From contig CAMYKS010000018.1 in NCBI GenBank assembly GCA_947259115.1, positions 1 through 64,000 on the forward strand: DNA of 64,000 nt. The letters run 5' to 3'. Made by a program: the position numbers and the translations under genes. Below the pieces are notes generated by a model. It made no database searches, was not told the DNA's origin, and was given only the letters and a program-made list of their open reading frames with translations. This document shows positions 1 to 64,000 of the stretch, piece by piece (position 1 is the first letter of the stretch; each line of letters starts with the position of its first letter). Source of the DNA: an uncultured Desulfobulbaceae bacterium. GTDB taxonomy: Bacteria; Desulfobacterota; Desulfobulbia; Desulfobulbales; BM004.

Positions 1-245
1 TATTTAGCGGTTTTGAAATCGAACCTGTCAAGCTTGCCAGAGAAGCGCTGACCATTCCAGTCATTGCCTCCAGCGGTGCCGTAAAAGTTGAGCATTTCTA
101 AGAGGTCTTTAAAGAGACCAATGTGGAAGCGGCTTTGGCTGCAGGTATTTTCCATAGAGAGCAGGTGCCCATCGAGGCGGTGAAGAAGCATATGAGGGAA
201 AAAGGGATAGAAACAGTGCACAATAACAAAGGCCCTTCCCGATGA
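1..245 (+). pseudogene. hisF C-terminal remnant (imidazole glycerol phosphate synthase cyclase), broken
   Basis: Reading from base 3, the frame gives a sequence typical of the last two strands of the HisF TIM barrel: a GFEIEPVKLAREA helix, then IPVIASSGA, then a KVEHF segment, and after the break [20 protein letters not shown]. An in-frame TAA follows KVEHF, so the frame is interrupted. The window starts inside the gene, so the N-terminal part is not visible. HisF normally makes imidazole glycerol phosphate in histidine synthesis; this copy cannot. A second, shorter remnant of the same region lies near 15.2 kb. Confidence 0.7.
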
Positions 246-268
246 CTTGGGAGGGGCCTTTGTTATTG
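221..268 (+). terminator. Rho-independent terminator-like hairpin
   Basis: A long inverted repeat (CAATAACAAAGGCCC on the left, GGGCCTTTGTTATTG on the right) has about 20 paired bases with one mismatch and a short loop. Its GGCCC-TTCCC core is shared with the hairpin near 5.6 kb. It could end transcription from either side: the hisF remnant from the left or the aminomutase gene from the right. Confidence 0.7.
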
Positions 269-383
269 TTTTAACATAAACACTGTACATATTGACACTT
301 TAAGAATCTTTCACGAGTTGCGCTGTATAGACATCTTAACTTTTCACTGATCTGCAACTCACCTAAAATCCCTGGACCAGTTG

Positions 384-1568
384 TTATTGTATCAGGTCCA
401 GATCTTCGAGCCAACCAGCGTTTTCAGTCAGGTGCCCCATGAGAATGCGTGATGCTTCTTCGGGGTGCTCGGGGCGGGAGTGAATCTGGCTCATCACCAA
501 AATGTCATCCTTGCGTCCGCAAATCTCGATTTTGCCAATGTCATGCCCCATAATGAACTTAAAACGCTTGGCGTAGCCATCCAAAGAGCGTTTGGCTTCG
601 GACACTATGTCCACACCGCGCTTTAGGGGGACCTGGAAGTGATGACGTACTCGCGTAACGGGCATACACTGATACAGGTAGTAAGGATTCACGCCAATGC
701 GGACCAGTCCGTTCATCAGGTCTTTCAGATCCTGCACGGTGTCGTTGACGCCATTGAGGAACACAGCTTGATTGTTGACGGTGATACCGGCATTGCGGAT
801 GCGCATCACAGCTTCCTCGGACAGATCGGTAATTTCGTTGGCGTGGTTAAAGTGAGTAGGGATGTAGAGAGTCTTGTGCTGGTTGAAATCGCGCAGTACT
901 TCGATCAGCTCATTATCAAAATAGCGCAAAGGATACACTACGGGAGTGCGGGTCCCGATGCGGACATAGTTCACATGACTGATGTCCTTCAAGGCTTCTA
1001 GCATTTTGGCAATGACCTTTGTGGGCAGCATCATGGGATCACCACCAGAAATAATCACATTAGTGATTTCCTGGTGTTTGGCAATATACCTGGCGGCATT
1101 CTGGAAGTTTTCTACGGTCTTGTCGTTGGGCAACCCCACCAGGCGTTTGCGAAAACAGTGACGACAGTACATAGAACAGTATTCCGTTGCAACGATCAAG
1201 GCAGAGTAGGGGTACTTGTGAAGAATTCCGTTGCCCTTATTATGTTTGTCGTCACCGTAAGGATCCCCTGTGGTTTCACCCATCTGTCCAGCCATAACCA
1301 GTTCGTCAACAGAAGGAATCGCCAGTTTGCGGATAGGATCCTGAGGGTTGTCTGGATTGATGAGGCTGAGGTAATATCGCGGTATATTCATGGGATGATT
1401 ATCCAACACCTTTTGCATGGAGTTTTCTTCCTCTACCGTCAGATATATATATTGTTTGAGCTTTTCCAGTGAGTTTACGTTATTGGCAAGTTCGGAGTTC
1501 CATGCCAATTTGCGAAAATCAATCATATTCAGTTTCTCGAATGATTCTTCTACGGTTAGTTTATTCAT
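384..1568 (-). CDS. KamA-family radical SAM/PLP aminomutase with an altered substrate pocket
   Basis: This 394-residue protein belongs to the lysine 2,3-aminomutase family, which moves an amino group between neighbouring carbons using S-adenosylmethionine, a 4Fe-4S cluster and PLP. The radical SAM cluster motif is CSMYCRHC (Cys131, Cys135, Cys138), followed by SGGDP. In the family the PLP lysine sits in PGGGGK; here the aligned segment is GHDIGK (Lys346). The lysine-binding aspartate of the YLYQCD segment is Met302 (YLYQCM), and the second aspartate, just before PGGGGK, is also missing. The fold and cofactors look intact, but the substrate is probably not lysine; a glutamate aminomutase or another variant is possible. 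It stands alone, with no acetyltransferase partner visible. Confidence 0.85.
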   Translation of the reverse strand: MNKLTVEESFEKLNMIDFRKLAWNSELANNVNSLEKLKQYIYLTVEEENSMQKVLDNHPMNIPRYYLSLINPDNPQDPIRKLAIPSVDELVMAGQMGETTGDPYGDDKHNKGNGILHKYPYSALIVATEYCSMYCRHCFRKRLVGLPNDKTVENFQNAARYIAKHQEITNVIISGGDPMMLPTKVIAKMLEALKDISHVNYVRIGTRTPVVYPLRYFDNELIEVLRDFNQHKTLYIPTHFNHANEITDLSEEAVMRIRNAGITVNNQAVFLNGVNDTVQDLKDLMNGLVRIGVNPYYLYQCMPVTRVRHHFQVPLKRGVDIVSEAKRSLDGYAKRFKFIMGHDIGKIEICGRKDDILVMSQIHSRPEHPEEASRILMGHLTENAGWLEDLDLIQ

Positions 1569-1824
1569 GCTTGACCTGCCTTTACCTTTATCTACATTAT
1601 TAATTTATCAGTAAATTGCCGGCTATGAATATAGCCCTTAACCATGTGAAGTCAATATTTCTTGTGTTTTTACACTCTTGAAATGATTTAAGATTGCCAA
1701 CTGGCATCTTTACTGCAAAAAATCACCTTAGAAGTAATTGGGAGGGATACCAGATAATCTTTTTGCCATCCTGGTAGTTATTGTGCTATAAAAAATAACA
1801 CATACCCTTAATAATGAGGTTCTC

Positions 1825-2109
1825 GTGAAAAAACCGACTCTATTAGTATTAGTGTTTGTATTAATTCTTTCTGGTTGCGCCGCAAAATCAAATATTGTCT
1901 CAATTAGTCCTGATACATTCATGGTTTCCCGTCAGGCAGCTACAGGTTTTTCTGATTTAAGCACTCTAAAATCTGACTTATTTCAAGAGGCGGATGAATA
2001 TTGTAAAAGTCGAAACAAGCATATTAGTGTTATAAACACGATAGAATCTCCCCCGGCTTATATTTGGGGGAAATTCCCAAAAGTTGAAATTCAGTTTATG
2101 TGTTTATGA
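1825..2109 (+). CDS. Small conserved lipoprotein
   Basis: The 94-residue product begins with a short charged segment, a hydrophobic stretch and a lipobox ending LSGC, so it should be exported and lipidated at Cys18. The start is a GTG preceded by TGAGGT about five bases upstream. The mature part (SPDTFMVSRQAATGF, then EADEYCKSRNK and VEIQFMCL) resembles a family of short proteobacterial lipoproteins of unknown function. It is monocistronic, and neither neighbour suggests a role. Confidence 0.8.
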   Translation: MKKPTLLVLVFVLILSGCAAKSNIVSISPDTFMVSRQAATGFSDLSTLKSDLFQEADEYCKSRNKHISVINTIESPPAYIWGKFPKVEIQFMCL

Positions 2110-2622
2110 AAAAAAGAATGCGAATTTAACATGCCCCAAAATAGATTGGCTAACAAGTCAAGGTTGCCAGTAGACATCTTAACTGGTTAATTCTTCTTCA
2201 AGAAGTCAACATTGACAGGTCATCTGTAATTTTGAATTTACCTTTCTACTCTACTGAAAAAGACAGTATAGACTCTTTAAGAAGTTTTCTCAAATAGCAG
2301 AATATCCTAACAATTAAATTGCGTTATCATTTTGCTTGACAAAGTATCTTATGATCTTAATTTTTATTTAAATATAATCATAAATTTAATCCTCTGCAGG
2401 GGTTTACTCCTATGTTTGAGGCGATTTTTATAAATACCAATTTAAGGCCTCCATTGGGATATCATTTCCGATTGGAGGCTTTTGTGTTTTATGGCAGATC
2501 GTTCAGGTATTAAAAACTATTTATTTTATTTGTTATCAGGATGGAGGTGCTATTAAACCGCACAAAAATTTCTTAGACTGCGTCTGCAAGCAAATTGCCC
2601 GATGGCAAAGAGGGAGGAAATC
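2110..2622. other. Intergenic stretch, AT-rich, with an isolated terminator
   Basis: I see no protein gene here. The left two thirds is AT-rich. A hairpin followed by a T-rich tail lies near its right end without an obvious gene in front of it, so a short untranslated RNA ending there is possible. I could not match the preceding 100 bases to any riboswitch that I know. Confidence 0.5.
2446..2485 (+). terminator. Rho-independent terminator
   Basis: GCCTCCATT pairs with GATTGGAGGC across a loop of about 15 bases, and TTTTGTGTTTT follows. This is a typical intrinsic terminator reading rightwards. No coding gene lies just upstream on the plus strand, so it may end a small RNA or a leader transcript. 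Confidence 0.65.
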
Positions 2623-3409
2623 ATGATACGAGCCATTTATGTAACCATACTATGCGCTATCATGCTAAGCGTTCATCAGGCCCAGGCCGATGATGCGAAG
2701 CGCACCGCAACCATACTGGATAGTGCCGGCACTGTGTCGGAAGTAACGGACCTGGGATTCTCAGCCAAGCTGCAGAAATTCGACAACTCCCACGGTCAAC
2801 TCGCCTTCTCAACAGATACGTTCGACATTGCAGTACCCCTCGACAATGTAATCAACATCGAAGCCCAAGAAGACAGCCACACAGTCACTTACATGAGGCG
2901 GGGAAAGGAAGTTGCACTCACCGGAAACCTCTTTGCGGGAGAGTTCACTGGAAAAAGCGATTTTGGAGACCTAAAAGTCCATGGCAGCAAACTAAAGAGC
3001 CTCAAATTTAATCGCCCCCCCAAGCCCGTTGATGGCTTGCCGGGGGCGATTAATCTGGCTACGCTCACGCTCGCTGATGGGACAGCACTGAGTGTAGACG
3101 TTTTCTAGGTACGATAGCTTCTATTCGACCGAGGGCTATTTGGTCGGAGGCAGGGTCCGCTATCTCCATTATACCGACTTCTGTTTTCTTCGTGGTGAGT
3201 CGCTGGCAACAGTGTCGTTCGATAAGATTAAGCGCATCGATTTTAGCGGAGAAAAAGATGTGGCTGTGATTCTCAAGAACGGCAAGAAGGCTACAGGAAC
3301 ACTCGCCTCTTAGAGTGGCGCCGAAATAGAGGGCTGGACTGCCGTATCCGATAAAGGCAAGATTTTTCTCTCAAAGAAACAAGTCAAAGCAATCGAGTTT
3401 GCAGACTAG
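2623..3409 (+). pseudogene. Broken gene for a periplasmic protein of unknown function
   Basis: The first part starts at an ATG preceded by GGGAGGAAATC and encodes a signal peptide ending in AQA, then a soluble region with repeated beta-rich units such as LKSLKF. Translation stops at 3108. The sequence goes on in another frame from about 3116: SFYSTEGYLVGGRVRYL, then LRGESLATVSFDKIKRIDF. It meets an in-frame TAG at 3311 and ends at a TAG at 3407. One frameshift plus one stop in a single homologous-looking reading path marks it as decayed. The intact protein would have been about 260 residues. The function is unknown. An upstream ATG at 2602 is in frame but lacks a ribosome site. Confidence 0.7.
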
Positions 3410-3433
3410 GATGTGAAAAAAGACACACAACAA

Positions 3434-3470
3434 AAAAGGGGTCACCCATTAAAGGGCCCCTTTTCCTTAT
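3434..3470 (+). terminator. Rho-independent terminator
   Basis: AAAAGGGG pairs with CCCCTTTT around a 15-base loop that can itself pair in part, followed by CCTTATTT. It lies about 25 bases after the broken periplasmic gene and would end its transcript. Confidence 0.65.
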
Positions 3471-3513
3471 TTAAGTAAATGTGTTAGACACCTTTATTAT
3501 AGGAAACAAAACC

Positions 3514-4238
3514 ATGCAAAAAACCATTCTTGTTACAGGATCGACCGACGGCATCGGCTTGGAAACAGCCAGGATGTTGGTATCGCAGGGGCACAACGTC
3601 CTGTTGCACGGGCGCAACCCGGCAAAATTGGAGGACGTGAAAAAAACGTTATCTGCGCTACCGGATGGCGGGCGTTTAGAAAGCTACGTCGCTGATCTAT
3701 CGCGTATGGCTGATATAGAAGCACTTGCCAAGGCTGTGGCTGAACACCACGTTAAACTTGATGTACTGATCAACAATGCCGGTGTTTTCAAGGCACCTGA
3801 TCCCATAACAGAGGACGGACTTGATGTGCGGTTTGTGGTTAATACCATAGCCCCCTGCCTGCTGACACAACGGCTGTTGCCGCTGCTTGGAACGACTTAA
3901 CCGCATATGCACAAAGCAAACTGGCGCTTACAATGTGGTCCCGCAGTATGGCGCTTGCGCTCAAAAATGACGGCCCGGCCATCATTGCGGTTAATCCCAG
4001 ATCAATGCTAGGCAGCAAAATGGTGCAACAGGCATTTGGTGTGGCTGGCGGTGACCTCCGTATAGGTGCGGATATACTCACCCGCGTGGCTCTGGAGGAA
4101 GAATTCGCGGCTGCTTCCGGCAAGTATTTTGACAACGACATAGGTCAATTTAAATCGCCCCATCCCGATGCGCTTGATCCACAAAAATCCGCAGAGGTTG
4201 TGCGTGTTATCGAAACGGTTTTGGCAGAAATAACATAA
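3514..4238 (+). pseudogene. Short-chain dehydrogenase/reductase, internally deleted
   Basis: The N-terminal half has the NAD(P)-binding motif VTGSTDGIG near residue 7 and the structural NNAG motif, and stops at 3900. The C-terminal half resumes in another frame from about 3893 with YAQSK, which is the SDR catalytic Tyr-x-x-x-Lys, and runs to 4238. The strand with the catalytic serine, normally about 40 residues, is missing at the junction. Both the frameshift and the deletion fall at the same point, so a single deletion event probably killed the gene. The start at 3514 is preceded by AGGAAAC; the upstream GTG at 3481 lacks a ribosome site. Confidence 0.8.
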
Positions 4239-4307
4239 TCGGACGAAAATCATCTTTAGTTGCAAAATTATCTGTTCTAATAAATAGAAAATACAATGGA
4301 GGATCAC

Positions 4308-5309
4308 ATGAAATCTATAGTTGCAAAAAGCGGCAGCAAAGCACAAGACGCCGGAGCCTTTATTTTGAAAGAGCAGCCCATACCTGAACCGGGAACACAG
4401 GACCTCCTGGTGCGGGTCATTGCCATCGGTATGAATCCTGTAGATACAAAGGTACGCATACTATTTGAAAATGATGCTGTGCTTGGCTGGGATGCCTATG
4501 GGATACTCGAAAAAGTTGGCGAAGAGGTGAGCGGATTCAAGGCGGGGGATGCGGTCTTTTACGCGGGCGATATAACCCGACCAGGGTGCAATAGCGAATA
4601 TCACCTGGTCGATCATCGGATAGCTGCATTAGCTCCCAAAAAACTCCCACCTGAAGATGCTGCCGCAATGCCATTGACTTCAATAACTGCGTGGGAGGCC
4701 CTGTTTGTTCGTTTGGGTTTTGCTCCGGCAGCAAAGGCCAACGCCGGTAAATCCATTCTGATAATCGGTGGTGCCGGAGGAGTTGGTTCAGTAGCGATAC
4801 AACTGGCTCATTGGGCCGGGCTAAAAGTGTTTGCAACAGCATCAAGGCCGGAAACAGTTGACTGGTGCAAAAATTTAGGTACTGGGATTATCCTGAATCA
4901 CAGAAATAATCTCTATGAGGAGTTACAGTCAGCAGGAGCAGATTCAGTTGACGCCATCTTTTGTACTACTCAAATGGAAAGGCACTGGCAAGTAATGTCT
5001 GAATGTATCCGGCCTCAAGGTCATATCGTTTTTATAGACGACCCGGTGGAGCCAGTAGACATCACGGCGTTTAAATTCAAAAGCGTCACCCTTTCCTGGG
5101 AATTTATGTATACCAGGTCAATGTTTGAGACGGATGATATGTCCGAGCAGGGGAATCTGCTTTCGACTGTAGCGGGGCTGTTGGATGAAGGCACCCTTGT
5201 AACAACTCGACAAAAGACCCTGACCGGCCTGACACCTGAGAATATCCAGGCAATGCACATCAAACAGGAGAGTGGAACAATGATGGGTAAACAGGTGCTT
5301 GTTCTTTAG
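4308..5309 (+). CDS. Zinc-type alcohol dehydrogenase-like MDR oxidoreductase
   Basis: This 333-residue protein is a medium-chain dehydrogenase/reductase of the quinone-oxidoreductase or zinc-ADH-like group. It has an N-terminal GroES-like domain with MNPVDTKVR and a Rossmann domain with GGAGGVGSVAIQLA for NAD(P)H binding. The zinc-binding cysteines of classical alcohol dehydrogenases are not apparent, so zinc-free reduction of a quinone or enone is likely. The start at 4308 is preceded by GGAGG; an in-frame ATG 12 bases upstream overlaps that site. It follows the SDR pseudogene by about 70 bases, and the two may once have formed one operon. Confidence 0.85.
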   Translation: MKSIVAKSGSKAQDAGAFILKEQPIPEPGTQDLLVRVIAIGMNPVDTKVRILFENDAVLGWDAYGILEKVGEEVSGFKAGDAVFYAGDITRPGCNSEYHLVDHRIAALAPKKLPPEDAAAMPLTSITAWEALFVRLGFAPAAKANAGKSILIIGGAGGVGSVAIQLAHWAGLKVFATASRPETVDWCKNLGTGIILNHRNNLYEELQSAGADSVDAIFCTTQMERHWQVMSECIRPQGHIVFIDDPVEPVDITAFKFKSVTLSWEFMYTRSMFETDDMSEQGNLLSTVAGLLDEGTLVTTRQKTLTGLTPENIQAMHIKQESGTMMGKQVLVL

Positions 5310-5739
5310 CCCGAATATTTCATGAACAATTTTAAAAAATTAACTTAACTATCTGTTTTTGTGGCTTAAATTTTATATTTCCAGTCATTGTCCGGTTACA
5401 GTTTGTACCAAGTGGCTGAATAGATTTTTTTCAAAACTATTCACCCTTCGGGCAAGCCGATACATCCGTATAGCCTGCAGTGTTAGGCGTTTCGCATACT
5501 AAAGTATAGCTCAAACGACTTACACTTTGTCTATCCGGATCGACTCGTGAAAAATGCGGGTTAGTCGAAGAGAAACGTGATAAATAGTGATAGTATCAGT
5601 GCACTTACAAAGGCCCTTCCCAATACTGGGAGGGGCCTTCAATGGTATGTTAGCAAAAAATGGGACAACTTATTTTTCAATGAGAGAAAACGAATCTGGC
5701 CAATTTATAAATTACAATCAGGTTCGGGCAGCAAAGATT
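5310..5739. other. Intergenic stretch with one terminator
   Basis: No gene is supported here. The only structured element seen is the hairpin near 5.6 kb. It lies between a plus-strand gene and a minus-strand gene that converge on it. Confidence 0.5.
5610..5639. terminator. Hairpin, candidate bidirectional terminator
   Basis: AAGGCCCTTCCC pairs with GGGAGGGGCCTT with one mismatch and a six-base loop. Its core matches that of the hairpin at 221-268, so both are probably copies of one element. It lies between converging genes. Confidence 0.55.
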
Positions 5740-6309
5740 TTAATATGCTAGTTTAGAATCTATAGCATAGGTCCAGGGAAGCCCTTCGTTGCGCCAGCCA
5801 CCGCCTTTTCTTATGCCGTTATAGGCACTGTTCTTATCCTTCAGCTTCCCGCCTTCAAAACCACCGAGAATAACGTAGACGCGATCAGCCGGCCAGCCAG
5901 CCTGGACTATCCTGTTTAAAGCCATGGCAGCCCGTGTGCCGCTTCTACAGATAAAGAACAGAGTGTGCATGGTTGGATCGAACCTTGCCATGATGTCTTT
6001 GGTGAAATTCGGGTTATCCTTCATAGCGTACTCTTTACCTGAAAAAGTGATGTCCAGGAATTGAGCCGGCACGAGATAGGCGTTTTCCGGGTGTCCGACA
6101 AACTGGTATTCGGCCCGGGAGCGCACATCAACAATAATCATACTCGTAGGATCTTTCCTGATCATTTCATACGCTTCAAGTGGGGTGGCTTCTTTGCCAC
6201 TATGTTTCACTTTTGGCTTCTTATAGACATAGACACTGCCGGCAGTGGCGCTGACAGCGAAAACTATGATACAGAAAAGAAAGATTGACAAAGCAATAAT
6301 TTTTTTCAT
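5740..6309 (-). CDS. Exported rhodanese-domain protein
   Basis: The 189-residue product has a clear signal peptide (about residues 1-23, ending ATAG) and one rhodanese domain. The domain opens with IIVDVRSRAEY and carries the active-site loop CRSGTRAA, with the cysteine expected to carry a persulfide. The C-terminal segment, rich in Gly and Trp (KGGGWRNEGLPW), is typical of a group of periplasmic rhodaneses in sulfur-metabolising bacteria. It probably handles sulfane sulfur in the periplasm. It is a single gene with its own upstream region, and it uses ordinary cysteine, unlike the rhodanese near 50.6 kb. Confidence 0.85.
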   Translation of the reverse strand: MKKIIALSIFLFCIIVFAVSATAGSVYVYKKPKVKHSGKEATPLEAYEMIRKDPTSMIIVDVRSRAEYQFVGHPENAYLVPAQFLDITFSGKEYAMKDNPNFTKDIMARFDPTMHTLFFICRSGTRAAMALNRIVQAGWPADRVYVILGGFEGGKLKDKNSAYNGIRKGGGWRNEGLPWTYAIDSKLAY

Positions 6310-6688
6310 TATCCGGCCTCCATTATTAGATATTGATTCATGATGATTTTGTTATAAAAAGAATTTGTGAAAAAAGATTAGACAACTTCTTTGGAACAAA
6401 TTTTATATGATTGTATGGGGTGAATTCAACAATAAACATGCGATGCGACAATTTGCCGCTGACCATTTCAAAAGCCAAACAGAATTGAGATCTGTCCATC
6501 TTTTTGAGCGGTATATAATTAACTGTGATGTCCTCGGAACTAGTCGAAATTAGTCGATTTCTGAACTTTTTAGACTTTACTCAAGAACCAGGCCGCCGAT
6601 CATGCCGGTTTCCCCGGTTATCAATACATTTTTATCCATAGATCAATTCGCTCTTTTCTAGCTGCTTCCAGTTCTCTATTTTCAGATT
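6310..6688. other. Intergenic stretch with an epimerase gene stub
   Basis: The only recognisable content is the 20-codon remnant described separately at 6577-6639. The rest is AT-rich and unstructured as far as I can see, and probably includes the promoter of the rhodanese gene. Confidence 0.45.
6577..6639 (-). pseudogene. N-terminal stub of an NAD-dependent epimerase or SDR
   Basis: A 20-codon frame starts with MDKNVLITGETGMIGG, which matches the first beta strand and glycine-rich loop of extended Rossmann epimerases, and then stops at a TAA. Nothing resembling the rest of such an enzyme follows downstream on the minus strand. It is most simply a gene remnant left after a deletion. Confidence 0.55.
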
Positions 6689-7312
6689 TTATTTTATCAA
6701 TTCCCTTCTCAGGCGAGACAAGTCTTCCTGTGTATCGACATCCATTCGAATGAATGGGTCATCTACAGAAACTACGAGGGCCCGGTCTTCATATTGTCTC
6801 AGGAAACCACGCATGCCGCCTTGTCCGTCGTAGGCAAGGATCCGGTCAGCAAGGCTGCAGTCAATCAATGGCGGATGGCCGCGCCTTGCCTGGAATTGCG
6901 GATAGCAGATAAGAGTTGCAGGACTTTTATAAAATTCATGCAGCAATTGGTGGATTGTGGCAGGACGAACAACAGGAATATCAACCGGGAGCAGGAAAAA
7001 AGCATCACATGATGTCCTCAGTTGCCGCACTCCCTGCTGAATTGAAGAGAACATGCCGGCCTTGAAGTTCTCATTAATCACATACCGGGATGAGGCAGCC
7101 TCTACAACAGGGACCAGATCCTCTGACCGGTGTCCAACTACTGTTACAATGTCTGTAACTCCCGTACTTTTAAAAAGTCCAATGGCATGCTCTACCAGTG
7201 TTTTACCTTCAATTAGCAGAAGAGGCTTAAAACCTGCCATGCGGGAAGAAAGGCCGGCTGCCAGGATGAGGGCTCCAATTCTCTTAATTTTAAACATTAG
7301 CTTATGCCACAA
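6689..7312 (-). CDS. MocA-like molybdenum cofactor nucleotidyltransferase
   Basis: This 207-residue protein has the MobA/MocA fold. The nucleotide-binding start is LILAAGLSSRM near residue 15, followed by a conserved lysine (GFKPLL), and the metal-binding segment is PVDIPVV. MocA proteins add CMP to molybdopterin to make the dinucleotide cofactor used by xanthine-dehydrogenase-family enzymes. The gene closes an operon with two molybdenum hydroxylase subunits and XdhC, which fits that job. An in-frame ATG lies a few codons after the assigned start and could be used instead. Confidence 0.85.
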   Translation of the reverse strand: MWHKLMFKIKRIGALILAAGLSSRMAGFKPLLLIEGKTLVEHAIGLFKSTGVTDIVTVVGHRSEDLVPVVEAASSRYVINENFKAGMFSSIQQGVRQLRTSCDAFFLLPVDIPVVRPATIHQLLHEFYKSPATLICYPQFQARRGHPPLIDCSLADRILAYDGQGGMRGFLRQYEDRALVVSVDDPFIRMDVDTQEDLSRLRRELIK

Positions 7313-7352
7313 ACCAAACAGATCTCACCGGCCTGTACCCGCTCAGCAGGCT

Positions 7353-8408
7353 TCAGATGTGCACAGGCTGGCTGGCCCGGTATTGTATAAGTTCTGCTAC
7401 GACACTCACCCCGATTTCCGCCGGTGTTTCAGCATCAATTGACAAACCGATCGGGCAATGCACCTGATCAAGAGCACTCTGTGCTAAACCTTCATTAAGC
7501 AGGGCCTGGTACACGTTTTTTCTCTTTTTTCTGCTGCCGATCATGCCGATATAGCCCGCCTCTGTTTTCAGGGCCTGGGCCAATACTTCCTTGTCGAATC
7601 GATGGGCCCGCGTAACAATGATGATACAGCTTCCGGGAGTGACGCTGAACCCGTCAAACACGCCGGCATAACCCTTACAGACAAAGACCCCGTCAACATC
7701 CGAGAACCTCTCGGTGTTGGCAAATTCTTCCCGGTCGTCAAAGACCAGTGTCCTGAAGCCGACCTGCCTGGTCAGCAGGGAGATCTCTTTTGCCACATGC
7801 CCTCCACCTATAAGATAGACTGTATCCGGCGGCAGGATGGGGGCAACAATATATCGATCTTTGTCAATCTCGAACAATGCTGTTTTGTCGTGGCGTATAT
7901 TGAAGCCATTAAGCTTTTTCTGCAGATGAGACTCTTCCTGCAACGGGCCAAGCCATCTGTTGTCTGCAGTCTGCACCGCCCTTTCTACCTGCAACCGGTT
8001 GCCGTTTTCAGTAACCTTACCGACCCAGAGAAACGTCCGGGCCATTTTAATCTCTTCACACATCTTTCCGAACAGTTCCAGGTTCTCTTTACTTGCTGAT
8101 ACATGTTCCACCAGCACCTGCATCTGTCCCCCGCATACCAGGTCCATGTCATCCATTCTGCCGGTCTGGTTGAAATCATAGGAGGAGATAAGAGCCCCTT
8201 GTGTTTTAAAGAGACTCAGAGCCGATCGGATCACATCGCCTTCAACAATACCGCCGCCGATTGTTCCGGAAATTCTCCTGTCATTATAAACGACCATCAT
8301 TGATCCAGAGGTCCGGGGGGTGGAGCCCCTATCACTTATGATGGTGGCAACTGCCAATTCCTTCCCGTTAGCAAGGAAATCATATATCTCCTGGAACAGC
8401 TTGCTCAT
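7353..8408 (-). CDS. xdhC: XdhC/CoxI-family molybdenum enzyme maturation protein
   Basis: The 351-residue product has the N-terminal XdhC domain with DRGSTPRTSGSMMVV and GGGIVEGDV, and a C-terminal Rossmann domain with YLIGGGHVAKEI. XdhC binds the molybdenum cofactor, promotes its sulfuration and delivers it to the large subunit of xanthine-dehydrogenase-like enzymes. It starts 10 bases after the stop of the molybdenum subunit gene and is probably translated from the same transcript. The full length of the family is present and no key segment is missing. Confidence 0.9.
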   Translation of the reverse strand: MSKLFQEIYDFLANGKELAVATIISDRGSTPRTSGSMMVVYNDRRISGTIGGGIVEGDVIRSALSLFKTQGALISSYDFNQTGRMDDMDLVCGGQMQVLVEHVSASKENLELFGKMCEEIKMARTFLWVGKVTENGNRLQVERAVQTADNRWLGPLQEESHLQKKLNGFNIRHDKTALFEIDKDRYIVAPILPPDTVYLIGGGHVAKEISLLTRQVGFRTLVFDDREEFANTERFSDVDGVFVCKGYAGVFDGFSVTPGSCIIIVTRAHRFDKEVLAQALKTEAGYIGMIGSRKKRKNVYQALLNEGLAQSALDQVHCPIGLSIDAETPAEIGVSVVAELIQYRASQPVHI

Positions 8409-8418
8409 TTTTCAGACT

Positions 8419-10569
8419 TCATCCCTTGATCAGCAGATCTCTCTTAAATGGCAGTTCTTTCAATCTGACACCGGTGGCCTTGAAAATGGCATTGGCAACC
8501 GCCGGGGCAACCGTAGGAATGCCGGGTTCGCCAACCCCGCCAATTTTGTGGACACTGTTGGAAATATACACTTCAACCTCAGGCACACCGGACATGGTCA
8601 GCAGAGGATATTCATCAAAGTTGGCGGTCTTGACCCCGCCTTTTGAAAAATGAATTTTTTCATGAAACGCCACACTCAAGGCCATGACCAAACCACCTTC
8701 CATCTGGGCGGTTATGGCATCCGGATAAACCGCAGGACCGCAGTCAATGGCGCAGGCCACCTTATGGACTTTAACCTTGCCGGTCTTTCGGTCAACGGAC
8801 ACTTCCGCCATATGGGCGGCCGAGGAGCCGAAGCAGGATCCAACCGCTATGCCGCGGGAACGGCCGGCCGGCACTTTACCGCCCCAGTCAGCTTTTTCCG
8901 CCAGGAGCGACAGGGTCCTGTATGGCCTGGAGCCCTTTTCCATGTGATCAAGGCGGAACTCAACCGGATCTTTCTTGGCGGCATGGGCCAGTTCATCCAT
9001 AAAGGTTTCAATGGCAAAGGTGTTAATTGTATAGCCGACCGATCTCCAAAACCCCACGGAGATCGGCAGATCCATCATTACATATTCAATATGACGGTTC
9101 GGCAGTGTATAGACCATATCCGGAATGCCATGCAGGGAACTGCCATCAATGCCGTTTTTTACCTGCTCCGGCATTAATCCCGACATAATTGATGGCGAAG
9201 CAACCTTGTGCGACCAGGCGACCAGCCTTCCGTCTTTGTCCAGTCCTGCCTTTATGGTGCTAACGCTTCCCGGGCGGAAGTAATCATTGGCAAAATCATC
9301 CTCCCGCGTCCACATGACTTTGACCGGACGGTCCATTGCCATAGAGAGAGAAACCGCATCAACCACAGGATCTGCTGTCACGCGCAGGCCAAAACCGCCG
9401 CCAACATAGGTGGTCATGACCTCCACCTTCTCCGCAGGCAAGCCGCTGGTTTTTGCCGCTGCCATTTGGGACCACGTCTGTCCCTGGGTTGGCACCCACA
9501 AGCGGCAACGATCCTTTTCCACGTGCGCTGTGCAGTTAATGGGTTCGAGCTGGGCGTGGGAGATAAAGGGGAGTTTGTAAGAACCTTCAATTTTTACGGC
9601 TGCCTCTGCGAAGGCATTTTCCGTATCACCGGTGGATTCTGCAACCGCCCCCGGCTTCTCCAGGGATGCCTGAAATAATTTATCCAGGCTTTCATCGTTT
9701 AACTCAGGATGCGAACCAGTCGTCCACTGGATATTGAGTTTCTCGCGACCCTGCAGAGCCGCATAGGTTGTGTCGGCGCATACTGCCACCTTATCCTCTA
9801 AGGGAACAACCTTTAAAACGCCTTTGACCGCCATGGCCGCATTGGTGTCATATGATACCGGGGTGGCGCCGAAACGGGGCGGACGCGCCACAACAGCGAT
9901 GCACATGTTGGGAACAACTACATCCATACCGTAGATAGTTTTACCTTCCACCTTGTCCGGAATATCCAACCGGTCCCTGGCAGTCCCGATAATGCGATAA
10001 TCTTTTGCTTCCTTAAGGGGCGGGTTTTGCGGAACAGGCAGCTCTCTCGCCTTCGACACAAGCTGTCCGTAGGTCAGATGTCGGCCATCAGGATTGAGCA
10101 CCCTGCTTTTCTCTGTTCTGCATTTTTTTGCATCTATCCCCCACTCTTTAGCAGCGGCTGCAATAAGCATCTGCCGGGCTGCAGCTCCTGAGCCGCGCAG
10201 CAGATCCCAACGTGACCTGATACTGGTGCTGCCGCCGGTAAACTGCGCATTGGCGTGGGGATTTTTGAACACCTCTGCAGCCAGCGCCATTTTGGCCCGC
10301 ACCTTTTGCCAGTCGGCATCAAGCTCTTCAGCAATGATCATTGAGATGCCGGTGTGGGTGCCTTGTCCGAGGTTTGTCTGGCCCAGCCAGACAGTCACCG
10401 TGTCATCCATGGCAACCTCTACAAAGGCATGGGGCTTGAAGGTAGTAGTTGATTCAGCTTTTGCAGGTGAAACGTTAAACAGGACTAATTCGCCATGCAG
10501 AGCAGTTGCTGCAATGACCAGGCTGCTGCTCTTCAGGAAGTCTCTTCGTGTTATACCGTTCTTCATCAT
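8419..10569 (-). CDS. Molybdenum hydroxylase large subunit, IorB-like, Tat-exported
   Basis: The 716-residue protein starts with a twin-arginine signal (TRRDFLKSS), followed by a hydrophobic segment and AKA. The mature part carries the molybdopterin-binding domains of the isoquinoline 1-oxidoreductase/aldehyde oxidoreductase group, with LGQTNLGQGTHTG near the start, FTGGSTSIR, and the C-terminal GGVGEPG segment with the expected catalytic glutamate. It is probably a periplasmic molybdenum hydroxylase acting on an aldehyde or N-heterocycle. It pairs with the 2Fe-2S subunit encoded just upstream. The physiological substrate cannot be read from the sequence. Confidence 0.9.
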   Translation of the reverse strand: MMKNGITRRDFLKSSSLVIAATALHGELVLFNVSPAKAESTTTFKPHAFVEVAMDDTVTVWLGQTNLGQGTHTGISMIIAEELDADWQKVRAKMALAAEVFKNPHANAQFTGGSTSIRSRWDLLRGSGAAARQMLIAAAAKEWGIDAKKCRTEKSRVLNPDGRHLTYGQLVSKARELPVPQNPPLKEAKDYRIIGTARDRLDIPDKVEGKTIYGMDVVVPNMCIAVVARPPRFGATPVSYDTNAAMAVKGVLKVVPLEDKVAVCADTTYAALQGREKLNIQWTTGSHPELNDESLDKLFQASLEKPGAVAESTGDTENAFAEAAVKIEGSYKLPFISHAQLEPINCTAHVEKDRCRLWVPTQGQTWSQMAAAKTSGLPAEKVEVMTTYVGGGFGLRVTADPVVDAVSLSMAMDRPVKVMWTREDDFANDYFRPGSVSTIKAGLDKDGRLVAWSHKVASPSIMSGLMPEQVKNGIDGSSLHGIPDMVYTLPNRHIEYVMMDLPISVGFWRSVGYTINTFAIETFMDELAHAAKKDPVEFRLDHMEKGSRPYRTLSLLAEKADWGGKVPAGRSRGIAVGSCFGSSAAHMAEVSVDRKTGKVKVHKVACAIDCGPAVYPDAITAQMEGGLVMALSVAFHEKIHFSKGGVKTANFDEYPLLTMSGVPEVEVYISNSVHKIGGVGEPGIPTVAPAVANAIFKATGVRLKELPFKRDLLIKG

Positions 10570-10578
10570 ATCACCCCC

Positions 10579-11031
10579 TTATTTTTTAGTCAGGTCTGCG
10601 GCCATCTGAACGGCCTTTTTTATCCTGGGGTGAGACCCGCAGCGGCACAGGACATTATCCAATGCTTCATCTACCTGCTCTTCGGTCGGATTCGGCTGAC
10701 GCTTCAGAAAATCAACGGTCTGGAGCATAATGCCCGGCTGGCAATAGCCGCACTGGGGAACCTGCTTTTCAATCCAGGCGATCTTTACGGGGTGATCCTC
10801 CGGCAACCCTTCAATGGTGATGATTTTACTTTTTTGGGCTTCATCCACTGAAATGGAACAGGAGCGCACAGCCTCATCATCAATGAGAACCGTACAGACC
10901 CCGCATTCAGCTATTCCGCAGGTGTATTTGACACTGGTGATTCCCAGGTTATCCCTCAAAACCCACAATAACGGGGTATCCGGGGCCGCATCAACCTTCC
11001 TCTTTTTCCCGTTCACATGCAATGAAATCAT
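10579..11031 (-). CDS. Molybdenum hydroxylase small subunit with two 2Fe-2S clusters, IorA-like
   Basis: The 150-residue protein has an N-terminal ferredoxin-like domain with CGIAECGVCTV and a distal cysteine, and a C-terminal helical domain with CGYCQPG and CRCG. Together these bind the two 2Fe-2S clusters that carry electrons away from the molybdenum site. It has no signal of its own; IorA-type subunits are exported together with the Tat-signal-bearing large subunit, whose gene starts 10 bases downstream. It is the first gene of the four-gene operon. Confidence 0.92.
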   Translation of the reverse strand: MISLHVNGKKRKVDAAPDTPLLWVLRDNLGITSVKYTCGIAECGVCTVLIDDEAVRSCSISVDEAQKSKIITIEGLPEDHPVKIAWIEKQVPQCGYCQPGIMLQTVDFLKRQPNPTEEQVDEALDNVLCRCGSHPRIKKAVQMAADLTKK

Positions 11032-11214
11032 ACTCCCTCCTTATGACGATAGAGTGTTCCGGCAAGCATTAGGATAAATTGACTGTATGGTAGTAAGAAT
11101 TTATTAATTTTATAGCAAATATCATAAAAGAATGGAAGAGGGGATATCTGATTTTCCAGCCAGGTATACAAGAGGGCTGCCCCCTTGATTCGGACTATTA
11201 AAATAGTTGCAAAT

Positions 11215-11637
11215 TTACAGTCTCAGCATTGACCTGACACCACCGATAAACGTCCCTTCATCAGGGGCCTTGCGGTACGCCATATATTTTTGGGCATCAT
11301 CGCCAGCCGTGTAGCGCAGCTGATCTGTTCCATCAGTTGCAGCCTCGTAGATCACCTCCGCGACAACACTGGCAGGCTAGGCCCCCTGTGCCATTGCTGT
11401 AGCAAAGGTATTCATTAATTTTTCTACAATGGGTTGATATTCGGTTAAGGATTCATCGTTGCGGAAGTCGAAGGAGCGGCCGCCGAAATCAGTCTGGATG
11501 GTGCCGGGCTCAACGATCTTCATCTTGATGCCGATCAGTTCCAGCTCATAATGCAGCGCTTCAGACAAACCTTCAACCGCAAACTTGGTACTGTGGTACA
11601 GGGTTCCCATAGCTTTAACGGTAAAAACGCCGACCCG
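11215..11637 (-). pseudogene. Short-chain dehydrogenase, 5' truncated with in-frame stop
   Basis: The readable part has the SDR segment LYHSTKFAVEGLSEAL, which contains the catalytic Tyr-x-x-x-Lys, then VKIVEPG-like KIVEPGTIQTDF. An in-frame TAG at 11377 is followed in the same frame by about 53 more residues that fit the C-terminal region of this SDR family and end at 11215. The coenzyme-binding half is missing. Truncation plus a stop makes it a pseudogene rather than a recoded gene. Confidence 0.75.
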
Positions 11638-11812
11638 GCAATGTTTTTGTATTTTGCTGCTCTCTTGAAAATTTTGGAGGTGCCGTTTTCAGACAGATGC
11701 AGATATCGTAAGGAATAATCATTTAGTACTCATTCACCGGGGTAGACAAATTGACAGATTGTACCAGCATTGCAGTCGTTTAGCAGAACCCCGTCTGCAC
11801 GATTACGTCATT

Positions 11813-11856
11813 TATACCACAAGGGCACTCTTTTCAGTACCCCCTTGTGGGGTATA
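11813..11856. repeat. Imperfect palindrome, copy 1 of a small repeat
   Basis: TATACC-ACAAGGG pairs with CCCTTGTGGGGTATA across a short loop. The right arm GTACCCCCTTGTGGGGT recurs near 15.42 kb with one change. Both copies lie between genes. Confidence 0.45.
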
Positions 11857-11905
11857 AGTCTCGATGTCTCCCAAGCTCGTTTATCGGTTTGAGTAGACAA
11901 GCTGC

Positions 11906-12580
11906 TCAACTCGGTTTTATCCTGTCGACCATGTCCAAAAGATTACTCACGGTAATTGTGGGATCTATACCCCATGGATCAAAAACCGTTTGTTGAGAAC
12001 GCTGGACCCAGACTGCTTTCATACCCGCTGAAATTGCCCCGATAACATCGAAAGGATTACCTGAGACAAGCCAGGCGCTATCGCCTGAAGCTCCTGACTT
12101 CCTCACGAAATGGCTATATACTGCAGGGTTAGGCTTAAATGACTTCAGATCGTCAGTACTGACAACTCCGAGAAACAAATCTCTTATACCTGCATTACTC
12201 AACAACATCTCAAGAGCATCTGCCTTGCCATTTGAAAAGGCATAGAGGCGAAAACCGTTATTTTTCAACTGAGTCAACCCTTTTTTAACATCGCTAAATG
12301 CGGGGAGCACACGGTAGATACCCAAGAGTTCAGCTTTCTGTTCATCAGTGAATGATACTTTATGAAAGGCACAGGTATAATCCAACGCCTGGCTTGTACA
12401 GACAGCAAAGTTTTCGTAATTCTGCATGAGCGCTCGCCGAAAAGAGTACTCCAGCTGCTTGTCACGCCAGGTTTGAGAAAACAACCTCGCCCTGTCTCCC
12501 ACTATTTCTTGCAATTTTGAAACAACGCCATGGGTATCAATCAATGTTCCATATACGTCAAAAGCAAGAGTTACTGACAT
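11906..12580 (-). CDS. HAD hydrolase, (S)-2-haloacid dehalogenase type II-like
   Basis: The 224-residue protein has the four HAD motifs: DVYGTLID at the start with the nucleophile Asp8, FSNG, a lysine in SFKPNPAVY, and VSGNPFDVIGA near the end. The pattern and the length match type II haloacid dehalogenases, which hydrolyse the carbon-halogen bond of small 2-halo acids. Many members of this group act on other substrates, so dehalogenase activity is plausible but not certain. It stands alone on the minus strand. Confidence 0.85.
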   Translation of the reverse strand: MSVTLAFDVYGTLIDTHGVVSKLQEIVGDRARLFSQTWRDKQLEYSFRRALMQNYENFAVCTSQALDYTCAFHKVSFTDEQKAELLGIYRVLPAFSDVKKGLTQLKNNGFRLYAFSNGKADALEMLLSNAGIRDLFLGVVSTDDLKSFKPNPAVYSHFVRKSGASGDSAWLVSGNPFDVIGAISAGMKAVWVQRSQQTVFDPWGIDPTITVSNLLDMVDRIKPS

Positions 12581-12636
12581 ATAATTCTCCTTTATTTGCT
12601 TCCTACGATCAGGTTGATCCGCTGGTATGGAGTTTT

Positions 12637-13290
12637 TTATTTCTGTGTTATCTTCTTGGCAATGTCCTTACCTAATTTAATAGCTGCCTCAACCGCCTCC
12701 GGCTGTTCTTCAAATGTCCCCACTCCTACAGAAGAAACGGTTGCCTCAGGACCATATAACATTTTAATGCCGGACATTTTACATTCATCACCATGCCCAC
12801 ATTTAACACATGGAATAACACCCTTTATCCTTACATCACCAATGAATTCCATCCCTTCTTCCATCATGTAAAACTGAATAGCATTGACGCCAAAATCACT
12901 TGCAGGTGGAAGCATTTCATTGTCGGTAGGAACAGCATAAGTGATTATTGCCCCTCCTGGTTTCCCGGCCATGTATCCATGTGTGTGCCGAAGGGGGTAT
13001 AGCCTTTCAATAAACGCCTTTGTCCTGGAATCCAGAGAGGAATAAGGGGTAAAGCCTGCAATTATTAAGGCATCAGCCTCTTTGGCTTTTTCTGCCAACT
13101 CAATGCCGTCATCTTTAATCACACACGTATTTGTTTTTACACATCCCAAGCAGGCTTGACATGGTGCCACCGTGTAGTCCTTGAGCTTGACAAATTCTGT
13201 TTCAAGCCCTGTAGATTCCAGGGCCAGCTTTAATGCCCTGTCAGTGTTGCTATTCTTAATAGGTGACCCAGATACTCCTAAAACTTTCAT
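12637..13290 (-). CDS. NADPH-dependent FMN reductase/iron-sulfur flavoprotein-like
   Basis: The 217-residue product has the flavodoxin-like start VLGVSGSPIKNSNTD, which binds FMN phosphate, then CQACLGCVKTNTC, a cysteine cluster as in iron-sulfur flavoproteins, and later CVKCGHGDEC. These suggest FMN plus a possible Fe-S cluster and a reductase role. The start at 13290 is preceded by AAAGGAG at good distance; an in-frame TTG two codons earlier is less likely. It lies just upstream of the HAD gene on the same strand, about 55 bases apart. Confidence 0.85.
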   Translation of the reverse strand: MKVLGVSGSPIKNSNTDRALKLALESTGLETEFVKLKDYTVAPCQACLGCVKTNTCVIKDDGIELAEKAKEADALIIAGFTPYSSLDSRTKAFIERLYPLRHTHGYMAGKPGGAIITYAVPTDNEMLPPASDFGVNAIQFYMMEEGMEFIGDVRIKGVIPCVKCGHGDECKMSGIKMLYGPEATVSSVGVGTFEEQPEAVEAAIKLGKDIAKKITQK

Positions 13291-13532
13291 AATCAACTCC
13301 TTTGGTAATTATGTGTTTTCCATTTCTTCAAAAGAATTGCCTGAATGTGATGGTGCCGCCGGAAAGCCATAACTTGAAGTCTCTTGCAGCGATTATCCAT
13401 TTCTTCAGATTTAAAGACAGTATAGCCTAGCGTGACAGTAAATGTTGTAACATATGTTACATTGGGAAAGTTTTTAGGGAATTATTATAAATAATGACAT
13501 TTGGGTTTTCGAAAAAATGATTTATCTATAAT

Positions 13533-13772
13533 TCACTGTGCGACAATCAGGTAACGACCGTCCGTGATTATTTTCCCTGTCTTTTTAGGGTATTTCATCG
13601 CCCTCGTAATACTGACACGATGTGCGCCTATAAGAAAACTTAATTCCCCATCAGATGGATCACCATGATTAAAAATAAAGGTACCAATCTCAGATTGTTG
13701 TCGCTTCGCACTGGTGGCAAGGACCTCAAGTTCCAGCGGTGTGAGATTGTCAAATACCCACAGGTGCCCCAC
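13533..13772 (-). pseudogene. Crp/Fnr-family regulator with internal deletion
   Basis: The reading frame joins the very beginning of a Crp/Fnr sensor domain (HLWVFDNLTPLELEVL, then GTFIFNHGDPSD) directly to the end of its helix-turn-helix domain (LIGAHRVSITRAMKYPKKTGKI, followed by the last strand). The family is about 220 residues long, while this frame has 79. The effector-binding core and the dimer helix are missing, so it can hardly work as a regulator. The frame itself stays open across the junction, so a short protein may still be made from a GTG start. Confidence 0.7.
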
Positions 13773-13804
13773 ACAAACAGGTGCTAACTCAGCTCCTGGC
13801 CCAG

Positions 13805-14989
13805 CTATCTCTTGACAAGATTCCTTTTAATGGGTGACCGCTTCCTTCTTTTGGCCCTTTTTTCCTTTAGACTTCTCCTCCAGGCAGGGTATTTTCTGCA
13901 ATCCCTGCTGTCCCTGCAGTCGGTCTTGCCGTCCATATCATTATCAATTCCAGCGTCAAAGACTTCCGGATCAGGATGCTGAGTCGTGACTAAGTTCACC
14001 TGCTGCATCTCACTGTCCTGTGAAACTGTTACAGGTTTTGTTTCAGTTTCATTGTCGTATGATTCAGCTCTTACCGTATGATCGCCCACAATCCCATCCT
14101 GGAGAGTAGTCGAGCCTCCAGTATCGGCCCTGGCGCTGTACAGGGCATCGCCTTTGGTAATATTCACACCCTCGAGCATATTTCCTTCAATGGCGGTGAC
14201 TGTCCCCGTGATATGCCCTACTGGCCTCATTACCAGGTCAACGACAAGTGTCTGGCCATCCAGGACAGTAACAGGCATACTGTCTGTGGTGGCATACCCG
14301 TTGAGCTGCGCTCTTATTGAGCTGTAGTCCCTGGTATACACATCCTGAAGCAGATAAAAGCCGTCAGCATCACTCAGTGCTGAGAATTTGACGTGGTCTG
14401 GTATGGTTATCATAGCACCCTGGAGCGGATTACCGCTCATGTCGGTAACCTGCCCTTCTATATTTCCGTACAGGGGAATATCGCAGTCGTTCAACATCCC
14501 GATATACCCTGACTGGCTTGCATCATCCCAGCGCGAGGGATGGCAATCCAGACAACCATAGCCGTTGTCCGGCACAAGGAGATGATGCCGGTCCGGTGTG
14601 CCATACTGTGTCAGACCTGATTCATACTGGTGGCATAATCGGCAGTCTCTGAATGGTGCAAATTCGTAGGCTGATATTTCCGGGGTCCAGACCATTTCAT
14701 GACAATCCAAACATTGATTTGCTGCAAGAAGATGGTGCCGGTCCGGGAGATGCTCACCATGGCAGCAGCGACAGCTTTCCTCCTGCACATTGGTTTGCAT
14801 AGCGGCTGCATCTGCACTGTTATTCTGCAAATGAGGAAAAATGATCGGCATAAAACCGATAACCACCAATACCAATACCCCCAATATCAAAGAACGCAAC
14901 AATCGTTCACTTCCTTTATTAGAAATGAAAACACGCACTACAATTACCTCCCCAGGCATTGTTATACTACGCATGATATACCTGCACAT
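13805..14989 (-). CDS. Tetrahaem c-type cytochrome with carboxypeptidase-regulatory-like repeats
   Basis: The 394-residue product has one N-terminal membrane segment (about residues 31-50, signal or anchor). Four CxxCH haem motifs follow: CRCCH, CLDCH, CRLCH and CLDCH, each near a conserved RHHLL or similar histidine segment. After that come two beta-sandwich units of the carboxypeptidase-regulatory type (GQVTDMSGNPLQGAMI and GTVTAIEGNMLEGVNI). Near the end is an acidic Asp-rich segment (DAGIDNDMDGKTDC), then a very basic tail. It is likely an exported electron-transfer protein. The start is uncertain; two in-frame ATG codons lie within the first 11 residues. Confidence 0.8.
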   Translation of the reverse strand: MCRYIMRSITMPGEVIVVRVFISNKGSERLLRSLILGVLVLVVIGFMPIIFPHLQNNSADAAAMQTNVQEESCRCCHGEHLPDRHHLLAANQCLDCHEMVWTPEISAYEFAPFRDCRLCHQYESGLTQYGTPDRHHLLVPDNGYGCLDCHPSRWDDASQSGYIGMLNDCDIPLYGNIEGQVTDMSGNPLQGAMITIPDHVKFSALSDADGFYLLQDVYTRDYSSIRAQLNGYATTDSMPVTVLDGQTLVVDLVMRPVGHITGTVTAIEGNMLEGVNITKGDALYSARADTGGSTTLQDGIVGDHTVRAESYDNETETKPVTVSQDSEMQQVNLVTTQHPDPEVFDAGIDNDMDGKTDCRDSRDCRKYPAWRRSLKEKRAKRRKRSPIKRNLVKR

Positions 14990-15181
14990 GGACAGCCATG
15001 TTTAGGTACAATATGTAAATGAATGAGCTTTCGAACTTACAGTATATTTATTTTATTTCAAAATATTATATGAAAAAAACGTTGAATTTTCCGGATGAGT
15101 TTATCATATGATTTGACAGAGGAAAGGGGTACAGGAGGTTGATTTACAATAAATAACGGGGATGCTGCCAATTGTGTTTTT

Positions 15182-15270
15182 GACACCGAAATGGTCAGGC
15201 ACGTCAGCGAAACGGTGAACTTCCCGGTTATTGCCTCCAGCGGTGCCGGCAAGGTGGAGTACTTTCCAAT
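15182..15270 (+). pseudogene. Second hisF remnant
   Basis: The frame reads DTEMVRHVSETVNF, then PVIASSGAGKVEYF, which is the same part of HisF as in the remnant at the left edge of the window. The surrounding sequence does not continue as HisF on either side. Both remnants share the PVIASSGA core, but they differ enough to be separate old copies. Confidence 0.6.
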
Positions 15271-15396
15271 GCTTCCATTCTGTAGACCTTGATATATATA
15301 TATATTAATATTAGTATATTATGATACATGCTTCTTTCCTGATTTGCAGGAAGAGGCTTCAAGTCTAACTTTATGAATAAAGTTGGGGCAAGGAAT

Positions 15397-15430
15397 GCAC
15401 CCCAAGGGCTTGTACCCCCTTGCGGGGTGC
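15397..15430. repeat. Imperfect palindrome, copy 2 of a small repeat
   Basis: GCACCCC-AAGGG pairs with CCCTTGCGGGGTGC across a loop of about nine bases. Its right arm, GTACCCCCTTGCGGGGT, matches the copy near 11.84 kb except for one base. A weaker match lies near 18.88 kb in the opposite direction. Confidence 0.45.
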
Positions 15431-15480
15431 ATTTGCTTCGCGGCACAAACCTGAAGCCTTAAATCAGTTCTCTCAACCTA

Positions 15481-17250
15481 ATGCAGAAAGCGGACACAAA
15501 AAAGCAACAGGAAATTTCAGCAGCAACATCCCTTTCGGACAAGGAATTGCAGGGTGCCAGGCAGGTAATCAACATTTTTGTCCTGGCCTGGAAGAATTAC
15601 GGCCTGTATCCGGAGGATCATGTAAATACCAAAAGATCCCTTGAAAACCTTGTAACCGCATTCAATAGTTTCTTCACGGACCATGAGGATCTGCGCCTGA
15701 TCGTGGAAAAGGACCGTCTCCTGTGCGGACCTGAAATCATCTATGAAGTTTCTCCGGAGGCCCCCTCGGAAGACATCATCACCCTGCTCTACCGTGACGG
15801 AATAAAGTGGATTGAGTTCCAGGAGGGCCTTCCCCTCGAAGAGATCGCCGCCTTTTATAAAATAGCTTATAAATACAGGTTGTTCGCAGAGGAGACCGAG
15901 GGAGACATCGTCACCGCTTTGATGGATGAAGAACTTGAATATATAGATTTCAAGGCGGTTGATATTTTCTGGCAGGACTTGATGATCATGGATTTTTCCC
16001 AACTTCCTCCCCCCGCGCCTCCACCGGAAGAAGTCGCTGATCAAGAAGAAAAGGACCAGTCCCGGGAAACGGAGGAACCGGAAGGAGATGGCATTGTTGC
16101 CAGAAGCATTGCCGATCCATCGATCGGTGTTGCCCAACTGGAGCTGTCAAATCTCGATTATGTAACACTTCAACAGATGGTCCAGGAGGAAGAAAACTGG
16201 GTTATTACCGAGGACCTTGTTGAAGCGTTAATGATTATTATCAAAAGCCAGACCGAACAGGAGAAATTCGAGGCGGTCCTGGGATTCATCTCGGAAGAGG
16301 TTGTTGAAACCATTGAGCTGGAGAAGTTCGATCTGCTGGCCTTATTATTTCAGTCGCTGCACAAGCTCTTCTCCCCGAAATCACCAACTGTGCAGGACTG
16401 GCAGCGCTCCCGCATCGACCGATTTTTCCAGGAACAGTCCAAGCCTGAGGTATTTCAACTGATCTGCGACAAGCTCCTGCAGCTGGAAATAATTGAAATG
16501 GACAAGCTAAAGGCTCTTGGCCAGGCACTTATTTATCTCTCCCCGGAGCTTATCCATTTTCTGCTGCCGGTCATTCTGCAGAGCCGTTCACACGAGTTAC
16601 AAAAGATGGTCTCGGCAGTGATAGTGCACCTGAGCCGGCGTGACATCGGTCCCCTTGAAAAAATAGCCAAAAAGCACGGCACGGAGATGGGGGGCAAGCT
16701 TCTGGCCATACTGAATCGTCTGCAGGGGGATCGGGTCAATAGAATTCTTTTCAAAATGTGTGATCACCCCTCTGACACGGTGCGCGGTAAAGCGATCAAG
16801 GAGCTGGTTGACAGGGATCCCAAGTATGCCCAAAGGCTGTTTTCACTCATTGATGACCCCAGCAAAGAGATACGCACCAGTATCCTTGCAGCCATAGCAA
16901 AACATAAATCCGGTGGGCTGGAAAACTTGCTGCTGAACTATTTGAAAGAAAATTCCGCCCAAAAGGATCCAGCCCACATCCTTGCCTGTTATGAGGCCCT
17001 TGGCCGTTGCGGTTCCGACAACTCCATCCCTTTCCTGAGCAAAATACTCCTGAGCCGGGGATGGAACAGTTTCATGGGTTCAGGGAAATTGATCTTCCGG
17101 GAGGGTGCAGCCATTGCCCTGGCATTGCTCGATACTCCGGAAGCAAAGGATGTTCTCCAGAAAGCTTCAAAGAGCAGATTCAAGGTGATCAGGAAAGCTT
17201 TTGATGGAACAAAGAGGCTAACTGTCTCTGGAGATAACACCAATGACTGA
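15481..17250 (+). CDS. HEAT-repeat protein coupled to an HD-GYP protein
   Basis: The 589-residue protein is helical and acidic. A proline-rich linker (PPPAPPPEEV, about residues 178-187) separates an N-terminal domain from a C-terminal run of HEAT-like repeats. Examples are ILNRLQGDRVNRILFKM, HPSDTVRGKAIKELV and DPSKEIRTSILAAIA. Such repeats serve protein contacts. Its stop codon overlaps the start of the next gene by 8 bases, so the two are translationally coupled, and it probably scaffolds or tunes that phosphodiesterase. The start is not supported by a good ribosome site; a later in-frame start is possible. Confidence 0.8.
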   Translation: MQKADTKKQQEISAATSLSDKELQGARQVINIFVLAWKNYGLYPEDHVNTKRSLENLVTAFNSFFTDHEDLRLIVEKDRLLCGPEIIYEVSPEAPSEDIITLLYRDGIKWIEFQEGLPLEEIAAFYKIAYKYRLFAEETEGDIVTALMDEELEYIDFKAVDIFWQDLMIMDFSQLPPPAPPPEEVADQEEKDQSRETEEPEGDGIVARSIADPSIGVAQLELSNLDYVTLQQMVQEEENWVITEDLVEALMIIIKSQTEQEKFEAVLGFISEEVVETIELEKFDLLALLFQSLHKLFSPKSPTVQDWQRSRIDRFFQEQSKPEVFQLICDKLLQLEIIEMDKLKALGQALIYLSPELIHFLLPVILQSRSHELQKMVSAVIVHLSRRDIGPLEKIAKKHGTEMGGKLLAILNRLQGDRVNRILFKMCDHPSDTVRGKAIKELVDRDPKYAQRLFSLIDDPSKEIRTSILAAIAKHKSGGLENLLLNYLKENSAQKDPAHILACYEALGRCGSDNSIPFLSKILLSRGWNSFMGSGKLIFREGAAIALALLDTPEAKDVLQKASKSRFKVIRKAFDGTKRLTVSGDNTND

Positions 17251-18691
17251 TGCTCCAAAATACAGGTCCTATTCCCAATTTGAAGAATTCCTGCACAACT
17301 TCTACAGCCTGAGCCAGACGGCAAGAATTCACAGTGATAACCATACTCTGGTTTTAGAAGGAATTGAAAAATTTTCCGAATCCATAAACAGCTGCATGGA
17401 CAGTGATTCACTGACGTTCAAGATCTCCAATGACCAGTTGTATGTTGGTGATGAAAAGCTCCCCTACAACAGGACCACAAAGAATCTTTTTGATAACATT
17501 ATACGTTATTTTGATGCCCGCGTCCTGGAAGGAGTGCGTTTACTCGAAGCTGTCAAGCAGGTTTCTGCAAAAGAGATCCTGGCTTTCATGCGGCTGCTGG
17601 ACATGTCCGGGCAGCAGCCGGAACCGCTCGCCTGGCTCAAAGACGGCCTTGCTACAGAAAATATACTGTGGGTTGAACTGATCAAGAAAACGGAAAGACC
17701 CCAGGATGAAGAATCCTACAAAAGCAAAGCAGAACGACGGGAAAGGGCCAGAAAAGACTACACTTATACCAAGGCATCTGTCGAAGAAGTTGCCCAGAAG
17801 ATTAAAGAAGGAAAGGGTGAGGTAGGTGTCCGGAAAACCGTCAGGGTAGTCCAGGATATGGTGACGAATCTCATCGAGGATGACGAAGTTTATTCCGCCA
17901 TCAGCACACTCCGGGTATTTGACGACTATACCTACACACATTCGGTGAATGTTGCCATGTTGTCCATGTGCATTGGCAGGCGCATCAACCTCTCACGCCG
18001 TAATCTGGTGAATCTTGGCATGTGTGCCCTTTTTCATGACCTTGGAAAAATTGAGATCCCCAACGAAGTTCTGCACAAAAAGAATAAGCTCGATGACCGG
18101 GAGTTACAAATGATCCAGGAGCATTCCCTGAACAGCTCCAGACTGTTGTTAAAACTCAAGGCCTCCCCTGACAGCAAGGCCAGGATCCTGGTGCCGATGT
18201 TTGAGCACCATCTTAAATACGACCTGTCCGGCTATCCGCATGCTGACTGGAAAAAACCGTTAACCCTTTTTGGTAAGATCATTTCCATTGCAGATAAATA
18301 TGATACTTTAACATCATCACGGGCCTACCGGAAATCTCTGCTTAGTCCGGACCGAGCCCTGGGCTACATGTTCGATCGTGCCGGCAAAGACTATGATCCC
18401 GTCCTCATCAAGGTTTTTATCAATATTATGGGGGTATACCCGGTCGGAACCCTGCTGCGGCTTGACAACGGCGAACTGGCCCTGGTTGTCAGTTCGCCCA
18501 GCAGGGATTTTGCCAAAAGGCCGTTAGTCTGCATCCTGGAAAAAGATGATGATGGCAGTTACATAAAAAAGGAAATAATCAACCTGGACGAACGCGACAG
18601 CGAAACAGACAGCTATATCAGGGAAATCACCGAGACCTATCACCCATCAGACCTGGGAATCCAGCCTGTACAGCATATCTTTTCCGGTTAA
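17243..18691 (+). CDS. HD-GYP-domain protein, probable cyclic dinucleotide phosphodiesterase
   Basis: The 482-residue product has an N-terminal helical region and a C-terminal HD-GYP domain (about residues 200-390). It shows HSVNVAML, then FHDLGKIEIP and the GYP segment EHHLKYDLSGYPH. HD-GYP enzymes break down c-di-GMP with a two- or three-metal centre. The canonical HHExxDGxGYP is changed here to EHHLKYDLSGYP, so activity may be reduced or altered. It has no response-regulator receiver; control probably comes from the HEAT-repeat partner, whose stop it overlaps. Confidence 0.85.
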   Translation: MTDAPKYRSYSQFEEFLHNFYSLSQTARIHSDNHTLVLEGIEKFSESINSCMDSDSLTFKISNDQLYVGDEKLPYNRTTKNLFDNIIRYFDARVLEGVRLLEAVKQVSAKEILAFMRLLDMSGQQPEPLAWLKDGLATENILWVELIKKTERPQDEESYKSKAERRERARKDYTYTKASVEEVAQKIKEGKGEVGVRKTVRVVQDMVTNLIEDDEVYSAISTLRVFDDYTYTHSVNVAMLSMCIGRRINLSRRNLVNLGMCALFHDLGKIEIPNEVLHKKNKLDDRELQMIQEHSLNSSRLLLKLKASPDSKARILVPMFEHHLKYDLSGYPHADWKKPLTLFGKIISIADKYDTLTSSRAYRKSLLSPDRALGYMFDRAGKDYDPVLIKVFINIMGVYPVGTLLRLDNGELALVVSSPSRDFAKRPLVCILEKDDDGSYIKKEIINLDERDSETDSYIREITETYHPSDLGIQPVQHIFSG

Positions 18692-18712
18692 TTGATTGAA
18701 TACAGGGCCTTA

Positions 18713-18793
18713 AGGGGACAGAATTTGAATTCAGTCCCCTACGTCGTTATCCGTCCTCATATAACAAGGGGACTGACCTCAGGTCTGTCCCCA
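18713..18793. repeat. Pair of REP-like palindromes
   Basis: Two palindromic units lie about 30 bases apart just after the HD-GYP gene. Each begins GGGGAC and ends GTCCCC. The first has a GAATTTGAATTC centre and the second a TGACCTCAGGTCT centre. This is the layout of REP-type pairs that are moved by RayT-like transposases in Desulfobacterota and relatives. No such transposase is present in this window. Confidence 0.6.
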
Positions 18794-18987
18794 AACGATG
18801 AAAAAATAAATCTGTTCCTGTTATTTCTGTCACCGCTTAGCAGTGCACCTGATGCAAGCGCCCAACGGAAGTGCCCTTGGGGTACAAGCGGGATGGCGAA
18901 CTATAGTAGTCCTATGTGAGCCGGCCCGATTGCTTGTAGGTAAGTGACCGCAGGGATACTCCGGATGGTGTGCTGCTGAACGGTTAC

Positions 18988-19878
18988 CTATTTTTTACCT
19001 GCCCCTGAAATGATGGAGAGCTGCAGCATAGACTCAACAACAGTATCCTTCATACGCCTTATATTGTACTTGATTGATTCCTCATATAGATTCTTGTCTA
19101 TTTCCCACCTTTCCCTGAAATGATAGAGCGCTGCGGAAGAAATTCCTTGCAGTTCATTTTTCATCCTTTTACGTGCCACCTTGCGATAGAATTCCTCGGT
19201 TTTTTGGAAAAGCTCCAGGGGGGTCTCAAACCCCTGCACCCCGGCTTCCTGGAACTCCATGAAAAGCAGAGGCAGTTTTTCCTGGTAATTCTTGTCTGCC
19301 ATCTGGGCAACCAGGTCGGCGGTTCCAACAACCTTGCCCATGGTCAAGACTTCTTCAGAATTGAATGGTATATCTCCCATGGGAAAGAAGAGCTCAGTGC
19401 ACTTTATCATATGGCCGCAGTCGAGGATATCCTCCCGGGCGTAGCCGTTTTCAGCGAGATATTTTCCCATGAGGGCGATTGAGCGGTCCTCGTGGCCCAT
19501 GGTGTGCTGGGCACCGGTACCCTCCACTTCTGCCTCGGTCTGGATCAAACCCGTGTCATGAAAAAGTGTCCCGATCAGGCAAAGCTGGACAAGCCTTGGG
19601 GAGAAAACCTGTCCCTGGATATGCAAACCATGAATGAGCCGTGCAGCAGCAAGGGTGGTTGAACAGGTATGCTCCAGGTTATGATATTTTGTATTGCTGG
19701 CCTTGTATCCGGGAAATTTTCCGTTGAAGAGCAGGATGATATCCTCGTATATCTTTTCGATTGGCGACGGGTCCGGGGACGGGGCTATCAGGAGCAGGAT
19801 ATTCTTTATCTCGGCTAAAGTTTCAGCAGGAGAGTTGGTATCTGTCAGATCAAAAAGTAAGTTGTTGTCTTTAATCAT
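18988..19878 (-). CDS. HD-domain phosphohydrolase
   Basis: This 296-residue soluble protein has a metal-dependent HD domain: YHNLEHTCSTTLAAARL, then LFHDTGL, then a distal HTMGHEDRS and ADLVAQMAD. The order H...HD...D fits a phosphohydrolase acting on a nucleotide or cyclic nucleotide, and the spacing resembles bacterial PDEase-like HD proteins. It converges with the HD-GYP gene from the other strand. The substrate cannot be predicted from the sequence alone. Confidence 0.8.
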   Translation of the reverse strand: MIKDNNLLFDLTDTNSPAETLAEIKNILLLIAPSPDPSPIEKIYEDIILLFNGKFPGYKASNTKYHNLEHTCSTTLAAARLIHGLHIQGQVFSPRLVQLCLIGTLFHDTGLIQTEAEVEGTGAQHTMGHEDRSIALMGKYLAENGYAREDILDCGHMIKCTELFFPMGDIPFNSEEVLTMGKVVGTADLVAQMADKNYQEKLPLLFMEFQEAGVQGFETPLELFQKTEEFYRKVARKRMKNELQGISSAALYHFRERWEIDKNLYEESIKYNIRRMKDTVVESMLQLSIISGAGKK

Positions 19879-20421
19879 GTGATTACAGCCGCAAATGTTC
19901 AGTTGATGTTGCCTGGTTGATAGGTAACCGCTTGTTTACCCACGCCAAAAATCGAAGGGGTTCTTTAAAACCACCCGGGTTCGTCGCACTAAATCAACAA
20001 ATAATGGATAACCAAACAACCTGTCAACAAATAACCCGGCCGGTCAACAATATATCTAATCATAAACCGCTCAAAAATTACAGTAAAACCAAGAGAGAAT
20101 CAGGATCACATCTTAAAAATCAAGAAAAGAATGATTAGCCTGAGTGCGTGAAACAGTTCAATTTTTGGGGTTGACAAGTTTCTGAAAAAGAGGAACTTGT
20201 TTCTTTAGTATCTGAGATTGGCCGGCACCATTTGCTGAATGTATGGCAGGCGGGGCATCCGTAACTGCTGCAAAGACTTTACGAATAAATATTAGTATTA
20301 TTATAATATGGGAATTTGATTTTTTTTGAGATGAAAAAGTGATTATCGATTATTTTACTAAGCAAATATCCTAACCTGCTTCTTCAGATGATTAACCCTT
20401 ATTTTATAAGGAAAAACAAAA
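19879..20421. other. Intergenic stretch without a recognisable gene
   Basis: I see a few short repeats of AACAAATAA around 19990-20040 and AT-rich sequence, but no convincing gene or stable hairpin. It separates two divergent genes, so it should contain their promoters. Confidence 0.4.
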
Positions 20422-21285
20422 ATGAATGATCTAGACAAAAAAGAAGATTCTTGGATTCGCAAGTTACCGACAATCATTGTTATTCTGGCAGTGCTGACAT
20501 TTATTATTATTGCCTTCAGCAACCATAATCAATTCAAAAATTGGAAAACAGAAAAGTCGGAGCTTACAGAAAATCTCAAACAGGCCGGCGCGCAATTAGA
20601 TCTTTTGAAAGCAGCAAATGGCTCTCTCCAGGATGTTACGAATAAGGTGAAAATCATGGAGCAGCAGGTGGCTGAAATGTCAACTGCACTTGAAAAGTTA
20701 ATTGAAGAGAAGAATATTGCCGGTTCAGCTCTTTTAAGGCTACGTCAGGAATTGAGAGATTTGAACGGGCGGGTTTCAGCCGGCAGGAATGTAGTGGCGG
20801 AATTAATGAAAGAGAGTGAAACTCTTAATAGTACTAATGAACGGTTCAGGGTCGATGTTTTAAATAAAAAGGGTGTGCTTGACTCAATTGGGTTTCTACA
20901 GCAACAAAAACCTATCCTGGAACAAAATATCCAAGACTTGAAATCACGTAATGATCTCGCTGCGGAAGCGGGGCTTGAGCAGCAGGCCAAACTTGAAGCT
21001 TTGCAGAAAAAAATAAAAGAAGGGGAAGTTGCCATACAGGCACAGAACGAACGCCGCACCGCTTTGAGTAAAGAGTTGTCAGAGTTGACTGAGACCGTAA
21101 AGAAACTGTCTTCGCAAGAAGAGAAACTTGCAATGTTGGACGATCATCAAAAGAAACTGGAGTACCTTGAATATTTACAGCAGCAGAAAGAGTCAATGGA
21201 AATTTCGATAAACAACCTCTTGGAGAAAGGCAGGATGTTGGAAGAAAAAAATTTAAAGCTCCAGCAGGGTGCACCTCTGCGCTAG
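20422..21285 (+). CDS. Membrane-anchored coiled-coil protein
   Basis: The 287-residue product has a short cytoplasmic start, one transmembrane segment (about residues 17-36), and then about 240 residues of heptad-like sequence rich in Glu, Lys, Gln and Leu, such as EQQVAEMSTALEKLIEEKN. This predicts a long periplasmic coiled coil. The start is preceded by TAAGGAAAAAC. I do not recognise a family with a known job. A structural or tethering role is the most that can be said. Confidence 0.75.
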   Translation: MNDLDKKEDSWIRKLPTIIVILAVLTFIIIAFSNHNQFKNWKTEKSELTENLKQAGAQLDLLKAANGSLQDVTNKVKIMEQQVAEMSTALEKLIEEKNIAGSALLRLRQELRDLNGRVSAGRNVVAELMKESETLNSTNERFRVDVLNKKGVLDSIGFLQQQKPILEQNIQDLKSRNDLAAEAGLEQQAKLEALQKKIKEGEVAIQAQNERRTALSKELSELTETVKKLSSQEEKLAMLDDHQKKLEYLEYLQQQKESMEISINNLLEKGRMLEEKNLKLQQGAPLR

Positions 21286-21821
21286 CCCGCATTTTTCATG
21301 AGTCGAGACGCTGGTTAGACAAATCAAGGAAGCAATAACTGCCATCAGTGGATGGCTTACCGGGGCCAGGCTGGCATTTGGGTATTTCAAAATTTTACAG
21401 CAGTCTTAATATTCAATTGCCAGCCTGACCCCGCCCAACAGATTCCTATTCTCTTCAAACTGACATCTGGATTTTGTAAAGTTCAGACTGTAACAGTTTT
21501 GCTAAGTGACAATAATTGTCATTCCCATCCATTTAATTCTCTTCCCGGCATGATTTCTTAAAAATCCCTCCTGACATATTGAAGCAGCAGTAAAAATAAT
21601 TTTTCCACATTGTGGCACGGGTGCCATCTTGTGATTCAGGTATAGCTTTATTTCTTGCATTTTTTTGGAATTATTACTGGCAAAAGGCAAGTAAAGACAA
21701 ACATTTAGGCACATTTTTTGCAATAAATTACTGGGCTGCAGTTTTTTGATTGGTTGCCAAAGGCGTAGGGCAACCATGGGCGTTGTACACTTTAGATAAA
21801 TTTATTAGTGGGGTAAGTGCG
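21286..21821. other. Intergenic stretch with a long inverted repeat
   Basis: Apart from the inverted repeat at 21364-21428, nothing is recognised. The stretch separates the coiled-coil gene from the binding-protein gene on the same strand. Confidence 0.4.
21364..21428. repeat. Inverted repeat, about 15-bp arms
   Basis: GGGGCCAGGCTGGCA on the left pairs with TGCCAGCCTGACCCC on the right with one G-T pair, around a loop of about 40 bases. It could be a terminator for the coiled-coil gene, although no T-run follows, or a small mobile repeat. Confidence 0.45.
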
Positions 21822-22625
21822 ATGAAGAAAATGATCGTTGTATGTCTTGCTGTACTGTTGGCACTTGGTACTGCATTGCCGGGTTACTGTGGAGATACCA
21901 TAACCTGCTGGTTTCCTCCTTCCTGGAAAAGCAAACCGGATAAAGCAATGAAAATTGCGCAGACGTTAAGCCAAGAGTCGACTCTGCAAATCAAACCCAG
22001 GATTGCAAAAAGCTACCCGGAAATACTAAAGGCTTTTTCATCAAACCAGGAGAGTCTGGTTTATGTGGGGTCCTTTGTGCAGGCGATCATCAAAGCCAGA
22101 AAACTTGGTACGCCACTCATCCAGTCTGTAAACGGCAAGGAGATGTATTCAGGTGTTCTGGTGTATCCCAAAGGCGAAAATCCGGTGGCAATTCTTGAAA
22201 AGTCGCCTGCAGAGATTGCCTATGCAGTCGGTGCCTCCTCGGGTGAATCAAGTGCCAAAGCAGCTACAGGAGGCAAAGCCTCCATGGGGGTACCCAACCA
22301 TGGTGCAGCATGTGCAGCTGTTACTGCAGGCAAAGCCAAGGCAGGAGTTGTCAAGAACTGGTGGTGGGAAGCCAATAAAGACAAGTTTCCAGGCCTTGAG
22401 ATTTACGAAATTCCAGGCATCTCGATAATGAAAAATCCTGATAATATTTTATCTGCCTCCAAAAGCATATCTCCTGACATCATGCTGAAAGTTACTGCGG
22501 CGGCTTTTGACAGCAGGGAGGTATTTGGAGTCCAGCGCATGGTGCCATTTAACAGCGCCAGGCTGGATTTTTCTTTGGATCTCATGAAGAGAGGCAACAT
22601 AGACCCTCTTACCTATACATGGTAG
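21822..22625 (+). CDS. PhnD-like periplasmic binding protein
   Basis: The 267-residue protein starts at an ATG that gives a signal peptide ending GYCG. The mature part resembles type 2 periplasmic binding proteins of the phosphate/phosphite/phosphonate group: YPEILKAFSSNQESLVYVGSF, later SGVLVYPKG, and GKAKAGVVKNWWWE. No permease or ATPase follows, so it may serve a sensor instead. The gene after it is a broken membrane sensor, which fits that idea. An upstream in-frame start at 21750 would put 24 residues before the signal and is unlikely. Confidence 0.75.
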   Translation: MKKMIVVCLAVLLALGTALPGYCGDTITCWFPPSWKSKPDKAMKIAQTLSQESTLQIKPRIAKSYPEILKAFSSNQESLVYVGSFVQAIIKARKLGTPLIQSVNGKEMYSGVLVYPKGENPVAILEKSPAEIAYAVGASSGESSAKAATGGKASMGVPNHGAACAAVTAGKAKAGVVKNWWWEANKDKFPGLEIYEIPGISIMKNPDNILSASKSISPDIMLKVTAAAFDSREVFGVQRMVPFNSARLDFSLDLMKRGNIDPLTYTW

Positions 22626-22667
22626 CTGGTATGTCAGGTAAGCCTGATTGATTGCTTCGGGTATAAA

Positions 22668-22997
22668 ATGAGCGTTCTCAAAAAAACACTTCTAATGATA
22701 ACTGCAACAATGTTTCTGGTCAGTATGGCAGTGATTGGACTGACATTGGTATATATAATAGTGACTTATCTTAGAAATATACCGGAGGGGAAGACCGCCT
22801 TGGGTTTTGGGGCAAAGCCCAATCTGTAAGATCTTTATATAATTACAGTGGAAAATTTTGAATCCGGGGTCAGCCTGGGCCTGGTATATGACCGTAAGAA
22901 CAAAGATAATAAGCTCGTGGGAGGTGCAAGGGAATTTGCCAAATCAGATCTTTGGGCGCAGAGTCTGATGCAAAATGATCTTCTCCCACCCAAATAA
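22668..22997 (+). pseudogene. Truncated membrane sensor fragment with in-frame stop
   Basis: The frame opens with a transmembrane segment (TLLMITATMFLVSMAVIGLT), reaches a TAA at 22827, and goes on in the same frame with ENFESGVSLGLVYDRKNKDN to a second stop at 22995. A membrane segment followed by an extracytoplasmic domain is the layout of chemoreceptor or kinase sensors, and the binding-protein gene lies just upstream. The rest of the sensor is missing. It ends about 40 bases before the left copy of the tRNA-Leu repeat, so the island insertion may have removed the remainder. Confidence 0.55.
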
Positions 22998-23341
22998 AAA
23001 AACAGGACTCAACCAATGGGGCAACATCCATTGAAATCACTCTGGTGCCGGAGGTCGGAAACCAATGTAACGTTATTGTGACGGACCCAGTGGCTACAAC
23101 CTTTTGAAATTATTTATTTATTCACCCCGTGCATGGTGCCGATGTATCGTATGTAGTTGTCTATGTAACGGTCTCCCAGCAGTTGTCCAACTGTGATTTT
23201 AATACTGATATTCCGGCTGGAAGTCTAGTCCTGTTTGGCGATGGCACCCAAAGGTTAACGATGTCCACTGGGCATTCTTGACCTTTTATGAACTGTTCAC
23301 GAAGTTTTAATGTAGCAAACATATGGTAATTTATATCTTTA
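22998..23341. other. Intergenic stretch containing the left repeat of the candidate island
   Basis: This contains the 22-bp copy of the tRNA-Leu end. Just left of it, CAATGG pairs with CCATTG and is followed, on the minus strand, by a run of seven T. That is what a terminator downstream of a tRNA gene would look like. No gene is supported to the right of the repeat up to 23341. Confidence 0.5.
23039..23060. repeat. Candidate att site: 22-bp copy of the tRNA-Leu 3' end
   Basis: The 22 bases starting ACTCTGGTGCC and ending GGAGGTCGGAA are identical, in the same direction, to positions 56894-56915, which hold the 3' end of tRNA-Leu(CAA) plus four flanking bases. Integrating elements that use tRNA genes leave exactly such a copy at their far end. 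A chance match of this length in 64 kb is very unlikely. Confidence 0.7.
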
Positions 23342-24073
23342 TCAAGTGGGATTCCCCAGAACGTAATCTTTCCACTCTACCTCTAATTCTTTGATTCCTT
23401 TCCCATAGACTTTTTTGTAGTTTAGAGAACTGGAATTGTGCAAGTCTGCCAGTTTTTGTTCACCGTATTTTATGACCAGAAAATTAATGAATGAGCCAGC
23501 CTCTATATATGCTATTTTGCGTCGTTCTGTCTCTACTTGACCAAAAATCCCGTTATCGTCTATTAATTTTGTAATGTGTATAAGTCGGTCTTGGTTATTT
23601 TTCATTAAATCATCAAGGGGGGCAGAAAAATTGGGGAAAGTTTGATATCCCCCAAATCTTTCCTGAAAATAAACAGCCAAGCCTTCTGAAAAAAAACTAT
23701 TGTACTTATGTTTTGTAAGTACGTGAGTCACCTCATGAATAACAGGGGCACTCTTGTCTCTGGTATGTGAGATTGACAATGAGACAATACCTCCTATCGC
23801 ATTAAAGATCCCCCCCTTATCAACAATTTTGATTTCAATCGCTTTCTTGTACTCAATACCGAGTATTGGCGGGATAGATTTTAGAGCTTCCCTGGCTTCT
23901 TTTTTTACACCATCTATATCAGCTTGAGAGATATTCTTTAACTCTGTAGAGACTATTATCTGTGTATCCAATGTATTATCGCTTTTGATAATAACAGGCA
24001 AAATAGCTTTACCTAAAAAAAGAAGAGAAATTGCCACCACCAGCAGAAGTAACATTTGAAAAACTTTATTCAT
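23342..24073 (-). CDS. Membrane-anchored zinc metallopeptidase-like protein
   Basis: The product of about 243 residues has one N-terminal membrane segment and then an extracytoplasmic domain. The segment HEVTHVLTKH contains an HExxH zinc motif, and FFSEGLAVYFQE about 10 residues later carries the glutamate expected as third zinc ligand in the MA-like gluzincin clan. It is probably a small envelope peptidase. The start is taken at the ATG two codons inside an alternative GTG. It is the first gene to the right of the candidate att site and belongs to the putative island. Confidence 0.7.
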   Translation of the reverse strand: MNKVFQMLLLLVVAISLLFLGKAILPVIIKSDNTLDTQIIVSTELKNISQADIDGVKKEAREALKSIPPILGIEYKKAIEIKIVDKGGIFNAIGGIVSLSISHTRDKSAPVIHEVTHVLTKHKYNSFFSEGLAVYFQERFGGYQTFPNFSAPLDDLMKNNQDRLIHITKLIDDNGIFGQVETERRKIAYIEAGSFINFLVIKYGEQKLADLHNSSSLNYKKVYGKGIKELEVEWKDYVLGNPT

Positions 24074-24287
24074 TGGAAGCACATCACCGTCATGGTTAGT
24101 GTGTTTTTGAGAAAGATAACTTGCTGGTATTTATAGTTTATATGGGGTCCTCCCCATGGAATGTATGGCAAAAAGATTCGCATCACCACCTGCCCATACC
24201 CCGCCTAAATAGACATGAACTACCTTTAGCCGTTTTTTGATTATTAGTTGAGAGCTTCAATTTATATTTCTTATAATTAAGATTAAC

Positions 24288-24800
24288 TCAGTTAGATAAA
24301 TTTTCATTATTCATTTTTTCTTCAAATTCCTGGTAGAATTCAGGGTAGAGCTCTTTGACACATTCATTACAAATTCCATGGGTGAAATCTGCTTCCGAGT
24401 GGTCCCGGATATACTCTTCAATCTGCTGCCAATACCCTTCATCATCTCGAATCTTTTTGCAGGAAGAACAGATCGGCAGCATACCGCTTAACTTTTTGAC
24501 CTCTGATAAAGCAGTTTGCAAATCGAGTATAAGTTGTTCTTTGGCCAAATTTGCCTGCTTTATGGTGCCGTAATAAAGACCTATGACACCATTAAAAAGA
24601 GCAAAAGATAAACTCCACGGCATCATGGACAGTGAAAAGGATTTCAATACAACAGACACAATGCTTTCAATTGCGGAGACAGAACCTGGATCGTTATGAG
24701 TTGCCATAAAATGGGAAAGCAGCATGACCAGGGGATGAAAAACGAAGTATCCCACCAGTACTCCAACAATACAGTATTTGTAATAGATTTTATTCTTCAT
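24288..24800 (-). CDS. Two-TM protein with a sensory-type zinc-ribbon tail
   Basis: The 170-residue product has two membrane segments in its first 90 residues, then a short helix and a tail reading GMLPICSSCKKIRDDEGYWQQIEEYI, followed by FTHGICNECVKELYP. This tail with two CxxC pairs is common at the ends of bacterial sensor proteins and may bind a metal. Here it is attached directly to the membrane part without PAS or kinase domains, so the gene may be a remnant or a small stand-alone sensor. Confidence 0.65.
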   Translation of the reverse strand: MKNKIYYKYCIVGVLVGYFVFHPLVMLLSHFMATHNDPGSVSAIESIVSVVLKSFSLSMMPWSLSFALFNGVIGLYYGTIKQANLAKEQLILDLQTALSEVKKLSGMLPICSSCKKIRDDEGYWQQIEEYIRDHSEADFTHGICNECVKELYPEFYQEFEEKMNNENLSN

Positions 24801-24821
24801 TGGCCTACCATTTTGTTTAGT

Positions 24822-24966
24822 TAGTGTCTGTCCAGAAATGAAGATTTTTGCCGGAGATTAAGGATCGCGATAATAATAAGCGCAGGCATATATATGATAT
24901 TCCGAGCATTATTTTTTGAGCATGACGCAGAGACACGACAAAAAGGCCATTTATGGACAGACACTA
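24822..24966. mobile_element. MITE-like element with TGTCTGTCCA ends
   Basis: A 145-bp stretch is bounded by TAGTGTCTGTCCA on the left and its exact reverse complement TGGACAGACACTA on the right; the match continues imperfectly for several more bases. It holds no coding frame. Short non-coding elements with these ends are moved by IS transposases acting in trans. No full-length relative lies in the window. Confidence 0.6.
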
Positions 24967-24990
24967 GTTAAATTGGTTGGCACAGACGTG

Positions 24991-25030
24991 TTAAAGGACG
25001 CCCTCACTGAATGAAGAAGGCGTCCTTTAA
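24991..25030 (-). terminator. Strong hairpin downstream of the Spy-like gene
   Basis: TTAAAGGACGCC pairs perfectly with GGCGTCCTTTAA around a 16-base loop. It lies about 50 bases after the stop of the minus-strand Spy-like gene. It lacks a long T-run, so it may act partly by stabilising the transcript end. Confidence 0.55.
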
Positions 25031-25076
25031 CGAGTGGTAAGAGAAAGGAGGGGGAAAATCTAATACCACATACATA

Positions 25077-25496
25077 TTACCAGCCCATCATATGACCACC
25101 ACGACCTCGGCCGTAAGTGCCCATCATTCCTCGACCATGGTCGTAGGAATGGCGATTTTTGACACCGGTTGTTTCTGCCTTTGCTTCCAGTTCTGTTTCA
25201 AGGTCATACAGATCGCCGGTCAGCTTTGCCACCTTCTTTTCATCAGGGTTGTCATTGCGGAGAAGAGCGTTTAACTCACTTCTCTTAACGACAATTTCCT
25301 TCCGAACGGTCTTGGTCTCAGCTCTGAATTTCTCGATGGCCTCGGTATCCTTTTCAGTATATGTACGGTCATATGTGCCATAGGATCCGCAATAATCGTT
25401 ATTATTGCTGTAGTTGCCGCCATGTGCTGATGCTGTCTGAATACCAGCCAGACTTATTATACTGATGATTGCTGCTGCTGTTACTAATTTTTTCAT
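25077..25496 (-). CDS. Spy/ZraP-like periplasmic metal-stress protein
   Basis: The 139-residue protein has a signal peptide ending ASA-HGG, a Tyr/Asn-rich segment, a helical region with charged repeats (KFRAETKTVRKEIVVKR, then KLTGDLYDLETEL), and a tail rich in His, Gly and Met (GRGRGGHMMGW). This is the layout of the Spy/CpxP/ZraP group of periplasmic chaperones that protect proteins or bind metal under metal stress. It is divergent from the multicopper oxidase gene, with about 350 bases between, and fits the metal-defence block. Confidence 0.8.
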   Translation of the reverse strand: MKKLVTAAAIISIISLAGIQTASAHGGNYSNNNDYCGSYGTYDRTYTEKDTEAIEKFRAETKTVRKEIVVKRSELNALLRNDNPDEKKVAKLTGDLYDLETELEAKAETTGVKNRHSYDHGRGMMGTYGRGRGGHMMGW

Positions 25497-25848
25497 TTTT
25501 AAGTCTCCTAAATTTTAGTTTTTTAATTATTGTTTATTTTTTGTCCATTCTGGACGATGGCCATCCATTTTGAACTTAGATATTACAAGTTCTGTGCCAC
25601 TTATTTTTTTACAGCCAATTAAATTTTTAATTGTTGTTATATTAGACAATTAGGCATCCTTATACATATGTACAAGGTTGTCGTAACCTCAAGTTTTTGT
25701 ATGACTATTTCTTACCCAAACGGACAACAACATTGTAGAATAGTCTTCAATAATTGGATATCCTTGAGAAATGATTTTGTCTAGCTGGAGAATTCATGTA
25801 CGTTTGAATACTATTAGGATTCCAAATCAAAATGAGGTACAGCGAATT

Positions 25849-28239
25849 ATGATAAAACGGATTACTTTTGCTTCGATTTCCCTTCTTTTTTGCGTTCTAT
25901 TTGCCACTCCTGTTTTTGCAGAAATTATCGAGTATGAACTCACAATTTCCCAACAGAATGTCAATATCACTGGCGTCTCTGTACCTGCAATGACTGTTAA
26001 CGGTGCAATTCCAGGTCCCACCCTATATTTCAAAGAGGGAGATACAGCAAAAATTCATGTGCACAATGAAATGGATGTTGAGACCTCCATTCATTGGCAT
26101 GGCTTATTGGTCCCTCCAGGTATGGACGGGGTACCCTTTATCAGTTTTCCCCCCATCCCTTCTAATACAACTTTTACATATGAATTCCCTATCCGCCAAA
26201 GCGGTACTTACTGGTATCACTCACATACGAGTTTGCAGGAACAAAGCGGCGTTTACGGTTCAATCGTTATCGAACCCAAGCATGACAAACTTCAAGTAGA
26301 CCAGGATTACGTAGTTCTTCTTTCAGACTGGACGGATGAAGATCCATATGCAGTGAACCGGACCCTAAAACGCGGCAGTGAATGGTATGCACTACAAAAG
26401 GGCAGCGGTCAGAGCATACTCGGTGCCATGCGCCTTGGCATGTTTGGCGACTATTTCAAGCGTGAACTTCAGCGTATGCCCCCAATGGATATAGCAGACG
26501 TAGCCTATGATCGATTCTTGGCTAACGGCAAACCGGAAACAAACCTTCATGCCAAACCCGGTGAAACAGTACGTTTGCGAATTATTGACGGCTCAGCTAC
26601 TACCTACTTCCATCTTGAATATGGAGGCGGCCCGATGACCATTATTGCTGCTGATGGTATTGATGTGGATCCTATCAAAGAAAATCGTTTTCTCATCGGT
26701 GTTGCGGAAACTTATGATGTGCTTGTCCAGGTTCCTGAATCCGGGGCTTATGAATTCCGTGCCACAGCCCATGACGGATCAGGATACGCTTCGGTATGGA
26801 TTGGATCAGGCAAAAAATATCCTGCCCCGGATGTACCAAGACCAAATCTCTATCATAACATGATGAGCGATCTCAGCCTGAAACGCACCTTTGCCTTGAC
26901 ACCAGCAGGCACCATGGGCATGACGGACACAACTGTGGAAGCAGGTCATTTTGATAAGCCCGGCATGATGGGCATGGGTTTAATGGAAATGGGTGCCGAT
27001 AGCAGCATGGGAGGTATGGATCATTCTGCTGGTCAATCTGGAATGCAAATGGACACCCTGGATCATACACCTGCTGCAGATGATACGCCACACGGTGCTA
27101 AAATGGAAATGGGTGGATCCGTTTCCCCAAATAAAGATATGGAACATGGTACTCAAGCCATAAAAGGTCTACCCCGGGAATCACGGTCCGGTAAAAAATA
27201 CAACTCAGATTTTAGTTTTCTCGGAACTGACGTATCCGCCTCCCGGAATCTTGCGGTTGACAACATGGACCCGGCTCGACCCTGGCCCCCCTATACCAAA
27301 TTGAGGTCAGTCAACCCCACTTCACTTGTTAAAGATACATCTGTCCGCGAGATCCGTCTCACCCTTGATGGCGACATGGAACGCTACGTATGGTTTCTCA
27401 ACAACAAGCCTCTTTCTGAAACTGATTCGATTCTTATTCATGAAGGTGAAGTAACACGCTTCATCATGATCAACCGCACCATGATGCACCATCCAATGCA
27501 CCTGCATGGTCATTTCTTCCGCGTCATTAATGGCCAGGGTGACCATGCACCCCTAAAACACACAGTTGACGTAGCTCCCATGTCCACCACGGTCATTGAG
27601 TTCGATGCAAACGAGTTAGGAGATTGGTTCTTCCACTGCCACCTTCTATATCATATGAAAAGCGGTATGGCCCGCTTGGTTCATTATGATACCTTTGAAC
27701 CCAGCCCGGAAGTGGCAGCAATACGTCCTAATATATACAAGGATTCATGGTATTTCTGGGGTGCAGCCGATGTGTTGTCAAACATGAGTGAAGGTTTCCT
27801 GATGCTTTCCAACATTCGCAATATTTTGACCGCTGAGTGGGAAGTTGGGTGGCAGGAGGTCGATGATACCGAGTGGGAAGGAATTTTTACATACGGACGG
27901 TATGACAACCGTTTTTTTACTGCGTTTGCCGGTGTTGACCTTATGGGAGAGGAAGGTGAGTTGGACAAAACACGGGGCATAGCTGGAATTCATTATCTCC
28001 TGCCGCTCAATATAGAGTCACGGGGATGGATCGATACTGACGGAGGAGCGAGATTCATGCTGGAAAAATCGCTGCAACTGACTCCACGATTGTCACTTAC
28101 TGGTGAAGCAGAGTATGACACCCATGAAAATTGGGAGGGCGGTGTGAATTTATCATATGTTATTACTAAAAATGTTTCCTTTATTGGTAAATGGCATTCA
28201 GAATATTCCTGGGGCGGAGGAATAAACATCCTCTTTTAG
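25849..28239 (+). CDS. CopA-type multicopper oxidase fused to a CopB-like outer-membrane barrel
   Basis: The 796-residue protein starts at an ATG giving a signal peptide ending VFA. Cupredoxin domains carry the copper ligand motifs HWHGLLVPPGMDGVP, YWYHSH, HPMHLHGHFF and HCHLLYHMKSGM. A Met- and His-rich stretch of about 90 residues lies between domains, as in copper-tolerance CopA/PcoA. After the last cupredoxin motif about 190 residues follow that look like an outer-membrane beta-barrel. They include NILTAEWEVGWQE and LQLTPRLSLTGEAEY and end in aromatic GGGINILF. CopA and CopB are normally separate genes. An upstream ATG at 25771 would add 26 unlikely residues. Confidence 0.85.
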   Translation: MIKRITFASISLLFCVLFATPVFAEIIEYELTISQQNVNITGVSVPAMTVNGAIPGPTLYFKEGDTAKIHVHNEMDVETSIHWHGLLVPPGMDGVPFISFPPIPSNTTFTYEFPIRQSGTYWYHSHTSLQEQSGVYGSIVIEPKHDKLQVDQDYVVLLSDWTDEDPYAVNRTLKRGSEWYALQKGSGQSILGAMRLGMFGDYFKRELQRMPPMDIADVAYDRFLANGKPETNLHAKPGETVRLRIIDGSATTYFHLEYGGGPMTIIAADGIDVDPIKENRFLIGVAETYDVLVQVPESGAYEFRATAHDGSGYASVWIGSGKKYPAPDVPRPNLYHNMMSDLSLKRTFALTPAGTMGMTDTTVEAGHFDKPGMMGMGLMEMGADSSMGGMDHSAGQSGMQMDTLDHTPAADDTPHGAKMEMGGSVSPNKDMEHGTQAIKGLPRESRSGKKYNSDFSFLGTDVSASRNLAVDNMDPARPWPPYTKLRSVNPTSLVKDTSVREIRLTLDGDMERYVWFLNNKPLSETDSILIHEGEVTRFIMINRTMMHHPMHLHGHFFRVINGQGDHAPLKHTVDVAPMSTTVIEFDANELGDWFFHCHLLYHMKSGMARLVHYDTFEPSPEVAAIRPNIYKDSWYFWGAADVLSNMSEGFLMLSNIRNILTAEWEVGWQEVDDTEWEGIFTYGRYDNRFFTAFAGVDLMGEEGELDKTRGIAGIHYLLPLNIESRGWIDTDGGARFMLEKSLQLTPRLSLTGEAEYDTHENWEGGVNLSYVITKNVSFIGKWHSEYSWGGGINILF

Positions 28240-28251
28240 ACAGATAATTCT

Positions 28252-28710
28252 CTAATGTGATTTAGGGATAGATACACGGAAGGTTGTACCAGCATCGGTG
28301 TTGTTTCTGTATACCAGTTTGCCGCCATGGGCCCCGACAATTTTCAGGCTAATAGGCAATCCAAGATCGGTACCCTTTTTCTTACCAGTGACAAATGGCT
28401 TAAAAATATTTTCCAGTATATCTGCAGGAATGCCAGCGCCTCTGTCGGATATATCTTCACTTTTATTGATACTTTTGTGGTGAATTATTAAGAGACTTTT
28501 CTGCTTGGAATCTAAAAGCACTCTTGCCGTATGATCATTGCGCTTTACTTCTTTTCCGATAGCGGCAGTCAAGTCACGGTGAGATAGATTTTCCAGTTTG
28601 AGAACAGTCTGCCTGTATTCAGTCTCCTCAGTCGCAAAAGCAAAGACAGCCGGCGCTGTAACAAGAAGGCTTGTAAGAACAAAAATAACGGCAGAAACTT
28701 TGCCTCCCAT
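28252..28710 (-). CDS. Chimeric exported protein with the C-terminal half of a histidine kinase ATPase domain
   Basis: The 152-residue frame opens with a signal peptide ending VFAFA, runs through about 60 residues of unrecognised sequence, and then becomes a kinase ATPase end: DRGAGIPADILENIFKPF and GTDLGLPISLKIVGAHGG. The phospho-accepting H-box and the N-box are missing. ATP-binding sequence behind a signal peptide makes little sense, so the gene is probably a fusion made by a deletion between an exported metal protein and a sensor kinase. It is tail to tail with the multicopper oxidase gene. Confidence 0.5.
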   Translation of the reverse strand: MGGKVSAVIFVLTSLLVTAPAVFAFATEETEYRQTVLKLENLSHRDLTAAIGKEVKRNDHTARVLLDSKQKSLLIIHHKSINKSEDISDRGAGIPADILENIFKPFVTGKKKGTDLGLPISLKIVGAHGGKLVYRNNTDAGTTFRVSIPKSH

Positions 28711-29011
28711 AAAATGCTCCTCAGGACTTGCCGGTTCATGGTCTAAATGGGGACCGGAAAAACCCTTTCAGGCGTTTCCGGTCTCCCATAAAGAAGGAAG
28801 GGGAAGTTTGAAAAAGTGGGTGTACTTTATCTATTACAAAGAGTGTGCCAAAATATTATTACTTCTACTAATGATCTAATATTATTCGTAAAATAAGACA
28901 TACCGATAAATCTAACAGAAAATCAGAATACTCATTGGGATAGATATAAAAGAATAGTCCCCACCCGGATAAACAATATTCTCAAATGTAGCTATTTCAT
29001 ACCAGTTGATT
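28711..29011. other. Intergenic stretch without recognised content
   Basis: I see no gene, repeat or stable hairpin in these 301 bases. The right end is AT-rich and lies just after the stop of the TlpA-like gene. Confidence 0.4.
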
Positions 29012-29569
29012 TCAACGCTTCAAGGTTTGCTTGATGTCTTTAATAAGAGAATCCCGGTCAATGTGACCGGAATATTTTTTCAACAGTTTTCCTTCACGAT
29101 CTACCAGAAACATGGTCGGCAAAATAGCGATCCCGCCAAATTCTTTTTTTATAGCCTCGTCAGCCAAAAGGACAGGGTAGTTTATTTTTTGTTTTTGAAT
29201 AAGATTTTTTAGTCCAATTTTATTTTCGTGGTCAATCGCCATCGCGATTAAGACAAAACCATTGTCACTAAACCTGCTTTGCAACTTTTTCAGTAATGGT
29301 ATTTCCTCAAGACAGGACCGGCACCAGGATGCAAAGAAAGAAACCAGGACAACTTTATCCTTGAAAGATTCGCTTGATATGGTGGAATTCTCAGAAAGAG
29401 CAGACGGCAGATTGAACTCAGGCATCCGCCGTCCCTCTTTATGCAAATCCATAATGCCGGTTGCTGATGCTGGTTCCAGGTCACTTGAGCCCGTACAACC
29501 AGCCATTAATAACAAGCCAAAGGCTAATGTCACATATAAGCAATATGTAAATACTTTTTTCAGGTTCAT
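29012..29569 (-). CDS. TlpA/ResA-like thioredoxin lipoprotein
   Basis: The 185-residue protein has a lipobox LMAGC near residue 25 and a thioredoxin domain with FFASWCRSCLEEIP, where WCRSC is the redox-active pair, and the cis-proline segment AILPTMFLVDREG. It is probably anchored in the envelope and reduces disulfides there, for example in metal-binding proteins or cytochrome maturation. It is the last gene of the copper operon and overlaps the stop of the Met-rich gene by one base. Confidence 0.88.
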   Translation of the reverse strand: MNLKKVFTYCLYVTLAFGLLLMAGCTGSSDLEPASATGIMDLHKEGRRMPEFNLPSALSENSTISSESFKDKVVLVSFFASWCRSCLEEIPLLKKLQSRFSDNGFVLIAMAIDHENKIGLKNLIQKQKINYPVLLADEAIKKEFGGIAILPTMFLVDREGKLLKKYSGHIDRDSLIKDIKQTLKR

Positions 29570-30219
29570 TATTTAATTACAGATTTCTTTTTTTCATATA
29601 TCTGTTTCCAGATAGTTTCCATTTCAGTGTTCAATTTTTCCAAATCTTCACGTGTAGTATCAGGGTCTCTCTGAGCTTCTGCAAAATCGAATTTCAAGGT
29701 ATGCAGTTTTTTTCTCAGGTCTCTTGTATCATCAAAAAATTTCTGCTGTTCCTTAAACTGTTTTTCATATTGTTCGGGTGAATAATAACCCATCATGGGC
29801 GTTCCATAACCATATCCGCCTGTTGTGCATGGATGATTCCCAGTTCCCATCATGGACGGTCCCATACCGTATCCTCCCATCATCATACCGGGGTTCATAC
29901 CGTAGCCATAATTACCCATCATTTGTGGTCCCATGCCATAACCCATCATATTAGGCATCATGCCATATCCATAGCTTCCCATCATCTGCGTTCCCATACC
30001 ATATCCATAGGATCCCATCATGCCGGGATTCATGTATTGATTATAATATTGTCTGCCGGTTGGAGCAGTCTGTGGCATCTGTTGCTGTTCCATCATCTGC
30101 TGGCTTGTCTGGCCACCTTGGCCTCCCATCATCTGTTGTCCGCCGCCCATCATCTGTGCCATAGCCGGCGCCGTTGCCAGTAATAATGTTAAACTTGCAA
30201 CTAAAATTGTCTTTTTCAT
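29569..30219 (-). CDS. Exported Met-rich repeat protein, probable copper binder
   Basis: The 216-residue product has a signal peptide ending AMA, then a long low-complexity region built of repeats such as MMGSYGYGM, MMGYGMGPQ and NPGMMMGGYG with about 30 methionines. It ends in a charged helical region (YEKQFKEQQKFFDDTRDL, then KLNTEMETIWKQI) of Spy/CpxP type. Methionine clusters bind Cu(I) in the periplasm. Its place in the MerR-controlled copper operon supports that role. Confidence 0.75.
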   Translation of the reverse strand: MKKTILVASLTLLLATAPAMAQMMGGGQQMMGGQGGQTSQQMMEQQQMPQTAPTGRQYYNQYMNPGMMGSYGYGMGTQMMGSYGYGMMPNMMGYGMGPQMMGNYGYGMNPGMMMGGYGMGPSMMGTGNHPCTTGGYGYGTPMMGYYSPEQYEKQFKEQQKFFDDTRDLRKKLHTLKFDFAEAQRDPDTTREDLEKLNTEMETIWKQIYEKKKSVIK

Positions 30220-30269
30220 GTCAATATCCTCCAGTTATTAGGGTTATTCTGTCAGGCCTTAAAAAATAT

Positions 30270-30512
30270 TTACGCTTTGTTTCTTCTTAAAACCTCCATC
30301 GCATCTTCAAATTCCTCTTTACTCATCTCTCCTCTGGCAAACCTTTTTTCGAGTACTTCCTGTGCGGATTCGCTCTTTTTTTCTGCTGCAGAGCTGCCAC
30401 CCAGAACTATTTTAACTAAATATACAACTCCCAAAATAATGAGGATCCAAAAGAGTATCATGAAAATACCGCCGCCTCCGAATCCCATACCGAAATCTCC
30501 GCCCCAATGCAT
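30270..30512 (-). CDS. SHOCT-domain membrane protein
   Basis: The 80-residue protein has a glycine-rich start, one membrane segment (FMILFWILIILGVVYLV) and a C-terminal SHOCT motif, LEKRFARGEMSKEEFEDAMEVL. SHOCT motifs are short oligomerisation units found at the ends of many small membrane proteins. It is often found near copper genes; its role is unknown. Confidence 0.75.
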   Translation of the reverse strand: MHWGGDFGMGFGGGGIFMILFWILIILGVVYLVKIVLGGSSAAEKKSESAQEVLEKRFARGEMSKEEFEDAMEVLRRNKA

Positions 30513-30540
30513 TGTTCATTCACCTCCTTCTGTTGGTTCG

Positions 30541-30792
30541 TTATTGGCTGGTAAATTTATTGTAGATCCACCCGAAAATATAAAAGAAGACAAAAGTTAT
30601 AATTGCCGCTTCGATAATTCCGGTAATGATGCCAAATGGAGTTAATGAAAAGAACATGTGCCATTTACTCATCATTTCGACAGCCCCCATGTAAATACCC
30701 ATATTCCCTAGAATGCCCAAAATCAGCATACTTAAGGCTGCAACTATTGCTCCAGAGGTCGCAAACGCTAATGAATTCAGTTTCTCAGTCAT
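30541..30792 (-). CDS. Small two-TM protein, DUF5676-like
   Basis: The 83-residue product starts at the ATG preceded by GAGGTGAT and has two membrane segments (about residues 11-32 and 52-75). The sequence SGAIVAALSMLILGILGN, then WHMFFSLTPFGIITG, matches a family of small membrane proteins seen in heavy-metal operons. An in-frame start 30 codons upstream overlaps the neighbouring gene and lacks support. No biochemical function is known. Confidence 0.75.
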   Translation of the reverse strand: MTEKLNSLAFATSGAIVAALSMLILGILGNMGIYMGAVEMMSKWHMFFSLTPFGIITGIIEAAIITFVFFYIFGWIYNKFTSQ

Positions 30793-30796
30793 AATA

Positions 30797-31474
30797 TCAC
30801 CTCTCATTTGAACGTATTTGGTGAAAAGAACAGCTTTTAAAACGTGGAAGAAAAGCCGGGACACATCGTGCGTAGTCATCATAAGTCTCGCCGAACTCTT
30901 TTCGTACCAGACGCTCTTCCTGTTTGGCTAATCTGGTATAAACTATGACCAATACAGGATACATGGCCAAAGTAAGGATGGTCGGCCACATGAAGAGAAA
31001 GCCGGTTATGATAACAATAAATCCTGCATACTGGGGATGCCGTACATATCCATACGGCCCGGTAGTGGCCAATGTACCTTTTTGCTGAGCCAGATGTAGA
31101 ACCTTCCATGCCTTGTATATGATGACAAAGCCTGCCAGGATGAGAAGGTTGCTGATCAGATGCAGAGGACTGGTATGAGGATTTCCTTCCAGCCCAAAGA
31201 TGGTATACCAGAGATGTCCGCTGTCATGGCCGAAAATATTCGTTTGCGGGAATCTGCTCTGCAGCCATCCGGATAACAGATAGATTGTCAATGGAAAACC
31301 GTACATCTCAGCAAACAGTGCAACGACAAAGGCTGAAAATGCTCCCAGGCTACGCCAATCAAGCTTGGTTTTTGGTTTTATAAAGCTGAAGGCAAAAAAT
31401 ATGAATATAGCCGAGTTGATGAAAACCAAACTCCATAATCCGTATGCAGGAATTGTATCTGTCACAATAATCAC
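30797..31474 (-). CDS. Isoprenylcysteine methyltransferase-like membrane protein
   Basis: The 225-residue membrane protein has about five hydrophobic segments and the C-terminal signature GPYGYVRHPQYAGFIV with EERLVRKEFGETYDDY. This is the SAM-binding core of the ICMT/phospholipid methyltransferase superfamily. Bacterial members in metal operons are common but have no established substrate. The gene starts 15 bases after the DUF2933-type gene stop and belongs to the same operon. Confidence 0.8.
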   Translation of the reverse strand: MIIVTDTIPAYGLWSLVFINSAIFIFFAFSFIKPKTKLDWRSLGAFSAFVVALFAEMYGFPLTIYLLSGWLQSRFPQTNIFGHDSGHLWYTIFGLEGNPHTSPLHLISNLLILAGFVIIYKAWKVLHLAQQKGTLATTGPYGYVRHPQYAGFIVIITGFLFMWPTILTLAMYPVLVIVYTRLAKQEERLVRKEFGETYDDYARCVPAFLPRFKSCSFHQIRSNER

Positions 31475-31489
31475 CTTCCTTAATTTGCA

Positions 31490-31726
31490 CTATTCAATCT
31501 TATGTTTGTGATTAGAATCACTGTTGCCATGGGAGCCATGCCCCCTATGCATGAAAATGTGCATGAGCGGACAGAGCAGAAAAATCAAAAATGGCAAATA
31601 CCCCATGAGATGGGCCCTATGTTCAGTCCAGAGAAAAAACCCTGCCACTGATAGAAAAACAATCAATGTTGCCTGGGGCCATGTCAACGCTTGGATAAAT
31701 CCTTTTTTATCTGTTTTTTCATTCAT
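31490..31726 (-). CDS. DUF2933-type small membrane protein
   Basis: The 78-residue product has two hydrophobic segments and a His-rich tail (HIFMHRGHGSHGNSD, then HKHKIE). The arrangement LWTEHRAHLMGYLPFLIFLLCPL is typical of the DUF2933 family, which is regularly encoded beside copper ATPases. The histidine tail may bind metal. It lies 10 bases after the ATPase gene. Confidence 0.75.
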   Translation of the reverse strand: MNEKTDKKGFIQALTWPQATLIVFLSVAGFFLWTEHRAHLMGYLPFLIFLLCPLMHIFMHRGHGSHGNSDSNHKHKIE

Positions 31727-31736
31727 GACGTTAACC

Positions 31737-34385
31737 TCACACTTTTAATGTCTTCAGTCTGAGTGAGTTAGTGATAACCGACACCGAGCTTAAGCTCATA
31801 GCTGCCGCAGCGATGATCGGGCTTAAAAGTATTCCGAATACCGGGTAAAGCACGCCGGCGGCAACTGGAACACCCAGAGAGTTATAGATAAAGGCAAAGA
31901 ACAGGTTCTGCCTGATGTTTTTCATGGTGGCCCTGCTTAATCTGCGTGCCCGGACAATTCCGGTTAGATCGCCTTTAACCAGGGTAACCCCGGCGGACTC
32001 CATTGCCACATCAGTACCAGTACCCATAGCAATGCCTACTTCAGCCTGGGCCAAGGCAGGAGCGTCATTGATGCCGTCACCGGCCATTGCCACAATCTCG
32101 CCCTGCTGCTGATATTTTTTTACAGCATCCGCTTTTTGATCGGGCAACACTTCAGCCAGCACCTCATCAATATCAAGTTTATTTGCAACAGCTTCTGCTG
32201 TTACTTTGTTATCGCCGGTAAGCATGACGATGCGGATATTTTCCTTATGCAGCTGACGGATTGCTTCAGGGGTTGTTTCTTTTATCGGATCTGCAACGGC
32301 AACCAGCCCGGCAATCATGTTGTCGACTGCCACAAACATGACTGTTTCTCCTTCTTTGCGCATATGTTCGGCCTGATCTGCAATCTCGCCTGGATCAATG
32401 GAGAAATCCTCCATCAATTTATTATTGCCCAGAAGAACCTTCCTTCCTTCTACAGTTCCGGAAACACCTTTACCGGTAATGGATTCAAAATCGGCTGCTG
32501 CGCTCAATTTTACTTTTCTCTCTTCAGCACCTTTAACAATGGCTGCTGCCAGGGGATGCTCACTGCCTTTTTCCAGGCTCGCAGCCAGCTTGAGTACCGT
32601 GCTTTCATCAAGGCCATCAGCAGGTACCACCTCCATCAATTTTGGTTTTCCCTCGGTCAGGGTGCCTGTCTTATCCACCACAAGGGTGTTCACTTTACGC
32701 AAGGTCTCGATGGCCTCGGCATTCTTGAACAGCACTCCCAAGGTTGCACCCTTTCCGGTTGCAACCATGATGGACATGGGTGTTGCCAGGCCGAGCGCAC
32801 AGGGGCAGGCTATGATAAGAACCGATACTGCTGCAATAATGGCATAGGTCAGCCTCGGTTCCGGACCAAACAACAGCCAAACCAGAAATGCGATAGCCGC
32901 GATACCGATGACAACAGGAACAAAATATCCTGATACCACATCGGCCAGTTTCTGGATCGGGGCTCTGCTGCGCTGGGCATCGGCAACCATTTGCACGATC
33001 CGGGCAAGCAGGGTATCAGATCCAACTTTTTCCGCTTCAATGACAAGAGAACCTGTGCTGTTTACTGTGGCGCCGACAACCTTATCGCCCTGATTTTTCT
33101 CAACCGGAATCGGCTCACCCGAGATCATGGATTCATCAACGCTGGATCTGCCTTCAAGTACGACACCGTCAACAGGGATTTTTTCGCCGGGTCGTACCCG
33201 CAGTTTGTCACCTTTTATGACATGGTCTAATGGAATATCTTTTTCAGTTCCGTCAGCATTAATTTTGCGGGCAGTTTTTGGGGCCAGGCCAAGAAGCGCT
33301 TTAATGGCAGCACCGGTCTGGCTGCGAGCCCGTAATTCGAGTACCTGACCAAGAAGAATTAACGTGACAATAACGGCTGCCGCTTCAAAATAAACTCCTA
33401 CAGTACCATCGGGCCCACGCATGGCATCAGGAAAGAGACCGGGCAAATAAACAGCCACCAGGCTGTATACATAAGCCACTGTTACACCCAGGCCGATCAA
33501 GGTAAACATGTTAAGACTGCGATTAATAACCGACTGCACACCGCGCTCGTAAAATGGCCAGCCCGCCCACAAAACCACGGGGGTGGCCAGGATCAGCTCA
33601 GTCCATTCCAGTGTTTTTGCTGAAGCCCAGGAATCAATGATGCCGAGTCCGGGTATCATGTGCCGCATGGCGATAAGCACCAGGGGCAACGATAAAACAG
33701 CGCCCACAATGAAACGTCTTTTCATGTCCTCATATTCAGGATTGGACTCCTCTACATCAACGGTTCTGGGCTCTAGGGCCATGCCGCATTTCGGGCAACT
33801 CCCCGGTTCATCCTGGACAATCTCCGGATGCATGGGGCAGGTATACTCAGTCCTGGTTGCTGGGATTGCCGGAGTCATCGGCTCCAGAGCCATGCCGCAT
33901 TTTGGGCACGAGCCCGGGTGATCCTGTACTATTTCCGGGTCCATGGGACAGGTATACTGCATGCCTTCTACCTGTTCTTCCTCGGCATGTTTCTCCTGTT
34001 CCCCAGAAATATATTCTTCTGGATCAGTCTTAAATTTTGTCAGGCAATGGTCTGAACAGAAATAATATTTTTTGCCGTCAAGTTCATATTGCCGGTAAGC
34101 ATCCGGATCGTCAGTGGTCATGCCGCAGACCGGGTCCTTGAATTCCTGAGACTCAGGAGTCGGACTTTCTTCAGGACTCTCATTGGTCGACTTGATGAAA
34201 TTTTCAGGATTATCCTTGAATTTTACAAGACAGTGTTCTGAGCAGAAATAATAGTCTTCCCCTTTGTGCTCATGGTGCAAGGATGCTGGTGCTATGTCAA
34301 CATCCATGCCGCACACTGGGTCAACAAACACGGGCTTCTGCTCTTCAGCAGGATGACTGCTTTTTCTGTGTAATGTGTCGGTCAT
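31737..34385 (-). CDS. copA: Copper-translocating P-type ATPase with two YHS and two metal-binding N-terminal domains
   Basis: The 882-residue protein starts at an ATG preceded by GGGGAGGTT. Four N-terminal modules are visible: two YHS/TRASH units ([10 protein letters not shown] and [10 protein letters not shown], each followed by YYFCS and C), then two HMBD units ([18 protein letters not shown] and a near-identical repeat ending KCGMALEP). The transporter core has the CPC metal site in [18 protein letters not shown] with the phosphorylated Asp, SEHPLAAAI and [11 protein letters not shown]. It should export Cu(I) from the cytoplasm. The classical GMTxC HMA domain is replaced by the YHS and HMBD modules. 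Confidence 0.93.
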
Positions 34386-34434
34386 AATAACCTCCCCATA
34401 TGCAATCTGTAGGTTTATCGTTTTAGTCCTTTGC

Positions 34435-34782
34435 TTACAGAGTGCCAATATATTTGTTAGGATTAATTTCAAAAAGCTTCCGGCACTGTTCTGAACAGAA
34501 GTGAAATGTACGACCAAAATGATCACTGATTAATGAAGTGGGACTTTTAGGCACTTCCATTCCGCAGACAGGATCTCGCAACTCAATAATTTCAGATGTC
34601 TGCTTTTCAAGCTGTTCATGGTGGGTTGCATGATCATTATTTCCTTCATGCTCTTTATGGTCATCATGGCTTTGGTCTTTGTGGTTATGGCCGCCACCAC
34701 AACACCCACCACCTTTATTCATCATGTAGTAAAAAAGTGCGCCTAAAGCTGCTATCCATAAAAAACTTCCTATTGATGCCAT
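34435..34782 (-). CDS. Membrane-anchored YHS/TRASH metal-binding protein
   Basis: The 115-residue product has one N-terminal membrane segment, a [11 protein letters not shown] motif followed by a His/Asp-rich linker, and a YHS domain with RDPVCGMEV and [12 protein letters not shown]. It is the first gene after the MerR-type promoter at 34826-34857, and the ATPase gene follows it by 49 bases. It probably buffers or senses copper at the membrane. The module is similar to the two YHS units of the neighbouring ATPase. Confidence 0.82.
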
Positions 34783-34825
34783 GATGATTGCCTCCTATTG
34801 AACTTCAGTTTTAGTCTTTGATTTT

Positions 34826-34857
34826 ACTATAAACATTGAACAATACTACAGGGTCAA
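34826..34857 (-). promoter_or_regulatory. MerR-type promoter of the YHS-copA operon
   Basis: Read leftwards, TTGACC is followed by a 20-base spacer and TATAGT. Spacers of 19-20 bases are the mark of promoters that MerR proteins activate by DNA distortion. The spacer sequence CTGTAGTATTGTTCAATGTT is nearly shared with two other promoters in the window, at 38.26 and 38.94 kb. It lies 44 bases before the start of the first gene. Confidence 0.8.
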
Positions 34858-34934
34858 GGGTTATAGTGATTTTTTCCTTCTTTAATTAACTATCTGAAAT
34901 AACGATTAATTTCCAGATAAGAAGAGATTGATGA

Positions 34935-36002
34935 TTATGAAAAATTACTACACGATTGAAAAATTGAGAAAAGATCAGGGTCAAAGTGTTTCCCGGCAGT
35001 ATCAGCCATAATTTGGACGGCGTCCTTGTGATTTAGAGCCTTTCGATAAGGCCTGTCAGTGGTTAATGCGTCAAAAGCATCAGCTATGGCTATAATACGA
35101 GCGCTTATTGGTATTTCTTCTCCTCTAAGCCCTGAAGGATAACCGCTTCCATCAAACCACTCATGATGATATTGCACCCCTGGAATTACATCCTGCATTT
35201 CATCGACAAAACCAAGAATTCTTGCCCCAATTTCAGAATGGGATTTCATCCTCTGTAGTTCATTTTCAGAAAGGGCTCCACTTTTTCGTAGAATTGCATC
35301 ATCGATACCTATTTTGCCAATATCATGGAGGATCGCGGCCAGTCTGAGTGATTCAATCGTGTTTTCCGGGAGTTTTAGAGCTGTAGCCAACTCCATAACA
35401 TACTGACTTACACGTTTAGTATGGCCACCGGTATATGGATCACGGCTGTTTATTGCCTCAGCCAAGGCTTCTACGGTATGCAAAAAGGTTTCATGCAGCT
35501 TATGATACAGGTTGGCATTTTCCATGGCTATGGCTGCCTGGCTGCCCAGGGAACAGAAAATCTCCAGTTCAACAAGAGAGAATTTGTGTGGATTGCCGTT
35601 AACACCTAACAACCCATAAGCCTCTCCCTGAATTTCCAAGGGTGCGAAAAACATGTCAAACAGAAAAGGCATGACATGGCGAAGACTTTGATGTTCATCT
35701 GCAACTAAAACTTCATCCATGGTAATAACGGTGCCCTTATGGACAATACAATGGTCAAACGACTGAATATTGTGAAATTGTTTTACCGGCAATTCATTGT
35801 CTTTAAACCCGAGTTCACTGTGAATGGTCAGGAAGGATTTCTTTTCATCCAAAACCAGCAAAAGAACCTTATCAGCTTTCATGAGGCTTGCCGTCTTGCT
35901 GCAGATCATTTCCATTACCTCCTCAATACGCAGAGAGGAGTTAATGGCTTTGGACAGATCATGCAGGTTTTTTAATGAATCAACAATCTCTTTTTCAACC
36001 AT
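34935..36002 (-). CDS. GAF-HD-GYP c-di-GMP phosphodiesterase
   Basis: The 355-residue protein has an N-terminal GAF sensor domain (about residues 15-155) and a complete HD-GYP domain with HTKRVSQYV, LHDIGKIGI and the canonical HHEWFDGSGYP. It is expected to hydrolyse c-di-GMP. It is the last gene of the operon that starts with merR, so a metal signal may lower c-di-GMP, for example to favour dispersal. The ligand of the GAF domain is unknown. Confidence 0.88.
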   Translation of the reverse strand: MVEKEIVDSLKNLHDLSKAINSSLRIEEVMEMICSKTASLMKADKVLLLVLDEKKSFLTIHSELGFKDNELPVKQFHNIQSFDHCIVHKGTVITMDEVLVADEHQSLRHVMPFLFDMFFAPLEIQGEAYGLLGVNGNPHKFSLVELEIFCSLGSQAAIAMENANLYHKLHETFLHTVEALAEAINSRDPYTGGHTKRVSQYVMELATALKLPENTIESLRLAAILHDIGKIGIDDAILRKSGALSENELQRMKSHSEIGARILGFVDEMQDVIPGVQYHHEWFDGSGYPSGLRGEEIPISARIIAIADAFDALTTDRPYRKALNHKDAVQIMADTAGKHFDPDLFSIFQSCSNFS

Positions 36003-36025
36003 GTCACATGCCCGTGATAGTAAGT

Positions 36026-36412
36026 TTATATATTGTTTATTACTTTCTGGAGCTTAGCTCTGATTTGCGTTGCAATTTCACCTAAATCAGGATTGTCAAC
36101 AGCCTGCATTGATGCCACGGGGTCTATTGCAGACACTTCAACCGTCCCGTCAGGAGTCTCCTGAACAATTACATTACAGGGAAGCATTAAGCCGATTTTG
36201 TCCTCAGACAGTAAAGCCTGGTAGGCAAAAGGGGGATTGCAGGCACCAAGAATTTTGTATCTACGAAAGTCGACATCCAGCTTTTTCTTCAGGGTTGCCT
36301 TAACATCTATCTCAGTCAGAATTCCAAAGCCCTCCTTTTTTAATTCGGAGGTTACTTTGTCGATTGCTTCTTCATAGGTTTTGGTTGTCTTTGTTGTAAA
36401 AAAATAGCTCAT
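36026..36412 (-). CDS. DUF302-domain protein
   Basis: The 128-residue soluble protein has the DUF302 pattern: EEAIDKVTSELKKEGFGILTEIDV near the start, then YKILGACNPPFAYQAL with the conserved Cys and Pro pair, and LPCNVIVQE. The family folds as a small alpha/beta protein and is common in metal- and oxidative-stress operons; its function is not known. It lies between the YHS membrane protein and the HD-GYP gene with short spacers. Confidence 0.85.
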   Translation of the reverse strand: MSYFFTTKTTKTYEEAIDKVTSELKKEGFGILTEIDVKATLKKKLDVDFRRYKILGACNPPFAYQALLSEDKIGLMLPCNVIVQETPDGTVEVSAIDPVASMQAVDNPDLGEIATQIRAKLQKVINNI

Positions 36413-36426
36413 GTTTTATCTCCTTA

Positions 36427-37581
36427 TTATTCCGATGTCAGATCCCAGACAAAGTTCCGTTCCGGTACACCGGCTACATTTCGTAATGTGAGTTTCAATG
36501 ATTTCGTTTCTTGGGGTATGCTTTTGAAAATAAGTTTACCAGAGCGATGATGGCCTCCAGGTGCTGCACCATCCCATTTCTCGGGTCTGATCTCAAGGTT
36601 GTTATCCAATTGGAGAGTAGAAATGGCAACAGGATCAAATGAGAGGTCCACAGAATGTGTATCAAAGACTAATTTAAATTGAACTGGTTGTCCGAACCGT
36701 ATCTCCTGAGGAGTGACCTTTACCTTGACACTTTTTTGATCGTCGGTTTTTGCCTTCAGGGTAATGACGGTATCCTGTTCTGCTGCCACTGCCAGGGTTG
36801 CAGACTGGGCGGCAGTGCTAAAAAATGTCAGGGCCACAACTATAATGCCCACAGCTATCAAGCCATTACGAAACTTCCTCATGCTATGAAAAGCAACAAA
36901 GTTTCCAAGAGCATTTAGTGGTAACAAACTGTGTTTCTGGATAATGCCCAGCATTATAGTAATACCTATAAGGTTTGAAAAAACACCGATCAGGATGAGG
37001 GATAATTGATAGGTGGCAAGAAACGCCGCAGCCGCTGAAACACCCACGAGCGGCAGAACATTCACCAAGCCATGGGCGCAACAAGCAACCATGGACCCGG
37101 TGGAAACAGTTCCCGATGCAGCCACTTCAGCGGTGACAGCAGTTGTTTTTTCAGCTACCCTCTGTTTTAAATAAGTAAAAAGCCCCAGCTGAAAACCGAA
37201 ACCGGAAGCCAGGATAAGGATCCAGTACCAATTCCTTTTAAATTCCTGAAAAGCCGAATTGATAGAACCATTAGCAAGGGTAACGACCCCGAAAAAAATC
37301 AGCAGTAGTACTCCAACACCAATGGTTCCAAAGATTACGGGGCGATTATTGCTGGCTGTCTTGCTGACCTCGCCTTGGCCTGAAAGGTAAGCAGTGGGAT
37401 TTTTTGTGAACGCTTTCAGGCAGTGTGAACTACAGAAATAATACGCCGTTCCTTTATATTGATGATGAAGTGAATTGTCTTCTTCGGCAACGTTCATTCC
37501 ACAGACCGGATCTAGGCTATATGTGAGATCGTCTTTTTTCTGACAGCATGGTTTTATTGTATCGTGATCATGTGGTTTCAT
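36427..37581 (-). CDS. YHS-domain polytopic membrane protein with C-terminal soluble domain
   Basis: The 384-residue protein starts with a CCQKK segment and a YHS domain (LDPVCGMNV, YYFCSSHCLKAF). About five membrane segments follow, one with MVACCAHGLVNVLPLVG, whose cysteine pair resembles metal-carrying helices such as those of MerT. The last 110 residues form a beta-rich domain with HSVDLSFDPVAIST and KWDGAAPGGHHRSG. It may move or sense Cu or another soft metal at the membrane. I do not recognise a characterised homologue of the whole architecture. Confidence 0.75.
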   Translation of the reverse strand: MKPHDHDTIKPCCQKKDDLTYSLDPVCGMNVAEEDNSLHHQYKGTAYYFCSSHCLKAFTKNPTAYLSGQGEVSKTASNNRPVIFGTIGVGVLLLIFFGVVTLANGSINSAFQEFKRNWYWILILASGFGFQLGLFTYLKQRVAEKTTAVTAEVAASGTVSTGSMVACCAHGLVNVLPLVGVSAAAAFLATYQLSLILIGVFSNLIGITIMLGIIQKHSLLPLNALGNFVAFHSMRKFRNGLIAVGIIVVALTFFSTAAQSATLAVAAEQDTVITLKAKTDDQKSVKVKVTPQEIRFGQPVQFKLVFDTHSVDLSFDPVAISTLQLDNNLEIRPEKWDGAAPGGHHRSGKLIFKSIPQETKSLKLTLRNVAGVPERNFVWDLTSE

Positions 37582-37634
37582 AACGCCACCTCTTGTTCGT
37601 TAAATTTATGTGTATTTTTATAGAAAGTTGCAAG

Positions 37635-37775
37635 TTATCCGCAGCAGCCCCCTTTATGTTGCTTGTGGGCCTGTCCTTGATCTTCATCAGTCTTATCGCC
37701 TTTACTTTTCCTTATAACCCCGAGAATCAGTAAACCGATTGCCAGTGACCATAAAATGATTCCAGTAGTTGTCAT
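37635..37775 (-). CDS. 46-residue membrane peptide ending GGCCG
   Basis: A short frame preceded by GGAGGTACCAAC encodes one membrane segment (GIILWSLAIGLLILGVI), a charged linker and a tail HKQHKGGCCG. The arrangement of a membrane helix plus a CC motif recalls the start of the YHS protein at 34.7 kb. It lies between merR and the YHS membrane gene and is too short for most gene callers. A role in metal binding at the membrane is inferred from its place and cysteines. Confidence 0.65.
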   Translation of the reverse strand: MTTTGIILWSLAIGLLILGVIRKSKGDKTDEDQGQAHKQHKGGCCG

Positions 37776-37789
37776 TGTTGGTACCTCCC

Positions 37790-38212
37790 TTAATGTTGGT
37801 GATGTTCATGTTCATGCCCGGTTAATGCATCCATGATGGGACATTCACTTAATGGTCCGTGTCCATCACAGGCTCCTGCCAGATGCTCAAGGGCTCCTTG
37901 TATTTTGGAAAGGTCTTGTACCTTTTTCTTGATGTCTTCGATCTTTTCCACGGTCCGTTTTTTGATGTCCGCTTTGGTGGCATGCGGATCATGCTGCATA
38001 AACAACAGCTCTTTAATCTCTTTAAGTGTAAATCCGAGGTCTTTTGCACGTTTAATGAATTTGAGACGGCCAACCTCTTCCTCAGGGTAAATTCGGTAAT
38101 TTGAATCTGTTCTGGGAGGAGGTTTTATTAACCCCTGTCTTTCGTAAAACCGAACAGTTTCAATACCTAATCCAACCTGTTTTGCTAGTCTTCCTATGGT
38201 CAGTCCATTCAT
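37790..38212 (-). CDS. MerR-family metal-responsive regulator
   Basis: The 140-residue protein has the MerR start (LTIGRLAKQVGLGIETVRFYERQGLI), the dimer helix, and a C-terminal metal site with CDGHGPLSEC followed by a His-rich tail (HEHEHHQH). The second cysteine pair spacing fits soft metals such as Cu, Hg or Pb. It lies behind its own MerR-type promoter, and two matching promoters precede the copA operon and a PRC-barrel gene, so this is probably the local copper or metal switch. Confidence 0.9.
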   Translation of the reverse strand: MNGLTIGRLAKQVGLGIETVRFYERQGLIKPPPRTDSNYRIYPEEEVGRLKFIKRAKDLGFTLKEIKELLFMQHDPHATKADIKKRTVEKIEDIKKKVQDLSKIQGALEHLAGACDGHGPLSECPIMDALTGHEHEHHQH

Positions 38213-38256
38213 TTGAATTCTCCTTAAAATTGATTGTTTGTTCGTACTTATATTTT

Positions 38257-38288
38257 ACTGTAAACATTAGACCATACTACAGGGTCAA
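38257..38288 (-). promoter_or_regulatory. MerR-type promoter of the merR operon
   Basis: TTGACC, 20 bases, then TACAGT, read leftwards. Within the spacer and -10, CTGTA and TACAG form an inverted repeat that could be the MerR operator. The start codon of merR lies 45 bases downstream. Confidence 0.75.
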
Positions 38289-38483
38289 TAGTTATATGGA
38301 AATATTTTGCTACCATTTGACCAATGTATCGAATTGATTGGCCTATTCAGTTAACTTGCCTATGCTGCTGGACTTCGTGAAATGATGCTTGTAGTATTTG
38401 TTGATATCCGGAAAATCCGAGAACAAGAAGAGAGACTCGCCAGGCTCTCTCTTCATCATCATCCGGTTTGCGACAGACCGATA

Positions 38484-38891
38484 TTATCGGTAATATTTCT
38501 GCAGACGATCTTTGAAATCTTCGACGGACTCGCCGGGTATAATTTTAGGCCCGCTAATAAGCTTTGGTTCTGAAACATTGAACGTCGCCGTCAAACCTCC
38601 GTCAATATTTTTGATTTCCAGGGCCTCCAGCGGTACAGCAACCCTAGTATCTTCACCTATTCCGAGCATGCTTTTTCCAAGAACGACATAATTGATTTCC
38701 CCTGTAGCCGCGGCCAGATTTATATCCCGGATTATTCCGAGATGCTTGCCTTCAAGGTTGTCTACTTCCAGACCGATAAGCTGCGTGGCCGTATAAGTGC
38801 TTGCAGCCTTCACAATTTCGCCTGCAAATGACTGACTGGAAAACAACGCAACCGCCAGAATTGAGATCAATAAAATAATCTGTTTTTTCAT
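38484..38891 (-). CDS. Exported PRC-barrel protein
   Basis: The 135-residue product has a signal peptide ending SFAGE and a PRC-barrel domain: QLIGLEVDNLEGKHLGIIRDI, then INYVVLGKSMLGIGEDTRVAVP. PRC barrels are small beta domains that often bind partners or ligands. The gene has its own MerR-type promoter with a 20-base spacer and is therefore likely to respond to the same metal as copA. What it binds in the envelope is not known. Confidence 0.82.
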   Translation of the reverse strand: MKKQIILLISILAVALFSSQSFAGEIVKAASTYTATQLIGLEVDNLEGKHLGIIRDINLAAATGEINYVVLGKSMLGIGEDTRVAVPLEALEIKNIDGGLTATFNVSEPKLISGPKIIPGESVEDFKDRLQKYYR

Positions 38892-38936
38892 GATAATACC
38901 TCCATAAAATTGATTGTTTATCTATCCTTGTAATCT

Positions 38937-38968
38937 ATTATAAACATTGAACCATACTACGTGGTCAA
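38937..38968 (-). promoter_or_regulatory. MerR-type promoter of the PRC-barrel gene
   Basis: TTGACC, 20 bases, then TATAAT, read leftwards. The spacer ACGTAGTATGGTTCAATGTT matches those of the two other promoters at 16 or more positions. The PRC-barrel start codon lies 46 bases downstream. Confidence 0.78.
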
Positions 38969-39006
38969 GGGTTTAATTTAGCATTAATCACCATTTCGTA
39001 AGTAAA

Positions 39007-39043
39007 CAAAAAAAAGGACCGCAACCAGTTAAGGCTGCGGTCC
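39007..39043 (-). terminator. Rho-independent terminator of the RND efflux operon
   Basis: Read leftwards, GGACCGCA pairs with TGCGGTCC around a 12-base loop and is followed by eight or more T. It lies about 40 bases after the stop of the PII-like gene and ends the four-gene efflux operon. Confidence 0.85.
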
Positions 39044-39084
39044 ATAGAAAAACTCATTACCAGTGGACATCTCAATAAGTTATT

Positions 39085-39426
39085 TTATAACGCTGCTTTG
39101 TCCTCCTTCCCATCGCAAATGCGCAAAGCAGATTCTACCGAGGAAACAATGATTTTCCCATCACCCGGTTTACCTGTTTGTGCGTTTGCTCTGATTGTTT
39201 CAACTAGTAAAGGTACTAAGCTGTTTCTACAGATAATTTCAAAACGTACATAAATTGGAAAATCAAGAGAAAGTGGCTCCTGGTCCTCTTTGTTTTTTTG
39301 ATGGATTCCTCTGCGAACTTTTTTAACTTCGGACATGCTTGCCCCAGGGAAATCTTCAACTTGGTGAAGGGCAGATATAACATCGTCACGCAGGACGGGC
39401 CTTACCATGGCAATTATTCGTTTCAT
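39085..39426 (-). CDS. PII-like protein of a metal efflux operon
   Basis: The 113-residue protein has the PII fold pattern: MKRIIAMVRPVLRDDVISALHQV at the start, and GKPGDGKIIVSSVESALRI near the end, where GlnB has its nucleotide-binding strand. The T-loop tyrosine region is replaced by a charged segment (GIHQKNKEDQEP). Members of this subgroup are coded beside CusA-like pumps and may bind metal or a nucleotide to tune transport. Its start overlaps the pump stop by 4 bases (ATGA), so it is translationally coupled. Confidence 0.82.
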   Translation of the reverse strand: MKRIIAMVRPVLRDDVISALHQVEDFPGASMSEVKKVRRGIHQKNKEDQEPLSLDFPIYVRFEIICRNSLVPLLVETIRANAQTGKPGDGKIIVSSVESALRICDGKEDKAAL

Positions 39427-42400
39427 ACTTGCTTCCTCCTTTCTCCAATTCTATTTTCAAGCCCGCCGTATACGACAGGAATAACAAAGAGCGTCAAAAG
39501 TGTTGACGTTGCCAAACCAAAAATGACAACTGAAGCCAGCGGCCTTTGCACCTCAGAGCCAGCGCCAGTTGCAAGTAGAAGAGGCAGAAGGCCAAGGATT
39601 GTTGTCAAAGCAGTCATCAAAACGGGCCGCAATCGCAATAAAGCGCCTTCAGTGACAGCGTCATCAACGCTTCTTCCCCGCTCACGTAAATCGTTAAAGT
39701 AGGTGACTAGCACCATACCGTTTTGCACAGCAATTCCGAATAGAGCGATGAAACCAACCGAAGCAGGTACGGACAGATACTCTCCCATTATTAGTAAACC
39801 AAGAACGCCGCCTACCAGGGCGAGAGGAACATTGACCATGATGATCCCCGCCTGGCGCATGGAGCCAAAACTCATCCAAAGCATCAAGAAAACACCAAGA
39901 ATGACGATAGGGACAATAATGGATAACCGCGCCATTGCCCGCTGCTGGTTTTCAAACTGTCCTCCATACTCAATAGTATATCCGTCAGGGATTTTAACCT
40001 TTTCAGTTATATTTTGCTGAATATCTGTTACGACACTTCCTATATCTCTATTAAGAACATTTCCTTGTACTACCCAGCGCCGTTGATTCTTTTCACGATT
40101 AATCTGAATCGGCCCAGTCACCGCTTTGACCTCCGCCACCTGTCCCAGTGGAACTAACCCCCTACCAGAGGTTGCCAGCAGCATATTACGAATGGCCTCA
40201 GGATCACTACGATATTCTTCCTGATAGCGCAGATGAATACCGAACCGTCTAGTATTGAGATATATATTATCAACTACTTCACCGCCAACAGCCAACTCTA
40301 CCATTTCTAAAATCTGACTGACGCTCACCCCATAACGTGCACAGGCTTCACGGTCAGCTATGACCTGTATCTGGGGTTGGCCAAAACTCTGTTCCGTGCT
40401 CAAATCCACAAGCCCGGGTACATCTTCGATAGCTTCCTTTATCTCCTCCGACTTCTGACGTAGCACCGTCAGATCTTCACCGAACAGTTTGATAGCGAGT
40501 TGGGTTTTTACTCCAGAAAGTAACTCATCAAAAGAGTTTTGAATTGGTTGAGTAAAGTTAAATTGCACCCCTGGAACGACACTGATCTTTTTGCGTATGG
40601 CATCGATCAATTCGGCTTTGCTGGAAAAATTTTTCCAGTCTTTCTTTGATTTAAGTTCCAGGTGAATTTCACCGGTATTAACCGGGTGTGGATGGCTGCC
40701 TGCTTCTGGACGACCGATGCGAGAAACGGTCTCTTCTACTTGGGGAAACTCCAAAATTTTTCTCTCTAAAGTCATGACCGTTTTTGTCCCTTCTTCGAGT
40801 GAAATGGATGGGGCCATGGAGACTCCGATTAAAATGGAACCTTCTTCAAGGGTCGGAATAAATTCAGTACCGATAATTTTCAAAACGCCAAGGCTAATAA
40901 TCAGTGAAAGTGCCGAAAACAGGATTATGGCTTTCTTGAAACGATACGCTGCTGCCAACATGGGCCTGTATATGTTTGAGCACAATTTGATTAACCGATT
41001 TTCTTTGTGCTCTTCAGGTTTGATTAAATACAAGGACATCACAGGCGCTACCAGCAGAGCAAATAAAAGGGACCCTAATAAGGCAAATGATATGGTAAAG
41101 GCCATGGGGGAGAACATTTTTCCTTCAATGCCTTCCAGAGTAAATAATGGCAGAAAAACCAGTATAATAATTACGATGGAAAAGAGAATGGGCCGCCCCA
41201 CTTCCCGAGCAGCCGAGAGAATGACCCTCCCCTTGCTTTCACCTTTTGCTTTTTTTTGACCCATGTGGCGGTATATGTTTTCCACCATTACGATAGCGCC
41301 ATCACCGAGCATACCTATGGCTATGGCAATCCCACCCAATGACATCAAATTTGCCGATATTTCATTTAAATCCATAAAGATAATCGCCGTAAGGGCACAA
41401 ATCGGTAATGAAAGTGCGACAATAAATGCAGTACGCCAATTTCCCAGAAAGAGAGCCAAAACAAGTATAACAAGCAGGCCTCCCTGCCAAAGGGCTTTTA
41501 TTACTGTGCCTGTCGCATTGCTTACCAGTTCGGCTTGTTCATAGTAAGGAACCAATGCAACTCCTTCAGGAAGGGATTTTTCTACTTTTTCCACCTTGGT
41601 ATAAAGGCGTTCGATTACTTCAGAAGTATTTTCTCCATAAAGCTTCATGACAATGCCGGAAACAACTTCCTCTTTACCGTTTCTGGTAACCACACCGCGC
41701 CGAATTTCATTGCCATAGCTGATCTCACCTATGTCGTTCAGAGATATTGGGGTAGCGCCAATATTTTTTATTGGAATACTGGCAATATCTTCCAACTCTT
41801 CGATTAATCCGACTCCCCGCACTAGATGTTCTTCAGAACCAAGAACCAGAAACTGTCCGCCGACATTGCGATTATTGCTGTTGATCGCTGTAACAATCTC
41901 TTCAAGGCCAAGGTTATATTTTTGCAGCAGATTAGGGTCGATCTTTACCTGGTACTGCAGGACATGCCCTCCCATGGAAAGTACGTCCGTAACACCAGAA
42001 ACGGTTTGCAGCTGGAATTTCACCACCCAATCATTGATTTCTCGTAGCCAGGTAGACAGATCTTTGCCGCCAGTATCGACCTTGGTCGAATCTGCTGTCA
42101 AATAATAGATAAAGATCTGCCCAAGTCCTGTTGAGATGGGTCCCAATGAAGGCGGTTCATCCATTTCCGGCAGTTCTGCTGAGGCAGCTGCCAATCGCTC
42201 TGCAACAAGCTGACGGGCGAAGTAGATATCTACATCATCTTGAAAATAGACATAGACAACTGCCATACCAAACGCCGAGGTAGACTTGACCTGTGTAACT
42301 TTAGGCAGGCCATTCATTGCCGATTCAATGGGGTATGTAATTAAACGTTCAATTTCTTCCGGGGCCATCCCATGCCCTTCTGCGAAAACCGGCACCATTA

Positions 42401-42533
42401 CTGGGGATATATCGGGAAAGGCGTCCACAGGCATCTTCTGGTATTTAAAGATACCTGCGCCGATAACAACCAAAAGAGCAACTATCACTAAACCTGGACT
42501 TTTAAGGGCGGATTCAATTAATTTATTCAACAT
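39423..42533 (-). CDS. CusA/CzcA-family RND heavy-metal efflux pump
   Basis: The 1036-residue protein has the RND layout: membrane helix 1, a large periplasmic loop, helices 2-6 with GGIAIAIGMLGDGAIVMVEN, a second large loop and helices 7-12. It runs antiport of metal cations against protons. In the helix 4 motif the charged residue is a single Asp in GDGAIVMVEN, unlike the DFGIIVDGAV of CzcA or the MVDAAVVMIEN of CusA, so the metal cannot be assigned from it. It is coded with a membrane fusion protein and an outer-membrane channel. Confidence 0.92.
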   Translation of the reverse strand: MLNKLIESALKSPGLVIVALLVVIGAGIFKYQKMPVDAFPDISPVMVPVFAEGHGMAPEEIERLITYPIESAMNGLPKVTQVKSTSAFGMAVVYVYFQDDVDIYFARQLVAERLAAASAELPEMDEPPSLGPISTGLGQIFIYYLTADSTKVDTGGKDLSTWLREINDWVVKFQLQTVSGVTDVLSMGGHVLQYQVKIDPNLLQKYNLGLEEIVTAINSNNRNVGGQFLVLGSEEHLVRGVGLIEELEDIASIPIKNIGATPISLNDIGEISYGNEIRRGVVTRNGKEEVVSGIVMKLYGENTSEVIERLYTKVEKVEKSLPEGVALVPYYEQAELVSNATGTVIKALWQGGLLVILVLALFLGNWRTAFIVALSLPICALTAIIFMDLNEISANLMSLGGIAIAIGMLGDGAIVMVENIYRHMGQKKAKGESKGRVILSAAREVGRPILFSIVIIILVFLPLFTLEGIEGKMFSPMAFTISFALLGSLLFALLVAPVMSLYLIKPEEHKENRLIKLCSNIYRPMLAAAYRFKKAIILFSALSLIISLGVLKIIGTEFIPTLEEGSILIGVSMAPSISLEEGTKTVMTLERKILEFPQVEETVSRIGRPEAGSHPHPVNTGEIHLELKSKKDWKNFSSKAELIDAIRKKISVVPGVQFNFTQPIQNSFDELLSGVKTQLAIKLFGEDLTVLRQKSEEIKEAIEDVPGLVDLSTEQSFGQPQIQVIADREACARYGVSVSQILEMVELAVGGEVVDNIYLNTRRFGIHLRYQEEYRSDPEAIRNMLLATSGRGLVPLGQVAEVKAVTGPIQINREKNQRRWVVQGNVLNRDIGSVVTDIQQNITEKVKIPDGYTIEYGGQFENQQRAMARLSIIVPIVILGVFLMLWMSFGSMRQAGIIMVNVPLALVGGVLGLLIMGEYLSVPASVGFIALFGIAVQNGMVLVTYFNDLRERGRSVDDAVTEGALLRLRPVLMTALTTILGLLPLLLATGAGSEVQRPLASVVIFGLATSTLLTLFVIPVVYGGLENRIGERRKQV

Positions 42534-42548
42534 GATAAACCTCCACCT

Positions 42549-43889
42549 TTAATGTCCGTGCCCGGCATGTGCGCCAGCACCACTTGTTACATGGACAGCT
42601 TTTAACTCAAAAGCCCCCTTGGAAACATAACGATCACCAGCCTTAATCCCTGCCAAAATTTCTGTTTTTCCCTTTATACTTTTGCCGAGAGCAACTTCAA
42701 TTGTTTTAAAGCCATCATCATCAGGAACAAAAATGAAATTTTCTCCATCGATGTTTTGAACAGCTTCCGAAGGAACAACCACCGCTGAAGAGGGCGTTTC
42801 GCTATGAATTTGCCCTTTTACAAATATTCCTGGCTTCCAAAGGCCATTTGGATTTGGCAGGACAACTCTCCCTAAAACTGTCCGGCTCTCTTCGTTTACT
42901 ACCGGGCCAATCAGAGAAAGCTTTCCTTCAGTTACTTCGCCTTCTGTAGAAGATAACAGGATATGAAGACCCTCTTTTACCCGACCAAGGTCCTGAGCCG
43001 GGATCTGGAGGTCTACCCAGACCATAGAGAGGTCAGCAACAGTGAAGACCTCTCCCTCATCAATTTTTTCACCTCGGGTGATATGTTTAGCAATGATGGT
43101 TCCGGAAAGAGGTGACTTAAGCTCGTAACGGCCAAAGGCTTCATCCTTAGCACTCGGCAGATCATTAATTTCTTTCTCTGTCAGGCCAATAAAAATTAAC
43201 CTGCGCTTAGCTGAGTGTAACATTGTCTCGGCGTTTTGATGCACAGACTGTGCCTCAAGCCAGTCAGCTTCGCTGGCGATATTTTCCTGTTTTAAATACT
43301 GTTTCCTTTCAAAAGTACGTTTGGTTAATTCAAGGTTCCGAAGTTTTTCTAAGTAGTCGGCTTTCAACTCGGTTAATTCAGGAGAATCAATTGTGGCCAG
43401 GACCTGACCTTCCTGCACTTCATCGCCCAGGGAAATATTTACTTTATGGACAATTCCGGGAACCCTGGGGACAAGATGGGCCATTAGGTCTTCATTTAAG
43501 CGTACTTCACCGACCAATGACAAAATTTGCTCAATATCGCCAGAGTGAGCAATAGAGACAATCAGACCGATTTCTTTTTGCTGCTCCTCGGTTATTTCGA
43601 CAATGCCAGCCTCATCACTGTGTCCATGTTCATCATCTTCACTTTCTCCTTCATGTCCTTCGTCTTCACTATGGCCACTTTCCTCAGCATGCTCGTCTTC
43701 TTCATGCTCGTCCTCATCATGCCTGCCATCATCGTCATGATCATCGTTATCGTTATGCACCAGCTCTTTTTCCGGAAGGGCAGTCTCTTCAGCATTTTTT
43801 CTTTCATCATTGATGGCTGTTAGAGCTACGGCCCCACTAACTATAACGGCTAGAAAAACCACCAATAAAATTATATGTTTGTATTTCAT
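42549..43889 (-). CDS. RND periplasmic adaptor with a His/Asp/Glu-rich metal-binding region
   Basis: The 446-residue protein has a membrane-anchor start and then about 60 residues rich in His, Asp and Glu (such as HDEDEHEEDEHAEESGHSE), a likely metal sponge. A typical fusion-protein body follows: the lipoyl-like segment LGDEVQEGQVLATIDSPEL, a hairpin, and GTIIAKHITRGEKIDEGE. It ends in a His-rich tail (GAGAHAGHGH). It connects the pump to the outer-membrane channel. The acidic and histidine stretch favours divalent metals such as Zn, Ni or Co, but this is inference. Confidence 0.9.
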   Translation of the reverse strand: MKYKHIILLVVFLAVIVSGAVALTAINDERKNAEETALPEKELVHNDNDDHDDDGRHDEDEHEEDEHAEESGHSEDEGHEGESEDDEHGHSDEAGIVEITEEQQKEIGLIVSIAHSGDIEQILSLVGEVRLNEDLMAHLVPRVPGIVHKVNISLGDEVQEGQVLATIDSPELTELKADYLEKLRNLELTKRTFERKQYLKQENIASEADWLEAQSVHQNAETMLHSAKRRLIFIGLTEKEINDLPSAKDEAFGRYELKSPLSGTIIAKHITRGEKIDEGEVFTVADLSMVWVDLQIPAQDLGRVKEGLHILLSSTEGEVTEGKLSLIGPVVNEESRTVLGRVVLPNPNGLWKPGIFVKGQIHSETPSSAVVVPSEAVQNIDGENFIFVPDDDGFKTIEVALGKSIKGKTEILAGIKAGDRYVSKGAFELKAVHVTSGAGAHAGHGH

Positions 43890-45265
43890 GATAAATCCCT
43901 TTCTGTTGTATCATTATTTTTAGGAGATAATACCGGTGCAGATGTTGCCCCTTTACCGATAAGGCGCTCAATTTCGATTCTGCTATTTTCCTGTTCTAGA
44001 AGCAGATTGAGATGGGTTCTGCGGGTATCAATCCAGGTCCTCTGTGCGTCCAATAGGCTGAGGATATCTAACTCGCCTGCATTATATGCCTTGTTGATTG
44101 ATTCATAGGCATTTTGTGCTACAGGAAGCACTCGAGACTCCAGTGATTGAACAGCTTTCCTGGAAGAAACCAGGGTTTGCCAAGCCTCTTGCAGTTCTGT
44201 ATAAAGGTCCAGTAGTTCAGCCTCATTTTCATAATGCACCTTGCGGGACAGAGCTTTTGCTTCAGCAATGCCTCCCTGGTTTCTATTAAATAAAGGAAGT
44301 GGAATACTTATCCCCAGGAAAAAAGCATGGTCGTTGGTTTCATTAAAATGTTGAATACCGCCTGCCAGTTCCAAGTCAGAAGCTTTTTCTGCCACGGCCA
44401 GATTAAGATTGGCATCAGCCCCAGCTAATTGTGCCTCCATGAGATACCATGCAGGGCTCTGCTTAATAGCTTCTTTCAGCTCCTGTTCCGTAAAATCTGG
44501 GACAGGTTTATATTGGGCTGAGATTTTTGAAAAACGAGGAAATTGTGCCCCCCATGACGAAGCTAAAATATACTTTGCTGCCTCAAGTTCTCTTCTGGTC
44601 TGTTCGATTTCGACTTCCGCCATTGCCAGTTCTACTTGACTTTTAGTAAGATCAAGAGGCGAGGTGTCACCAACTTTAACCCGCTTGACAATAACTTCAT
44701 GTATCTTGCTGATAAGTTCTACCTGCTCCTCCTGAAGACTCAATAGTTCTTGTAAAGTAAAAACTTTAACAAAACGTTTCTCGACCTGAGCCTTGATTTC
44801 GATAATTTCTATCTGGTGCTCAAGGTCGGCGATTCTAATTGCAGCCTCAGCTTCGCTAACCCGTTTGTTGATTTTTCCGCCAAGTTGAAACTCCTGGCTG
44901 ATGCCTACCCGGCTGGACATGGCATCGGTTCCAGAATAATCTCCTGAGCCACCAAATTCTTCAATTTCTCCGAACAAGGCCGGGTTAGCAGGCAAGCCAG
45001 CCTGTTGTGCTTTTCCTTGTCTGGCTATTATTTCATGCCAGGTTGCACCTAGAGATGGATGGTTATTAATAGCTGTTTCCAAGGCCCAGTCAAGAGTGAG
45101 CGGATCGGCAGGCTTTTCGAGTTTTGCTGGAGTCTCTCCAGTTAAAGTGTATTGCGGCTGAACAAGCTCTGCACTTGAAGAAGCGGCCAAACAATTATTT
45201 GGCATAGTGTATTCAGCCATAAAAAGTGTCATGGTTAAAGACACCCATAGAACCGAAAATTTCAT
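43886..45265 (-). CDS. TolC/CzcC-type outer-membrane channel
   Basis: The 459-residue protein has a signal peptide and two OEP repeats: LDWALETAINNHPSLGATWHE in the first half and the coiled helices with LTKSQVELAMAEVEIEQTRREL, then LGISIPLPLFNRNQGGIAEA. The latter is the typical signature of CzcC-like channels. It forms the outer exit of the RND pump. It overlaps the adaptor gene by 4 bases and is the first clearly linked gene of the pump operon. Confidence 0.9.
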   Translation of the reverse strand: MKFSVLWVSLTMTLFMAEYTMPNNCLAASSSAELVQPQYTLTGETPAKLEKPADPLTLDWALETAINNHPSLGATWHEIIARQGKAQQAGLPANPALFGEIEEFGGSGDYSGTDAMSSRVGISQEFQLGGKINKRVSEAEAAIRIADLEHQIEIIEIKAQVEKRFVKVFTLQELLSLQEEQVELISKIHEVIVKRVKVGDTSPLDLTKSQVELAMAEVEIEQTRRELEAAKYILASSWGAQFPRFSKISAQYKPVPDFTEQELKEAIKQSPAWYLMEAQLAGADANLNLAVAEKASDLELAGGIQHFNETNDHAFFLGISIPLPLFNRNQGGIAEAKALSRKVHYENEAELLDLYTELQEAWQTLVSSRKAVQSLESRVLPVAQNAYESINKAYNAGELDILSLLDAQRTWIDTRRTHLNLLLEQENSRIEIERLIGKGATSAPVLSPKNNDTTERDLS

Positions 45266-45429
45266 AAATATATACCTCAGTTATACTTTACTGTGTCTGC
45301 CGTGTATCACGAAAAGCTGTGGCAGTAACAGATAAGCTTGGAGTAAAAACAAGCTTAACCAGAAGTGTTAGGCATGTAGCAACTACATGCAGCATTTCAT
45401 TCTTGAATGGAAAAACTACTTGCGAGGTT

Positions 45430-45885
45430 TCAAATCAGAAGCACAGTTGTACTGATAAAGCCAAGAGGTGCTGGAAAGGAGGTCCTACTTTTAAGGTATG
45501 AGTTAAGAATTGTAGATTGAACAACTTGGTAGGGGGAAAAATATATGCTCTCTTCTCCGACTAACGGCGGGGAATATACTATAATTTCTGTTTTGGCCAG
45601 GAGCACTTTCTCGGAGGGAGAGAACAATTCTTCTTCTGAGTCACAGTTTGCAAGAATATCCAGGCAATCGCCATGATGATCCTCGCTGGAATAGGCTGAA
45701 CTCAATGATTGAGATTGTTGGATTAACAGAGTCTCGGCACAGAAATCAGATGATATTTCTAGATGTCCATCGGTGCCAAAGCAAAGATTAAGGTGCATGT
45801 CCTCAGGAAGGGCATACACAGTAGTTGCCTGCAGTAAAAGTAGCAGAGCAATCAATGGCCGAATTTTTTTTATCAATCGTCTCAT
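45430..45885 (-). CDS. Exported cysteine-containing protein upstream of the RND operon
   Basis: The 151-residue product starts with a basic segment and a signal peptide ending VYA. It has four cysteines in the mature part (LNLCFG, DFCAE, GDCLDILANC) and a His pair in EDHHGDC. Small secreted proteins with this pattern are often found in front of CzcCBA-like operons. It may bind metal. An in-frame TTG three codons earlier is an alternative start. Confidence 0.65.
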   Translation of the reverse strand: MRRLIKKIRPLIALLLLLQATTVYALPEDMHLNLCFGTDGHLEISSDFCAETLLIQQSQSLSSAYSSEDHHGDCLDILANCDSEEELFSPSEKVLLAKTEIIVYSPPLVGEESIYFSPYQVVQSTILNSYLKSRTSFPAPLGFISTTVLLI

Positions 45886-46074
45886 AAAATCCAATTGTTG
45901 TTTAAAAACACTGTAACCTCAATAAAACGTATTAATTCTAATAAGCATCAATCATACAGATAACAAGATTTATGCCAGAAATATATTTTTATTCTATAAA
46001 AGCAGAATTGCTGTGTGAAATAAAATGGTTATATGGGGCGCTGGCCCTTTAAAAAGTTTTACGAAAATTCATGT

Positions 46075-46590
46075 TTATTTCTCAGCCAGTAGCTGGTCCA
46101 GGCGGGCTTGCAGTTTTATAAGTTTGGCATCGAAGCTTGTTGTGTTTAAGAGATCAAAAAACTGTATCTTCCCTTTATCATCAATAATCAGATTTGACCC
46201 GATAGCGACTTCTGAACGTGAGAGATCCGGCAACAGGTTTGGTGGCGAATAACTTGCGGCGACCTCTCCCTTGAGATCCAGCAGGACCGGGAAAGTAAAT
46301 CCTCTCTTACTGGACCATCTAGCCGCCACTTCTTTGCTTTCTTTTACATCGATGATGAGAACCTGGACATTCCGATCCTTATGTTCTTTCCAGAGTGCTT
46401 CAAGATGCGGAGCCTCCGCATTACAGAATGGTCACCAGCTTGTTGCAAAGTGGATGACGACGAAATTGTCGAGCAGATCGGCAAGGGCTACATTCCCACC
46501 CTGTAGGGTTTCCAGATTGAATGCAGGGGCAGTTTCTCCAATTTTAGGCTGCGGGAGTTCCTCAGCAAAGCCGCTTACTGGAAAAGTCAT
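46075..46590 (-). CDS. TlpA-like thioredoxin selenoprotein with UPFC motif (in-frame UGA at 46432-46434)
   Basis: The frame encodes a thioredoxin domain: GETAPAFNLETLQGG, VVIHFATSW, then UGA, then PFCNAEAPHLEALW. The UGA replaces the first cysteine of the expected WCxxC, giving WUPFC. After it the frame continues with LIIDVKESKEVAARW and the C-terminal strands. A perfect hairpin, TGCGGA/TCCGCA with loop GGC, begins 11 bases after the UGA. An ATG with a GAGG site lies at 46646-46648. It would give a fine signal peptide if one extra T after it were absent, so the coordinate uses the first in-frame ATG. The true start is probably upstream, through a frameshift or sequence error. Confidence 0.8.
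46406..46420 (-). promoter_or_regulatory. Candidate bSECIS hairpin of the TlpA-like selenoprotein
   Basis: Six paired bases (TGCGGA with TCCGCA) around the loop GGC, starting 11 bases after the UGA on the coding strand. Bacterial SECIS elements lie within the coding sequence just after the UGA and usually have a G in the apical loop, as here. Confidence 0.75.
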
Positions 46591-46739
46591 AAGGAGCAGC
46601 AGAAGTATAAGAACATTATTTTTAAAAGAAAAAAATCGATTACGACATAGTCGTTATCCTCGCTTGAAAACTGTTAAAAGTGAATAGTAACTGAGACAAT
46701 TTTAATTAGTCACAGATACACACCCATAAATAAACCTTT

Positions 46740-47588
46740 TCATATATTTTTGTTCTTTTCTTTTCCAGATGGTTCACGCCCGCTCCGGTTAATAGGATAC
46801 GCACCAGGATCACCGACGAAAGGTAACGCTAACAACCAAGGAAGTGTAAGTCGTTTCTGGTCACGGAACTGTGAAAGACCAATTGTCATTTCTTCATGAC
46901 CAGCCGCTGGTTGAGCTCTGTATGTTCCAAACAGCCTGTCCCACCAAGGAAAATTAAAACCGAAGTTACTGTTTGTTTCTCTGATGACAACTGAATGATG
47001 TACTCGATGCATGTCTGGAGTTACCACAATAAGGCGAAGCAATCTGTCAACACCAGAAGGCATATGGATATTTCCATGATTAAACATTGAGGTTCCATTG
47101 AGAAGAACTTCAAAAAGGATTACGGCGAGAACTGGAGGACCAATAATTACAACTGTGGCTATTTTAATACCCATGGACAACATGACCTCTATGGGATGAA
47201 ATCTTAGTCCCGTTGTTACATCTACATCAAGATCTGCGTGGTGCATCATATGGAGACGCCAGAAAACCGGGACCGCATGAAACATTACATGTTGGAAATA
47301 GATGATAAGATCAAAGGTTAGGACTGCTATCAAAATTTTGATGGGATACGGAAGGGAGATCTGGTTAAGTATTCCGACTGAGGCTTGACTAGCTGCAAAG
47401 GAGGCGGCAAGAACAGGGAAAATTCCTCTTACAACTGCGGTTCCCAGAACAGTAATACTTATATTGCTGAACCAGCGAACGGTTTTTGAAGTGGTGAATT
47501 GGCGCCGGGGTGACAGAAATTCCCAAATCGCAACAGCAACAAAGATACCGAAAAAAGCTGTAAGCCTTACGGATACCTCATTAATCAT
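46740..47588 (-). CDS. Sterol desaturase/fatty acid hydroxylase superfamily membrane protein
   Basis: The 282-residue membrane protein has the di-iron histidine clusters of the superfamily: FQHVMFH, HMMHHADLD and HRVHHSVV, spread between four or so membrane helices, with NFGFNFPWWDRLFGTY near the end. These enzymes oxidise lipid carbons at a di-iron site. Finding one in a selenium/sulfur redox operon is unexpected. It lies 3 bases after the thioredoxin-like gene, so co-transcription is clear, but the lipid substrate is unknown. Confidence 0.88.
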   Translation of the reverse strand: MINEVSVRLTAFFGIFVAVAIWEFLSPRRQFTTSKTVRWFSNISITVLGTAVVRGIFPVLAASFAASQASVGILNQISLPYPIKILIAVLTFDLIIYFQHVMFHAVPVFWRLHMMHHADLDVDVTTGLRFHPIEVMLSMGIKIATVVIIGPPVLAVILFEVLLNGTSMFNHGNIHMPSGVDRLLRLIVVTPDMHRVHHSVVIRETNSNFGFNFPWWDRLFGTYRAQPAAGHEEMTIGLSQFRDQKRLTLPWLLALPFVGDPGAYPINRSGREPSGKEKNKNI

Positions 47589-47591
47589 AAT

Positions 47592-48020
47592 TCAGCCTGC
47601 ATCTCCGGAAAACTCCTTCTCCTTTAGAGCTTTTTCAATGGCTGCCTCAAGTTCTGTTGGGTGTGGTACGGTTGTAAAGGTTACTTCTCCGTTTATAAGG
47701 ATAGTCGGTACTTTCAGCATCTTCCCTGCCTTTTCACATAAAGTCAAAAAATACCTGGCGTCCTTCTCGTCCCCTTGCCTGATTACTGTGCGAATATCGA
47801 TCAGACCTTCGAATTTTTCAGCAATCATATCTACAGTGTTAATCGCAAAATCATAGAGGACACAGTGGACACGTTCGCAGATTATTTCGACAAGAACGGG
47901 TGCTTTTCCTGTGGCTACCCGTGGCTGAATAGGCTCATAAAGATCATCTGGTATGCTATGCGTTTTACAACCGGAAGATTCTTCACTAAGTACTTCAATT
48001 TCTAGATCCTTTTTAGACAT
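47592..48020 (-). CDS. Thioredoxin-like protein with a CxxxxC pair
   Basis: The 142-residue protein has an N-terminal tail with one cysteine, then a thioredoxin-type fold: VLVEIICERVHCVLYDFAI (CxxxxC), later the cis-proline segment LKVPTILINGEVTFTTVPHP and a closing helix. It probably works as a soluble thiol carrier in the cytoplasm since no signal peptide is seen. Its spacing to the DsrE gene (32 bases) and to the desaturase-family gene (3 bases) shows membership in the selenium operon. Confidence 0.75.
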   Translation of the reverse strand: MSKKDLEIEVLSEESSGCKTHSIPDDLYEPIQPRVATGKAPVLVEIICERVHCVLYDFAINTVDMIAEKFEGLIDIRTVIRQGDEKDARYFLTLCEKAGKMLKVPTILINGEVTFTTVPHPTELEAAIEKALKEKEFSGDAG

Positions 48021-48052
48021 TGGATATGACCTCTTTTTATCTTATTTTTCGA

Positions 48053-48412
48053 TTACCAGGTAATTGATTCCCGGTCTGCCATTTCAGCAGCAATTGTCGG
48101 GATATGAATTATCTTGACACCTTCAACAAGTTCATCTTCGGAAATATTGTAGGTTTTGGCGCAGGCGCCACATAAATACATCGGAACTTTTTCCTCGAGC
48201 AAGATAGGGAAAAGGTCTCTGACAGGGGCAAAATTTCTTCCTTCGATGGTTTCGGCCACACCTTTCTTGGCTAAATGAGCGCCTTCAAAAATATAAAATA
48301 TAACCAAATCAGCATTTTCACTGAGAAGAGATACAGCAAGTGCAACAGCAGCGTTTGCCCTGTCCTGGTCATCGGTGGAATGGGTGATAATCAAAACATA
48401 TTTTTTGTTCAT
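48053..48412 (-). CDS. DsrE-family sulfur-carrier protein
   Basis: The 119-residue protein has a DsrE/TusD-like fold: VLIITHSTDDQDRANAAVALAVSL at the start, DLVIFYIFEGAHLAKKG, and the cysteine segment MYLCGACAKTYNI with two cysteines where family members carry a persulfide. It should accept and pass sulfane sulfur in the cytoplasm. It lies 20 bases after a second, longer DsrE-like gene, and the two may form a heteromer as TusBCD and DsrEFH do. Confidence 0.85.
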   Translation of the reverse strand: MNKKYVLIITHSTDDQDRANAAVALAVSLLSENADLVIFYIFEGAHLAKKGVAETIEGRNFAPVRDLFPILLEEKVPMYLCGACAKTYNISEDELVEGVKIIHIPTIAAEMADRESITW

Positions 48413-48432
48413 GTGTATCTCCTTTATTGAAA

Positions 48433-48852
48433 TTAAAAAACTAAATTCATGTCAGCTTTCATGACAATATCAGTGTAATAGGTTTCGGGGTCTGCAAGGG
48501 TGACACCTTCGATGAAGTCATCATCTTCAAATTCAAAAACACTTTTATTGAGTGGACAGGCCAGAAGCCTAGCCCCCTCCATGTGCAGCATGAGCAGCAT
48601 GTCTTCCGGCATTGGCAGGTTCATTGCTTCCATGCGGGCCATTACTTTCTGCTGTTCTTCCTCCGGCTGGTCGGGCAAGCATTTAAGGTCGTTAATTTTT
48701 TCTTTATGCACCGCGTTGATGCCTCGTGATCCGAAAAAAACGGTTACCTCAGCTCCGGCTCGCTGTAAGCTCAAAGCGGTCATCAGGCCGTTGAATACCT
48801 GGCAAAGTTCATCGTGAAAAATCATAATAGATGCATTTTTGTGTTCACTCAT
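48433..48852 (-). CDS. DsrE2-like protein
   Basis: The 139-residue protein has IMIFHDELCQVFNGLMTALSLQRAGAEVTVFFG, typical of the longer DsrE-like (DsrE2/peroxiredoxin-like) group, and a second cysteine segment ARLLACPLNKSVF. One of the two cysteines probably carries a persulfide. It lies between the GGPU selenoprotein gene and the shorter DsrE gene with spacers of 41 and 20 bases. Confidence 0.8.
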   Translation of the reverse strand: MSEHKNASIMIFHDELCQVFNGLMTALSLQRAGAEVTVFFGSRGINAVHKEKINDLKCLPDQPEEEQQKVMARMEAMNLPMPEDMLLMLHMEGARLLACPLNKSVFEFEDDDFIEGVTLADPETYYTDIVMKADMNLVF

Positions 48853-48893
48853 GACACTTTCTCCTTATCTGAGAGACAATAAACTCAGTTTGT

Positions 48894-49211
48894 TTACTTG
48901 CCGAACAATTTACTCATAACGCCCTTTTTCCCCTCCTCCGGTTCCGGAAGTTTCAGTTGTCTACAGATTGCCACCTCAACTGTATGATCATCTATATCCT
49001 TTCCCTCTGTTATGATCGCTTCACCTACCATGATGGCTGGGGCAACCGGCAGATCCAGGGCAAAATATTCATCAGTTAGATACTCGGATTTTGGTTTTGA
49101 CATGACTTCAATTTCAATGTCATATTTATCGCCCAACCTGGGCATCATTTTGTAAAAATGTTTTCACGGGCCGCCATTCGGCTCATTCATAAAAAAATGT
49201 ACCTTCAGCAT
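48894..49211 (-). CDS. Small thioredoxin-fold selenoprotein with GGPU motif (in-frame UGA at 49164-49166)
   Basis: The 105-residue protein starts at an ATG preceded by AGGTGAC, 9 bases after the stop of the rhodanese fusion. It reads KVHFFMNEPNGGP, UGA, KHFYKMMPRLGDKY, then LPVAPAIMVGEAIITEGKD, a strand-helix-strand and cis-proline pattern of the thioredoxin fold. Sec16 takes the place of the second cysteine of a CGPC motif, while the first position is Gly. A GCCC/GGGC hairpin with loop AGGTT begins 20 bases after the UGA. Starting after the UGA would lose the first strand and the active site. I do not know a characterised family with this motif. Confidence 0.82.
49131..49143 (-). promoter_or_regulatory. 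Candidate bSECIS hairpin of the GGPU selenoprotein
   Basis: GCCC pairs with GGGC around AGGTT, beginning 20 bases after the UGA; a T-G pair can extend it by one. The loop contains GG. It is the weakest stem of the five, but its position and loop agree with the others. Confidence 0.65.
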
Positions 49212-49220
49212 ATTGTCACC

Positions 49221-50957
49221 TCATCTTCGTAATACTTTTTGCATGTGAATAATGAAATCTTTCGGCTTCATGAATTCAACCAGGCGTAGATCATGACGCT
49301 CCTGTCCGTTACCATCCAAAAACACCACTGTTGGAACTCCTTTAACATTATAGTCCTGCAAAAGTTTCTGATATTCAGGATTATCGTCAGTGGTCAGATC
49401 AACCTTTACCATCAGGAACTGTTTAGATTCAGCTAACACTTTTGGGTCATGAAAAGTTATTTCATCCAGTTCCCTACATGGTGCACACCATGTAGCATAA
49501 AAATCTATAATCACTGGCTGCCCCTGCTGTCTTGCTTGTTCCATAACAGTGCCAGAGTATGTCTGCCAGGCCACACCCGGCTGACGCAGCAATGTGGAAG
49601 CGGCTAGAAAAATAGCCAAACTAATGCATAGCAAACCTATACTTTGCTTAATCCACGGGAAGCCTTTGAATGTAGCTTTGCTTTTATCAAGCCAGGCAAG
49701 ATGAATCCCTGCTGACAGGGTAATAACACAATAGAGTACTATACTGGCAGTTTTGGGCAGCAGGGGCCGGAGGAAGTAAGCAGCCATGCCGACCAGTACC
49801 CACCCCATAAGTTTTCTGATCCAGACCATCCACTCCCCTGATCGGGGAAGTTTTTCAAGTTTTCCGGAGAAAAGGGCAAGTATGAATAAAGGGAGTCCCA
49901 GCCCAAGGCTTAACGAAAAGAAAATAATAAAACCGAACCCTGGACTGCCGATGCTGGCGATCCAAGTGAGTAATCCCAGTACAAACGGGCCTATGCAGGG
50001 TGCAGCAATGATACCCAGCGTAAGTCCCATAAAGAGAGTGCCGAAATAACCGGTATAGGATTTTGAAGCAGCTTGCGTGAGACCCTGTGGCAACCGTAAT
50101 TCCCAGAGACCAAAAAGGCTTGATGAAAAGGTAAGCAAGATAACAGAGACACCCACCAGTACCCAGGCATTCTGTAACATGGCTCCCATCAGACCGCCTG
50201 TCAGGGCAGCAATGATGCCCAGGGTAGAATTTGTGATAGCAAGCCCTGCTAGATATGATAAACCGTGCGCAACAAGTTTCCCCTGACCCCGACCACTACG
50301 TCCTCCAAAATAAGAAACAGTGATGGGAATAAGAGGATAGACGCAGGGTGTCAGGTTGAGAGCCATCCCACCAATAAAAACACCTAACAGAGTCCACAGA
50401 AGTGTCATGCCGGTAGGCGCTTTGTTTTGGGGGGAGGAACTCGCTCCTTGGAATTGCAGAACATTGAGGTTTTCTGTTTTAGCAACGGGCAGACCGTTAT
50501 CATTCCATTCTGGGTAACCCTGCGGATAACGGTAAACATTTTTGTAGCCTAAAGAAACAGCCACCCGGGCTGCTGAGTCACTGCGGACTCACGTCAGGCC
50601 TGCTCAGTAGAACACCAGGGTTTTAGTTTTGTCAGGTCCAAGAAACTGTTCAAGCGCACCACGCTGGGTCATTCTGGCCAGCCAGGTCGGTTCCATAGAG
50701 AAGAAGGCGGCACCCTTGATATATCCCGCATGATATTCCCACTCCTGTCGTGTATCTACCAGGAGCAGGTTATTATCAGCCTGCTGGTAAAGTTGCCACA
50801 GTTCATCCATGTTAATGAGCTGATAGCCGCCTCTTTGGGCTTCAGCTTGGACATCAGCATTAGATGCAACTTGAGGTTTGGCTATGCATTGTTGACTGAA
50901 GAAAACACCAACTGCAAGGATAATTATTATTGATGAAATCCGGACTAATTTTCTCAT
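49221..50957 (-). CDS. Rhodanese-DsbD-thioredoxin fusion with two selenocysteines (UGA at 50604-50606 and 50589-50591)
   Basis: The frame encodes about 578 residues: a signal peptide (ending IAKP), a rhodanese domain with LLLVDTRQEWEYHAGY, a DsbD-type membrane domain with LTPCVYPL and AAPCIGP, and a C-terminal thioredoxin with FYATWCAPCREL. The rhodanese active loop reads FY-U-AGLT-U-VRSDSAARVA. Non-selenium relatives have FYC-GG-xx-C at these places, so both cysteines, including the catalytic one, are replaced (Sec118 and Sec123). Frame and homology continue across both UGA codons without a gap. Each UGA is followed by its own hairpin. The ATG at 50957 precedes the signal peptide; an in-frame TTG at 51005 is less likely. 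Confidence 0.88.
50558..50572 (-). promoter_or_regulatory. Candidate bSECIS hairpin for the second UGA of the rhodanese fusion
   Basis: CAGCC pairs with GGCTG around CGGGT, starting 16 bases after the second UGA; a G-T pair can extend the stem. The loop holds GGG. Confidence 0.7.
50574..50591 (-). promoter_or_regulatory. Candidate bSECIS hairpin for the first UGA of the rhodanese fusion
   Basis: TGAGTC pairs with GACTCA around CGCAGT, starting 12 bases after the first UGA. The second UGA forms the base of this stem, so both decoding signals overlap. Translating the second UGA must open the hairpin that served the first. Confidence 0.7.
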
Positions 50958-51008
50958 GCTGTAACTCTTTCCTTCAAAGATCGAATCATAAAATGTGGGC
51001 TTCAATCA

Positions 51009-51788
51009 TTAGCCGAAAAATGCTGACATCAAAATACGGACAGCCGCAACAGCAATTAATACTCCAAGAATTTTTCGTAATTTTACAACCGGCACCCTAT
51101 GGCTCAATATTCCACCCAGTTGAGTTGCTGGGATTACGGTGAGCACGATGGGTACAGCAAGTCGCCATTCTATTTGGCCTGTAAACGCTTTACCAAGAAA
51201 ACCTGCGGCTGAAGACAGCAGTACAATTGCCAGATTACTCCCAATGGCAATGCGGGTTGGTATGTGTACAAATGATGTCATTAAAGGAATGAGGATGAAA
51301 GAGCCACCCTGACCGACCATCCCACCAAGAACCCCAACACTCCCCGCAGTTGAAACCGCACGCCATAAGCTGAAAGAAAGATCGGTAACATCCGGCGTCT
51401 TCTTTTCTTTTGCTCTTGGCATAAGCATCAGTATTGCAGCAAAAAACGCAAGTGCTCCAAAAACCAGAAGAAGTAAATGATTTGATGCGTATCCTGATCC
51501 AGCACCTCCAAGCAATGCAGTAATAAAGATGGTCGCCCCCATCCACCCTGCAAGTCGTATAGAGACAGAATTAAAGCGTTTATGGACAACAACACCAGAA
51601 ATACAGGCGACTAGTCCCTGTACAATGGTAAGTCCTGCAACAGTATGCATGGAGAGCTGCTCAAAGCCTAATAATGGGGGCACATAAAGGAGCAAGGGTG
51701 CCATGATGATGCCGCCACCAATTCCAAGTAATCCTGAAAGGAAACCACAGATTACTCCCAGAAAAGCAATAAGCAGATAAATACCCAT
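51009..51788 (-). CDS. TauE/SafE-family membrane permease
   Basis: The 259-residue membrane protein has the two-repeat layout of the family: GVICGFLSGLLGIGGGIIMAPLL in the first repeat and GGMVGQGGSFILIPLM in the second, with about eight helices. Members export sulfite, sulfoacetate or other sulfur anions, and some move other anions. It lies 4 bases after selD and about 50 bases before the rhodanese fusion, so it probably moves the sulfur or selenium compound that this operon handles. Confidence 0.88.
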   Translation of the reverse strand: MGIYLLIAFLGVICGFLSGLLGIGGGIIMAPLLLYVPPLLGFEQLSMHTVAGLTIVQGLVACISGVVVHKRFNSVSIRLAGWMGATIFITALLGGAGSGYASNHLLLLVFGALAFFAAILMLMPRAKEKKTPDVTDLSFSLWRAVSTAGSVGVLGGMVGQGGSFILIPLMTSFVHIPTRIAIGSNLAIVLLSSAAGFLGKAFTGQIEWRLAVPIVLTVIPATQLGGILSHRVPVVKLRKILGVLIAVAAVRILMSAFFG

Positions 51789-51792
51789 GGAA

Positions 51793-52842
51793 TCAAACCA
51801 CCGTAATACCTATTGGTTCGTCGATGATTTCGCCAATCCGAGTTGCAGGGATATTGTCTTTTTGCATTTGACTCATCAATTCATTCGCTTGATCATGTGG
51901 AAGAGACAATAGCAATCCACCGGAGGTCTGAGGGTCATAAAGCAGTTCCTCCTCAGCAGCTGTCAATTTGGCTGCCATTTGTAAATGATGTTTTGCAACC
52001 ATTGCTCGATTCCCTTTATTGCTGCCCGTTGTCTCACCTTTTTTATACATCTCCAACGCAGCCGGATAAATTGGTAGAGCTTTATATTTAACAACAACTC
52101 TGGCATCACTGCCGTGAGCAACTTCCAGCAAATGACCCAGGATACCGAAACCTGTGATGTCTGTGCAGGCGTGCAAGTCAAACTGCAGAGCTAATTCCAT
52201 AGCCCTCCCATTCAAAGCAGCCAGTGTCGGCAGGGTGTTGCTCTCCAGTTCTTTAAAAGACAACTTGCCGGAACGTACGGCATTAAAGAGCACGCCTGAC
52301 CCGATGGGCTTGGTAAGAATAAGAGTATCGCCCGGTTGTGAACCTGCATTCGTAATGACCCTGTCCGGATGAACAACTCCATTTACGCAAAGTCCATATT
52401 TGGGTTCCTCGTCATCAACTGTATGGCCACCTACCAAACAAGCTCCAGCCTCTACCACCTTGTCGTGACCGCCACGAAGTATGTCTCGGAGCATACCCAT
52501 ATCGAGATGCTTGCTTGGAAACATTACAACGTTTAAGGCAGTGACAGGCTTACCCCCCATGGAATAAACATCTGATATTGAATTGGCTGCAGATATTTGA
52601 CCAAACCAGTAAGGATCGTCAACCGGGGGAGTGATGAAATCAACGGTATTGATCATGGCAACATCTTTTGATAGCCGGTAAACCGCTGCATCATCGGCGG
52701 TTTCTATGCCGACTATGAGGTTAGGATCAGTTGGGGTTGGCAAGCCTTCAAGTGCTTCCGACAGAGCCGTCGGACTGATTTTTGCTGCTCAACCACAGGT
52801 GCGGGCTAGGCCGGTAAGTGTCTTTTTTTTAAAAATTTCCAT
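51793..52842 (-). CDS. selD: Selenophosphate synthetase SelD containing selenocysteine (UGA at 52789-52791)
   Basis: The 349-residue enzyme makes selenophosphate from selenide and ATP for selenocysteine synthesis. The frame starts with an ATG preceded by AGGAACC and reads LTGLARTCG, UGA, AAKISPTALSEAL. The UGA is at the catalytic position (Sec18), where other SelD proteins have Cys or Sec. Then follow GIETADDAAVYRL, CTDITGFGILGHLLE and LLYDPQTSGGLLLSL, all typical of SelD. A CCGAC/GTCGG hairpin begins 15 bases after the UGA. It is the first gene of the nine-gene selenium operon. Starting at the TTG at 52743 would drop the active site. Confidence 0.95.
52758..52773 (-). promoter_or_regulatory. 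Candidate bSECIS hairpin of selD
   Basis: CCGAC pairs with GTCGG around GGCTCT, 15 bases after the UGA on the coding strand. The GG in the loop fits the bacterial SECIS consensus. Confidence 0.75.
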
Positions 52843-53140
52843 GCCGGTTCCTCATTGTTTTTTTATAAAGAAAGAGATGCAATATAGATTAAGCCTATTG
52901 ATAGTTATTGTCCAATAGGTAATTCCTATTAAAGAGACAGACTAAGCCTACCAGTGACTTACCTAGCTACCACAGAAAGATTATTGTCGGTTATTTATTA
53001 AGGATTGTGTTGTGTGAAAGATTATAATGGATGAATATCTGATTTAATATGTCTTGTCATCACCTACAGTGCTATATTGCCCGGTCCTGCTTTCCATTTC
53101 CCCTAGCAATAATAGGTCATAGCTTTATAAAAAAAATACT
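52843..53140. other. Upstream region of selD with an inverted repeat
   Basis: The region between selD and the group II intron has no gene. It should carry the promoter of the selenium operon; a candidate is TTGGAC with TAATCT 18 bases on, read leftwards, overlapping the inverted repeat at 52894-52919. Confidence 0.4.
52894..52919 (-). promoter_or_regulatory. Inverted repeat in front of selD, possible operator
   Basis: CCTATTG and CAATAGG face each other across 12 bases and overlap the candidate -35 region of the selenium operon, about 50 bases before the selD start. This is a usual place for a repressor site; no regulator gene lies beside it. Confidence 0.4.
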
Positions 53141-53807
53141 ATCGAGTAGGCGGCGGGGTCACCCCCCTGCCTCTCACACCACCGGGCATACGGTTCCGTA
53201 CCACGGCAGTTCCTTACGTTGATATTATTCCAAATTTTCGTAATTGTCCGAGCAGTGATATCAACCCCAGGACATCAAAGTACTTCTTTGGCAGGGCGTA
53301 GTTCGTGTACGACGCTCCTGAGTTATACCAGGGGCCTCGCCCGTTGAAGGCCGATGCCGCTGCTCTTTCCTCTGCTATTCCACGCTTCATCAAATTCTTG
53401 AGACGTGTCCATGACCGTTTCCATTGACGCCAGACGATCAGGCGCAACCTCCTCCTGATCCATTGGTCAAGTTCTTCCGCATAGCCTTTATTTTCCGCTA
53501 GGAGCCTGTCGGGGAATTATAATCGTAACGAAAAATTGAGGAATTGAGATCAAATTTTCGGGAAATTGATGCGAATAGCAGCGCTATTTAAAGAATGCGG
53601 AACCTTTCCACTGACTCTGCAGATACTCTGATTCTGCTCTCCTTATGGGATGTGAATGAATAGCCGAGAAATTTCCGCTGCCACGGACGGGCTACTGCGC
53701 TCTTGGCTTTATTTACCTTGAGCTTCAGCTCCGATTCCACAAAACGCCTGATTGAGTTCATCACCCGTTCAGCGCCGAGTCTGCACCCAACATAGATGTT
53801 GCAGTCT

Positions 53808-55194
53808 AGGGTAAAGGAATGGCTCTCACCATTCCCTTCCCATCCCACCGTACGTTCAGTTTTCCCGAATACGGCGGTCCGATAGTCTTCATCTTAAATC
53901 ATGCACAGGTTTCGAAACATACTCCAGCATGCCGCTGCCTATGTAAACCATTCCCATAGCATACAGCTTCCTGTTTGGGTATTTATCCCACCCAAAACCT
54001 CGGCCTTTACTTCTGAAGGTCAAGTATCTTCGAAATCGAGTATTAACAAACCGCTGCAGCCGCCGAAATGCATCACTGGCATTTGTGTGACGAAAATAGT
54101 TTACCCACCCCATCACAATTGGTCTTACCAGTTCAACAAATTCTTTTGGACTGATTGGCGCTCTTCTGGACGTTAAATATTTCAGCCTATTACGAATCTT
54201 CTGCTGCGCTTTCTTTGCAGGAAAAATGTAAATGGTATTCTTTCCCGTCGTCGGACTTTTGCGCTTCCTGAAATTGAATCCGATAAAATCAAAACCATCT
54301 GTCAATTTCGTGATATGCGTTTTATCCTTATTCAGAGTAAGATCCATTCGTTTTGCGATGGCTTTAAATGCGGACAAGGCAGGGTACCACCGTTTGGCTT
54401 TGGTATCATTACCCGCCGTACTGGAGTAAACTGGTAAACTTGATCTCGCAGTTGCTTTTGCAAATGAAAAATTATTTCACCTTCTTGACCATTATCTACA
54501 ATTTGATCAATCGCAACACCATCTATTCCAGGCGCACCTTTGTTCTCCTTGACTTGCCGCCAGGATTCCCAAAGGACATCTTCGCGCCACAACTTATCGT
54601 ATAAACTGTAAAATCTGAACGTCCCCTCCTGCTTGGATTTAAGATATAGGGCTCTCTGAAGTCGCCGAACGTTATCTCTGTTCATAGCCTTTTGGCAATC
54701 AGACATCCTCAACTCCTTCAAACTCCATTAACTAAAGTAGAACCCCTTTCCTCTCCCCTGGTTTCCCAAGCGATGATAACGGTACTATGAGCCCCGCGGA
54801 ATCCTTATACAGCCAACATGGACTTCGGCTCTGCCTTATACCATGCCGTTTCCCATAGCCAGTGGGACTGCATAAGGCCTCCCGGCCTACGACGTAAAAC
54901 ATTCACAGCGTGCAACCCTTAACACCCCGGCACCCAAAGATAGTTCTTCTGACCATTATATCCCTATCTCTTGACAGCCTTCCCGAGCAGACGATACGGT
55001 CGGCAAGTGCAAGCACGTATAACGAGGCTAATTCAGGTTCACTTTTGTTGCAGCCCGCTGTTTTGCATCTATCGTTCAAAGTCACTTGAGCCTACAGATC
55101 ACTCCATAAACCCGACTTCCTGCTAGACGCCCGAATGGTCAATTGGCGTCAGGGGACTTCCACCCCATATGTTCTACGCCTGTACCGGCGTGCC
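53808..55194 (-). mobile_element. Second group II intron, inserted in the catalytic motif of the outer one
   Basis: This 1.39-kb element interrupts the outer reverse transcriptase between the two aspartates of FADD (GCTGAT before it, GACTGC after it). Its right end has a domain V/VI-like structure (GTATTCGGGAAAACTGAACG, then GGGAATGGTGAGAGCC and CCATTCC). Its left part holds about 450 bases of non-coding RNA-like sequence. It carries its own reverse transcriptase gene with the catalytic core deleted. Precise ends are estimated from the outer reading frame. Confidence 0.65.
53889..54721 (-). pseudogene. Inner-intron reverse transcriptase with the core deleted
   Basis: The frame from 54721 gives a typical group II reverse transcriptase start (LWREDVLWESWRQVKENKGAPGIDGVAIDQI) up to RRVMIPKPNGG. 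In another frame, from about 54377, it goes on with KAIAKRMDLTLNKDKTHITKL and the maturase end FVELVRPIVMGWVNYFRH. Palm motifs such as the catalytic YADD are missing between the two parts. The protein family of the inner copy differs clearly from that of the outer copy. Confidence 0.75.
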
Positions 55195-56856
55195 ATCAGC
55201 GAACCGAGTCAATCGATACCCCTTTCGACGCATCTCTCGATCAAACGGAGTTAAAAGAACATTACTGATCAAGGGCGAAATCACCCCACCTTGGGGGACG
55301 CCTCTTTGTGTTTGATGGACCTTACCATCTTCCAGATAGCCAACTTTCATGATGGACTCAAGCAACACCAATACACGTCCGTCCGCTACCCGTTGATTGA
55401 GCAGCACCATGAGCTTTTCGTGAACTGCCGATCCGAAAAAGTCTTTTAGATCCGCATCCACTACCCACTCATAGCCTTGTTCAACCTCGCATTAGATCTT
55501 GCGCAATGCATCTTTCGCTGATCTTCTTCGCCGATATCCAAAGCTGGCCTCATCGAACACCGGTTCAAAGATAGGTTCAAGCCGGTTCAGTAGCGCCTGC
55601 TGACACACCCTATCATAGATAGTTGGTATGCCAAGCGGACGAAACTTGCCAGGCTGTCCACTCTTGGGTATTAGATGCCGCTTCACCGGTTGAGGCTGAT
55701 AAGTCTGTGTACGCAGCTCATCATGTAATCGTTTGAGGTTCCCTTCCAGGTTCCTCTCAAAGTCATCGATGCTCTGCCCATCTACTCCGCCTGACCCTCG
55801 GTTGCGCTTCACCTACTCCCAAGCCAACTCCAAGTTCTTCAGCTTGTACACTTTATCCACTAATGAGTGGACCTTCTTCTCTCCTGTTGGATTCAGCCAG
55901 TGCGCTAATCTCCTCGGTCTATTGCCTAGGGGTTTTTCACTTAGGGAACTTATCCTTGCCATATACCTTACTCATTAGTTGACTGTCTTACTCCAGCCAC
56001 CTTGTCGACTGCCTTCCCCAGCTCACTCCGCTGCCGCATTGTGCGGTCACCCTACTTTCGTAGAACTTAAGGTACTATTCAGTCGTCCGACGACTCATAG
56101 AACATCGCTTTCCACTTCGCTTTCACTTATAGGATCACTTATCTCAGTGCCACCTGAGAATCCTATGAGCCCTCCTGGGGTCACGCATTGATCTTCCACA
56201 CCGTGCCATCCGCACACACCTTGGTTCGATGGGTGAATAAGAACGCCTTCGCCTCCATAGTGCAGGCTCGACCTTGCCCCATCTTTGGCCGACCGGTTCA
56301 TCTGTAGGGTCGCCCCTTCGATTACGGCCCGGTGTTTCTCCTCAAACCCTTCGGATTCCACCTCACGATGGACACCCTGTCCTCCACAGCCGACTCTTCG
56401 ACTCTAGCCAGCGAGGCATTACCCCCGCTTTTGGATACAGCGCCCCTTATCTGAGCGCTGGAGGGACTTTAACCCTCCTGATCAATGCGCTGCCCAGCGC
56501 ACACTATGACCTCGGCTGACTTCTCATGATACATCCTGATACTTCTCAGCATCAGTAGCACTAAGGCATATCATGAGATCTCCCCGGGTAATGCGCACTC
56601 ACCTTCACGCTTATGCCCGCCACATATACGTCCGTGCCTTCCGTACAGGTATTGGACTTTGAAGATAATCGCCTTCTCATCCGACACGACCGCCTCATAT
56701 GTGATTCCTGTTCGTCAGGCCAGCGCTTTGCCTGCGGCTTCCTTCAGTCAACACCTCACGATGTCAGCCTTGCCGTCCGGCTAATACTTCCCCCTATCGG
56801 GTGTATAGAGGACTTGCACCTCCAAGTAAGTGCGCCCTGCCGGGCGCACAACTAAA

Positions 56857-56887
56857 AAGGGACCCAGCCGATAAGGCTGAATCCCTT
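56857..56887 (-). terminator. Rho-independent terminator after tRNA-Leu
   Basis: Read leftwards, AAGGGATTCAGCC pairs with GGCTGGGTCCCTT around a five-base loop and is followed by five T. It lies 10 bases after the tRNA 3' end. The outer intron begins 7 bases after it. Confidence 0.7.
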
Positions 56888-56893
56888 GATATT

Positions 56894-56915
56894 ACTCTGG
56901 TGCCGGAGGTCGGAA
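56894..56915. repeat. Candidate att site: 22-bp repeat overlapping the tRNA-Leu 3' end
   Basis: These 22 bases are identical to 23039-23060 in the same direction. They cover the CCA end, the acceptor strand and part of the T-arm of tRNA-Leu plus four bases beyond. The 33.8 kb between both copies would be the integrated element, which keeps the tRNA intact on its right side. Confidence 0.7.
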
Positions 56916-56984
56916 TCGAACCGACACGGAGTTGCCCCCGCGGGATTTTGAGTCCCGTGCGTCTACCAGTTTCACCACTCCGGC
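56898..56984 (-). tRNA. tRNA-Leu(CAA)
   Basis: The 87-base gene reads GCCGGAGTGGTGAAACTGG at its 5' end, has the anticodon loop CTCAAAA (anticodon CAA, reading UUG), a long variable arm (CGGGGGCAACTCCG), the T-loop GGTTCGATTCC, and a closing CTCCGGC followed by an encoded ACCA. The acceptor stem pairs at all seven positions. It is oriented away from pgsA and serves as the probable integration site. Confidence 0.95.
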
Positions 56985-57088
56985 AATTTGCTTATGTCTT
57001 ACCGCAACAGCACTTCCCATGTCAACCTGTATTCTGCTGCCACAGGGGTTTTGCGTGTTAATAATTATACTGCAAATCTCAAAGCGGC

Positions 57089-57658
57089 TCAGGTATCGCT
57101 TCGAGGCGTCAGATAAATCTTCTGCAACTTTACAAAATAATCAAATCCGGACCATAGGGTAAGCAGCAGAGAGATATACAGAATGATGCGACCCAGGTCA
57201 TGCAGGAACGGGATGGGCAAAAGGCCCAGGGGAAAGATCAGAATGCAGAGGGCGGTGTACTGAAAAACGCTTTTGATCTTGCCAAGGCCGCTGGCTGAAA
57301 CCACAATCCCGGAGGCTGCAGCCAAACCACGCAACCCTGTCACCGCCAATTCTCTGGATATAATCAACAAGCTGATCCAGGCGGGAATCCTGCCCATTGG
57401 AATGAGCATGATGAGCGGCGTTGCCACAAGCATTTTATCTGCAAGAGGGTCCATCAATTTGCCCAGGACTGACTCAATACCGTATTTCCGGGCCAGATAC
57501 CCATCGGCAAGGTCAGTTAACGCCCCTGAGAGAAATAGAAAGAAAGCCACTAGGGCAACTATATTTCCACTGCCGGGTTGAAGCAGAAACAGGAGCACAG
57601 GTACGATGGCAAAGCGGTAAGCGGTCAAAAGATTTGGAACTGTATAAATACTTTTCAT
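57089..57658 (-). CDS. pgsA: CDP-diacylglycerol-glycerol-3-phosphate 3-phosphatidyltransferase
   Basis: The 189-residue membrane enzyme makes phosphatidylglycerol phosphate, the committed step to phosphatidylglycerol. The CDP-alcohol transferase motif is present as DGYLARKYGIESVLGKLMD with the closing PLADK. Several membrane helices surround it. It belongs to the housekeeping run on the minus strand, 20 bases after the transglycosylase gene, and ends about 100 bases before tRNA-Leu. Confidence 0.93.
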   Translation of the reverse strand: MKSIYTVPNLLTAYRFAIVPVLLFLLQPGSGNIVALVAFFLFLSGALTDLADGYLARKYGIESVLGKLMDPLADKMLVATPLIMLIPMGRIPAWISLLIISRELAVTGLRGLAAASGIVVSASGLGKIKSVFQYTALCILIFPLGLLPIPFLHDLGRIILYISLLLTLWSGFDYFVKLQKIYLTPRSDT

Positions 57659-57678
57659 GATTTTTCAGTTGTTCCACG

Positions 57679-58263
57679 CTACTGACTCGCCAGGGCATTT
57701 GCCCTGTTTCTGCCATATTCCCGCATCACTTTTTTCACATACTGCTGGGTTTCAGGAATCTTCGGGATGGAGCGGGTTTTCAGGACCCTGTTGGGCCCCG
57801 CATTATAGGCGGCCAGGCTGAGCCCCAGGTCACCGTTAAAAAGATTCAGCATTTTTCTCAAATAACGACTGCCGCCCATGATGTTCTCCCGGGCCACAAA
57901 CGGGGCTGCAACCTTCATGTCCTTTGCCGTCCCAGGCATAAGCTGCATGAGCCCCATGGCGCCCTTGCCGGAAACAGCATATTGATTGAAACTCGACTCA
58001 ACCTTGATTATGGCCCGAATCAATTCAGGATCAAGGTTGTATCTCTCGGCCGCAGTATTGATAAAATACCCGTAACGTCCACGCATAGAAACTTTGCTTA
58101 TGGTCGTCTTATAGTCCGTCATTTCCTTGTAGCGTGTATCGGCCGGCACATTGGTAAAATGCAGCGTACCATGTTGATCCACGTAGGAATAAATAACTGC
58201 CTCGGCAGCCGCCAAAGGCGGCAGCTGTATTAACACAAAAATGAGTAGTAGTATCAAACGCAT
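57679..58263 (-). CDS. Lytic transglycosylase (SLT family) with DUF4124 start
   Basis: The 194-residue protein has a signal peptide ending AAAE, a short DUF4124-type segment (YSYVDQHGTLHFTNVP), and an SLT domain with the catalytic glutamate in AIIKVESSFNQYAVS, then GLMQLMPGTAKDM and LAAYNAGPNRV. It cuts peptidoglycan between sugars in the periplasm. It is coded between the aldolase and pgsA. Confidence 0.92.
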   Translation of the reverse strand: MRLILLLIFVLIQLPPLAAAEAVIYSYVDQHGTLHFTNVPADTRYKEMTDYKTTISKVSMRGRYGYFINTAAERYNLDPELIRAIIKVESSFNQYAVSGKGAMGLMQLMPGTAKDMKVAAPFVARENIMGGSRYLRKMLNLFNGDLGLSLAAYNAGPNRVLKTRSIPKIPETQQYVKKVMREYGRNRANALASQ

Positions 58264-58290
58264 AGGCAGTTGCCCGGAAAGGATGATATA

Positions 58291-58935
58291 TTATTTTGCT
58301 CTCTTCTCCCAGTCTGCTAAAAATTTTTCCATACCGATATCCGTGAGCGGATGCTTGGCCAGCTGAGCAATGACCTTAAAGGGAATCGTTGCAATATCCG
58401 CGCCAATTAGGGCAGTTTCCACAACATGGATGGGATTACGGATACTGGCGACAATAATTTCTGTTTCATAGCCGTAATTTCCGTAGATATTCATAATATC
58501 ACTCACCAGGTCCATGCCGACCTGGGATACATCATCCAGGCGTCCGACAAACGGGCTTACATAGGAAGCACCTGCCTTGGCTGCCATCAGCGCCTGCATG
58601 GGGGAAAATATCAGGGTAACATTAGTCCTGATGTTCTCATTGCTTAAAATTTTTACAGCTTTCAAGCCCTCGGTGGTCATGGGAATCTTGACCACGATAT
58701 TCTCATGGAAAGCCGCAAGCTTCCTCCCCTCCTCAACCATTCCTTCTGCATCAAGACTGATAACCTCCCCGTTGACCGGCCCGTCAACCAACTCGCATAT
58801 CTCCCCCAGCAATTCCTCAAACGGCCTGTTCTCTTTGGCTATAAGCGAGGGATTCGTGGTGACGCCATCGACCATTCCCAGGGCATGTGCCATTTTTATC
58901 TCTTCAATATTTGCCGTATCAATAAAAAATTTCAT
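58291..58935 (-). CDS. Transaldolase/fructose-6-phosphate aldolase family protein
   Basis: The 214-residue protein is of the short transaldolase type: [17 protein letters not shown] at the start, [10 protein letters not shown], the Schiff-base lysine in [14 protein letters not shown], and ASIRNPIHV near the end. Such enzymes transfer or release dihydroxyacetone units in sugar phosphate metabolism. Transaldolase and FSA activities cannot be separated from sequence alone. The stop of the preceding TRASH gene overlaps its start by 4 bases. Confidence 0.9.
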
Positions 58936-59210
58936 TCTGCAGCTCCTTTTTTCTTAAGAAAAGTTTCACAGCACTTATTACTACAAAAATAATACATTTG
59001 CTTATCATTATGCAACTGAACCGCTTGCCCCTTTGGGATATAAGTATGACAGACCGGATCCTCAACCAGGATATCCCGTACTGCTCCTCCCGAGGCGGCA
59101 GCACCCTGTTTTTTACCGAAGCCTTTCTTTTTGCTGGAGCCGATGAGCAACCGGTACAGGATATAGATAAGGCAACCGATGATGAGAAGACGCAGCGGAG
59201 TCATTATCAA
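58932..59210 (-). CDS. Small membrane-anchored TRASH/YHS-like metal-binding protein
   Basis: The 92-residue product has one N-terminal membrane segment, a Gly/Lys-rich linker, and a TRASH domain with [10 protein letters not shown] and [13 protein letters not shown]. It overlaps folK by 4 bases upstream and the aldolase by 4 bases downstream, so it is an old part of this operon. It may sense or hold a metal. Unlike the YHS proteins of the 31-37 kb block, it lies outside the candidate island. Confidence 0.82.
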
Positions 59211-59743
59211 ATCTCATCTATAGGATCTGACCATGAAGTAAGAATAACCTGTAGGCCCTGACCTGTTTCCTGGTCCCTTTTTAACAGATCCTGCATCATT
59301 TCTACGGTTGTTCTACGGCTTACAGGATGCAACAGTTCCGGTCCGATTTCTGCCAGTGGTTTAAGAACAAAAAGCCGGTTGGCAATCTCAGGATGCGGAA
59401 GAGTTGCCCGTGGATCGTCACTTACCAGATCATCCCAGTAAAGCAGGTCAAGATCTAAACATCGGTCTTCAGGTATGCCTTCAAGGACTCTTTCCCTGCC
59501 AAGGCTTTTTTCAACAACAAACATTTCCCTAAGTAGTTCAAACGGTTGCAATGATGTTTCCAGGCTGCCGACAGCATTGATAAACCAGTTTTCCGATTCC
59601 ATGCCGACTGGTTCAGACATGTAAGGACTTGAAAGGGCAAGAAGCCGCACTCCTTTGACCTTGCCAAGTTTGGCCCAAGCCTGAAGTATGTTTCCACGGC
59701 AATCGCCAAGGTTGGCGCCAAGCCCGATATACGCGACAGTCAT
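59207..59743 (-). CDS. folK: 2-amino-4-hydroxy-6-hydroxymethyldihydropteridine pyrophosphokinase
   Basis: The 178-residue enzyme transfers pyrophosphate from ATP to the pterin in folate synthesis. Family motifs are YIGLGANLGD, the segment SLGRERVLEGIPEDRCLDLDLL with the two metal-binding aspartates, and LPHPEIANRLFVLKPL. It lies 14 bases after dapL and is likely co-transcribed with it. Confidence 0.93.
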   Translation of the reverse strand: MTVAYIGLGANLGDCRGNILQAWAKLGKVKGVRLLALSSPYMSEPVGMESENWFINAVGSLETSLQPFELLREMFVVEKSLGRERVLEGIPEDRCLDLDLLYWDDLVSDDPRATLPHPEIANRLFVLKPLAEIGPELLHPVSRRTTVEMMQDLLKRDQETGQGLQVILTSWSDPIDEI

Positions 59744-59757
59744 TGGTTTGCAGGCCT

Positions 59758-60927
59758 CTAGAAGCCGATTTTAACGATGCGGTCTACTGCCTCTGCAAGC
59801 CTTTCCCGGGAAACAGTCAGTGCCATGCGGACATATCCCTCACCAGGGGCGCCAAAGCCATTTCCGGGAGTGGCGACAATACCGGCCTTTTCAAGCAGGA
59901 GAGCTGCAAAAGTTGATGATGTATAACCGGAGGGGGCCTCAAACCATACATAAAATGTAGCCTTGGGAGACTCAGCGTTTATGCCGAGTTTTCTCAAACC
60001 GTCAACCAGGACATCACGGCGCTCCGTATAGATATGACGCATGTCTGCAAGGCATTGCTGGTCGCCTTCCAGGGCCTCGATGCCGGCAACCTGTATGGCC
60101 TCGAAAATGCCGGAGTCAATATTGCTTTTTATTCTACCGAGCCCCCCTATGATTTTCGCATTTCCTGCCGCCCAGCCAATTCTCCAACCGGTCATATTGT
60201 ATGTTTTGGAAAGGGAATGGAACTCGATGCCGACGTCCATGGCACCTGGTGTCTCCAGGAAACTGGGAGGTACATAGCCATCAAAGGCCATCTCTGAATA
60301 GGCAAAATCATGGCAGATCATGATGTTATGCTTTTCGGCAAAACCCACAACTGTTCTAAAAAAATCAAGCGTTGCCGGGGCAGCGGTGGGGTTGTTCGGA
60401 TAGTTCAAAAACATCATTTTGGCCTTATTGAGAATATCCCCGGGAATGACGCTCAAGTCCGGTAGAAAATCATTTTCTTTCAGCAGAGGCATCTCATATG
60501 GAATGCCGCCTGCAAACATGGTGGCAATTGCATAAACCGGATAGGCCGGGCTTGGCACAAGGACAACATCCCCTGTATTGATAAAGGCTAGCGGGATGTG
60601 GGCTATACCCTCCTTTGAACCGATGAGGGATACCACTTCCTGTATTGGCTCAAGTTCGACAGCGGCCCGCTTCTTATACCAGCGGCCCACGGCTTCACGG
60701 AATGCATTCATACCCGTGTAGCTTGGGTACCTGTGATAACGGGGCTCACTTGCTGCCTCGGCCAGTTTTTTAATAATATTATCCGGGGTGGGGAGGTCTG
60801 GATCGCCAACCCCAAGATCAATTACATCAATACCGCGGGACATTGCCTCTGCCTTTTTTCTATCCAGTTCTGCAAAAAGATACGGTGGAAGCTGTTTCAG
60901 TCTGTCTGCTTGTTCAATCGTTATCAT
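59758..60927 (-). CDS. dapL: LL-diaminopimelate aminotransferase
   Basis: The 389-residue PLP enzyme of aminotransferase class I has DLGVGDPDLPTP, YPNNPTAAPAT and the PLP lysine in HSLSKTYNMTGWRIGWAAG. It converts tetrahydrodipicolinate directly to LL-diaminopimelate. No dapD, dapC or dapE is seen, and dapA, dapB and dapF lie in the same run, so the aminotransferase pathway of lysine and cell-wall synthesis is the likely one here. Confidence 0.9.
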   Translation of the reverse strand: MITIEQADRLKQLPPYLFAELDRKKAEAMSRGIDVIDLGVGDPDLPTPDNIIKKLAEAASEPRYHRYPSYTGMNAFREAVGRWYKKRAAVELEPIQEVVSLIGSKEGIAHIPLAFINTGDVVLVPSPAYPVYAIATMFAGGIPYEMPLLKENDFLPDLSVIPGDILNKAKMMFLNYPNNPTAAPATLDFFRTVVGFAEKHNIMICHDFAYSEMAFDGYVPPSFLETPGAMDVGIEFHSLSKTYNMTGWRIGWAAGNAKIIGGLGRIKSNIDSGIFEAIQVAGIEALEGDQQCLADMRHIYTERRDVLVDGLRKLGINAESPKATFYVWFEAPSGYTSSTFAALLLEKAGIVATPGNGFGAPGEGYVRMALTVSRERLAEAVDRIVKIGF

Positions 60928-61260
60928 CTCTGGAATGCCTTGTTGTGTGGTTAAAATTATTCTTGCCTATTCCATTGTACAAAAATTACGCCATCCGGAT
61001 AAGGGTCAGATATCTCGAGCCTGGCGTAAAGTATGTTTACTTAAAACAACAACATCTGAAAACGCTCTTGACACGATACAGGTGCAGATGCCGGGTGTCT
61101 CCGTCAATCTTCGTCTCGTATCGCATGACGACAATTTTCGTATGCTGATAATCGTCCTGCCGCTTTGTGGTAGGACAACAGGATTATTTGCTGTAGTAAA
61201 ACCATGCGAACACTCGAATAACGGTGCAAATGCGCCAGGATCGTTTTATGAATTCTCGCT
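60928..61260. other. Intergenic stretch between dapB and dapL
   Basis: No gene is supported. A TACGCCA/TGGCGTA pair with a 28-base loop near 60988-61029 is the only symmetry seen. It probably holds a promoter for dapL and folK. Confidence 0.4.
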
Positions 61261-62070
61261 TTAGAGATCCTGGAGGCCCAAGACATCGAACATGGTATAC
61301 AGACCATTGGGCTGATTCACCACCCAGGCTGCTGCCAGGGCTGCCCCACGGGCAAAGTTGTCTCTGCTGTGGGCCCGGTGAGTTAACTCAAGCCGCTCAC
61401 CGGCTCCGGCAAAGTATACGGTATGCTCCCCGACAATATCACCGGCCCTGATGGTCTGCAAACCAATCTCCCTATCGGTGCGCTCACCGATTATACCGTG
61501 CCGGGAAAATACGCCGTCTTTGTCAAGATCACGCCCCACTGCCCGGGCCATCAATTCGCCAAGCTTCATGGCCGTACCGCTGGGAGCATCTTTTTTCATC
61601 CTGTGATGGGCTTCAACGATTTCCATATCATAGTCATTTCCCAATATGCTCGCCACCTTGGCAGCCAATTTGAAAAGCACATTAACACCCACCGCCATAT
61701 TCGGGGCCTGCACACAGGGGAAACTCTTCGTAAGATCAGCCAGTTCCCGGATATTTTCAGGGCTCAAACCGGTGGTGCCTATGACCATGGCCCTGTTCTT
61801 TTCAGCGGCCCGTCTGGCAATCTGCATGGTTGCCTCGTGAAAGGTGAAATCGATAATGACATCACCCTGGTCAATGACGGCATCAAGCCCAGCCGCCACC
61901 TCGATACCGTTCGTGCCGTAGCCCCCCAGTTCGCCCATATCTTTACCCAGGTCAGGGCTGTCACCCCTTTCAAAACCGGCAGCAACCTGCAAATCCGCAT
62001 GTTCATTCACCATGTGGCCAATGCGCCTGCCCATGCGTCCGGCTGCACCGGCAATAATGACCTTTGTCAT
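61261..62070 (-). CDS. dapB: 4-hydroxy-tetrahydrodipicolinate reductase
   Basis: The 269-residue enzyme has the NAD(P)-binding start VIIAGAAGRMGRRIGHMV, the segment IGTTGLSPE, APNMAVGVNVLF, and the catalytic EAHHRMKKDAPSGTAMKL. It reduces the product of DapA in the diaminopimelate pathway. It follows dapA by 67 bases on the same strand. Confidence 0.95.
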   Translation of the reverse strand: MTKVIIAGAAGRMGRRIGHMVNEHADLQVAAGFERGDSPDLGKDMGELGGYGTNGIEVAAGLDAVIDQGDVIIDFTFHEATMQIARRAAEKNRAMVIGTTGLSPENIRELADLTKSFPCVQAPNMAVGVNVLFKLAAKVASILGNDYDMEIVEAHHRMKKDAPSGTAMKLGELMARAVGRDLDKDGVFSRHGIIGERTDREIGLQTIRAGDIVGEHTVYFAGAGERLELTHRAHSRDNFARGAALAAAWVVNQPNGLYTMFDVLGLQDL

Positions 62071-62137
62071 ATCTTTCTCCTCGGTTTCTTAAACACCAGC
62101 TTCACCACTTCCAACTCAAAACACTGCGCCCAAAACA

Positions 62138-63019
62138 TTATATCAAGCCGTAAGCGGCAAGGGCTGCCTTCAGCCTGGCCAACGTCGCCTCATCCATGTT
62201 GTAGAGAGGCAGGCGCGGCGTACCGGATTTGATTTTCCCCATTAACTCCAGTGATTTTTTCGCCGGCACAGGGTTTGTATCATAAAACATCGCATTCATG
62301 AGCGGGAAAAGTTTGTAATGCAGTTGCTTCGCCTTGGACAGATCTCCGGCCAGGGCGGCATCCATCATTTGCGCCATATCCTTTGGCGCCACATTGGACG
62401 TCACGGAGATCACCCCGGTTCCGCCTAGTAAAACCGTGGCCATTGACGTAAAGTCGTCTCCGGAAAGTACTGCAAAATCCTTGGGACAGAGCCTGATGAC
62501 CTCGCTGACCTGGTTCAGATCGCCTGTTGCATCCTTGATGCCGGCGATAGTATCAATTTGCGCCAGCCGTGCAACAGTCTGGGGCAGAACATTGGAACTT
62601 GTTCTGCTCGGAACGTTATACAAAATTATGGGGATATCCACAGCTTCTGCCACAGCTTTATAATGGTGATACAGGCCTTCCTGGGAAGGTTTATTGTAAT
62701 AAGGTGACACCATGAGCACTCCATCTGCACCGGCCTGCTTTGCATGCCTCGTCAGATCAATGGCCTCGGATGTGCTGTTTGAACCTGATCCAGCCACAAC
62801 AGGCACCCGGCCGTTGACTGTCTTGACTGTTAATTCCACCACCCGGTGATGCTCCTCATGGCTCATGGTGGCCGACTCGCCGGTGGTGCCGCAGGGAACG
62901 ATACCATGGGTGCCGTTTGCAATATGAAATTCAATAAGTTCCACCAACCCCTGCTCATCAAGCTTTCCATCGATAAAGGGAGTTACAACCGCCACAAAAG
63001 CTCCACGAAAAATACTCAT
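62138..63019 (-). CDS. dapA: 4-hydroxy-tetrahydrodipicolinate synthase
   Basis: The 293-residue TIM-barrel enzyme has TPFIDGKLDEQGL, GTTGESATMSHEEH, YNVPSRTSSNV and the Schiff-base lysine in AGIKDATGDL. It condenses pyruvate with aspartate semialdehyde, the first step towards diaminopimelate and lysine. It is the second gene of the dap run. Confidence 0.95.
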   Translation of the reverse strand: MSIFRGAFVAVVTPFIDGKLDEQGLVELIEFHIANGTHGIVPCGTTGESATMSHEEHHRVVELTVKTVNGRVPVVAGSGSNSTSEAIDLTRHAKQAGADGVLMVSPYYNKPSQEGLYHHYKAVAEAVDIPIILYNVPSRTSSNVLPQTVARLAQIDTIAGIKDATGDLNQVSEVIRLCPKDFAVLSGDDFTSMATVLLGGTGVISVTSNVAPKDMAQMMDAALAGDLSKAKQLHYKLFPLMNAMFYDTNPVPAKKSLELMGKIKSGTPRLPLYNMDEATLARLKAALAAYGLI

Positions 63020-63124
63020 CCTCTCACTCCTCCTTCAGACATTATTTGAATCATCTTCATAATTATATAAACACCTTAGCGATTGAAAATAGTTTTTACC
63101 AGTTTAATTAAGAATGGCCCGATC

Positions 63125-64000
63125 TTATTCAAGCAGCGCATCCGGGCCCATCTCCCCTTGGTAAACGCTATGGGCCGGACCTTCCAGGAAAATACCGGCC
63201 GCAAGGTCAAGCTCTCTCTCATTCCCCTCTCCTTGCAGAGAAAAGTGAATTTTCAGCTGTTCCCCTCCCGAGGTAATCACCGTAACAGGAGGGTTGGCCT
63301 GTTCCAGAAGGGCTGCTACCAGTGCCGATGCAACAGCACCTGTACCGCAGGCCATGGTTTCACCTTCGACCCCACGCTCATAGGTCCGCACCATCAATGT
63401 ATCATTGGCGAGCACCTGGGTAAAATTGGCATTGGTGCCGGCAGGCTGAAAGGCTTCATGGAAACGTACTTCCCTGCCCCAATCAGCCACCGGGGCCATG
63501 GCAGCGTCATTGACAACTACCACTGTATGCGGCACGCCGGTATTGATAAAGTGCAGCGTCTGTTCCCTGCGACCTATGGTCAAGGGAATATTTAAGCGCA
63601 AATCCTCCGGGGCCGTCAAGCGTATCTTAACCAAGTCTGCCGACCCGTTGAGAATAAAGGCCTCAATTTCGCCGGCATCCGTTTCAAATCGCATGGTTGC
63701 AAGTGCAATATTTTTTTCATAGGCAAACCTGGCAGCACATCTGGCGCCATTTCCACACATCTCGGCCCTGCTCCCATCACCATTATAAAACTGCCAGCGA
63801 AAATCAGCCGCAGGGGAATTCTCAATCAGTATCAGGCCGTCTGCGCCAAGGGAAAACCTTCTTCTGCAGACAAGGCGGGCAAAGTCCGGTTGGTCAGCCT
63901 CGGCGATAAAAGGGACCCTGTGGTCAATAATGATAAAATCATTACCCGTACCGCTCAACTTTGTAAAAGGGATAGGATAATTGAAGTCTTGTGTATTCAT
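63125..64000 (-). CDS. dapF: Diaminopimelate epimerase
   Basis: The 291-residue enzyme turns LL- into meso-diaminopimelate. It has FTKLSGTGNDFIIID at the start, the first catalytic cysteine in EMCGNGARCAARF and the second in ETMACGTGAVAS. The start codon falls exactly on the last bases of the window, so the gene appears complete, but the upstream region cannot be seen. It leads the dapF-dapA-dapB-dapL run. Confidence 0.94.
   Translation of the reverse strand: MNTQDFNYPIPFTKLSGTGNDFIIIDHRVPFIAEADQPDFARLVCRRRFSLGADGLILIENSPAADFRWQFYNGDGSRAEMCGNGARCAARFAYEKNIALATMRFETDAGEIEAFILNGSADLVKIRLTAPEDLRLNIPLTIGRREQTLHFINTGVPHTVVVVNDAAMAPVADWGREVRFHEAFQPAGTNANFTQVLANDTLMVRTYERGVEGETMACGTGAVASALVAALLEQANPPVTVITSGGEQLKIHFSLQGEGNERELDLAAGIFLEGPAHSVYQGEMGPDALLE

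Follow-up and report, generated by a model that had tools for sequence, protein, structure and literature searches.

Gene Organization of the Locus

In the host, a sulfite-reducing bacterium, a selenophosphate synthetase gene, genes of sulfur-transfer and thiol-redox families, and five in-frame UGA codons are found together in one gene cluster. Nine genes, all on the minus strand, occupy positions 46075-52842 of the window, by which we mean the whole stretch of 64,000 nucleotides that was analysed, and each was found at the place listed below. Their order is selD(U), tauE, tsoB(UU), tsoC(U), DsrE2-like, DsrE, thioredoxin-like, fatty acid hydroxylase and TlpA-like(U). The intergenic spacers, counted without stop codons, are in this order 4, 51, 9, 41, 20, 32, 3 and 149 bases. 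The short spacers claimed by the sequence-only reading were thus confirmed for seven of the eight (3-51 bases), and the 149-base spacer suggests that only the TlpA-like gene is loosely attached. Pieces of a group II intron lie immediately upstream of the nine genes. The cluster also has an efflux operon of the CzcCBA type and a MerR regulator as its neighbours.

51793-52842, minus: selD, selenophosphate synthetase belonging to the Tso-linked clade, Sec UGA at 52789-52791 (TIGR00476, 352.5 bits, cut-off 125; tree)
52757-52774, minus: SECIS-like hairpin of selD, UCCGACG-GCUC-UGUCGGA, near-invariant in seven SelDs of the Tso-linked clade
51009-51788, minus: TauE/SafE (TSUP) membrane protein (PF01925, 147.4 bits; seven hydrophobic segments)
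49221-50957, minus: TsoB, UGAs at 50604-50606 and 50589-50591 (NF045694, 935.8 bits, cut-off 805; PF00581, PF02683, PF13899)
50574-50591, minus: hairpin UGAGUC-CGCAGU-GACUCA, at a suitable position for the first TsoB UGA, with the second UGA inside it
50556-50574, minus: SECIS-like hairpin 3' of the second TsoB UGA (ranking of window TGAs, RNAalifold)
48894-49211, minus: TsoC, small thioredoxin-fold selenoprotein, NEPNGGPU, UGA at 49164-49166 (NF045708, 143.4 bits, cut-off 45)
49130-49144, minus: SECIS-like hairpin of tsoC (102 relatives, energy -7.33)
48433-48852, minus: DsrE2-like carrier of a Tso-associated subfamily, 139 aa, no transmembrane segment (PF13686, 48.8 bits)
48053-48412, minus: DsrE-like carrier, LCGAC motif (PF02635, 63.7 bits)
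47592-48020, minus: thioredoxin-fold protein with a conserved IICERVHC, Cys version (NF047660 weak, below cut-off; AlphaFold2 model with thioredoxin matches in the PDB)
46740-47588, minus: membrane protein of the fatty acid hydroxylase/sterol desaturase family (PF04116, 93.3 bits)
46075-46590, minus: TlpA/ResA-like thioredoxin, SWUPFC, UGA at 46432-46434, start uncertain (PF00578, 93.8 bits; NF002854, 69.4 bits, below cut-off)
46405-46421, minus: SECIS-like hairpin of the TlpA-like gene, AUGCGGA-GGC-UCCGCAU (top 1.6% of window TGAs)

TsoB is composed of a signal peptide, a rhodanese domain with a UxxxxU site (UAGLTU), a DsbD transmembrane domain (PF02683), which bears out the membrane electron path proposed earlier, and a C-terminal thioredoxin domain with CAPC. 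The AlphaFold2 model of TsoC has a mean pLDDT of 92.4, and its best structural matches in the PDB, with weak scores, are thioredoxins. The name DsrE2-like was chosen since the protein reached only 23.4 bits against the DsrE2 sulfur carrier family NF047629 (cut-off 210) while meeting the Pfam DrsE_2 model. In the TlpA/ResA-like protein, Sec takes the position that the first Cys has in a normal CxxC motif, and the sole in-frame ATG is preceded by a stretch resembling a signal peptide.

The Cluster Contains a Variant of the Tso System

The core of the cluster, TsoB together with TsoC, is almost certainly the Tso selenoprotein system. The Tso "three-selenoprotein operon" (Haft & Tolstoy 2025), to which a 2026 review refers (PMC13188914), was named recently, is uncharacterised and occurs in numerous genomes of the phylum. 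TsoR (NF045707), TsoA (NF045695), TsoB (NF045694) and TsoC (NF045708) are NCBIfam families; the earlier statement that no description of such a system was known therefore has to be withdrawn.

As in the Tso operon, TsoB and TsoC are adjacent and in the same order; both belong fully to their families and share the Sec positions of the operon. Unlike the operon, the cluster has no TsoA or TsoR, and it adds SelD, TauE, DsrE2 and DsrE as well as a thioredoxin-like gene. TsoA (LULAXC motif) was found neither in the window nor elsewhere in the genome, which is 91% complete; the identical search was positive in 5 of 13 genomes. No ArsR-type gene is present among the nine cluster genes, whereas such a gene precedes canonical Tso (49 of 53 upstream ORFs scanned). 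Because TsoA was not found, the locus is regarded as a variant and not as a full Tso operon: it is without the usual 5' part (tsoR, tsoA), which the cluster has lost or never had, and starts instead with selD(U) and tauE. The Cys-containing DsrE was ruled out as a TsoA, as it gave no match to NF045695. The SAO (Sec-assisted organometallic) system is likewise a large operon with several selenoproteins, but its families are those of ABC transporters and organometallic lyases; none of the SAO families gave a match here, and membership in that system was ruled out.

The ArsR-type genes upstream of Tso in relatives, whose product is the named metalloregulator TsoR, may point to metal(loid) sensing. 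They would fit a defence against metal(loids) or oxidants under the control of such a regulator, in which Sec would let TsoB and TsoC bind a soft metal(loid) or reduce it. In accordance with this explanation, VTT (DedA-type) genes are located downstream in many relatives, the CzcCBA-type operon and MerR regulator are beside the window cluster, and ArsD appears low in the list of PDB matches of TsoC. However, the missing tsoR and tsoA speak against it, metal-efflux genes do not belong to the frequent neighbours of Tso in relatives, and the TsoR-type regulator has no broadly conserved Cys (none is kept in as many as half of its sequences). A linkage to DsrE2 and SelD, as described below, would also be unexpected for a metal system, and we consider this explanation improbable.

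UGA Codons Are Recoded as Selenocysteine

Four genes contain five in-frame UGAs, all at redox positions, and the Sec-translated motifs are LARTCGUAAK in SelD, VFYUAGLTUVRSD in TsoB, NEPNGGPUKHF in TsoC and TSWUPFC in the TlpA/ResA-like protein. The family models of TsoB and TsoC align straight across the UGAs (935.8 and 143.4 bits), indicating that the recoding is not due to chance. Among the fetched relatives with a recognisable motif, we found Sec in 96 and Cys in 1 for TsoC, and UU in 42 of 42 for TsoB.

Each of the five UGAs is accompanied by a SECIS-like hairpin that ranks within the top 1.6-4.6% of the 2548 TGAs of the window, as compared with four genuine TGA stops, of which three had an unremarkable rank and the fourth was in the top 9%. 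The tsoB and tsoC hairpins are conserved across relatives beyond the synonymous-codon control: RNAalifold gave energies of -11.1 for 42 aligned TsoB and -7.33 for 102 aligned TsoC sequences, and in neither case did any of 200 synonymous-codon permutations reach so low a value. The inner three pairs of the TsoB hairpin at 50574-50591 are near-invariant in the 42 relatives. RNAalifold of all 27 SelDs jointly showed no structure, since two SelD clades place their hairpins differently; when split by clade, each showed one hairpin. The genome encodes tRNA-Sec (70.8 bits) and SelB (368 bits), and the characteristics of bacterial selenoproteins, an in-frame UGA, a SECIS hairpin at the right distance, and tRNA-Sec and SelB in the genome, are therefore all present. 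The matches through UGA, the conserved hairpins and the Sec machinery led us to reject frameshifts or pseudogene stops, and support the four selenoproteins with five Sec residues of the sequence-only reading.

The Linkage with SelD and Sulfur Carriers Is Recurrent

Relatives were gathered by whole-genome TsoC searches, a contig scan with TsoB having given few, and their flanks were compared through searches for chosen families and a count of Pfam domains. The DsrE2 subfamily was present in 19 of 258 genomes of the order, and in 16 of these 19 together with TsoC (Fisher p=3.8e-8), mostly less than 2.5 kb apart; counted by genus, the two occurred together in 11 of 13 genera (p=3e-4). Fourteen other loci of the order combine Tso with DsrE2, DsrE, TauE or SelD, for example TsoA-TsoC-DsrE2-DsrE-SelD (L115) and SelD-TauE-TsoC (L120). 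In the phylogenetic tree, the Tso-linked SelDs, from five families, and the second SelD of the genome form one clade (97/98), apart from the 19 other SelDs of the order. This second Sec-containing SelD is located at C39, outside any Tso locus, with a DsrE homologue 16 bases upstream of its gene. In several genomes (G406, G407, G409, G601), the Tso-linked SelD was the only SelD found, suggesting that it probably serves Sec synthesis. The co-occurrence of DsrE2 with TsoC and the separate SelD clade show that the genes added at the Tso locus are not accidental. The earlier suggestion that selenium supply is encoded beside its users, together with chalcogen carriers, thus extends to relatives. What relatives repeat is the association of Tso with SelD, TauE, DsrE2 and DsrE; the exact order was found in no other sampled genome.

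That unique order, the group II intron pieces and the spacer before tlpA would fit a Tso core lying next to unrelated selenium and redox genes that were gathered by mobile elements and share no pathway. The single strand and very short spacers, and the recurrence of the same partners in at least five families, make such a loose neighbourhood very unlikely.

A Possible Selenium-Dependent Chalcogen Relay

That Tso is joined here to sulfur-carrier genes and to selD, whose product activates selenium, may be a hint of a role for Tso in selenium handling or delivery. With slightly less than even confidence, we propose that the cluster is a chalcogen relay which depends on selenium and whose probable task is to bring selenium to SelD; in it, the Tso core would be built into a selenium-supply module (the distinct SelD, TauE, DsrE2 and DsrE). 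TauE may carry an anion of sulfur or selenium through the inner membrane, and TsoB, periplasmic or membrane-bound, would hold the chalcogen, as a selenyl-sulfide or perselenide, at the UxxxxU site of its rhodanese domain. The DsbD channel and the CAPC thioredoxin domain of TsoB could bring cytoplasmic electrons, by which the bound chalcogen would be reduced. Protein-bound and non-toxic, it would then pass via TsoC, DsrE2, DsrE and the thioredoxin-like protein to SelD, which would make selenophosphate for Sec, including that of the cluster's own products. We infer the substrate, the direction of transfer and the hand-off to SelD. The sequence-only reading put forward a chemistry, so far hypothetical, of sulfane sulfur or selenium oxyanions, with uptake and passing to cytoplasmic carriers. 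DsbD-type proteins normally send electrons outward, to the periplasm, and such a route therefore needs an extra step, presumably TauE.

The Km of selenophosphate synthetase for selenide is within the toxic range, the proteins considered for selenium delivery include rhodanese and thioredoxin, and candidate carriers bringing toxic selenide safely to SelD have been proposed without physiological proof (PMC8538045). YedF, a DsrE-domain protein with CGXC, is linked to SelD genome-wide (PMC5322559). The YedE/YedF genes of selenium metabolism near selD (PMC5322559) resemble the present locus in encoding a sulfur-type membrane transporter together with a protein that has a DsrE domain and a CGXC-like motif, but here TauE/SafE takes the place of YedE, DsrE and DsrE2 are separate instead of a SirA-DsrE fusion, and the genes are joined to those of Tso selenoproteins.

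In sulfur oxidisers, DsrE2-type and rhodanese proteins serve as protein-bound sulfur carriers in the TusA-DsrE2-rhodanese relay. The cluster shares these two protein types, but no TusA is present among the nine genes, and its rhodanese domain, which contains two Sec residues, is part of a fusion with DsbD. The families of rhodanese, DsrE, DsrE2 and TauE mostly deal with sulfur, a dissimilatory sulfite reductase is encoded in the host genome (dsrA, 572 bits), and in locus L207 DsrE2 is followed by a sulfide:quinone-reductase-like flavoprotein. The cluster could accordingly be an envelope pathway for sulfane-sulfur or sulfite handling and redox, using Sec for speed, with selD present only for the high selenium need of the operon when switched on. 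We regard this as rather unlikely, since Sec demand alone is insufficient to explain a separate SelD clade common to several families and a DsrE-SelD pair outside Tso in the same genome.

More doubtful than the relay as such, yet still plausible, is the specific proposal that Tso is a selenium-dependent selenium-delivery machine, in which the Sec rhodanese-DsbD protein would capture and reduce selenium at the membrane, and TsoC and DsrE-type carriers would pass it protein-bound to the dedicated SelD clade. If true, selenium supply would itself depend on selenocysteine. Most Tso loci outside the order (L051-L080) have no SelD, TauE or DsrE nearby, and the Tso core may therefore do something else; the SelD link at Tso loci may only meet selenium demand. 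In the locus and its relatives, Tso is linked with a separate clade of SelD and with carriers of the DsrE type, which gives both a testable function. The fatty acid hydroxylase and TlpA fit poorly in a delivery pathway. A fatty acid hydroxylase gene is also located downstream of tsoC in loci L051, L065, L070, L126 and L136.

Selenocysteine Codons of the Cluster

All nine genes of the minus-strand cluster (window 46075-52842) were found as the sequence-only reading had described them. Five in-frame UGA codons lie in the genes of SelD (CGUAAK), TsoB (FYUAGLTU), TsoC (NGGPU) and a TlpA/ResA-like protein (SWUPFC), where U denotes Sec, and the window's genome encodes tRNA-Sec and SelB. All five UGAs were followed by a hairpin spaced as in a SECIS element, whose apical loop has a G near its start; each ranked in the top 1.6-4.6% among the window's 2548 TGAs. 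By comparison, three of the cluster's four true TGA stops were ordinary, and the remaining one, that of the fatty-acid hydroxylase, fell in the top 9%. In relatives, the hairpin of tsoC (102 sequences) and the pair following the TsoB UGAs (42 sequences) were compared with 200 permutations of synonymous codons within columns, a control in which the protein and its codon usage are kept, whereas relatedness is not. They folded better than all 200, and their paired cells and double changes likewise exceeded all permutations. Sec was near-universal at the TsoB and TsoC positions in the fetched relatives (TsoC, 96 U versus 1 C; TsoB, 42 UU). The cluster is a real, well-supported selenoprotein cluster.

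Another Sec rhodanese (L151:4219-4536) carries FYCGGPTU; Cys here takes the first Sec position of TsoB, so that the UxxxxU motif has a natural Cys/Sec counterpart. In the TlpA-like gene, a signal-peptide-like stretch (window 46591-46680, minus; FKNNVLILLLLLMTFPVSGFAEE) spans the only ATG in frame and continues upstream of it, and no standard start codon precedes it.

Relation to the Three Selenoprotein Operon

TsoB (935.8 bits, cut-off 805) and TsoC (143.4 bits, cut-off 45) clearly matched named NCBIfam families, and the regulator TsoR also has a named family. A 2026 review (PMC13188914), citing Haft & Tolstoy 2025, lists TsoA, TsoB, TsoC, TsoX and TsoY together with the "three selenoprotein operon". 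The earlier statement that no such system had been described was therefore wrong for the core, and the cluster is a new Tso variant. TsoB consists of a signal peptide, a rhodanese, a DsbD transmembrane part and a thioredoxin. For TsoC, structure prediction gave a small thioredoxin-like fold at high confidence (mean pLDDT 92.4); its PDB matches were thioredoxins, although weak (best E 0.0022).

A phylum-wide sample of 395 genomes contained 30 with a TsoC scoring above the family cut-off, and within the order there were 64 among 258; nearly all of these genes had a single internal TGA. The commonest arrangement in relatives is tsoR-tsoA-tsoB-tsoC, at times with a second tsoC; the window shares tsoB-tsoC but lacks tsoR and tsoA. 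No tsoA was found in the whole 91%-complete assembly by a search that does find it in relatives. VTT/DedA-type genes were frequent downstream neighbours in relatives (21 of the 72 downstream ORFs scanned), and a counterpart of the window's fatty-acid hydroxylase sometimes occurs there. At L114:7091-7988 and L120:777-1621, close to Tso loci, stands a separate selenoprotein gene pair: one gene encodes a TlpA-like protein with Sec (HWUPKC or HWUKKC), the other resembles tsoA (EHUIKEC).

The thioredoxin-like protein of the cluster resembles thioredoxins and has a conserved IICERVHC motif. Its family is rare (8/258 genomes of the order); a second copy, 81% identical, is encoded elsewhere in the same genome (G000:C14:95280-95651, L175).

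Recurrent Partner Genes and the SelD Clade

The partner genes of the window were seen again at other Tso loci within the order, for example:

Gene orders at Tso loci of relatives
L115: TsoA-TsoC-DsrE2-DsrE-SelD
L114: TsoA-TsoC-DsrE2-SelD-TauE (one DsrE2 gene split in two)
L120: SelD-TauE-TsoC
L146: TsoA-TsoC-TauE-DsrE2-DsrE

The DsrE2 subfamily of the window occurred in 19 of the 258 genomes, 16 of which had TsoC, versus 50/239 of the others (p=3.8e-8; by genus 11/13, p=3e-4). In 13 of these 16 genomes the two genes lay within 2.5 kb on one contig; of the three genomes without TsoC, two are incomplete assemblies and G145 is near-complete. At a locus away from Tso (L207:9867-13366), genes for a flavoprotein resembling sulfide:quinone reductase and for an MMPL-type membrane protein come after DsrE2.

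In the tree, the Tso-linked SelDs (five families) and the second SelD of the window's genome formed one clade (support 97/98), apart from 19 other SelDs sampled in the order. The genome holds two Sec-containing SelDs of this unusual clade, at window 51793-52842 and on contig C39 (L162:7130-8546). The latter lies 16 bases 3' of a DsrE homologue, and no Tso gene is close by, so the DsrE-SelD link is independent of Tso. In the genomes G406, G407, G409 and G601, the single SelD found was the Tso-linked one.

Possible Function

The nature of the parts suggests a membrane-to-cytoplasm chalcogen relay, in which the DsbD part would supply electrons. Selenium is the more likely cargo, since the linkage of SelD and DsrE recurs. 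This reading agrees with YedF, a SelD-linked DsrE-domain protein (PMC5322559), and with proposals that rhodanese and thioredoxin carry selenium in protein-bound form, since free selenide is toxic at concentrations matching the Km of SelD (PMC8538045). Two things speak against selenium as cargo: SelD is missing from most Tso loci elsewhere, and the usual Tso regulator is of the ArsR type. Sulfur handling and defence against metal(loid)s are therefore alternatives, and a sulfur role is also plausible because the host encodes dissimilatory sulfite reductase. By tying Tso to carriers of the DsrE type and to a separate SelD clade, the cluster makes a function testable.

Flanking DNA

A metal-resistance block lies directly downstream of the cluster:

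Metal-resistance block (window 36026-45265, minus strand)
39423-45265, minus: CzcCBA-type RND efflux
within the block, minus: PRC-barrel-like protein
37790-38212, minus: MerR-family regulator
36427-37581, minus: YHS/Mer-like membrane protein
36026-36412, minus: small protein

Directly upstream of selD (53214-56765, minus), group II intron pieces and broken reverse-transcriptase-like ORFs were observed, which suggests that mobile elements were once active at the operon's 5' end.

Follow-up and report, generated by a model that had tools for sequence, protein, structure and literature searches.

TsoA, TsoB, and TsoC are listed among the predicted prokaryotic selenoproteins in a 2026 review (PMC13188914), which expands Tso as "three selenoprotein operon" and credits Haft and Tolstoy (2025, mSystems 10:e01417-24). 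TsoC is represented by the NCBIfam profile NF045708 ("NEPxGxxU motif selenoprotein TsoC"). Over the 41 loci compared in this study, the recurrent gene order is TsoR–TsoA–TsoB–TsoC–VTT, with TsoC often in tandem copies; the regulator TsoR (ArsR/SmtB type, NF045707) is found in about 33 loci, two or three of these matches being weak, TsoA and TsoB are found in 30 loci each, and a VTT/TVP38-type membrane protein follows TsoC in 18. Beyond the Tso system, the small redox proteins of the MTH895/Thioredoxin_3 type have the same fold as TsoC, with CxxC in place of its GxxU. The SelW/Rdx proteins are likewise small, adopt a thioredoxin fold, and carry Sec in the second place of the motif, which is however CxxU in SelW and GxxU in TsoC, the first position being Gly also in the Cys homologues of the latter; TsoC thus stands outside the SelW family. 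ArsD resembles TsoC in its thioredoxin fold, in the reactive residue placed in the β1–α1 loop, and in its ArsR-type regulated setting, but has several Cys residues, whereas TsoC has a single invariant chalcogen, the Sec.

Identity and reading frame of the gene

The gene examined here lies at 48894..49211 on the minus strand of the 64,000-nucleotide stretch of DNA that was analyzed (hereafter, the window) and encodes, when TGA is read as U, a thioredoxin-fold selenoprotein of 105 residues, which begins with MLKVHFF, ends with SKLFGK, and has the motif NEPNGGPU with U as residue 16. A Shine–Dalgarno sequence, GAGGTGA (49216..49222, minus strand), is located 4 nt ahead of the ATG and shares nucleotides with the stop codon of tsoB, the gene upstream; the plus strand of 48894–49211 contains TAA and is non-coding. 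The 105-residue frame, its ribosome site, and the in-frame UGA at codon 16 had all been recognized in the initial annotation, which left the strand unstated. The same annotation recognized no characterized family; the protein nevertheless matches NF045708 with 143.4 bits against a cut-off of 45 (E = 1.5e-42), residues 2–87 aligning to positions 1–86 of the 87 in the model, and thus falls into a family that already has a name. It agrees with TsoC in length, in Sec position, and in motif, the U of NEPxGxxU being encoded by TGA at codon 16 (49164..49166, minus strand), scores three times the cut-off, and is encoded with the TsoB partner, the gene of which is directly upstream (49221..50957, minus strand). 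The latter encodes a fusion selenoprotein composed of a rhodanese (FYUAGLTU), a DsbD transmembrane domain, and a thioredoxin, with two in-frame UGA codons, and matches NF045694 with 935.6 bits (cut-off, 805). No Pfam model matches the window TsoC, and a single-sequence search against solved structures gave no match. Judged from its sequence, the window gene is a further member of the already named TsoC family, to which the present analysis adds evidence for a recoding hairpin together with three further findings: one copy in which Cys occurs naturally, a C-terminal tail that is conserved, and a distant homologue of the GxxC form joined to a DUF5714/MbdU-like region.

Selenocysteine codon and its downstream hairpin

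Of 395 genomes sampled from the phylum to which the window belongs, 30 have TsoC above the cut-off, and every copy in these genomes has exactly one in-frame TGA. Within a set of 55 close homologues, 54 have UGA at this codon and one has UGC (Cys); the latter, a tandem paralogue (locus L003, 5610–5867, plus strand), adjoins an intact Sec copy and with it provides a ready-made Sec/Cys pair for biochemistry. Purifying selection acts on both sides of the UGA, with pN/pS values of 0.25 before and 0.33 after it. An ATG-initiated open reading frame of 84 residues does exist downstream, so that the UGA might be read as a true stop with translation starting at Met22 or Met23. The 15 codons ahead of the UGA are under purifying selection, however, the first Met after it is replaced by Ile or Leu in nine of the 55 copies, and in 54 of 56 copies the upstream start has a ribosome-site-like sequence ahead of it; a frame beginning downstream of the UGA therefore does not fit. 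With the natural Cys copy at codon 16 and a downstream hairpin conserved at the RNA level also standing against it, the probability of a start at Met22 or Met23 is practically negligible.

The bSECIS-type hairpin (GCCCA-GGU-UGGGC, 49131..49143, minus strand) starts 20 nt past the UGA. In an alignment of 53 distinct UGA copies of tsoC, its five stem pairs are formed in 97% of the cells, two of the pairs show compensatory changes affecting both sides, pairing falls to 55% or less when the partner is slid by one to three columns, and RNAalifold independently recovers the same stem. The hairpin Pro codon is CCC in 51/51 and the Arg codon AGG in 50/50 cases, as compared with usages of 0.33 and 0.14 elsewhere in these genes, and the same holds after thinning to 21 divergent copies (CCC in 19/19, AGG in 20/20); where Arg is replaced by Ser, the codon is AGT, so that the AG is retained. 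Because these synonymous Pro and Arg codons are frozen, conservation of the protein alone does not explain the hairpin, which also has a G early in its loop and lies close downstream of the UGA, as is characteristic of hairpins in bacterial selenoprotein genes. In the Cys copy of L003, a C–G stem pair is changed to A–G and the hairpin is broken, as expected if it is no longer needed without the UGA. The decayed hairpin of this copy and the frozen CCC-AGG-YTG codons of the others together constitute RNA-level evidence for recoding of the UGA in this family.

As regards the machinery for such recoding, the genome of the window contains SelB (368 bits), tRNA-Sec (70.8 bits), and selD (TIGR00476), the last of which is located within the window itself. 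Taken together, the NF045708 match, the purifying selection on both sides, the conservation as UGA or UGC, and the frozen hairpin exclude a chance UGA, and codon 16 of tsoC is, on comparative grounds, a selenocysteine codon under selection.

A remote homologue with Cys and no UGA (locus L102, 1712–2716, minus strand; NNPMGVRC, a GxxC form) is N-terminal to a DUF5714/MbdU-like metal-binding region and is the sole Cys homologue found outside Tso operons. A class-level search around its genome (G004) for this GxxC fusion returned only G004 itself, so that the homologue is known from one genome; a more sensitive search of the phylum for Cys forms of TsoC yielded no strong new one, the weak matches inspected being CxxC proteins, and no TsoC was found on plasmids at E ≤ 0.01. 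Thus, both Sec and Cys occur at the position of codon 16 among homologues, as the initial annotation had proposed to look for. A very divergent TsoC (locus L101, 9828–10085, plus strand) keeps the TGA (HPPGRRU), lacks the usual CCCAGG hairpin, and has neither TsoA nor TsoB nearby.

Predicted fold and active site

The AlphaFold2 model of TsoC, built from 18 sequences (pLDDT 82, pTM 0.70), shows the topology E-H-E-H-E-E-H, with the tail disordered; U16 is placed immediately before the helix 17–30, and P58, invariant, occupies the cis-Pro position. Nearly all the top matches of the model in a Foldseek search against the PDB are thioredoxin-fold proteins (ArsD, thioredoxins, and glutathione transferases), the best of them being weak (E = 0.013), and in VIA-align a putative Se-binding protein (2obk, Z = 8.0), which is also the link to SelW/Rdx, ranks on top, followed by thioredoxins with Z values of 7–8, scores that are suggestive and not decisive by the tool's own note. 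In an alignment of 73 columns to a CKKC protein of the MTH895/Thioredoxin_3 type encoded in the same genome (locus L121, 352–600), G13 and U16 fall on the two Cys residues, and Gly13 and Sec16 likewise fall on the first and second Cys of a designed thioredoxin. With helix 1 beginning at the active site and with a candidate cis-Pro loop, TsoC is predicted to have a thioredoxin-like fold of the type βαβαββα, within which the classical CxxC motif is replaced by GGPU. The thioredoxin fold and the placement of Sec at the second and Gly at the first position of the motif had been proposed from the sequence, and the predicted topology, the sequence profiles, and the alignments to CxxC relatives now support both.

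Across the divergent TsoC set, N9, P11, G13, U/C16, L26, and P58 are invariant, and no other invariant Cys is found. All members have Gly at the first position, also where Cys takes the place of Sec, as in the GxxC form of L102, which places TsoC among the few thioredoxin-fold families with near-universal Sec and with Gly always at the first active-site position. With Gly standing where the nucleophilic Cys would be, and with no further Cys conserved throughout, TsoC would be unable to form an internal Se–S bond or to act as an ordinary dithiol. The window protein does contain Cys84 in helix 3, which could resolve Sec16 as in an ordinary CxxC-type disulfide reductase; this residue is however replaced in many members, which have VIRxHL or IIRQRM there, and we consider such a reaction very improbable. 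The mono-thiol mechanism suggested in the initial annotation is therefore a reasonable one, supported by the absence of any other invariant Cys in the family, and remains one deduced from sequence comparison.

Genomic neighborhood of the window locus

In the window, tsoC is part of a run of genes, all on the minus strand and separated by gaps of 3–51 nt, that consists of selD (51793..52842; with its own in-frame UGA, TCGUAAK), a TauE/SafE family transporter gene (51009..51788; Pfam PF01925), tsoB, tsoC, the genes for two DsrE/DsrF-like proteins with Cys, DsrEa (48433..48852; Pfam DrsE_2), the next gene downstream of tsoC, and DsrEb (48053..48412; Pfam DsrE), and those for a thioredoxin-like protein (47592..48020), which is weakly related, in a Cys form, to the HUIPC family (NF047660, 52 bits, below the cut-off of 105), and a fatty acid hydroxylase family membrane protein (46740..47588). 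With their common strand and short gaps, these genes look like one transcript. As compared with the usual Tso locus, SelD, TauE, DsrE, the thioredoxin-like protein, and the fatty acid hydroxylase are added here, and TsoA and TsoR are missing above the cut-off: the assembly of this genome, a 91% complete draft, has no match to TsoA, and all its matches to TsoR are below the cut-off. The Tso operon is thus apparently incomplete at the window locus, although the protein, by profile and motif, is still TsoC, and the retention of TsoB–TsoC helps to define the minimal unit of the system. Since this genome is without TsoA, TsoA is not indispensable, and since about one in four loci (11/41) has no TsoB in the vicinity of TsoC, TsoC does not depend on TsoB alone. 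Other genes recur less often near TsoC over the 41 loci: DsrEa in six (the window included), the fatty acid hydroxylase in six, ArsM-like genes in five, TauE in four, SelD in two, and TsoX (HSGNPxU), which adjoins TsoC in three.

The order TsoB–TsoC–DsrEa–DsrEb in the window is compact, with gaps of 9–41 nt, and both DsrE proteins have Cys at the usual place, which fits the proposal of the initial annotation that TsoC could be a shuttle linking the DsbD fusion with the DsrE pair. In this reading, TsoC would receive sulfane sulfur (or selenium) as a selenopersulfide from the rhodanese of TsoB and hand it to the DsrE proteins. DsrEa is indeed found near TsoC in the six loci mentioned above, but is lacking in the remaining 35, and TsoB is lacking nearby in 11. 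Moreover, an N-terminal signal-like segment is present in TsoB and absent from TsoC and DsrE; the rhodanese of TsoB comes after this segment and hence probably lies outside the cytoplasm, across the membrane from TsoC, so that such a shuttle would need to cross the membrane. Overall, we regard the proposal as improbable, possible in this lineage, and unable to be the general function of the family. DsrE as an obligatory partner of TsoC was rejected, given its presence in only 6/41 loci in comparison with 30/41 for each of TsoA and TsoB.

Predicted mechanism of TsoC

The likeliest, though unproven, reading of these results is that TsoC is a carrier with a single selenol that works with TsoA and TsoB. 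Specifically, we propose, with about as much confidence as doubt, that the gene encodes the cytoplasmic thioredoxin-fold selenoprotein of the Tso system, acting as a single-selenol adduct carrier in exchange with TsoB and/or TsoA. In the predicted reaction, the selenol of TsoC would take one covalent adduct at a time from a partner and pass it on. This adduct could be a mixed selenosulfide or, alternatively, carry sulfane, selenane, or a soft metal; the exchange partner would most likely be the cytoplasmic face of the DsbD-type membrane domain of TsoB and/or the Sec protein TsoA.

The C-terminal tail, KKGhLGRLFG(K/R), with which most TsoC1 copies end and which is encoded in the window at about 48897–48926 (minus strand), is cationic and would hold TsoC close to the membrane, although its role in docking to a membrane or a partner is offered only as a suggestion. 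It is absent from tandem second copies and from the TsoC of seven genomes without intact TsoB (G357, G376, G020, G295, G129, G231, and G330). A strict link between the tail and TsoB was rejected when five further genomes were tested, since tailed TsoC occurs in draft genomes without full TsoB.

The nature of the cargo leads to a further alternative, namely that TsoC handles soft metals or metalloids, its selenol binding As(III), Hg(II), or a similar ion and passing it on in the manner of an ArsD-like metallochaperone. The ArsR/SmtB-type operon regulator TsoR, the ArsM-like genes near some loci, and the fusion of the L102 homologue to an MbdU-like metal-binding region point to metal(loid) handling no less than to redox or sulfur chemistry, and, in view of the regulator, the MbdU-like fusion, and a weak likeness to ArsD, the best Foldseek match, this reading has about equal support. 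A metal-efflux island is also present in the window at approximately 25–45 kb. On the other hand, TsoC offers one conserved ligand per monomer and lacks the three-Cys site of ArsD, the DsbD-type redox partner speaks for traffic of electrons or thiols, and ArsM-like genes are near only 5/41 loci, so that we regard metal(loid) handling as the function of TsoC as possible but rather doubtful. Returning to the single-selenol carrier, a more elaborate form of it may be envisaged, in which the single selenol of a membrane-tethered TsoC would be loaded with one covalent adduct, or relieved of it, where a DsbD-type conduit faces the cytoplasm, the adduct being sulfane, selenane, or soft metal and the conduit ending in the double-Sec rhodanese. 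This form has, in our estimate, only an outside chance of being correct; if true, it would represent a selenium-based transmembrane relay working without dithiol–disulfide exchange.

Other features of the window

Translations of the open reading frames at about 25770–45270 delineate the metal-resistance island of the window, with a multicopper oxidase, a P-type ATPase, a MerR-like regulator, and an RND efflux system with membrane-fusion and outer-membrane genes. At 46075–46590 (minus strand), a protein of the TlpA/AhpC-TSA type has an in-frame UGA in the motif SWUPFC and is below the cut-off for every NCBIfam selenoprotein family. Finally, several group II intron pieces and reverse-transcriptase fragments lie beside tRNA-Leu at 53800–56770 (minus strand).
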